From positions 1 to 21,437 of the IMG/VR virus record IMGVR_UViG_3300044729_000401: a stretch of 21,437 nt of DNA; one strand, written 5' to 3'. The position numbers were made by a program, and so were the translations under genes. Below the pieces are notes generated by a model, which searched no databases, was not told the DNA's origin, and worked only from the letters and a program-made list of their open reading frames with translations. Shown here piece by piece: positions 1 through 21,437 of this stretch; the first letter of the stretch is position 1, and each line of letters starts with the position of its first letter. This DNA comes from a virus.

Positions 1-171
1 GAGCGGGCGAGACTGTACTTGAATCGCAAAAACCGCGTTGAGGCAAGCGCCGAATTGGAAGATACCAAGCGTCAGTTGGCCGAATTGCAGGCACAGATGG
101 CGCAGTTATTGGATGGCGAACCGGCCAAGCGCCGTGGACGACCGCCCAAGGAAACCGTAGCGGAGGCATAG
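1..171 (+). CDS. 3' end of a phage structural-region gene (partial)
   Basis: The frame is open from the window edge to a TAG at 169-171 and gives 56 residues of the C-terminus of a protein that begins outside the window. The segment is charged and helical (repeated Glu, Gln, Lys, Arg and Leu, as in DTKRQLAELQAQMAQLL), consistent with a short coiled coil. It ends in a basic AT-hook-like stretch, KRRGRPPKE. The next gene starts two bases after the stop, and its Shine-Dalgarno (GGAGG, 162-166) lies inside this gene's end, so the two are in one transcript. The family cannot be assigned from the tail alone. The position just before the tail accessory factor suggests a head or head-tail gene, but that is inference. 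Confidence 0.75.
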   Translation, partial: ERARLYLNRKNRVEASAELEDTKRQLAELQAQMAQLLDGEPAKRRGRPPKETVAEA

Positions 172-172
172 C

Positions 173-1087
173 ATGGGCAGCACGATGGTTCAACTCGTCC
201 AGCAAGTGACAAACGAACTGGGCATCCCTACGCCGCAAACGGTGGCAGGAAACGCTAGTCAGGACGTTATTCAGATTCTCGCTCTGATGAACGCTTGCGG
301 TTACGAGTTGCTCCGTCGTGCTGATTGGCGCGAACTGACCCGCCAACACACGTTCTACACGGAAGCCATCACAACGACCGGAACGTGGAACGAAGGGGTT
401 GCCACAATAACGGCGATCCCGACGACCGCAGGGCTGTCTACGCAGTACCAAGTGCAGGGCGTGGGCATCCCCAACGCTACCTACATCACGGCTGTGACAG
501 GCTCTACGTCGGTCACGCTGAACTACGCCCCGACTGCCTCGGTTGTGGGCGGTCAGGTCATTTTCCAGAAAGTAAAGTACGACCTGCCTGCCGATTACGT
601 CAGCACGGTCAACCGCACGCATTGGGATAAAAGCAAGCGCTGGGAAATGCTTGGCCCCGAGTCGCCGCAACAATGGGAATGGCTGCTGTCGGGCTACATC
701 AGCACCGGCCCGCGTATCCGTTGGCGTTTGCTCGGCAAGTATTTCCAGATTTGGCCGGGTATGAACGGTGGCGAGTTGCTCGGCTTTGAGTACCGCAGCG
801 CCGCATGGGCAGAAAGCGCCCTTGCTGTACCGAAAAACAGTTTTACCGCCGACACCGACACTTGCATATACCCAGATCGCGTCATGGTTCTGGGTACAAA
901 ACTGAAGTATTTTGAAGCCAAGGGCTTTGACACGACGGCGCTGTACCGCGATTACCTTGCGGAACTAGAGACAGCCATCGCGCAGGACACGGCGGCAGCC
1001 AACCTGTCGTTTGCCCCGCGACCGGGTACGGTGTTGATCGGTTACGACAACATCCCTGACAGCGGCTACGGCACGAGCAGCACCTAA
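173..1087 (+). CDS. P22 gp4-like tail accessory factor / head-tail adaptor
   Basis: The 304-residue protein resembles the podoviral tail accessory factors that bind below the portal ring and extend the DNA channel (P22 gp4 type). The N-terminal helices (LVQQVTNELGIP, residues 7-19; a helical stretch ending YELLRRADW, 44-52) and the C-terminal half (WDKSKRW at 151-157, GPESPQQWEW at 161-170, then RIRWRLLGKYFQIWPG) are typical of the family. Residues about 66-130 form a Thr/Val-rich beta segment (GVGIPNATYITAVTGSTSVTLN), a common small phage add-on module that looks inserted between the two conserved halves. GGAGG at 162-166 sits six bases before this ATG and favours it over the in-frame ATG four codons later. 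The stop overlaps the next start as TAATG. The family call rests on recognised sequence style, not on a search. Confidence 0.75.
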   Translation: MGSTMVQLVQQVTNELGIPTPQTVAGNASQDVIQILALMNACGYELLRRADWRELTRQHTFYTEAITTTGTWNEGVATITAIPTTAGLSTQYQVQGVGIPNATYITAVTGSTSVTLNYAPTASVVGGQVIFQKVKYDLPADYVSTVNRTHWDKSKRWEMLGPESPQQWEWLLSGYISTGPRIRWRLLGKYFQIWPGMNGGELLGFEYRSAAWAESALAVPKNSFTADTDTCIYPDRVMVLGTKLKYFEAKGFDTTALYRDYLAELETAIAQDTAAANLSFAPRPGTVLIGYDNIPDSGYGTSST

Positions 1088-2652
1088 TGGCGTCTCCTGT
1101 TCGCAGACGGTTAGTTCAACGCACCACGGCTAACGTGGCGTCGTTGCCTGCCCCTGTCGGCGGCTGGAACGCCCGTGACGCGCTGGCAAACATGGCTCCG
1201 ACGGACGCCGTGTATCTGGAAAATATGTTCCCGAGCGTGTCCAACGTAAATTTGCGTGGTGGATACGTTAAACACGCCGTTGGGCTGCCTGCCGAAGTGC
1301 AAACGCTCATGACCTACAACGCTGGTTCAGATGTGCAGTTGTTTGCCATCAGTGACGGCAAGATTTTTGACGTTACGTCAGCAGGCACGGCAGGATCAGC
1401 GCTAGTTGCCAGCCTCGCCAACTCGCAATGGGAATACACCAACGTCACCACAGGCGGTGGTCAGTTTTTGTACGCCGCAAATGGCGTGGACAAGCCCCTG
1501 TTGTTTAACGGCACGACTTGGACGCCGATTGACGGCGTGTCTACCCCTGCCATTACGGGCGTTACCACGACCAACCTGATCCAGCCGACCTTGTTTAAGA
1601 ACCGAATGTGGTTCATTGAGAAGGACACGCTGAAGGCATGGTATCTGCCGGTGTCGTCGGTGGGCGGTGCGGCTAACGTGCTAGACCTGTCCAGCGTCAT
1701 GCACTTGGGCGGCAAGTTGCAGGCAATGGCGACTTGGACGATTGACGCGGGTTACGGCGTTGACGACAACCTTGTGTTTATTTCCGACCAAGGCGAAGTG
1801 GCCGTATATCGCGGAACCGACCCCACCAGCGCCTCTACATGGTCGCTCATCGGTGTTTGGATCATCGGTGCGCCAATTTCTCGTCGCTGCATGGCGAAAT
1901 ACGGCGGTGATTTGCTGATTTTGACGCTTGACGGGCTGATTCCGTTCGCCTCGGCGCTGCAATCGTCGCGGTTAGACCCCAACATCGCCCTTTCGGACAA
2001 AATACAGGGCGCATTTGCGGCGGCTGCACGCATTTACAAGGATACGTTTGGCTGGGGACTGCTCTACAACCCGCTTAACAACGCTTTGATCGTCAACGTG
2101 CCAGTGTCTACCGGCCAGCAGCAGTTTGTGATGAACAACATCACCAAAGCGTGGTGCAATTTTACGGGTTGGAACGCTGCGTGCTGGGCATTGGTGGAAA
2201 ACGAGCCATATTTTGGCGGCAATACCTACGTTGCCAAGGCATGGACGGCAGGTGACGGCGGTTATGCCGACGACGGCGAGCCGATCCGCACGAAAGCGCT
2301 GCAAGCGTTCAACTACTTTGAAACTCGCGGCGTCATAAAATATTTCACCCGCGCACGACCGAGCATTTTTAGCAACGGTCAGCCGAGCGTAGTCATTGGT
2401 ATCAATACCGACTTCCAAACCGCCGACCAAACGGGTGCGGTGTCGTTCTCGCCCACCGTGGCGGGACTATGGAACGTCGGTTTATGGGACGTTGCGCTAT
2501 GGGGCAGCGATGTGGTCATCACGAACAACCAATCCGGCGTAACCGGCATTGGCTACTCGGGAGCCATTTCGTTCAACAGCAGCAGCAAGAATTTGCAGGT
2601 TCAATGGGCATCAACTGACGTTGTGTATCAGATCGGATGGGCTGGAATATAG
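1087..2652 (+). CDS. Podoviral tail hub-like / beta-propeller structural protein
   Basis: The protein has 521 residues and opens with a motif common in short-tailed phage tail proteins: LPAPVGGWNARDALANM, then AVYLENMFPSVSNVNLRGGY. The remainder is beta-rich, with repeated aromatic and Gly strands (NGTTWTPIDGVST, FKNRMWFIEKDTLKAWYLP, YGGDLLILTLDGLIPF) that suggest a propeller-like fold. By position it follows the gp4-like protein, where P22 has its gp10 hub protein, so a role in closing the DNA channel is a reasonable inference. Start and stop are shared with neighbours: TAATG at 1085-1089, and the last 16 bases overlap the GNAT gene. No signal peptide or membrane segment is seen. The exact function is unproven. 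Confidence 0.65.
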   Translation: MASPVRRRLVQRTTANVASLPAPVGGWNARDALANMAPTDAVYLENMFPSVSNVNLRGGYVKHAVGLPAEVQTLMTYNAGSDVQLFAISDGKIFDVTSAGTAGSALVASLANSQWEYTNVTTGGGQFLYAANGVDKPLLFNGTTWTPIDGVSTPAITGVTTTNLIQPTLFKNRMWFIEKDTLKAWYLPVSSVGGAANVLDLSSVMHLGGKLQAMATWTIDAGYGVDDNLVFISDQGEVAVYRGTDPTSASTWSLIGVWIIGAPISRRCMAKYGGDLLILTLDGLIPFASALQSSRLDPNIALSDKIQGAFAAAARIYKDTFGWGLLYNPLNNALIVNVPVSTGQQQFVMNNITKAWCNFTGWNAACWALVENEPYFGGNTYVAKAWTAGDGGYADDGEPIRTKALQAFNYFETRGVIKYFTRARPSIFSNGQPSVVIGINTDFQTADQTGAVSFSPTVAGLWNVGLWDVALWGSDVVITNNQSGVTGIGYSGAISFNSSSKNLQVQWASTDVVYQIGWAGI

Positions 2653-3077
2653 TCAGCGGCCCCCATGTGGGGCATTGGGTCACGGCCCAAACCAACGGGG
2701 GCTATCACGCCGAACGGTCGGAAGCCATTGGACTTGAGAAAGACGGCGAGTTGATTGCCGGGACGGTGTACGAGATGTGGAACGGGCGCTCGGTCGTCTG
2801 CCACATCGCGTGGAAGCGCATCAACAAGGCGTATTTGACCGCCGTGTACGATTATGCCTACAACGTCTGCAATGTTGATAAGATAATAGGGCCGATTTCC
2901 AGCAACCATACCCGGGCGCTGAAACTGGTCACGAAAATGGGGTTTTCCGAGGAAGCGCGCATCAAGAATGGCGCACCCGACGGAGACATTGTTTTTATGA
3001 CGCAAACACCGGAACGGTGTCGTTTCTTGGAGTCTAGGTATGGGCAAGAGTTCGCCGAAGCCGCCGCCAACACCTGA
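2637..3077 (+). CDS. GNAT-fold N-acetyltransferase-like phage protein
   Basis: This 146-residue protein has the layout of a short GNAT acyltransferase (acetyl-CoA-dependent N-acetyl transfer). Strands AIGLEKDGELIAGTVYEMW (30-48) and VCHIAWKRINKAYLTAVYDYAYN (54-76) are followed by an IIGPISSNHTRALKLVTKMGF segment (83-103). The latter matches the C-terminal 'N..a..l..klGF' signature of RimJ/RimL-type enzymes. The canonical Q/RxxGxG/A acetyl-CoA loop is not obvious, so activity is uncertain. It overlaps the preceding gene by 16 bases and the following one by 38, so it belongs to the tail operon. Similar small GNAT proteins occur among podoviral structural genes, where they may modify a virion or host protein or be structural only. 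Confidence 0.65.
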   Translation: MGWNIVSGPHVGHWVTAQTNGGYHAERSEAIGLEKDGELIAGTVYEMWNGRSVVCHIAWKRINKAYLTAVYDYAYNVCNVDKIIGPISSNHTRALKLVTKMGFSEEARIKNGAPDGDIVFMTQTPERCRFLESRYGQEFAEAAANT

Positions 3078-6000
3078 TTACAATCAGATCGCCATGCTGC
3101 AAGGGCAAGCCAATAAAGAGGCTGCCCAGCAATCGGCGTATATGTCCAATCCGAACATATACACGCCGACAGCATCGCAAACCGTAACTTGGAACAAAAC
3201 CCCGCAGTTCAACCAAGCGGGCTTTGACAAGGCGATGGCCGACTACCAAGCGCAAGTCGCTGGTGGTAACGAATTCGCCGCTGTTCCAACGCAAGAACAG
3301 TTCACCTCTTACGTTGAACAGCCGACGATTCGCCAAGAACTGACCGGCAAAGCCAAAGACATTTTTGCCTCCCAACAGCAAGCCGAGCAAGCAATGTCGT
3401 TGTTGGGGTTGCGCGAGATTGGCGACCTTAACAAGTTCCTTGACCAAGATTTCCAAGCCCAACTGCCGCAACTTCAGACGGCGTTGGCTAACTACGGCCA
3501 AGTTGCCCAAACCCCTGATCTGACTAAATTTGGTCAAGCGGGTGGCGTAGCCGCAGGCGCAGGCGGTGTCGTTGCAGGCGCACCAACGCCCACTAACCTG
3601 CAAACTGGATTCACCGCTGACCAAGTGCCGGGACAATTTACCCCGCAGGGTCAAGCAGGCTCCAACGTCAGCGCGTTTGGGATGGCTGACACCTCGGGGT
3701 TAAACCAAGGTCAGGCGCAAGGCGGCATCGGCGCTACGGGCGCAATTAGCGGCGCACCAAACCTTGCTGGCATGGGTCAAGCAGGTACAGGCGGGGTGCA
3801 AGCCGGTGCGGGTATGCCCGGTCAAGTCAACCTTGGCGCTTACGGCCAAGCGGGCGCAAATGTTAGCCCGACCGGCGTGGCGTATGGCCCTTTTGCCGGT
3901 CAATACGGCATGGCAACGGGCGGCCCAAGCGCGTACAACCTCGGGCAACTGAATTTGGCTGGCGTTGGCGGTGTGCAAGGCGCACCCGGCGCGGGTCAGT
4001 TTGGCACGGCGCAAGGCGGCCCCGGTGGCGTGCAGTTTGGCGGTCTTGACCTGTCAGGGCTTGGCATGGCGCAGGGTGGCCCGAGCGCGGGCTTATATGG
4101 CTTTGCAGGCGCTGGCCCGCAGGGGCTTAACCTTGGCGGGTTTGACGCCAGCCGCGTCGGCGCACTTGCTAACGCTCCCTCGGGCGATCAGTTTGGTCGC
4201 GCTATCGGTGGCCCTGCCGCACCGTCGTTAGAAACCAACCTCAACCTCTCGGGCGTGGGCGATGTCTCGCGCAACGTGCAAGAGGGTCGGTTTGGTTACG
4301 CACGCGGTGATTTAGCAACCCCCGAACTTCAGCGCCAGTTAAGCACCGCGGGCTTGGCCGCTATGCCGGTCAATGCAGGTATGAGCGCACAAAGCGCCAT
4401 CATGTCGCGCCTTGATCCGCAGTTGCAGCGTGAGCGGGCGCAGTTAGAGCAGCGCCTTGTGAACCAAGGCTTGCGGCCGGGCGGTGAGGCGTACAACGCC
4501 GAAATGGAATTGCAAGCGCAACGTGAAAACGACTTGCGTACCCAAGCCGCGTTGCAAGGCATCTCGCTTGACGCTTCTATGCGTCAGCAGGGGCTTGCCG
4601 AGCAGCAGACATTGGCTGACTTTGCCAACCAAGCGGCGCTTTCGCAGTTTGGCGCAGGCGCACAGGGGCTTGGCCTCTACAACGAGGCGCTGGCGCAGAA
4701 CTTCCAACAGTCGTTGGCCGCGCAATCAGCCGCCAACATGGCGCAGCAGCAAGCGTTCCAACAGCGCGTGCAAGCCGGTCAGTTTGGACAAGAAGCGCAG
4801 ATGGCGTCGTTTGGTATGGGTCAACAGGCTCAACAAGCGATCAACCAAGCGCAAGCACAAAACTTCCAACAGGCTCTTGCCGCACAGCAGGCGCAAAATG
4901 CAGCACAGCAACAAGGCTTTGCCCAGCAGTTGGCAGGTCAAGAGTTTGGTCAACAAGCCGCTTTGGCTGGATTTGGCACTCAACAACAAGCGCAGCAGAT
5001 GGGTAATCAGGCTGCCGCCCAAAACTTCCAACAAGCGTTAGCCGCAGCGCAGCAGGGCAACCAAGCCCAGCAGCAAAACTTCTTGCAGCGCGTGGCCGCA
5101 GGCGAGTTTGGTCGCGAAGCGCAGTTGGCGACGTTCCAAACGGGACAGCAAGCCGCACAAGCGCAAAACCAAGCCATCGGTCAGAACTTCCAGCAAGCCC
5201 TTGCCGCCCAACAGGCTGCCAACGCCGCGCAGGCGCAGCAGTACGGTCAGGCAGTCGGTGCCGGGGAATTCAACCGCGATGCGCTGCTCGCACAGTTTGG
5301 AATGGGGCAGCAGGCGACACAGGCGCAAAACCAAGCCATCGCGCAAAACTTTGCCCAAGCGCAAGCCGCAGCACAACAACAGAATCAAGCGGGCGCACAA
5401 CAGTTTGGTCAGCAATTGTCAGCGCAGGAACTTGCCAACCAAGCCGTCGCGCAGAACCAAGCCTCTGCCGCACAACAAGCGCAGATTAACGCTGCATTGC
5501 AGGGTCAAACTTTCGGTCAGCAGACACAAGCCGCGCAGTTGGGCAATCAAGCACTCGCGCAGAACCAACAGGCAGCGCTACAGCAGCAACAGGCTGCCAA
5601 CGCAGCACAGCAGCAACAGTTTGCACAGCAAATGGGGCAAGCCGAGTTTGCTAATCAGGCTCTCGCGCAAAACCAGCAGGCTGCTTTGCAGCGTTACCAA
5701 GCGTTGTTGGCCGGTCAGGGTCAGCAATTCGGTCAACAAGTAACCGCGCAAGAATTGCAAAACCAAGCGCTGTCGCAAAACCAACAGCAAGCCTTGGCGG
5801 CGTACCAAGCCAACCTTGCACGCCAAGCACAGGGCTTCCAGCAGGCAGGAGCGCAAGCCGAATTTGGCAATCAAGCGCAGTTGCAGCAATACCAGCAGTT
5901 GTTGGCTGCCCAAGCCGCCGCCAACCAAGCGCAGCAACAGCGTTTTGGTCAGACGATGGATTTGCAAGGTCTGTACAACGCTTCCATCCTGCAAAACCAG

Positions 6001-6549
6001 CAAGCCGCGTTGCAGCAACAAGCCGCACAGAACGCCGCACAGCAGCAGATGTACAACCAAGCCGCAGGCGCCGCGACGTTCCAGAACCAAGCCGTGCAGC
6101 AGGCATTGCAGCAGCAGTTGGCACTACGCAATCAGCCGCTCAACGAGATTTCAGCGTTGTTGTCGGGATCGCAGGTGCAAATGCCGCAGTTCCAAGCCTA
6201 CAACCCGGTGCAGGTGCAAGCGACTCCGTACCTGCAAGCCATGCAGGCGCAAGATTCTGCCGCGATGCAGCGTTACGGCATCGCCGCAAACCAAGCATCA
6301 AGCAATATGTCGGGCTTGTACGGATTGGCCGGAAACCTTGGCAGCGCCGCCATCATGTTCTCGGATCGCCGCTTGAAGTCCAACATCGTGCGCGTCGGAA
6401 CGCACCCGCTCGGCATCGGCGTGTACGAGTACGACATCGGCGGCGAACGCCAACGCGGCGTAATGGCCGACGAAGTGGAGACGGTGCTGCCGGTGGCCGT
6501 ATTGACGCGGCCTGACGGTTACAAGATGGTCAACTACGGACTTTTGTGA
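3040..6549 (+). CDS. Giant Gly/Gln-rich tandem-repeat virion protein with C-terminal Peptidase_S74 domain
   Basis: The 1169-residue protein has four parts. (1) An N-terminal head (1-170) of the phage 'MGKSSPKPP..PDYNQIA' type, with a TASQTVTWNKTPQFNQAGFD segment. (2) A Gly-rich zone (about 180-425) that includes four tandem 32-33-residue repeats at 287-415. (3) A Gln/Ala-rich rod with four 54-residue units (553-768) and seven 36-residue units (769-1020), in which about one residue in three is Gln. (4) A short Peptidase_S74 domain from Ser1108 (FSDRRLKSNI; S1108 and K1113 match the Ser-Lys dyad of endosialidase tailspike chaperones) through RGVMADEVETVLP and DGYKMVNY to the end. S74 domains trimerise fibres and then cleave themselves off, so this is probably a trimeric fibre or rod on the virion, although the N-terminus also resembles candidate ejection proteins. 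The start overlaps the GNAT gene by 38 bases. Confidence 0.8.
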   Translation: MGKSSPKPPPTPDYNQIAMLQGQANKEAAQQSAYMSNPNIYTPTASQTVTWNKTPQFNQAGFDKAMADYQAQVAGGNEFAAVPTQEQFTSYVEQPTIRQELTGKAKDIFASQQQAEQAMSLLGLREIGDLNKFLDQDFQAQLPQLQTALANYGQVAQTPDLTKFGQAGGVAAGAGGVVAGAPTPTNLQTGFTADQVPGQFTPQGQAGSNVSAFGMADTSGLNQGQAQGGIGATGAISGAPNLAGMGQAGTGGVQAGAGMPGQVNLGAYGQAGANVSPTGVAYGPFAGQYGMATGGPSAYNLGQLNLAGVGGVQGAPGAGQFGTAQGGPGGVQFGGLDLSGLGMAQGGPSAGLYGFAGAGPQGLNLGGFDASRVGALANAPSGDQFGRAIGGPAAPSLETNLNLSGVGDVSRNVQEGRFGYARGDLATPELQRQLSTAGLAAMPVNAGMSAQSAIMSRLDPQLQRERAQLEQRLVNQGLRPGGEAYNAEMELQAQRENDLRTQAALQGISLDASMRQQGLAEQQTLADFANQAALSQFGAGAQGLGLYNEALAQNFQQSLAAQSAANMAQQQAFQQRVQAGQFGQEAQMASFGMGQQAQQAINQAQAQNFQQALAAQQAQNAAQQQGFAQQLAGQEFGQQAALAGFGTQQQAQQMGNQAAAQNFQQALAAAQQGNQAQQQNFLQRVAAGEFGREAQLATFQTGQQAAQAQNQAIGQNFQQALAAQQAANAAQAQQYGQAVGAGEFNRDALLAQFGMGQQATQAQNQAIAQNFAQAQAAAQQQNQAGAQQFGQQLSAQELANQAVAQNQASAAQQAQINAALQGQTFGQQTQAAQLGNQALAQNQQAALQQQQAANAAQQQQFAQQMGQAEFANQALAQNQQAALQRYQALLAGQGQQFGQQVTAQELQNQALSQNQQQALAAYQANLARQAQGFQQAGAQAEFGNQAQLQQYQQLLAAQAAANQAQQQRFGQTMDLQGLYNASILQNQQAALQQQAAQNAAQQQMYNQAAGAATFQNQAVQQALQQQLALRNQPLNEISALLSGSQVQMPQFQAYNPVQVQATPYLQAMQAQDSAAMQRYGIAANQASSNMSGLYGLAGNLGSAAIMFSDRRLKSNIVRVGTHPLGIGVYEYDIGGERQRGVMADEVETVLPVAVLTRPDGYKMVNYGLL
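3898..4284 (+). repeat. Gly-rich 32-residue tandem repeats within the giant virion protein
   Basis: Four in-frame units of 32, 32, 32 and 33 codons encode residues 287-415. They start GQYGMATGGP, GQFGTAQGGP, GLYGFAGAGP and DQFGRAIGGP, and each carries a Leu/Asp-Leu-Ser-Gly-x-Gly-like segment near its middle (for example LNLAGVGGVQ, LDLSGLGMAQ). A degenerate fifth start, GRFGYARGD, follows. The repeats are conserved in amino acids but diverged in DNA, so they are old and under selection. The composition suggests a glycine-rich triple-stranded beta or polyproline-II-like stalk. Confidence 0.75.
4696..5343 (+). repeat. Four tandem 162-bp (54-residue) Gln/Ala-rich repeats
   Basis: Units cover residues 553-606, 607-660, 661-714 and 715-768. 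Each begins QNFQQ(A/S)LAA and carries G(Q/E)F near residue 29-30. By direct counting each is exactly 54 residues, with no insertions or deletions. They lead straight into the 36-residue array. The DNA copies are diverged, so this is not a recent expansion. Confidence 0.85.
5344..6099 (+). repeat. Seven tandem 108-bp (36-residue) Gln/Ala-rich repeats
   Basis: Units start at residues 769, 805, 841, 877, 913, 949 and 985 and each is exactly 36 residues long. Most begin QN(Q/F) and end in an NQALA-like segment (GNQALA, ANQALA, QNQALS). They share their first 20 or so residues and the (A/G)(E/Q)(F/L) segment with the 54-residue units. They therefore look like the long unit minus 18 residues. Confidence 0.85.
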
Positions 6550-6558
6550 GGACATGAC

Positions 6559-6966
6559 ATGAACGGACGCCGCCCAATGAATATGCCCATGCAGCCCGAC
6601 CGTCGCCCACAAGAGTTGGCGCGTGTCATGGCAATGCAGGAGCGCAACAGCAGCCTTAACAGCCCGTTTCCGCAACAAGCGATGCGTTCGTCGTCAGCGT
6701 ATGCAGGCGCAACGCCTAACACGGCTCCCGGTATGCCGCCGCAAGCGATGAACTTTAACGGCCCTCCCGGCCCGCAGCAGTACCAAGGGCCGATTAGCAA
6801 CCCCGCCATGAGCGCAATGGCCCCGCCGCAGCAGGGCGCACCGCAAATTGGCGGCATGATGCGCCCACGGCAACCAATGGGTGCAGGCGCACGCGGTTAT
6901 CCGTCCTCCCCCGGCATGACGACGCCGCAGGGAGGGGCCTACCGAGGGGACTTTGATGGCAATTAA
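6559..6966 (+). CDS. Pro/Gln/Met-rich low-complexity small phage protein
   Basis: This 135-residue protein is of unrecognised family and is dominated by Pro, Gln, Met, Gly and Ala (for example PMNMPMQPDRRPQ, PPQQGAPQIGGMM). It has a short helical stretch, PQELARVMAMQERN, near the N-terminus. It is predicted to be disordered and has no membrane segment. GAGGA at 6548-6552 lies six bases before the ATG, and the preceding gene ends only nine bases upstream. Its last 11 bases overlap the next gene. The location between the giant repeat protein and candidate ejection proteins suggests a minor virion or assembly component. No enzymatic motif is visible. Confidence 0.7.
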   Translation: MNGRRPMNMPMQPDRRPQELARVMAMQERNSSLNSPFPQQAMRSSSAYAGATPNTAPGMPPQAMNFNGPPGPQQYQGPISNPAMSAMAPPQQGAPQIGGMMRPRQPMGAGARGYPSSPGMTTPQGGAYRGDFDGN

Positions 6967-8209
6967 GCAATACGCGGCTTTTACGCCCCCATCACCTTAC
7001 GAGCAGGAACGCCGTAAGGCAGAGCAAATGCGCCGTTACGCCGAACTACTGCAAGAACAGGCAGCGGCAGAGGACGAACCTTTCACTTACCAAGGGTTTC
7101 GTGCGATGCCCTCGCCCGCTGCTGCACTCGGTAAACTGTTAAAGGCGTACGGCTCTAAAAAGGCTGGCGAAAAGGCTGAAGAAGCCGAACAAAAAGCCCG
7201 CGAGGCTGATTTGCAGGGCTTTGAAACGCTACGCCGCGAACTTGGCCCGCAACAACAGGTTATGGAGCCAGATATGTTTGCTGATCCAATGCAAATGGGC
7301 AGCAAATACACGCCGCCTCAAATGCAGACGGTTATGCCGACAGAAAAAGAGCGAGAAGATCGCCTTATGACGGCAATGGCTTCCGGCTCCCCGACTGCAC
7401 AGCGTTACGCGCAACTAATGTTGGCGCGTGAACCAAAAACGCAAACAATGGAGTTTGGCGATCAACTGCTAAACGTGACCGATGGCGTAGCAACGCCTGT
7501 TACGATGGGCGGCAAGCCTGTAACGGCATCACCAAAACCAGCAGCAGGCAGTTCGTTAAGTAAATTGCTTGCAGAGCGTGATGCGCTGCCGCCAAACAGT
7601 CCGTTACGTCAGACATATGATGCGGCTATTTTGAAAGAAACAAGCAATGCCCCTTTAATTGGAAAACTTGACCTTGGTGAAAAAGGTAGCGCAATAGGGC
7701 AAGAGATATTCCTAAAAGACATCGGGGAAATGCGTCCAAGGGCTTACGCCGCTACAAATATTATCCGCGCCGTGAACAATTTGGATCGCTTGACGCAAAA
7801 AGGCACTTATACAGGGTCGCTTGCGCCAAACGCCGTGGGCGCTGGGCAGTTCTTAAATAGCATCGGTATCAAGATTGATCCAAAAACGCTGCAAAACACC
7901 GAAGCGTTTAGCGCACAGGTAAGCGATTTGGTTATGTCGGCGCAGGCGGCGCTTGGCGGCGCTCGCGGGTTTACCAAAGAAGAAACTGCAATTTTGATGC
8001 AGATGTTCCCGCAAATCATCAACAGCCCAGAGGCTCGCGTTACGATTGGCAACATCATTCGCAACAAGCAACTTGAAGTCATTGATGAGTATGATTCGCT
8101 GATTAACGACTATAAAGAAACTTACAAAGACTCAAGAATTCCGTACAAGCCTATTGATGACGAAGAAGTGCGTTATCAACGCTGGAAACGTAGCCAAGGG
8201 GGTCGCTAA
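6956..8209 (+). CDS. Putative internal virion / ejection protein
   Basis: The protein has 417 residues from ATG 6956. GAGGGGA at 6944-6950 is spaced five bases from this ATG, so it is preferred over a TTG one codon upstream. The N-terminal part is helical and highly charged (YEQERRKAEQMRRYAELLQEQAAAEDE, then KKAGEKAEEAEQKAREAD), with coiled-coil potential. The C-terminal half (from about IGQEIFLKDIGEMRPRAYAATN) is a helical domain, with AQAALGGARGFTKEETAILMQMFP and an acidic, Tyr-rich end. No enzyme signature or signal peptide is seen. It is joined to the next gene by TAATG. Large helical proteins in this position of podoviruses are often ejected with DNA, so the role given is inference from position and composition. 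Confidence 0.6.
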   Translation: MAIKQYAAFTPPSPYEQERRKAEQMRRYAELLQEQAAAEDEPFTYQGFRAMPSPAAALGKLLKAYGSKKAGEKAEEAEQKAREADLQGFETLRRELGPQQQVMEPDMFADPMQMGSKYTPPQMQTVMPTEKEREDRLMTAMASGSPTAQRYAQLMLAREPKTQTMEFGDQLLNVTDGVATPVTMGGKPVTASPKPAAGSSLSKLLAERDALPPNSPLRQTYDAAILKETSNAPLIGKLDLGEKGSAIGQEIFLKDIGEMRPRAYAATNIIRAVNNLDRLTQKGTYTGSLAPNAVGAGQFLNSIGIKIDPKTLQNTEAFSAQVSDLVMSAQAALGGARGFTKEETAILMQMFPQIINSPEARVTIGNIIRNKQLEVIDEYDSLINDYKETYKDSRIPYKPIDDEEVRYQRWKRSQGGR

Positions 8210-9846
8210 TGGACGACTTCACGCCAGAAGAAGTTGAACGCTTTAAAAAGCGTTTAATGGAAGAACAAGGCGCTGCTAACGCAAGCGCAATGACGCATAC
8301 GGTATCAACGCCCGTTTCTCGTCCGTCATCTACGCCGCAAGCGCGTATGTACGACCCTAGTACCGGCACTATCGGCGGCGAAGTAAATCCTTTGGTTCGC
8401 GCATTGATGGGCGTGGGCGCTGGTGTTGAGCGTGCCGTCTCAAGTGCTGGCGAATTGACTGGATTGGTATCGCCAGAGCGTTACCAGCAAATTAAAGAGC
8501 GCAACGAGCCGTTTACGCAAGGGCCAGCGGGGGCAACGGGCGAATTTGTTGGCGAAACAGCCGCAACATCGCTTATGGGCGGCCCCATCGGGCGCATGTT
8601 CCGCATGGGTGGCCCGATTATGCGCGGTGCTATTGAAGGCGGCGCAACCACTTACGCCACCGCCGAGCCAGAATCACGACGCACAGAGGGTGCATATGGC
8701 ACGTTGGCGTCAGCCGCATTACCTGCCGCTGGCAGGACAGCCCGCGCAGCCGTCAGCGGCATTGATATGTCACCTGCCGCACGCCGACTGACAAAAGAAG
8801 GCGTTGAGTTGACGCCGGGGCAAGTTGCGCCAAATGGTACTTGGGCAATGGTTGAAGAATCCATGATGCGGATTCCGCTTATTGGCCCCAAGGTTGCGGC
8901 AGCCCGTGAACGAGGGTGGCAACAAACCCAAGCATTGATTGGAAAAGAAGCGGCCCCACCGGGATATACGCCGCCTGCCCGCTCAGATGTGCGTGATACC
9001 TACAATGACCTAAAAGACGCTTATAACACCGCTTACGATCAATTTAAGGGTTATCCATTACAGCCTGTGTTAATGCGGGTGCAAGGTGGTAATGTCCCGT
9101 TGTCGCAAGCAATGGCGGTTCCGCGTCAATCGGCTGCTGATGCTAAATCGCGCCGTTATGTTCAGAATCTTATTGATAACGAGTTAAGCCGTGTCAAAGG
9201 GCGTCAACTTACTAGCGGCGATTTGTTAACAATCCGATCCAATATCCGCGCAAAACTGCGCGATATGTCAGGTAATCAAAATTTTCCTGATGCAGAATCG
9301 TTGTTAAAAAACGCTGAAACAAAAGCAACTGAAATATTGGAATCGCAGTTGCCGCCTGACGCCATGAAAGCGTTGCGTGCGGTAGATGCTAAATACGGCA
9401 ACTTTAAAGTTTTTGAAGATGCCATTGTTCGCTCTAAAGATCGTCCAGATGCATTTACGCCAGCGCAGTTTTCTACGGCTGTTAAAGAAAGCACGGGCAG
9501 CAAAGGGCAGTACGCTAGTGGTGGCGGTCGTATGCGCGACATTGCCGCTGAATCTGCTGATGTGTTTTCGCCCCGCACTCCCGTAACTGGCGCACAACAA
9601 CCAAGTCAACTTGTCGGTTATGCGGCTGCGATACCTGCATCATTGGTGTATGGCGACCGTGGCCGCAAATTGGGCAAAGTGTTGGCAGGTCAAACGGAAA
9701 TTCAACGTCAGATTCAAGATTTTGAGCGCCAATTCCGACGCAAGTTGTCGGCGCGGGAGCGTGAAGATTTGGCGCGGGTTCTACGCATGGGCGCATCACA
9801 GTACGCTGCACAAGAGCAGCCTTACTTTGCGACGACACAGGAGTAA
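8209..9846 (+). CDS. Putative DNA-ejection / internal virion protein with Gly-rich hydrophobic segment
   Basis: This 545-residue protein starts in a TAATG overlap with the previous gene. Residues about 106-151 (GPAGATGEFVGETAATSLMG onward) are Gly/Ala-rich with GxxxG-like spacing, as in proteins that enter membranes during genome delivery. Residues about 194-255 carry a motif set recurrent in phage internal or ejection proteins: LTKEGVELTPGQ, then EESMMRIPLIGPKVAAARERGW and QALIGKEAAPPG. The rest is helical (LTSGDLLTIRSNIRAKLRDM; the C-terminal basic helix IQRQIQDFERQFRRKLSARE). No catalytic lysozyme or protease motif is recognised. Together with the preceding gene it could form a pair of ejection proteins, which is an inference. 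Confidence 0.6.
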   Translation: MDDFTPEEVERFKKRLMEEQGAANASAMTHTVSTPVSRPSSTPQARMYDPSTGTIGGEVNPLVRALMGVGAGVERAVSSAGELTGLVSPERYQQIKERNEPFTQGPAGATGEFVGETAATSLMGGPIGRMFRMGGPIMRGAIEGGATTYATAEPESRRTEGAYGTLASAALPAAGRTARAAVSGIDMSPAARRLTKEGVELTPGQVAPNGTWAMVEESMMRIPLIGPKVAAARERGWQQTQALIGKEAAPPGYTPPARSDVRDTYNDLKDAYNTAYDQFKGYPLQPVLMRVQGGNVPLSQAMAVPRQSAADAKSRRYVQNLIDNELSRVKGRQLTSGDLLTIRSNIRAKLRDMSGNQNFPDAESLLKNAETKATEILESQLPPDAMKALRAVDAKYGNFKVFEDAIVRSKDRPDAFTPAQFSTAVKESTGSKGQYASGGGRMRDIAAESADVFSPRTPVTGAQQPSQLVGYAAAIPASLVYGDRGRKLGKVLAGQTEIQRQIQDFERQFRRKLSAREREDLARVLRMGASQYAAQEQPYFATTQE

Positions 9847-9852
9847 GCACAG

Positions 9853-12800
9853 ATGAGTTTTAACGGTTCCGGCACGTTCGTCATCAACTCGGCGGGTCAA
9901 CCCGTCGTCGCTAACACCGTCATTTCGGCCACGACGTTCAATGCGCTAACGTCTGACCTTGCTAACGGCTTGTCTACCTGTATCACCAAAGACGGGCAAA
10001 GCACGCCGACCGCCAACATCCCAATGGGCGGGTTCAAGATCACAAACCTTGCTACCGGCACGGCTGCCTCGGACGCGGCTACGGTCGCGCAGATTCAGAG
10101 CAACGGCGCTGCTCTTGTCACGGTAACGGGTACGGACACGCTGACGGGTACGCTGACGCCTGCATTGGTCGCCTACGTCACGGGCGCTGTGTACTACTTC
10201 GTCGCCCCCGCTACGAACACGGGTGCAGTCACGCTCAACATTGACACCCTCGGCGCTAAAGCCGTTACCCGAGATGGCACGACAGCCCTTGTGGCCGGTG
10301 ACATCGTGTCTGGCGAAATGGTCGCTGTTGTGTATGACGGCACGCGCTTCCAACTGATCAGCCCGGTTAACAGTTACACCAATCTCAACGTCTCCGGCAC
10401 GCTGACTGTAGCCGGTGCGACGACCCTTAACGGCAACCTGCAAGTCGGCAACGCGGCTGCGGATACGGTTAACTTTCAAGCAAGCGGCTGGACGCTGACC
10501 AACCCGGTTTCTATCACCGGAACGTGGGCTGACATCGGCACGATCACGACTGCCGACATTAACGGTGGAACCATTGACGGCACGACCATTGGCGGCGGCA
10601 CGGCTGCTGCGGGTACGTTTACGACCGTAGGCGCGACGACCGGCAACATCACGACCGTCAACGCAACGACGGTAGACAGCACCAACCTTGAAGTAACCAA
10701 CCTCAAGGCAAAGGACGGCACCGCCGCAGGCTCTATTGCCGACTCCACGGGCGTTGTGACGCTGAACAGCGTTGTAGCGACTACTGCCGACATCAACGGC
10801 GGCACGATTGACGCTACCACTATCGGTGGATCGTCACCTGCTGTGGGTAACTTTACGACCGTCTCGGCTGCCTCGGCGGTCTTTACGACGGCGACCATTA
10901 CCACGGTCAATACGACGACCCTTGACCTGACCAACCTTGAAGTCACCAACATCAAGGCTAAAGACGGCACGGCGTCCATGACGATTGACGACGCCACGGG
11001 CAAGGTCAACGTTACGACGGTTTCTGCCGCTTCTATGAACGCGGCAGTTGCAGCCATCACGACCGGATCGGTTACTAGCCTCACGGCTACGGCTGCCTCG
11101 GTTGCCAGCATGAACGCAGGCGTTGCGTTGCTGACGACTGCCACGGTCACAACGCTAAACGCCTCGGGCGCATCTATTGCCTCGGCCAACATCGGCAACC
11201 TTCAGTTTACGGCTGCCTCTATCGCCTCCATCAACGCGGGCGTGGCGGTTATCAACAACCTGACGGCTACAAGTGCGTCTATTGCCTCCGCTAACGTTGG
11301 TACAGCCGTTATTACGACCGGAACGCTGACTAACCTCACCGCAACCAGCGCCTCTGTAGCGTCGGCTAATGCGGGCGTGGCGCTAATCACCACAGGCACG
11401 GTGACAAGCCTGACGGCCACAGGGGCCAGCGTAGCGTCGGCTAACGTCGGCACGGCGGTTATTACAGGGCTGACGGTTACGGGCGCGTCCATCGCCTCGG
11501 TTAACGCAGGAACGGCTACGCTCTCAAGCAACCTCACGCTCAACGGCGGCACCGCCAACGGCGTGCTGTATCTGAACGGCAGCAAGGTGGCGACGAGTGG
11601 TAGTGCGCTGGTATTTGATGGCACTAACCTCGGTATCGGGGCTAGTTCGCCTTCGTATCCGCTGCAAGTACGTCGTGCTGGCGGGGCTGGCTCTGTTGGC
11701 ATAACTGTTGATGGCGTGACAGGAGTTGCAGACAGAACAACACAATATTTTGCGATTGGAGACTCAACTTCAGCCACGACGGGGCACGCTTTTTACACCA
11801 GAGCGGCAACTGCAACTGACGTTTTGAGATTGGCTATTACTACTGACGGCAACGTTGGCATCGGGACTAGTTCGCCTGCCGCAAAGTTGCACGTTTCTGG
11901 GCAAACCAGAATTGCGGATAGCAGCAGCGCATCTAACTATATTTTGATCGGGTCAGGTGCTAATGCGCCTCGTGGCGGTAATTCCGTCATGGCGCAGACT
12001 GGTTCCATGGTGATGGGAACAGAAGCCGCTTCCAACCTAATTTTTATTACAAACGCAGCAGAGGCTGGACGGTTTGACTCCTCCGGCAACCTCGGCATCG
12101 GCACGAGCAGTCCGACAAACTACGGCGCTACATATAAAACGCTTGCTGTAAACGGCTCATCAACGGGAATTGTTGATGTCATGCAGAACGGCACGGTCTA
12201 CGGCCAGTTGTCTACAGAGGCTAATGTTTACAAGGTTGAGGCAGTTGGTGCGTCAACTGTGCTTCGTCTTGTTACGAACGGTGCGACTCGCGCCACGCTA
12301 GACTCCTCCGGCAACCTCGGTCTGGGCGTCACGCCCCCGGCATGGGAAAGCGGCACCCAATCAATCAACATTGGCGCTGGTACTGCGCTTTGGAATCCCG
12401 GTAGCGGGACTGCTACACGACTTTTAACAAACGCTTACCGACCCGCATCAGGCAATTACACATACCGCAACAACGGCGGTGCGGGTATGTACGAGCAAAA
12501 CGGCGCAGAACATCGTTTCTTTACCGCAGCCACCGGCACCGCAGGCAACACCATCTCGTTCACGCAGGCGATGACGCTGAATGCGAGTGGGAATTTCGGC
12601 ATCGGGACGAGTTCGCCAGACGGCCCGCTCCAAGTGTCTTTTGCCGATGCTGAAACTTCGCAGTTTAACGCTGGTGCCGCTGTTGCGTACTTAACAAATA
12701 CAAACACAACCAACAACAACTGGGCGCAGATTTTTTGGACAGATTCAGATGGCGGTGCTGCTGCCGCTGCATTTGGCGCGCAATACACAGATCACACAAA

Positions 12801-13440
12801 CGATTATGCAGCATTGTCGTTCTCTACACGCGGGACTAGCGGACTTGGCGAACGCGTTCGCATCACGAGCGGGGGGTATTTCAAGGCGAGTAATGCTGGG
12901 ACGTATAACAACAGCACTGCGGCATATCATGAGATGCGAAGCAGTGATGCGAGCCAACCTGCACTTATAGTCAGCAACACAAACGGCTCTTACACCGCCT
13001 CTGTTGTAGAAGTGATTGGTCAGCCAACTGGCACGGGATTCAACTTTATTCGCGCATTAGATGGCGCTGGTAACGCTGTTAAATTTAACGTGCGTGGCGA
13101 TGGCAATGTCACCAATACCAACGGTTCATACGGCACTATTTCAGACGAGCGACTAAAGCAAGACATTGCAGATGCCCCGTCACAATGGGATGACATCAAG
13201 GCTGTGCGGTTCCGCAAGTACCGAATGAAGGATGACGTAGCGCGTGACGAAAGCGCTCCGTACCTGCTCGGTGTTGTTGCTCAAGAGTTAGAGCAAGTGT
13301 CGCCGGGACTTGTTGACGACGGCGAAGTAAAAACCGTCAAGTCATCTATTCTGCTGATGAAAGCCGCAGTTGCCCTGCAAGAAGCAATGGCGCGTATTGA
13401 ACAACTTGAGGCGAAAGTCGCCGCATTGGAGAGCAAATAA
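9853..13440 (+). CDS. Tail fibre with repeat shaft and C-terminal Peptidase_S74 chaperone
   Basis: The 1195-residue receptor-binding fibre candidate has these parts. The N-terminal attachment region (1-170) is typical of phage fibres (SGTFVINSAGQPVV, IPMGGFKITNLATGTAASDA). It is followed by a Thr/Asn/Gly-rich shaft (STNLEVTNLKAKDGT repeats), a block of 17-25-residue ASxASxNxG repeats (410-560), and a distal region with recurring G-N-x-G-I-G-x-S-S-P motifs (five copies, one of them the variant GNLGLGVTPP). The end is a full S74 domain: ISDERLKQDI (S1097 and K1102 form the expected Ser-Lys dyad), LGVVAQELEQVSP, then a coiled coil (MARIEQLEAKVAALE). AGGAG at 9839-9843 is nine bases upstream of the start. 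Family knowledge predicts trimer assembly followed by self-cleavage at Ser1097. The next gene overlaps as TAATG. Confidence 0.88.
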   Translation: MSFNGSGTFVINSAGQPVVANTVISATTFNALTSDLANGLSTCITKDGQSTPTANIPMGGFKITNLATGTAASDAATVAQIQSNGAALVTVTGTDTLTGTLTPALVAYVTGAVYYFVAPATNTGAVTLNIDTLGAKAVTRDGTTALVAGDIVSGEMVAVVYDGTRFQLISPVNSYTNLNVSGTLTVAGATTLNGNLQVGNAAADTVNFQASGWTLTNPVSITGTWADIGTITTADINGGTIDGTTIGGGTAAAGTFTTVGATTGNITTVNATTVDSTNLEVTNLKAKDGTAAGSIADSTGVVTLNSVVATTADINGGTIDATTIGGSSPAVGNFTTVSAASAVFTTATITTVNTTTLDLTNLEVTNIKAKDGTASMTIDDATGKVNVTTVSAASMNAAVAAITTGSVTSLTATAASVASMNAGVALLTTATVTTLNASGASIASANIGNLQFTAASIASINAGVAVINNLTATSASIASANVGTAVITTGTLTNLTATSASVASANAGVALITTGTVTSLTATGASVASANVGTAVITGLTVTGASIASVNAGTATLSSNLTLNGGTANGVLYLNGSKVATSGSALVFDGTNLGIGASSPSYPLQVRRAGGAGSVGITVDGVTGVADRTTQYFAIGDSTSATTGHAFYTRAATATDVLRLAITTDGNVGIGTSSPAAKLHVSGQTRIADSSSASNYILIGSGANAPRGGNSVMAQTGSMVMGTEAASNLIFITNAAEAGRFDSSGNLGIGTSSPTNYGATYKTLAVNGSSTGIVDVMQNGTVYGQLSTEANVYKVEAVGASTVLRLVTNGATRATLDSSGNLGLGVTPPAWESGTQSINIGAGTALWNPGSGTATRLLTNAYRPASGNYTYRNNGGAGMYEQNGAEHRFFTAATGTAGNTISFTQAMTLNASGNFGIGTSSPDGPLQVSFADAETSQFNAGAAVAYLTNTNTTNNNWAQIFWTDSDGGAAAAAFGAQYTDHTNDYAALSFSTRGTSGLGERVRITSGGYFKASNAGTYNNSTAAYHEMRSSDASQPALIVSNTNGSYTASVVEVIGQPTGTGFNFIRALDGAGNAVKFNVRGDGNVTNTNGSYGTISDERLKQDIADAPSQWDDIKAVRFRKYRMKDDVARDESAPYLLGVVAQELEQVSPGLVDDGEVKTVKSSILLMKAAVALQEAMARIEQLEAKVAALESK
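11080..11532 (+). repeat. ASxASxNxG shaft repeats in the tail fibre
   Basis: Residues 410-560 consist of seven imperfect units built on LTATxAS(V/I)ASxN(A/V)GxAxITT. Their lengths are about 25, 18, 17, 25, 25, 20 and 21 residues. The five-residue difference between 25 and 20 corresponds to a loss of the TGT(L/V)T-type turn. The pattern fits a trimeric beta-spiral or beta-helix shaft. Confidence 0.7.
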
Positions 13441-13766
13441 TGGCTACCGTAATTAACTGGAACATTTCGCAACTGGACTGCCTCCCGCAATCAGCGGAAG
13501 GTGCTGACTATGTTGTTACCGCCCATTGGCAATGCAACGGCGTAGACGGCGACTACAGCGGCAGCGTCTATAGCACCTGCTCGTTTGCCGTGGTGCAGGG
13601 CGAGGCTTTCACGCCGTATGACCAACTGACGCAGGATCAAGTCCTTGGCTGGGTCTGGGCGAACGGCGTGGATAAGGCGGCAACCGAGGCTGCGGTGGAG
13701 CAGCAGATTGCTAACCAAATCAACCCGCCCATCGTTTCACCGCCGCTCCCGTGGGTGACGCCGTGA
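13440..13766 (+). CDS. Small conserved phage protein after tail fibre (DUF7936-like)
   Basis: The 108-residue protein has ATVINWNISQLDCLP, then YVVTAHWQCNGVDGDYSGSVYSTCSF, QDQVLGWVWANGVDKAATEAAVEQQIANQINPP. This pattern recurs in many phages directly after a fibre or structural gene (DUF7936-type proteins). The first half is beta-stranded and the second is a helix that ends in a Pro-rich tail. The function is unknown. It starts in a TAATG overlap with the fibre stop, with GGAGAG upstream, and its stop overlaps the next gene by GTGA. It could be a small virion protein or a fibre-associated factor. Confidence 0.75.
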   Translation: MATVINWNISQLDCLPQSAEGADYVVTAHWQCNGVDGDYSGSVYSTCSFAVVQGEAFTPYDQLTQDQVLGWVWANGVDKAATEAAVEQQIANQINPPIVSPPLPWVTP

Positions 13767-13921
13767 ACGAGATTGATTTGAAAGTAACGCTGGAGGAGGC
13801 GGTAGGTATCGTCAACCTCCTTGGCAGCCTGCCTACCGCGCAGGGCGCACACCCGTTGTGGCTCAAACTAAAGGCGCAGGTAGAACCGTTAATTCCCAAG
13901 CCGGATGAAGTGCAGCAATGA
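13763..13921 (+). CDS. Small 52-residue phage protein, GTG start, upstream of lysis genes
   Basis: The frame runs from GTG 13763 to TGA 13919-13921 and encodes 52 residues (NEIDLKVTLEEAVGIVNLLG, then LPTAQGAHPLWLKLKAQVEPLI). Both ends overlap neighbours by four bases (GTGA at 13763-13766, ATGA at 13918-13921), which is strong evidence that it is translated by coupling. Short proteins with a LGxLPxxxxxxLxxKLxxQxxP pattern are common in this phage position. They have no known function. It is one helical unit with no membrane segment. Confidence 0.75.
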   Translation: MNEIDLKVTLEEAVGIVNLLGSLPTAQGAHPLWLKLKAQVEPLIPKPDEVQQ

Positions 13922-14112
13922 CCACGATCCAAGAACTAGAAGTCACCGTGACAAGCCACATTGACGTTTGTGCCGTACGTTATGAGGCTATCCACGCCCG
14001 ACTTAAACGCCTTGAACAACTTATGTTGAAGGTAGGCGGCGCAATCATTCTGATTCTGCTCGGTGCGCTTGGCAGCATGGCGTTGCTACTCCTCGAGGCT
14101 GTAAAACAATGA
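13918..14112 (+). CDS. Small single-TM membrane protein of the lysis cassette (XhlA/holin-like)
   Basis: The 64-residue protein has an amphipathic N-terminal helix (HARLKRLEQLMLKV) followed by one transmembrane segment at residues about 39-59 (VGGAIILILLGALGSMALLL). That layout resembles XhlA-type holin partners, which have a cytoplasmic helix and a C-terminal membrane anchor. It overlaps the previous and next genes by ATGA. A role in lysis or lysis timing is inferred from position. Homology to XhlA is only structural in style. Confidence 0.65.
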   Translation: MTTIQELEVTVTSHIDVCAVRYEAIHARLKRLEQLMLKVGGAIILILLGALGSMALLLLEAVKQ

Positions 14113-14522
14113 CCGAACCCACCGACATCCAACTGCTGAAAGTACAGATACAGGCTGAATTGCAGCGCCTAGAGGCTCACAGCAGCGCCAAGGATGTTGC
14201 GGGTAAGGCTATTGGCAAAGACGGCTTAAAATACATTACAGCCATAGTGGTGATCGGCGTGTTGTCTAGTCTTGCGTTAGATTCAGACAAAATTGCCGCT
14301 GTAATGGGCTTGCTCGGTGCCTCGCTGACTGCCCTAATCTCCATGCTTGCGAGCATCGCAGGCACGGTAGAAAAAGAAGAAAAGCCCGAGTTTGAAGTTA
14401 TCAAGGAACTAATCGCTAAATTGGATCGGCTTGATCGTAAAGAAATGCCAATGAGGGTGGACGTTGAAGGCGATCATGTCACCGTCACCAAAGGCGACGA
14501 CGTAGTGAGGGCAAGCAAATGA
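14109..14522 (+). CDS. Two-TM membrane protein, holin candidate
   Basis: The 137-residue protein has an N-terminal charged helix (IQLLKVQIQAELQRLEAH), two hydrophobic segments (about 41-57 YITAIVVIGVLSSLALD; 62-85 IAAVMGLLGASLTALISMLA) and a charged C-terminal domain (EKEEKPEFEVIKELIAKLDRLDRKE). The helical hairpin with a hydrophilic tail would suit a class II holin or an antiholin. It is coupled on both sides by ATGA overlaps, with GAGG ten bases before the start. It is one of three membrane genes in a row before the lysozyme, so which one is the pore former cannot be told from sequence. Confidence 0.65.
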   Translation: MTEPTDIQLLKVQIQAELQRLEAHSSAKDVAGKAIGKDGLKYITAIVVIGVLSSLALDSDKIAAVMGLLGASLTALISMLASIAGTVEKEEKPEFEVIKELIAKLDRLDRKEMPMRVDVEGDHVTVTKGDDVVRASK

Positions 14523-15004
14523 TGACAATGGTTAGCACGTTCCTATCGTTCCTTGCAGGTGGTTTGCCCAAGATCCTGCAAATTTTCCAAGACCGGCAAG
14601 ACAAGAAGCACGAACTTGCCCTCGTTGCTGCACAGAAAGAGCGTGAATTGGCCCTCGCAGAACGTGGGTTTGTCGCGCAGGCACGGGTTGAAGAAATCAA
14701 ATTGGAGCAAATCCAGACGCAGACGGCAGGCGAGGAACGCCAAGCCCTGTATCAGCACGATATGGAGATTGGCAAAGGCGCAAGTCAATGGATGATCAAC
14801 CTCCGTGCCTCGGTGCGTCCGGTTGTGACCTACATTTTTGTGTTGGAACTGGTCGCCATCAACATCGCAGGCGTTTGGTACGCCTACAACACGGGTGTGC
14901 CGTTTGCCGCTGCGATGGCCGAAGTGTTTTCTGACGACGAAATGTTGATTCTGTCGTCCATCATTGCTTTCTGGTTTGGTACGCAGGCTTTCGGCAAAAA
15001 GTGA
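14519..15004 (+). CDS. 3TM holin (GTA_holin_3TM-like)
   Basis: The 161-residue protein matches the style of the 'holin of 3TMs, for gene-transfer release' family. It has a hydrophobic N-terminus (5-22), a long charged helix (QDRQDKKHELALVAAQKERELALAERG), the family hallmark LRASVRPVVTYIFVLELVAIN (95-115) as the second membrane segment, and a C-terminal segment, MLILSSIIAFWFGTQAFGKK (142-161). The R-x-x-V-R-P-x-x-T-Y motif is the most diagnostic part. The holin would form the inner-membrane pore that lets the downstream lysozyme reach the wall. GAGGG sits seven bases before the first ATG, and the start overlaps the previous stop (ATGA). A second Met follows immediately. Confidence 0.78.
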   Translation: MMTMVSTFLSFLAGGLPKILQIFQDRQDKKHELALVAAQKERELALAERGFVAQARVEEIKLEQIQTQTAGEERQALYQHDMEIGKGASQWMINLRASVRPVVTYIFVLELVAINIAGVWYAYNTGVPFAAAMAEVFSDDEMLILSSIIAFWFGTQAFGKK

Positions 15005-15480
15005 AGGTTAGTCCTGCCGCAATCCGCATGATTAAGCATCATGAGGGCGTAAGGACGCGCCCTTATCGGTGTCCGGCTCTGCTATGGACGGTCGGGGTCG
15101 GCCACGTTATAGACCCTTCACACGCAGCGGTGAAATATGAAGAACGGCGCACTTTACCGATACCCGAGGGCTGGGATCGCAGCCTCTCTATGGGAGAGGT
15201 GGACGCTATCCTTGCTCAAGACCTTGGCCGGTTTGAGCGCGGCGTGGCCCGACTTTGCCCTTCTGCTGTTGATTATCAAGGGCAGTTTGATGCCCTCGTT
15301 TCCTTTTCTTTTAACGTGGGGCTAGGCAACCTCCAACGCTCGTCATTACGCATGAAACACAATCGTGGTGACTTTGAAGAAGCCGCCGACGAGTTTATGA
15401 AGTGGACAAAGGCCGGTGGCCGAGTGCTGCCCGGTCTTGTAAAGCGGCGTCAGGACGAACGTGCGCTGTATGTTGGCTGA
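15001..15480 (+). CDS. GH24 lysozyme endolysin (T4-type muramidase)
   Basis: The 159-residue endolysin cleaves the MurNAc-GlcNAc bond of peptidoglycan. Its catalytic layout is E15-x8-C24-x5-T30 (HHEGVRTRPYRCPALLWTVGVGH). This is the E-x8-D/C-x5-T signature of phage lysozymes, with Cys in the place of T4 Asp20, as in several other GH24 enzymes. The C-terminal lobe has FDALVSFSFNVGLGNLQRSSL and LPGLVKRRQDERALY, both standard for the family. There is no signal peptide or SAR segment, so export depends on the holin. The start is a GTG overlapping the holin stop as GTGA, with no clear Shine-Dalgarno, so translation is probably coupled. The TGA stop lies inside the 3' acceptor strand of the opposite-strand tRNA. 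Confidence 0.92.
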   Translation: MKVSPAAIRMIKHHEGVRTRPYRCPALLWTVGVGHVIDPSHAAVKYEERRTLPIPEGWDRSLSMGEVDAILAQDLGRFERGVARLCPSAVDYQGQFDALVSFSFNVGLGNLQRSSLRMKHNRGDFEEAADEFMKWTKAGGRVLPGLVKRRQDERALYVG

Positions 15481-15548
15481 AGGGGCTGGGATTGAACCAG
15501 CATTCACAGCTCCAAAGGCTGCTGTCCTGCCAATTAGACGACCCTTCA
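15474..15548 (-). tRNA. tRNA-Gln (anticodon UUG), CCA encoded
   Basis: The reverse strand folds into a complete 75-nt cloverleaf. The acceptor is TGAAGGG/CCCTTCA and the D-stem is GTCT/GGAC with an 8-nt GG-containing loop. The anticodon stem is GCAGC/GCTGT with loop CTTTGGA (anticodon TTG, read UUG). The variable loop has four nt and the T-arm is GCTGG-TTCAATC-CCAGC. Discriminator G and an encoded CCA follow. The U1-A72 pair and discriminator G are typical tRNA-Gln identity features. Oddities are C at position 9 and G at position 37. The 5' seven bases start with the stop codon of the upstream minus-strand gene. The 3' end overlaps the last seven bases of the plus-strand lysozyme, including its stop. 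It closes the early operon. Confidence 0.9.
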
Positions 15549-15746
15549 GCGGCGTAAGTATTCTAACTCGGCGCGTAGCGTCTTTATCTCCATCTCTAGC
15601 ACCATTGCATCATCGGCTAACCCGGCTCGGCGCATCGCCACAAACGCATTGGCTACCCGATCCCCTTGGCGCTGCCCAAACGCCCAAGGTGCGCGTTCCA
15701 TTTCCTCTTTCCACGCACCCGGCGGGCTAACGTCGTCTTTCACCAT
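15546..15746 (-). CDS. Small helical protein at the end of the early operon
   Basis: The 66-residue protein is of unrecognised family. The N-terminal part (DDVSPPGAWKEEMERAPWAFGQRQGDR) leads into a C-terminal helix (VLEMEIKTLRAELEYLRR) with a heptad-like pattern. On the minus strand GGAGGG lies eight bases before the ATG. The start overlaps the previous small gene's stop by seven bases. Its TGA stop is the first three bases of tRNA-Gln, so RNase P cutting would remove the stop codon from the upstream message. Coding status is supported by the ribosome site and coupling, not by known homology. Confidence 0.6.
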   Translation of the reverse strand: MVKDDVSPPGAWKEEMERAPWAFGQRQGDRVANAFVAMRRAGLADDAMVLEMEIKTLRAELEYLRR

Positions 15747-15853
15747 ATATCTCGCCCTCCACGCGCACAGCGCCAGTTAGGGGCGGGAACGTGCCGCCAT
15801 TCGCGGTCACGGTTAGTCTGCAATCGTCGCCATACGTCAATGATCCATCTCAC
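15740..15853 (-). CDS. Small Trp/Arg-rich 37-residue protein, GTG start
   Basis: The frame starts at a GTG that overlaps the previous stop (GTGA at 15850-15853 on the minus strand), with GGAGG seven bases upstream. It ends at TGA 15740-15742. The product has four Trp and many Arg (RWIIDVWRRLQTNRDREW, then HVPAPNWRCARGG). Without it a gap of about 100 bases would break an otherwise gap-free operon. The same frame is open further upstream, but that part only shadows the 183-residue gene. Function unknown. Confidence 0.5.
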   Translation of the reverse strand: MRWIIDVWRRLQTNRDREWRHVPAPNWRCARGGRDIW

Positions 15854-16401
15854 GGTAATGCCTCCACGCTGTAGGAGACTGACGGGGACTTCCAATCCCT
15901 CGGAACATCCCCGCCAATCCATGACGGGTCTACCCACAACAGCCTGTTGTTGGGGTACGCAATCCATTGCCCGCCGTCTAACGCGATAATGTGATGGTCT
16001 TTGCTCTGGTCGCTTACCTCTGCCCAGCCACCATTAGCCCAGAATACGGAAAAGAGATACACGCCGGGGCGTTTCACGCCGTCGCGTCCAATTCCTTGCA
16101 CCCGATGGTTACGCAGAAACTGCACCTCTTTCACCTCGCAGAACCGGCTAAAGGAATCCCACCAACACGCAATCTGAAGGCTTATAGGGTCACAAGGCTT
16201 GCTGCATAGGGCATGGATAGGGATACGCGCCCATTGCGCCCCCTGCGCCGTCATAATTTGAAACATCGGCACGCGCATAGGTTCGGCGCGAAAGCCAAAC
16301 ACAGTACATTCGGTGAATTCGCCGTGGCCTTTCTGCTGGTCGTGCAAAAACTCGTTGCGAACGTAAGCCGGTATATACGGCGTGTCTATCCAGAAACTCA
16401 T
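15850..16401 (-). CDS. Uncharacterised early phage protein (183 residues)
   Basis: The protein has 183 residues and is rich in Trp, Phe and Cys: FWIDTPYIPAYVRNEFLHDQ, KGHGEFTECTVFGFRAEP, ACWWDSFSRFCEVKEVQFL, then GVYLFSVFWANGGWAEV. It ends in a WIAYPNNRLLWVDPSW segment. The composition is that of a folded globular beta-rich protein. I do not recognise the family, and no enzyme motif, signal peptide or membrane helix is seen. Minus-strand GAGGGG lies just before the ATG. An 11-codon frame overlaps its start as ATGA. The next gene overlaps its stop as GTGA. Confidence 0.7.
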   Translation of the reverse strand: MSFWIDTPYIPAYVRNEFLHDQQKGHGEFTECTVFGFRAEPMRVPMFQIMTAQGAQWARIPIHALCSKPCDPISLQIACWWDSFSRFCEVKEVQFLRNHRVQGIGRDGVKRPGVYLFSVFWANGGWAEVSDQSKDHHIIALDGGQWIAYPNNRLLWVDPSWIGGDVPRDWKSPSVSYSVEALP

Positions 16402-16433
16402 ACGCCCCTCGCACGGATGGCGGCGCGGGTCAT
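16398..16433 (-). CDS. Possible 11-residue micro-ORF linking two early genes
   Basis: On the minus strand an ATG overlaps the stop of the Cys-rich gene (ATGA at 16430-16433). It reads MTRAAIRARGV and then stops at a TGA that overlaps the ATG of the 183-residue gene (ATGA at 16398-16401). The two perfect 4-base overlaps bridge what would otherwise be the only untranslated gap in this part of the operon. It may serve only to carry ribosomes across. There is no direct evidence that the peptide has a function. Confidence 0.3.
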   Translation of the reverse strand: MTRAAIRARGV

Positions 16434-16612
16434 ACCTTCTTCTCCGTCACTTCGCACACGCCAATCTCAACCATTTTTTCAAGACAACATCTCATGCAGA
16501 ACCTTTTCACGCTATAGTCAATAGTGCTACTGAATGTAACAACGCTTTCCACAACGCCGTGAGTTGGGCAGATGTATTCCGGATTGCTAATAATTAACTT
16601 GTCGTCGTTCAT
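16430..16612 (-). CDS. Small Cys-rich Zn-ribbon-like protein
   Basis: This 60-residue protein has putative metal ligands C15 and H18 (ICPTHG), then C39, C42 and C43 (FCMRCC), and a further C53. That is a Zn-ribbon-like layout with the two knuckles about 20 residues apart. The N-terminus is NDDKLIISNPEY and the C-terminus is basic (TEKKV). Small Zn-ribbon proteins are frequent in phage early regions and may bind DNA or host polymerase, but the partner here is unknown. It starts in an ATGA overlap with the preceding paralogue gene. Confidence 0.7.
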   Translation of the reverse strand: MNDDKLIISNPEYICPTHGVVESVVTFSSTIDYSVKRFCMRCCLEKMVEIGVCEVTEKKV

Positions 16613-16833
16613 TTCATTTCTCCTCTCGCACGTATAACGTCTGCAATAAACCCTGCGCGGTATTTTTCAAGTTCAGACAACGCACCACTTTCAATTTGGA
16701 CGTCGCATATCTTCGCACACGCCTCCCGCTCGGCTGCGGCAACGAGAGCGGCGAATTTATGGACTCGCTCAAAGGCTAACGCGCCAATGACATAAGTTTC
16801 TGCCCACAACTTGTTTATTTCCTTACTAGTCAT
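16609..16833 (-). CDS. FAALVAAAERE-motif small protein, paralogue 3
   Basis: The 74-residue protein is the third of three tandem relatives. It has an N-terminal helix (SKEINKLWAETYVIG), then the shared core RVHKFAALVAAAEREACAKICDVQ (24-47) and a variable C-terminus (LEKYRAGFIADVIRARGE). Short proteins with this (R/K)FAAL(V/I)AAAERE core are common in phages and have no assigned function. It starts and ends in 4-base ATGA overlaps. The core is encoded by a DNA segment that is nearly repeated in the two neighbours (16725-16754 here). Confidence 0.75.
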   Translation of the reverse strand: MTSKEINKLWAETYVIGALAFERVHKFAALVAAAEREACAKICDVQIESGALSELEKYRAGFIADVIRARGEMK

Positions 16834-17042
16834 TTCGCACCTAATTTACGAAGTTTTTGAGCCACGTGACGTCCGTAATATGGCCTGTCCTCTTCCTTGT
16901 CAAAAACCATAGCAAGCCTTTCTCGCTCGGCTGCGGCAACGAGGGCGGCGAAGCGTTCAAGTGATTCGGTGCTCGGGCCAATGTAAACATCGCCAGCAGA
17001 CCAAACTTCCTGCGCTAGTCGGATGATGTCATCGTGGGTCAT
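16830..17042 (-). CDS. FAALVAAAERE-motif small protein, paralogue 2
   Basis: The 70-residue middle copy has an N-terminal MTHDDIIRLAQEVW helix, closely matching MTRDEITAMARNCGW of copy 1. The core is ESLERFAALVAAAERERLAMVFD, and the C-terminal segment (EEDRPYYGRHVAQKLRKLGAK) is basic and unlike the others. It is coupled to both neighbours by ATGA overlaps. The role is unknown. A conserved helical core with different C-termini suggests a shared binding surface with different targets, which is inference. Confidence 0.75.
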   Translation of the reverse strand: MTHDDIIRLAQEVWSAGDVYIGPSTESLERFAALVAAAERERLAMVFDKEEDRPYYGRHVAQKLRKLGAK

Positions 17043-17287
17043 AAAAAACCTCTCGCACGTTCCTTAGCCTGCCATTCCAATGCCTTCAACAAACCCTCAA
17101 TGGTGTCGCCGTGGCCGGTGGCATAGTCACGTTCAATCATCCACGCGGCTACCTTTTCCCGCTCGGCTGCGGCGATAAGGGCGGCGAAGCGTTCAAGTCG
17201 TCCGGTCAAGACTGGGTATTCCATTTCGCGCCCAACTTTTGCCCATCCGCAATTTCTAGCCATTGCGGTAATTTCGTCGCGGGTCAT
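17039..17287 (-). CDS. FAALVAAAERE-motif small protein, paralogue 1
   Basis: This is the 82-residue first copy in transcription order. The N-terminal helix is MTRDEITAMARNCGWAKVG, the core is GRLERFAALIAAAEREKVAAWM, and the C-terminus is DTIEGLLKALEWQAKERARG. It overlaps the ybcO-like stop (ATGA, 17284-17287). No enzyme motif or membrane segment is seen. The function is unknown, as for its two relatives. Confidence 0.75.
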   Translation of the reverse strand: MTRDEITAMARNCGWAKVGREMEYPVLTGRLERFAALIAAAEREKVAAWMIERDYATGHGDTIEGLLKALEWQAKERARGFL

Positions 17288-17568
17288 ATCAATCCCTCTT
17301 TGCGTAGTTGTGCGATGGTTCGCACCATGCCCTCAAGGTGAGCAAGGCGCACATAGTCGCGGTCAAGATCGGTACGGAAACGGCGGTCTATGGCGTCGTG
17401 ACACGCAGAACACGCCCACGCACCCAACAAGTCATCAGCCTTGATGCCCATACCGCTGACCCCTGATAGGCGTATGTGGGCTAATACGGTTGTTGCGCTG
17501 TTGTGGTTGCAGATACCGGGCAAGCGCACCATGCAGCCCCTATCTCTCGCCTGATCACGCAGGTTCAT
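17284..17568 (-). CDS. YbcO-like (DUF1364) putative nuclease
   Basis: The 94-residue protein has the DUF1364/YbcO pattern of lambdoid phages: RDRGCMVRLPGICNHNSATTVLAHIR, then DDLLGAWACSACHDAIDRRF. Candidate metal or active-site residues are C12, C20, H31, C53, C56 and H57, and the layout is HNH/His-Me finger-like. Such proteins are usually found with NinB or Holliday-junction enzymes. Here it directly follows NinB with a 14-base overlap, consistent with a recombination module. Catalysis in this family is not firmly established, so 'nuclease' is a fold-based inference. Confidence 0.82.
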   Translation of the reverse strand: MNLRDQARDRGCMVRLPGICNHNSATTVLAHIRLSGVSGMGIKADDLLGAWACSACHDAIDRRFRTDLDRDYVRLAHLEGMVRTIAQLRKEGLI

Positions 17569-17983
17569 ACACCGGCTCCGGTATCACAATGCCCATTTCG
17601 GCGCAGCGTGTTTCTAGGAATAACAGATAATCGCTGAATTCTTGTTTGGTCAGTTTGCTAGAGCGTTTGAGCGGGCGCATACGTTTGCGGCCAAAGCCTT
17701 GCAGCGTCTCCCAGCCAAAACACTCACCAAGGAAATACTCATGTAGGTCGTCCCGCGTCCAACCTGCCAGCGTTTCGCCACCGCCCTCTAGGATTGCGGG
17801 GTAGCACACGCCCCACAGAAAACGATTCTGATGATCGGTGCGCGGCTTCTTCCACTCCAGCACCTCTATGCACCACGCACGGTCAGACGATAGCCCCTGC
17901 ACCATGCGTGCGGCAGCCGTCGCCAACTGTTCTGGCGTCGTGCCCTTGGGAAATATGCGCTTCAACGGCTTGCCTCTAGCCAT
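17555..17983 (-). CDS. ninB: NinB-like recombination protein
   Basis: The 142-residue protein has the NinB style: KKPRTDHQNRFLWGVCYPAI (45-64), then GWTRDDLHEYFLGECFG, RPLKRSSKLTKQEFSDYLLF and a C-terminal AEMGIVIPEP. Lambda NinB (Orf) is a recombination mediator that binds SSB and ssDNA and helps the annealing protein. Here ERF and an SSB-like gene lie upstream in the same operon. It starts 22 bases inside the glycosyltransferase gene. AAGGA directly abuts the ATG at 17981-17983, which is poor spacing, so the start could instead be the TTG six codons further on, preceded by GAGG. Confidence 0.8.
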   Translation of the reverse strand: MARGKPLKRIFPKGTTPEQLATAAARMVQGLSSDRAWCIEVLEWKKPRTDHQNRFLWGVCYPAILEGGGETLAGWTRDDLHEYFLGECFGWETLQGFGRKRMRPLKRSSKLTKQEFSDYLLFLETRCAEMGIVIPEPVYEPA

Positions 17984-18624
17984 TCCTTGCCATATTCAAC
18001 GTCTACCCAATCGGTGAACCACGGGCCGCCACGGGTGAAATGCACGGCTATGGGGTTTGGGCATTGGTCGCGTGTATACCAGCCTTCAAGGTAGTTCCAC
18101 GCTATCGGCAACCCCCCGATTACGTCATCGGTGAGCCAATTAAAACGGTGTAGGTACATACCCGTCTGCGTGTTGACCACCTCGGGCGTCAGAGCCTTGA
18201 CTTGTTCGTGGCCGCAGTTGATAAACATGAACGATGACCAGTTTTTCCGTGGATACTGATGCTGCGCTTTGTTGTCCATCTTGACGGTTTCCGTCGGCCG
18301 GTAGTCGTGCTTTACAAGAAAGCACGCTTTTGCCCCGTCGGCGTAGTCCAGCAGTCCCGCAATGTCCCCCCGGAAAAGAAAATCGCAGTCCACAAATACC
18401 GCCCAGCCGTCGTAACCGGCGAGGTATGGGGTCAGAAAGCGAGTAAACGAAAACTCCGTAGACGACAGCGGATCACTCTCTCTCCAATAAAGGCTACGAT
18501 CCCGAAGTTCTGACTGTTTGATAGGCTGAACGTCTACCGGGATGCTGGCGTGCTTTAGGATGCTGTTACGGCAAACCTGATACGCGATGTCCTCGCGGCT
18601 ATCCCAACCGATAAATACCTTCAT
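17962..18624 (-). CDS. Phage glycosyltransferase (GT-A, GT8-like)
   Basis: The 220-residue protein has the N-terminal nucleotide-sugar fold start KVFIGWDSREDIAYQVCRNS, a DxD metal and sugar-nucleotide motif D79-C-D81 in WAVFVDCDFLF, the family segment RKNWSSFMFINCGH (126-139), and HFTRGGPWF near the end (195-203). These fit small GT-A glycosyltransferases found in many phages. The acceptor is unknown; phage DNA, a virion protein or host surface sugar are all possible. It sits among recombination genes, coupled to the nuclease candidate by ATGA (18621-18624), with GAGGA six bases before the start. There is no membrane segment. Confidence 0.85.
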   Translation of the reverse strand: MKVFIGWDSREDIAYQVCRNSILKHASIPVDVQPIKQSELRDRSLYWRESDPLSSTEFSFTRFLTPYLAGYDGWAVFVDCDFLFRGDIAGLLDYADGAKACFLVKHDYRPTETVKMDNKAQHQYPRKNWSSFMFINCGHEQVKALTPEVVNTQTGMYLHRFNWLTDDVIGGLPIAWNYLEGWYTRDQCPNPIAVHFTRGGPWFTDWVDVEYGKEWLEASR

Positions 18625-19097
18625 AATCGTTCCTCAAAATCTATGTACCGCCAGCCCAGATACTCGGGCGTCACGGCGTATACGTCATAGTCATACCCGC
18701 GCTCCCGATCCACTATTTTCTGCACACGCCAATCGGCAAACGTCGTCTTAACGTCCACAAGCGCCGCTACGGTCATGCTGGCGTTGACGATGTAGTAGTA
18801 ATCGGGGCGAGGGTCAGCAGCATCAAACGACTTCTTGGCGCAGATAGCGGCTGTCTCAAACGGCCACGCTTCATACCCAAAGTCATGCTTGATGTGCTTT
18901 ACCTCTATCCGCTTGCCTGATGCGTATATATCGCCCTTGTCGGCGTATTCCGCACGGTCGGCAAAGTCACGCGCCAAACGACGCTTTGGCAACGTGACCG
19001 TATGCCCTAGGTTCAGCAGGTAAGTCGCCACCACAATCTCTGCGGGGCGACTAGCCCGAAACCTAGACTCAAAATCAGAATGGGGTGTCAAGGTCAT
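18621..19097 (-). CDS. PD-(D/E)XK-type nuclease candidate
   Basis: The 158-residue protein has a plausible restriction-fold core: a helix with E20, D56 in DKGDIYA, and the E65-V-K67 motif in GKRIEVKHIK, followed by a helix-strand region (FETAAICAKKS, YYYIVNASMTVAALVDV). The D...ExK arrangement is the metal site of PD-(D/E)XK enzymes. In an ERF-containing operon it could be a partner exonuclease or a resolvase-like enzyme, but it is small and the subfamily is not recognised. The start lies 23 bases inside the preceding gene without a clear ribosome site, so the N-terminus is uncertain. Confidence 0.6.
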   Translation of the reverse strand: MTLTPHSDFESRFRASRPAEIVVATYLLNLGHTVTLPKRRLARDFADRAEYADKGDIYASGKRIEVKHIKHDFGYEAWPFETAAICAKKSFDAADPRPDYYYIVNASMTVAALVDVKTTFADWRVQKIVDRERGYDYDVYAVTPEYLGWRYIDFEERL

Positions 19098-19359
19098 CCC
19101 AATTTGTTTCAGTTATTTGCGGCTTTTTGGTTGGTTGGTGTTGCGGCTCGCCCGTACGCGCTAACTTTCCCTCGCCCTTGGGTTCAATCTTAATGCTCAT
19201 GTACTTATCGCCTGTCTTTTGCGAGGACTTAATCCAAGCCGACAGGTTGTAATCCACGTTATTGATCACCGCCGAGCCACGGTAGTCAGGGCGCTTCTCG
19301 TTGCCGTCCTTGTTGTTCTTAAACAAGACGCCTTTCATGTTCGGGTCGTAATCAGGCAC
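19075..19359 (-). CDS. Small SSB-like / DUF736-like protein with acidic C-terminal tail
   Basis: The 94-residue protein starts at GTG, chosen because AAGGAG lies seven bases upstream; an ATG follows at codon 8. The N-terminal domain (MKGVLFKNNKDGNEKRPDYRGSAVINN, VDYNLSAWIKSSQKTGDKYMSIKIEP, residues 8-60) is a small beta domain like DUF736-type proteins, with an OB-like strand order and many Lys and aromatic residues. A flexible Lys/Gln/Pro linker leads to the acidic tail NWDDLDTPF. That tail resembles the SSB tip (DDDIPF) that recruits repair proteins. Placed directly after ERF, it is probably the phage single-strand DNA-binding protein. This is inference from layout and the tail. Confidence 0.6.
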   Translation of the reverse strand: MPDYDPNMKGVLFKNNKDGNEKRPDYRGSAVINNVDYNLSAWIKSSQKTGDKYMSIKIEPKGEGKLARTGEPQHQPTKKPQITETNWDDLDTPF

Positions 19360-19999
19360 GGTGTTTCTCCTTTGTCATTTGAATGTACTTCTTGATGGCA
19401 GACCGTTCCTTTGCCGTCATGGCATTGGCTACGGCGATATACAGGTCGTGGTCAGGGTTGACGAGTTCGTGGACGGCCAACACCGCTAGTGCGATGTCGT
19501 ACTCATCTGCGTCCATGTCAAACGCGGCGCGAAACTGGTTTACGAAAATATCCCGCTTGGCGGGGTCTACGTCTTGCCCTAGGTCGCCCCTAGGATCAAC
19601 GGTAAGCGGCTTGCGGCCTTGGGCTGCCTCTGCGTCGTCGTCAATCTGTGCAAGCCCCACAATGGCTGCTAATGCGTAACGGCGGGCATACGTCAAACCA
19701 GAGCCTTGAGCCTGCGGACTAGCATCCTTAGTCAACACCGGCATTTGCCCTGCGATCCATTCGCCCGAGGCATGGGCCAGCGTTGTCACCAACATCAAAC
19801 CCTGCTCGGTCATTTGCGTGGTCTGGATCACCGACAAACCGTTAGCGGCTAACTGCTTGCGGCAGGCGTCCCAGCATGACGCGAGGTCAGCGTACTTGGA
19901 CTTAAAGAACGGGTTGCTGCTGTCTTTCAGCGCCCCCGTAATGTCGGCTTGTGCCTTGGACAGCGCGGCGGCCAATGCGCCTATAGTTTCACTTTGCAT
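19352..19999 (-). CDS. erf: ERF-family single-strand annealing recombinase
   Basis: The 215-residue protein carries the ERF hallmarks: NPFFKSKYADLASCWD (29-44), LAANGLSVIQTTQ (50-62), TLAHASGEWIAGQMPV (73-88), GSGLTYARRYALAAIVGLAQIDDDAEAA (99-126). ERF proteins such as P22 Erf form rings that anneal complementary single strands. They serve genome circularisation and recombination. The C-terminal third is variable and helical (IALAVLAVHELVNPD, KERSAIKKYIQMTKEK). GGAG lies seven to eight bases before the ATG. It overlaps the upstream small gene by 11 bases and the SSB-like gene by eight. Confidence 0.92.
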   Translation of the reverse strand: MQSETIGALAAALSKAQADITGALKDSSNPFFKSKYADLASCWDACRKQLAANGLSVIQTTQMTEQGLMLVTTLAHASGEWIAGQMPVLTKDASPQAQGSGLTYARRYALAAIVGLAQIDDDAEAAQGRKPLTVDPRGDLGQDVDPAKRDIFVNQFRAAFDMDADEYDIALAVLAVHELVNPDHDLYIAVANAMTAKERSAIKKYIQMTKEKHRA

Positions 20000-20150
20000 T
20001 TATTTTCTCCAATTCCTCGTTAATGACGGCCAGCAGTTCGGCTAACGCCTTGTTGCAAGCCTCTATGCGTTCCTGTTCCTCACGTTGCTGCATCTCCAAG
20101 TCTTGTTGATGCCACCATGAGTCGTCGTCGTTCCAAATGTCATCGTGCAT
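19989..20150 (-). CDS. Small acidic/Gln-rich coiled-coil protein before erf
   Basis: The 53-residue protein starts at ATG 20150, with GAGGAG ten bases upstream; a longer form from a TTG at 20201 is less likely. The N-terminus is Asp/Trp-rich (HDDIWNDDDSWWHQQD) and the remainder is one long charged helix (MQQREEQERIEACNKALAEL, then LAVINEELEKINAK). The start overlaps the end of the small membrane protein gene by 11 bases. Unknown family. The coiled coil suggests dimerisation or binding a partner. Confidence 0.6.
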   Translation of the reverse strand: MHDDIWNDDDSWWHQQDLEMQQREEQERIEACNKALAELLAVINEELEKINAK

Positions 20151-20262
20151 GGGCTGCTCGCTCCTCTGCTGGGGTGCAGCCACCATCGCCGCACGGGTCA
20201 AGGATGGCTGCTGTGGCGTATAGCACTACAAGCAGGATGGCTTGGGGTAACCAGCAGCTCAT
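20140..20262 (-). CDS. 40-residue membrane micro-protein with Cys motif
   Basis: The frame from ATG 20262 to TGA 20140-20142 starts in a TAATG overlap with the previous gene. GGGGAGG stands seven bases upstream, one of the best ribosome sites in the operon. The product has one hydrophobic helix (LPQAILLVVLYATAAIL, residues 5-21), then DPCGDGGCTPAEERAA, a short Cys-x4-Cys segment and a charged end. By topology it is a small inner-membrane protein. Early phage micro-proteins of this kind can alter host membrane functions or block superinfection, but there is no direct evidence for either here. Confidence 0.7.
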   Translation of the reverse strand: MSCWLPQAILLVVLYATAAILDPCGDGGCTPAEERAAHAR

Positions 20263-20540
20263 TAGTAATCCTCCCCATACGGGCCGTTCATCAAGGCATC
20301 GCGGGTAGCGATTTCCTCAAGTTCAAAGATGGCATCTGCGCCAAGATCGCAAATGTCTAACTTGATGTCGTGGTTGAGGGATGCGGCAACCTTGTCGCTG
20401 TCCAAGAAGATGCCGATCAAGTCGGCAGCCTCAAGGATGATGCCGCCATCTAGGTCTTGGGTGTACTCCACGCGCACCTCAAACTTGTTGCCGAGGGCGT
20501 AGAAGGTGCCGAAACCGTGGAATGTGTCTTTGCGAGGCAT
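20262..20540 (-). CDS. Acidic uncharacterised early protein
   Basis: The 92-residue protein has about 19 Asp/Glu against seven Lys/Arg, so it is strongly acidic. Its N-terminal half is beta-stranded (FHGFGTFYALGNKFEVRVEY). Its C-terminal half alternates hydrophobic and acidic residues (VAASLNHDIKLDICDLGADA, IFELEEIATRDAL). The family is not recognised. AGGAG is eight bases upstream, and it is the first gene downstream of the TTGACA-16-TAAACT promoter at 20578-20605. It could be a DNA-mimic or inhibitor type protein, which is speculation from charge alone. Confidence 0.7.
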   Translation of the reverse strand: MPRKDTFHGFGTFYALGNKFEVRVEYTQDLDGGIILEAADLIGIFLDSDKVAASLNHDIKLDICDLGADAIFELEEIATRDALMNGPYGEDY

Positions 20541-20577
20541 ATCTGTTGCTCCTGTGTTGTGTCTATCAACGAGGGAT

Positions 20578-20605
20578 AGTTTAGTCGTCTATACAGCAAT
20601 GTCAA
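20578..20605 (-). promoter_or_regulatory. Minus-strand sigma70-type promoter with operator-like site
   Basis: On the minus strand TTGACA (20600-20605) is followed after 16 bases by TAAACT (20578-20583), upstream of the acidic early gene at 20540. A 16-base near-palindrome, GTATAG-ACGA-CTAAAC (20579-20594, 5/6 half-site match), covers the -10 element. The perfect -35 box suggests a strong promoter that refreshes transcription within the early operon. Confidence 0.6.
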
Positions 20606-20759
20606 CTGATTTTTGCAAATTATTACGGCGGTTTTGCTCGTACTGCATGAGTAATCGGCCAGCCGCCAACAATTCGGCTTGTGAACATTGCGGGTTCATT
20701 CGCAAAATTATTTGTATTAATCGCTCTACGGCATACGCGAAATCTGCTTCCATGTTCAT
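20589..20759 (-). CDS. Small 56-residue early protein
   Basis: The frame from ATG 20759 to TAG 20589-20591 begins in an ATGA overlap with the preceding gene (20756-20759). The product is helical: NMEADFAYAVERLIQIILRM, NPQCSQAELLAAGRLLMQYE, then QNRRNNLQKSVDIAV. No known family is recognised. Its 3' end overlaps the promoter and operator-like site at 20578-20605, so the gene and control site share sequence. Confidence 0.7.
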   Translation of the reverse strand: MNMEADFAYAVERLIQIILRMNPQCSQAELLAAGRLLMQYEQNRRNNLQKSVDIAV

Positions 20760-20953
20760 ACGCCACCTCGCACCAATTTCATAAGGCGCTGAAACTCGGG
20801 AATCGTAAACTCGCGTAACTGCCGCGGGCTGATGTATTCGGCAGGGCGATCAAGGTTTTGCAGGTGATAAAGACCCCAAAGTTGCCATTTGTGAACGTAA
20901 TGCAAGTGCATGGTATTTTGGGCTGCTAACAATTTTGCTTGTTGTGGACGCAT
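20756..20953 (-). CDS. First gene of the early minus-strand operon, 65 residues
   Basis: The 65-residue protein is of unknown function: RPQQAKLLAAQNTMHLHYVH, KWQLWGLYHLQNLDRPAEYI, SPRQLREFTIPEFQRLMKLV. It is rich in His, Gln, Leu and Trp and predicted to be helical. AAGGA lies eight bases before the ATG. The leader just upstream holds the promoter-like site and perfect palindrome at 20995-21024, and this gene is divergent from the Cro-like gene. It overlaps the next gene by ATGA. The position resembles that of immediate-early genes in lambdoid phages. Confidence 0.7.
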   Translation of the reverse strand: MRPQQAKLLAAQNTMHLHYVHKWQLWGLYHLQNLDRPAEYISPRQLREFTIPEFQRLMKLVRGGV

Positions 20954-20994
20954 TGTAAGTTTCCTTTCTGTGGGTTGTTTTTATCAACGCGGTT

Positions 20995-21024
20995 AGTTTA
21001 GCCATCTAAACAAATCAAATACAA
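20995..21024 (-). promoter_or_regulatory. Candidate early promoter for the minus-strand operon
   Basis: The minus-strand TAAACT (20995-21000) has TTGTAT (21019-21024) 18 bases upstream. The -35 is weak and the -10 lies against a perfect 16-base palindrome. The sequence after the -10 (CTAAACTA..CC.CGTTGATA) is shared with the promoter at 20578-20605. Position fits the start of the early operon. Confidence 0.45.
20996..21011. promoter_or_regulatory. Operator-like perfect palindrome
   Basis: GTTTAGCCATCTAAAC is a perfect 6-4-6 inverted repeat in the divergent region between the early operon and the Cro-like gene. Related sites lie at 20579-20594 (one half-site mismatch), 21043-21058 (two mismatches) and 21325-21340 (three mismatches). 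It is a likely binding site for the adjacent HTH protein or an unseen repressor. Confidence 0.55.
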
Positions 21025-21030
21025 GCCCCC

Positions 21031-21059
21031 TAGGCAAAAAAAGTTTAGACGAATAGACT
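21031..21059 (+). promoter_or_regulatory. Possible promoter for the Cro-like gene (leaderless transcript)
   Basis: TAGGCA (21031-21036), a 17-base spacer and TAGACT (21054-21059) each match four of six consensus bases. A start about seven bases downstream would fall at the ATG at 21067, which lacks any Shine-Dalgarno. The operator-like site 21043-21058 lies inside this promoter. Confidence 0.3.
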
Positions 21060-21066
21060 GCACAGT

Positions 21067-21234
21067 ATGAACATCCAGAAATTGATTAATCGGTACGGAA
21101 GCCAGCAGGCAGTAGCCAAGGCTTTCGGCGTTACGAAAGGGGCCGTTAGCCAATGGGTCAAGGCTGGGGAAATTCCCCCGGCGAGGCTGTGGCAGATCAT
21201 AGCCGGGGCTGTAAAGCCGCCAAAAGGACGTTAG
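21067..21234 (+). CDS. P22-Cro-like HTH transcriptional regulator
   Basis: The 55-residue protein aligns in style with P22 Cro. IQKLINRYGSQQAVAKAFGV and TKGAVSQWVKAGEIPPARLW give helix 2 at about 13-21 (QQAVAKAFG) and recognition helix 3 at about 23-31 (TKGAVSQWV), followed by a short C-terminal helix (LWQIIAGAV). It is divergent from the early operon and flanked by CTAAAC-type operator sites, so it probably represses the early promoters. No Shine-Dalgarno is visible before the ATG. No CI-type repressor is present within the window, so whether the phage is temperate cannot be judged. Confidence 0.85.
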   Translation: MNIQKLINRYGSQQAVAKAFGVTKGAVSQWVKAGEIPPARLWQIIAGAVKPPKGR

Positions 21235-21242
21235 TGGACGCT

Positions 21243-21271
21243 AAAACGAAAAGCCCCCGTGAAGGGGGCTT
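21243..21271 (-). terminator. Rho-independent terminator on the minus strand
   Basis: AAGCCCCC (21251-21258) and GGGGGCTT (21264-21271) form an 8-bp stem with a five-base loop. Read on the minus strand it is followed by TTTTCGTTTT. On the plus strand no T-run follows, so it is mainly a minus-strand terminator. Confidence 0.7.
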
Positions 21272-21317
21272 GACGCTGCCGGGGGAATGGCATTACGCTG
21301 AGGTTGCAAGTCGGCGT
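21243..21317 (-). ncRNA. Candidate OOP-like small RNA
   Basis: The minus-strand promoter at 21324-21351 would start transcription near 21317, and the terminator ends it near 21243. The RNA would be about 75 nt with no start-to-stop frame longer than a few codons. It lies just downstream of the Cro-like gene, on the opposite strand. Lambda OOP RNA (77 nt, antisense, downstream of cro and cII) has the same kind of placement. The boundaries are estimates. Confidence 0.45.
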
Positions 21318-21323
21318 AGATGT

Positions 21324-21351
21324 AGTTTAGTCCTGTTAATGGACTTGTCAA
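21324..21351 (-). promoter_or_regulatory. Minus-strand promoter downstream of the Cro-like gene
   Basis: TTGACA (21346-21351), 16 bases, then TAAACT (21324-21329), the same boxes and spacing as at 20578-20605. A 5-bp inverted repeat AGTCC-N7-GGACT (21329-21345) fills the spacer. The only structure downstream before the Cro-like gene is the terminator at 21243-21271. Confidence 0.55.
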
Positions 21352-21437
21352 CCTACCTATACGCCTCGGCTCATCTGGTCGGGGAAACCACGCGCAGACA
21401 GGGCTTAAATCTAGACCGGGGCAGCCAGCCTCTAGAC

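Follow-up and report, generated by a model that had tools for sequence, protein, structure and literature searches.

The window, a 21,437-nucleotide stretch of viral DNA, encodes a protein whose long Gln/Ala-rich rod keeps a register of 18 residues across its relatives and changes length in lockstep with a Gly-rich arm of the same chain. Paired indels in the rod and the arm are placed as mirror images around a conserved turn, and the gene lies where P22-like podophages carry their first ejection protein. We favour, with moderate confidence, a fold-back rod in which a Gly-rich strand would run antiparallel on a Gln/Ala helix, in a virion protein of the ejection slot that serves as conduit or rod.

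An 18-residue register in the rod

The rod protein (nt 3040-6549, 1169 aa) begins with MGKSSP, a start common to its homologues, and ends with MVNYGLL; it and all features described below are on the plus strand. The initial annotation had counted four units of 54 residues followed without gaps by seven of 36, and this layout was borne out. The 54-residue units (3 x 18, types A-B-C) occupy residues 553-768 (nt 4696-5343), the 36-residue units (2 x 18, types A-D) occupy residues 769-1020 (nt 5344-6099), and the conserved segment RNQPLNEISALLSG (nt 6127-6168) marks the rod end. Self-identity is 0.63 at lag 54 in residues 553-768 (z=15 against shuffles) and 0.43 at lag 36 in residues 769-1050 (z=9.7 against shuffles). 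Lag 18 is significant on its own in the 54-residue zone (z=6.5), and thus 18 is the basic unit, of which the window protein carries 26-28. The shorter unit is indeed the longer one minus 18 residues, as had been proposed: the cut falls after position ~30-31, and the 36-residue unit is 0.51 identical to the 54-residue unit with 18 residues removed (0.21 expected by composition).

We measured rod length in homologues as the distance between two conserved anchors that flank the rod. This distance equals 18n+12 in 62 of 98 distinct proteins, with 21 lengths, and relatives of the same clade all keep the rod in steps of 18. Distant clades are offset from the main register by 4, 7 or 11 residues; one distant clade has five rod lengths, every one 18n+8, with three proteins shifted by 7 more. 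Among the first 45 proteins, by contrast, the parts flanking the rod spread over 15 of the 18 length classes. The earlier suggestion of strict selection on length does not hold in that form: the number of units ranges from 14 to 41, always in step with how long the Gly-rich arm is. Selection acts on the register and on the match to this arm, not on a fixed total.

Flanking domains, gene order and relatives

The N-terminal domain (residues 1-150, nt 3040-3489) carries the conserved motif N-P-N-x-x-T-P-x-x-x-Q-T-V-x-W, seen as invariant columns, and a beta/alpha segment (residues 45-101) predicted by AlphaFold with pLDDT up to 80-90. The tip (nt 4330-4695), a helix - PGGEAYN turn - helix element with the turn at residues 481-486 (nt 4480-4497), is the best-conserved portion of the protein; tblastn with the tip region alone gave no match in phage records. 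After the rod, a Gly-rich apolar tail NMSGLYGLAGNLGSAAIMF (nt 6304-6360) directly precedes a predicted self-cleavage site and a Peptidase_S74/ICA chaperone domain starting with SDRRLK (nt 6361-6546; Pfam PF13884, E=4.7e-5, 24 bits against a cut-off of 22). The catalytic Ser and the Lys at +5 are kept, with the same dyad spacing as S578/K583 of MYRF, and the protein may cleave itself. The S74 domain is missing from part of the family, including several long-rod relatives; these naturally S74-less proteins terminate close to the predicted cut site, and no separate S74 gene was found downstream of them, the next gene adjoining directly.

Upstream of the rod gene lie a tail protein in the P22 gp4/tubular A slot (nt 173-1087; phrog_6013, E=1e-40), a gene in the P22 gp10/tubular B slot (nt 1087-2652; phrog_5107, labelled 'amidase', E=3e-123) at the position of phiGT1_15, which is annotated as P22 gp10-like, and a GNAT-like protein in the P22 gp14 slot (nt 2637-3077; phrog_4470, E=8e-27; phiGT1_16 note). 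It is followed by a small Pro/Gly/Gln protein at the position of Mx8 p55 (nt 6559-6966) and by two probable ejection proteins, one assigned by position to the gp20 slot (nt 6953-8209; phrog_598 at only E=0.02) and one in the gp16 slot (nt 8209-9846; phrog_26400 'DNA ejection protein', E=1e-5). Compared with the order in P22, phiGT1 and Mx8, the rod gene sits after gp4-gp10-gp14 and before gp20-gp16, and by gene order its product thus occupies the position that the first ejection protein (gp7, IVPB) has in P22-like podophages. An ejection role of the rod protein would fit this position.

The rod protein matches phrog_6121 'virion structural protein' in three stretches (E=5e-52), as do 13 of 13 short relatives, nine of which also match phrog_4287 'DNA ejection protein'; the relatives are annotated only as structural. 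Matches to tail-fibre families run mostly through the S74 domain. Profile comparison of the rod family and the short relatives with P22 gp7 by hhalign was not significant (E=0.3, 0.018 with prob 2.6%, and 0.38), P0001 had no phrog_598 match, and direct hhalign to P22 gp20 returned nothing. A scan of genome contigs found no relative. In Pseudoalteromonas phage H6/1, one protein of this region joins a gp7-family N-terminus (phrog_598, 4e-16) to a phrog_6121-type C-terminus including S74, demonstrating that S74 does occur on a gp7-type protein. The P22 gp26 tail needle was considered as a counterpart and rejected (hhalign E=0.54), the rod gene lying after the gp14-like gene and not between gp10 and gp14.

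It is possible, though rather unlikely, that the fold-back rod stands on the outside, as a trimeric needle or central tail fibre that replaces the missing gp26 in function and reaches through the capsule without being ejected. Tail fibres and spikes trimerise and mature by means of S74 domains (PMC3742443), which are best known from these outside structures, several tail-fibre families match by way of the C-terminal part, and the gp10 and gp14 genes of the window adjoin with no gp26 between them. A straight helix of ~550 residues would reach near 83 nm, beyond a typical podophage head, and a rod of at least 80 nm suits the outside better than a small head. However, in P22 and its relatives the position behind gp14 belongs to ejection proteins, the H6/1 fusion shows that proteins of this slot can carry S74, and several long-rod relatives do without the domain.

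Rod length is tied to a Gly-rich arm

The Gly-rich arm precedes the tip. Its inner part (residues 287-414, nt 3898-4281) consists of four ~32-residue units, starting GQYGMATGGP, GQFGTAQGGP, GLYGFAGAGP and DQFGRAIGGP (lag-32 autocorrelation z=7.6), and its predicted neighbours are the four 54-residue units of the rod. Its outer part (residues 151-286, nt 3490-3897) is predicted from the length law and the mirror map to lie beside the seven 36-residue units.

In the main clade, every 18-residue unit by which rods differ goes with a difference of 10.4 residues in the arm (R=0.9998). The fit G = 66.9 + 10.44 x (d/18), obtained with an SD of 1.5 aa (n=43 proteins), predicted three later-found proteins to ~1 aa. 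Independent contrasts of rod against arm gave r=0.991, with the same sign in 45 of 45, and the arm is nearly constant where rod length is unchanged. The sister clade falls within ~6 aa of the fit; reading it as a breach of the law was rejected, since its excess is a separate Pro-rich insert ahead of the anchor. One protein, L090, is an exception and lies ~18 residues off.

The mirror placement of 14 paired indels around the conserved turn (r=0.98) has a slope of 0.571, against a length ratio of 0.58. The 54/36 boundary of the rod predicts that the 32-residue periodicity starts at residue 292, and it was observed at 287. These sequence statistics suggest that the arm and the rod may adjoin like the arms of a hairpin.

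Speaking against this packing, some paired changes may have come about when alleles swapped the entire central block.

An improbable alternative is that the arms are not packed together and that each gauges a third object, a partner protein or a tube, in the style of a tape measure. Siphophage tape-measure proteins, with 11- or 18-residue aromatic repeats whose shortening shortens the tail, offer a precedent (PMC5099701, PMC3271669). Such gauging does not predict that indel sites on the two sides of the turn mirror each other in one constant proportion, and the lengths of neighbouring proteins showed no positive trend with rod length.

Conformation of the rod and its DNA

The rod contains 31% Gln and 25% Ala and no Pro. 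Its big apolar residues fall at positions 3, 7, 12 and 17 of the 18-residue unit, and the strongest hydrophobic period is 4.5; period 3.6 is present but weaker, so that no single dominant apolar stripe of period 3.6 was found, and periods 6 and 9 are weak. As positions 3, 7 and 17 and position 12 are on opposite sides, a helix would have two opposed apolar faces. Rod indels of 18, and also of 7, 11 and 4, keep helical phase. The helix proposed in the initial annotation is thus favoured by the Gln/Ala richness, the lack of Pro and the clade shifts, but 3.6 is not the main period and one helix face is replaced by two. AlphaFold gave a helical rod both in the full model (pLDDT ~45, with the Gly-rich arm at ~27-30) and in a 278-residue rod fragment run with 28 sequences (pLDDT 45). 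A PDB sequence search with the rod protein gave no match, and Foldseek of the full model against the PDB found nothing significant, the model being too uncertain.

Eighteen residues also make one coil of a left-handed beta-helix. That coil length, the FG dipeptides and Q/G/N richness, the period of 4.5 and the low AlphaFold confidence could all be taken to indicate a beta-solenoid or a low-complexity, FG/Q-rich disordered gel. We consider this very unlikely: the rod is rich in Ala and Gln and free of Pro, its clade shifts of 4, 7 and 11 are those typically seen in helices, there is little signal at periods 6 and 9, both AlphaFold jobs gave only helix for the rod, and the rod does not tolerate the ordinary indels that a disordered chain would accept.

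At the DNA level, TRF found no tandem array, and the 54-nt units have a mean identity of only 0.43, so that the repeat cannot be of recent origin in the DNA. It is hardly credible that the 18-residue steps and the lockstep lack structural meaning and merely reflect slippage of the DNA, inverted repeats or the swapping of one central gene block. Steps of one unit would be expected if repeats recombined unequally, and in three of the five pairs compared the middle has diverged further than its flanks, the trace that block exchange would leave. However, the middle is not clearly more diverged in L001/L024 and L014/L038, the copies are mostly only ~40-65% alike, and block exchange alone does not set the ratio. 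A nucleic-acid hairpin behind the mirrored indels was rejected because no DNA inverted repeats were found and a hairpin would require a ratio of 1:1, not ~31:54.

A proposed fold-back architecture

In the model that we propose for the fold-back rod, the chain would leave a base formed by the N-terminus as an extended Gly-rich strand heading outward, reverse at the conserved PGGEAYN tip and come back as a long Gln/Ala alpha-helix in which each 18-residue unit makes five turns. Packed antiparallel on this helix, the strand would cover every 18 helix residues with ~10.4 of its own, and under such packing a change in the length of one arm would demand a change in the other. The detachable S74 chaperone and the Gly-rich apolar tail would then be back at the base end. 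The protein would most likely be an oligomeric virion component, folded as a trimer and then freed by S74 self-cleavage, and it may form or line a conduit or rod that reaches as far as its number of units allows.

Tentatively, this could represent a new architecture, a hairpin of two unlike, length-locked arms (18-residue helical and ~10.4-residue Gly-rich, in units of 54/32 or 36/21) giving a conduit of adjustable reach in the first-ejected podophage protein. The lockstep lengths and mirrored indels are an unusual case in which architecture can be read from sequence statistics where structure prediction fails, and the rule of 10.4 strand residues per 18 antiparallel helix residues is precise and testable. 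The natural series of rods, from short to ~40 units, would open experiments on what sets the DNA-delivery reach of podophages, and the scheme is a simple extendable design for protein rods.

Comparison with known systems

Like the rod protein, P22 gp7/T7 gp14-type (IVPB) proteins occupy the slot after a gp14-like gene and before two larger ejection genes, and share a Gly-rich apolar C-terminal tail and, by eye, a helix-Gly turn-helix core. Reviewed gp14-like proteins have 181-240 aa (PMC8954989), in contrast to 1169 aa here and up to 1541 in the family, and gp7 has neither rod nor Gly-rich arm. The phrog_6121 proteins phiGT1_17, of Rhizobium phage RHph_I3_18 and of EBPR podovirus 2, and Mx8 p54, have the same N- and C-terminal domains, tip motif and gene order, and in most cases the PLNEI motif and S74. 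These members have 300-360 aa, little or no rod and no Gly-rich arm, whereas the arm of the window protein is nearly 300 residues long.

YadA-type adhesin stalks are helical and have exact 15-residue repeats whose number sets their reach; they belong to bacterial outer-membrane adhesins, and no second arm that scales with the stalk is known. The TP901-1 tape-measure protein of Gram-positive siphophages has 11- or 18-residue aromatic-marked repeats in variable number, and deletions of partial repeats impair plaque formation (PMC5099701). Its repeats are mainly of 11 and some of 18 residues, while the rod protein has 18 throughout, marked F3/N14/A16, a podophage slot and a paired Gly-rich arm; we claim no sequence relation. 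In endosialidase and MYRF, as in the rod protein, the S74 domain is C-terminal, with Ser and a Lys five residues on. In the rod protein it follows a predicted helical rod and an apolar Gly tail instead of a triple beta-helix, and it is an optional part of the family.

The 18-residue register of the rod

The window, a virus record of 21,437 bases, encodes the rod protein in a 1169-aa ORF at 3040-6549 on the plus strand. The initial annotation had counted four 54-residue units followed by seven 36-residue units in its Gln/Ala-rich rod (residues 553-768 and 769-1020), and both this count and the positions are correct. Self-identity of the protein is 0.63 at lag 54 (z = 15) and 0.43 at lag 36 (z = 9.7), and lag 18 is also significant. 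Unit comparison bears out the further proposal that the 36-residue unit is the 54-residue unit with 18 residues removed. At the DNA level the copies are old, since TRF finds no tandem DNA array in the gene and the 54-nt units of the rod share a mean identity of 43%.

Relatives were collected by a viral-contig scan, which yielded 48 loci, and by a profile scan, whose 78 loci partly overlap with these. A chain search with 18-residue profiles gave complete rods of 14 to 41 units each, with no register break in the close family. As a penalty-free test of register, we used the distance between two conserved anchors that flank the rod, GGEAYN at the turn on its N-terminal side and PLNEI on its C-terminal side. 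This distance equals 18n+12 in all of the first 45 distinct proteins, over 16 different lengths. N-part lengths in the same proteins occupy 15 of the 18 possible classes; the distances from PLNEI to SDRRLK, the start of the C-terminal S74 domain, take 8 lengths in 8 classes. Three further scans brought the test to 98 distinct proteins: the remainder is 12 in 62 (21 lengths), 8 in 31 from a distant clade (five lengths, 98 to 170) and 1 in three; one protein (L029) has remainder 13, its additional residue sitting before the rod, and one is a short form without the rod. The offsets between clades, 4, 7 and 11 residues, are shifts that an alpha-helical rod tolerates. Because unit numbers in the relatives are odd as well as even, the quantum is 18 and not 36 or 54.

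The consensus of 507 distinct 18-mers has Q1, F3, Q5, L7, A9, an apolar residue at 12, N14 and A16, with 31% Q, 25% A, almost no K and no P. On an alpha-helix, positions 3, 7 and 17 (together with Q10 and N14) share one face at exact 18/5 spacing and position 12 lies opposite, giving two apolar faces. The helical rod suggested earlier is retained in part: both AlphaFold jobs model the rod solely as helix, but its strongest period, with large apolar residues at 3, 7, 12 and 17, is 4.5 and not 3.6. Since pLDDT is only about 45 in both jobs, an alpha-helical rod is favoured rather than demonstrated.

Coupled lengths of the Gly arm and the rod

The initial annotation overlooked that the N-terminal part is coupled to the rod, the two lengths rising together (rho 0.98). 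We defined G as the distance from a conserved N-domain anchor to the turn, and d as that from the turn to PLNEI. The main clade without L090 follows G = 66.9 + 10.44 x (d/18) (R = 0.9998); across the range d = 264-786 its members scatter by 1.5 residues, and this law predicted G of three later-found proteins to about one residue. In L090, the only main-clade protein off the law, the glycine-rich arm (Gly arm) is 18 residues shorter than the rod length calls for, which may reflect a second pairing mode or a recent change. The sister clade was rejected as an exception: its excess is a separate Pro-rich insert, and with this excluded it fits within about 6 residues. Sister-clade proteins L136-L154 carry a highly variable Pro/Gly-rich insert in the N-terminal domain (roughly residues 60-180, before the anchor), which has no relation to rod length. 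The distant clade has nearly the same slope (157, 160, 167 and 171 at d = 109, 116, 127 and 134), and some members have an additional insert. When phylogenetic independent contrasts are computed on a tree that excludes both arms, Gly arm and rod remain correlated (r = 0.991); the Gly arm changes with the same sign in 45/45 contrasts with a rod change and is almost constant in those without.

Paired insertions in the two arms

L001 and L024 are 99% identical at the protein level outside two insertions, one adding 30 residues to the Gly arm and the other adding 54 to the rod. Such Gly-arm/rod pairs (e.g. 31/54, 93/162, 21/36, 44/72, 62/108 and 83/144) number 14 distinct pairs, not all independent of descent. 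Their insertion points mirror each other about the turn (dG = 0.571 dR + 24, r = 0.98), with a positional slope equal to the length ratio (0.58), exactly as predicted for antiparallel arms lying side by side; a parallel arrangement fits worse (r = 0.59). The rod's switch from 54- to 36-residue units at residue 769 maps to Gly-arm residue 292, and four 32-residue Gly-arm units are observed to start at 287; lag 32 becomes strong only near this point (z = 7.6). This gives the layout [zone beside 36-units][4 x 32] - turn - [4 x 54][7 x 36]. Judged from sequence, antiparallel coupled arms are a likely architecture. With 1.5 A per helix residue, each residue of the Gly strand would then span about 2.6 A, a nearly extended conformation.

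In L011/L017, L019/L022 and L103/L114, the segment enclosed by the two insertion points has diverged more than the sequence on either side, a sign that a central block may have been exchanged; in L001/L024 and L014/L038 it is not clearly more diverged. DNA inverted repeats were looked for and are absent.

Other features of the window

A tRNA-Gln (anticodon TTG; Rfam, 57 bits) lies at 15474-15548 on the minus strand. Since Gln makes up 245 of the 1169 residues of the rod protein (CAA 130, CAG 115), this tRNA could help its translation. Of 12 records from relatives with a rod, 7 likewise contain one tRNA, which may not be tRNA-Gln. A phage lysozyme is encoded at 15001-15480, and an ERF-type single-strand annealing protein (Pfam E=9e-23) at 19352-19999 on the minus strand. 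Also on the minus strand, three tandem small ORFs (74, 70 and 82 aa; 16609-17287) have no Pfam match, share a ERFAALVAAAERE-like motif and look like tandem paralogues; a 220-aa ORF (17962-18624) containing MKVFIGWDSREDIAYQV and VFVDCDFLFRGD looks by eye like a glycosyltransferase, with no Pfam match at 0.01.

Proposed maturation and role, and relation to P22

The S74 domain of the rod protein is real, with Ser/Lys spacing as in self-cleaving ICA domains (PMC3742443), and is preceded by a Gly-rich apolar tail. In several relatives with long rods S74 is missing: the protein stops close to the would-be cut point and the next gene follows directly. The apolar tail may therefore be the C-terminus of the mature protein.

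We propose that the protein would form an oligomeric fold-back rod that matures through S74 and gives the delivery apparatus a component of adjustable length, and that it is probably the first ejected protein. We regard an ejection role as about an even call, the main rival being an external needle or fibre. The window encodes a second S74-ended protein, a tail fibre whose repetitive stalk is rich in Thr and Ala (9853-13440, plus strand).

The gene order is that of a P22-like podophage: gp4-, gp10- and gp14-like genes come first, and the rod gene is followed by those for one small protein, a pair of probable ejection proteins and the tail fibre. The rod protein belongs to phrog_6121 ('virion structural protein'), and short relatives of 300-360 aa are encoded at the equivalent position in phiGT1, RHph_I3_18, EBPR podovirus 2 and Mx8; phrog_4287 ('DNA ejection protein') is matched by 9/13 short relatives. 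Direct profile comparison with gp7, the first ejection protein of P22, gave nothing significant. Thus, the rod protein occupies the gp7 place, with gp7 membership not shown. In Pseudoalteromonas phage H6/1, a protein in this region joins the two families, its N-terminus matching the gp7 family (phrog_598, 4e-16) and its C-terminus phrog_6121. According to a review, proteins of the gp14/gp7 kind are 181-240 aa long (PMC8954989).
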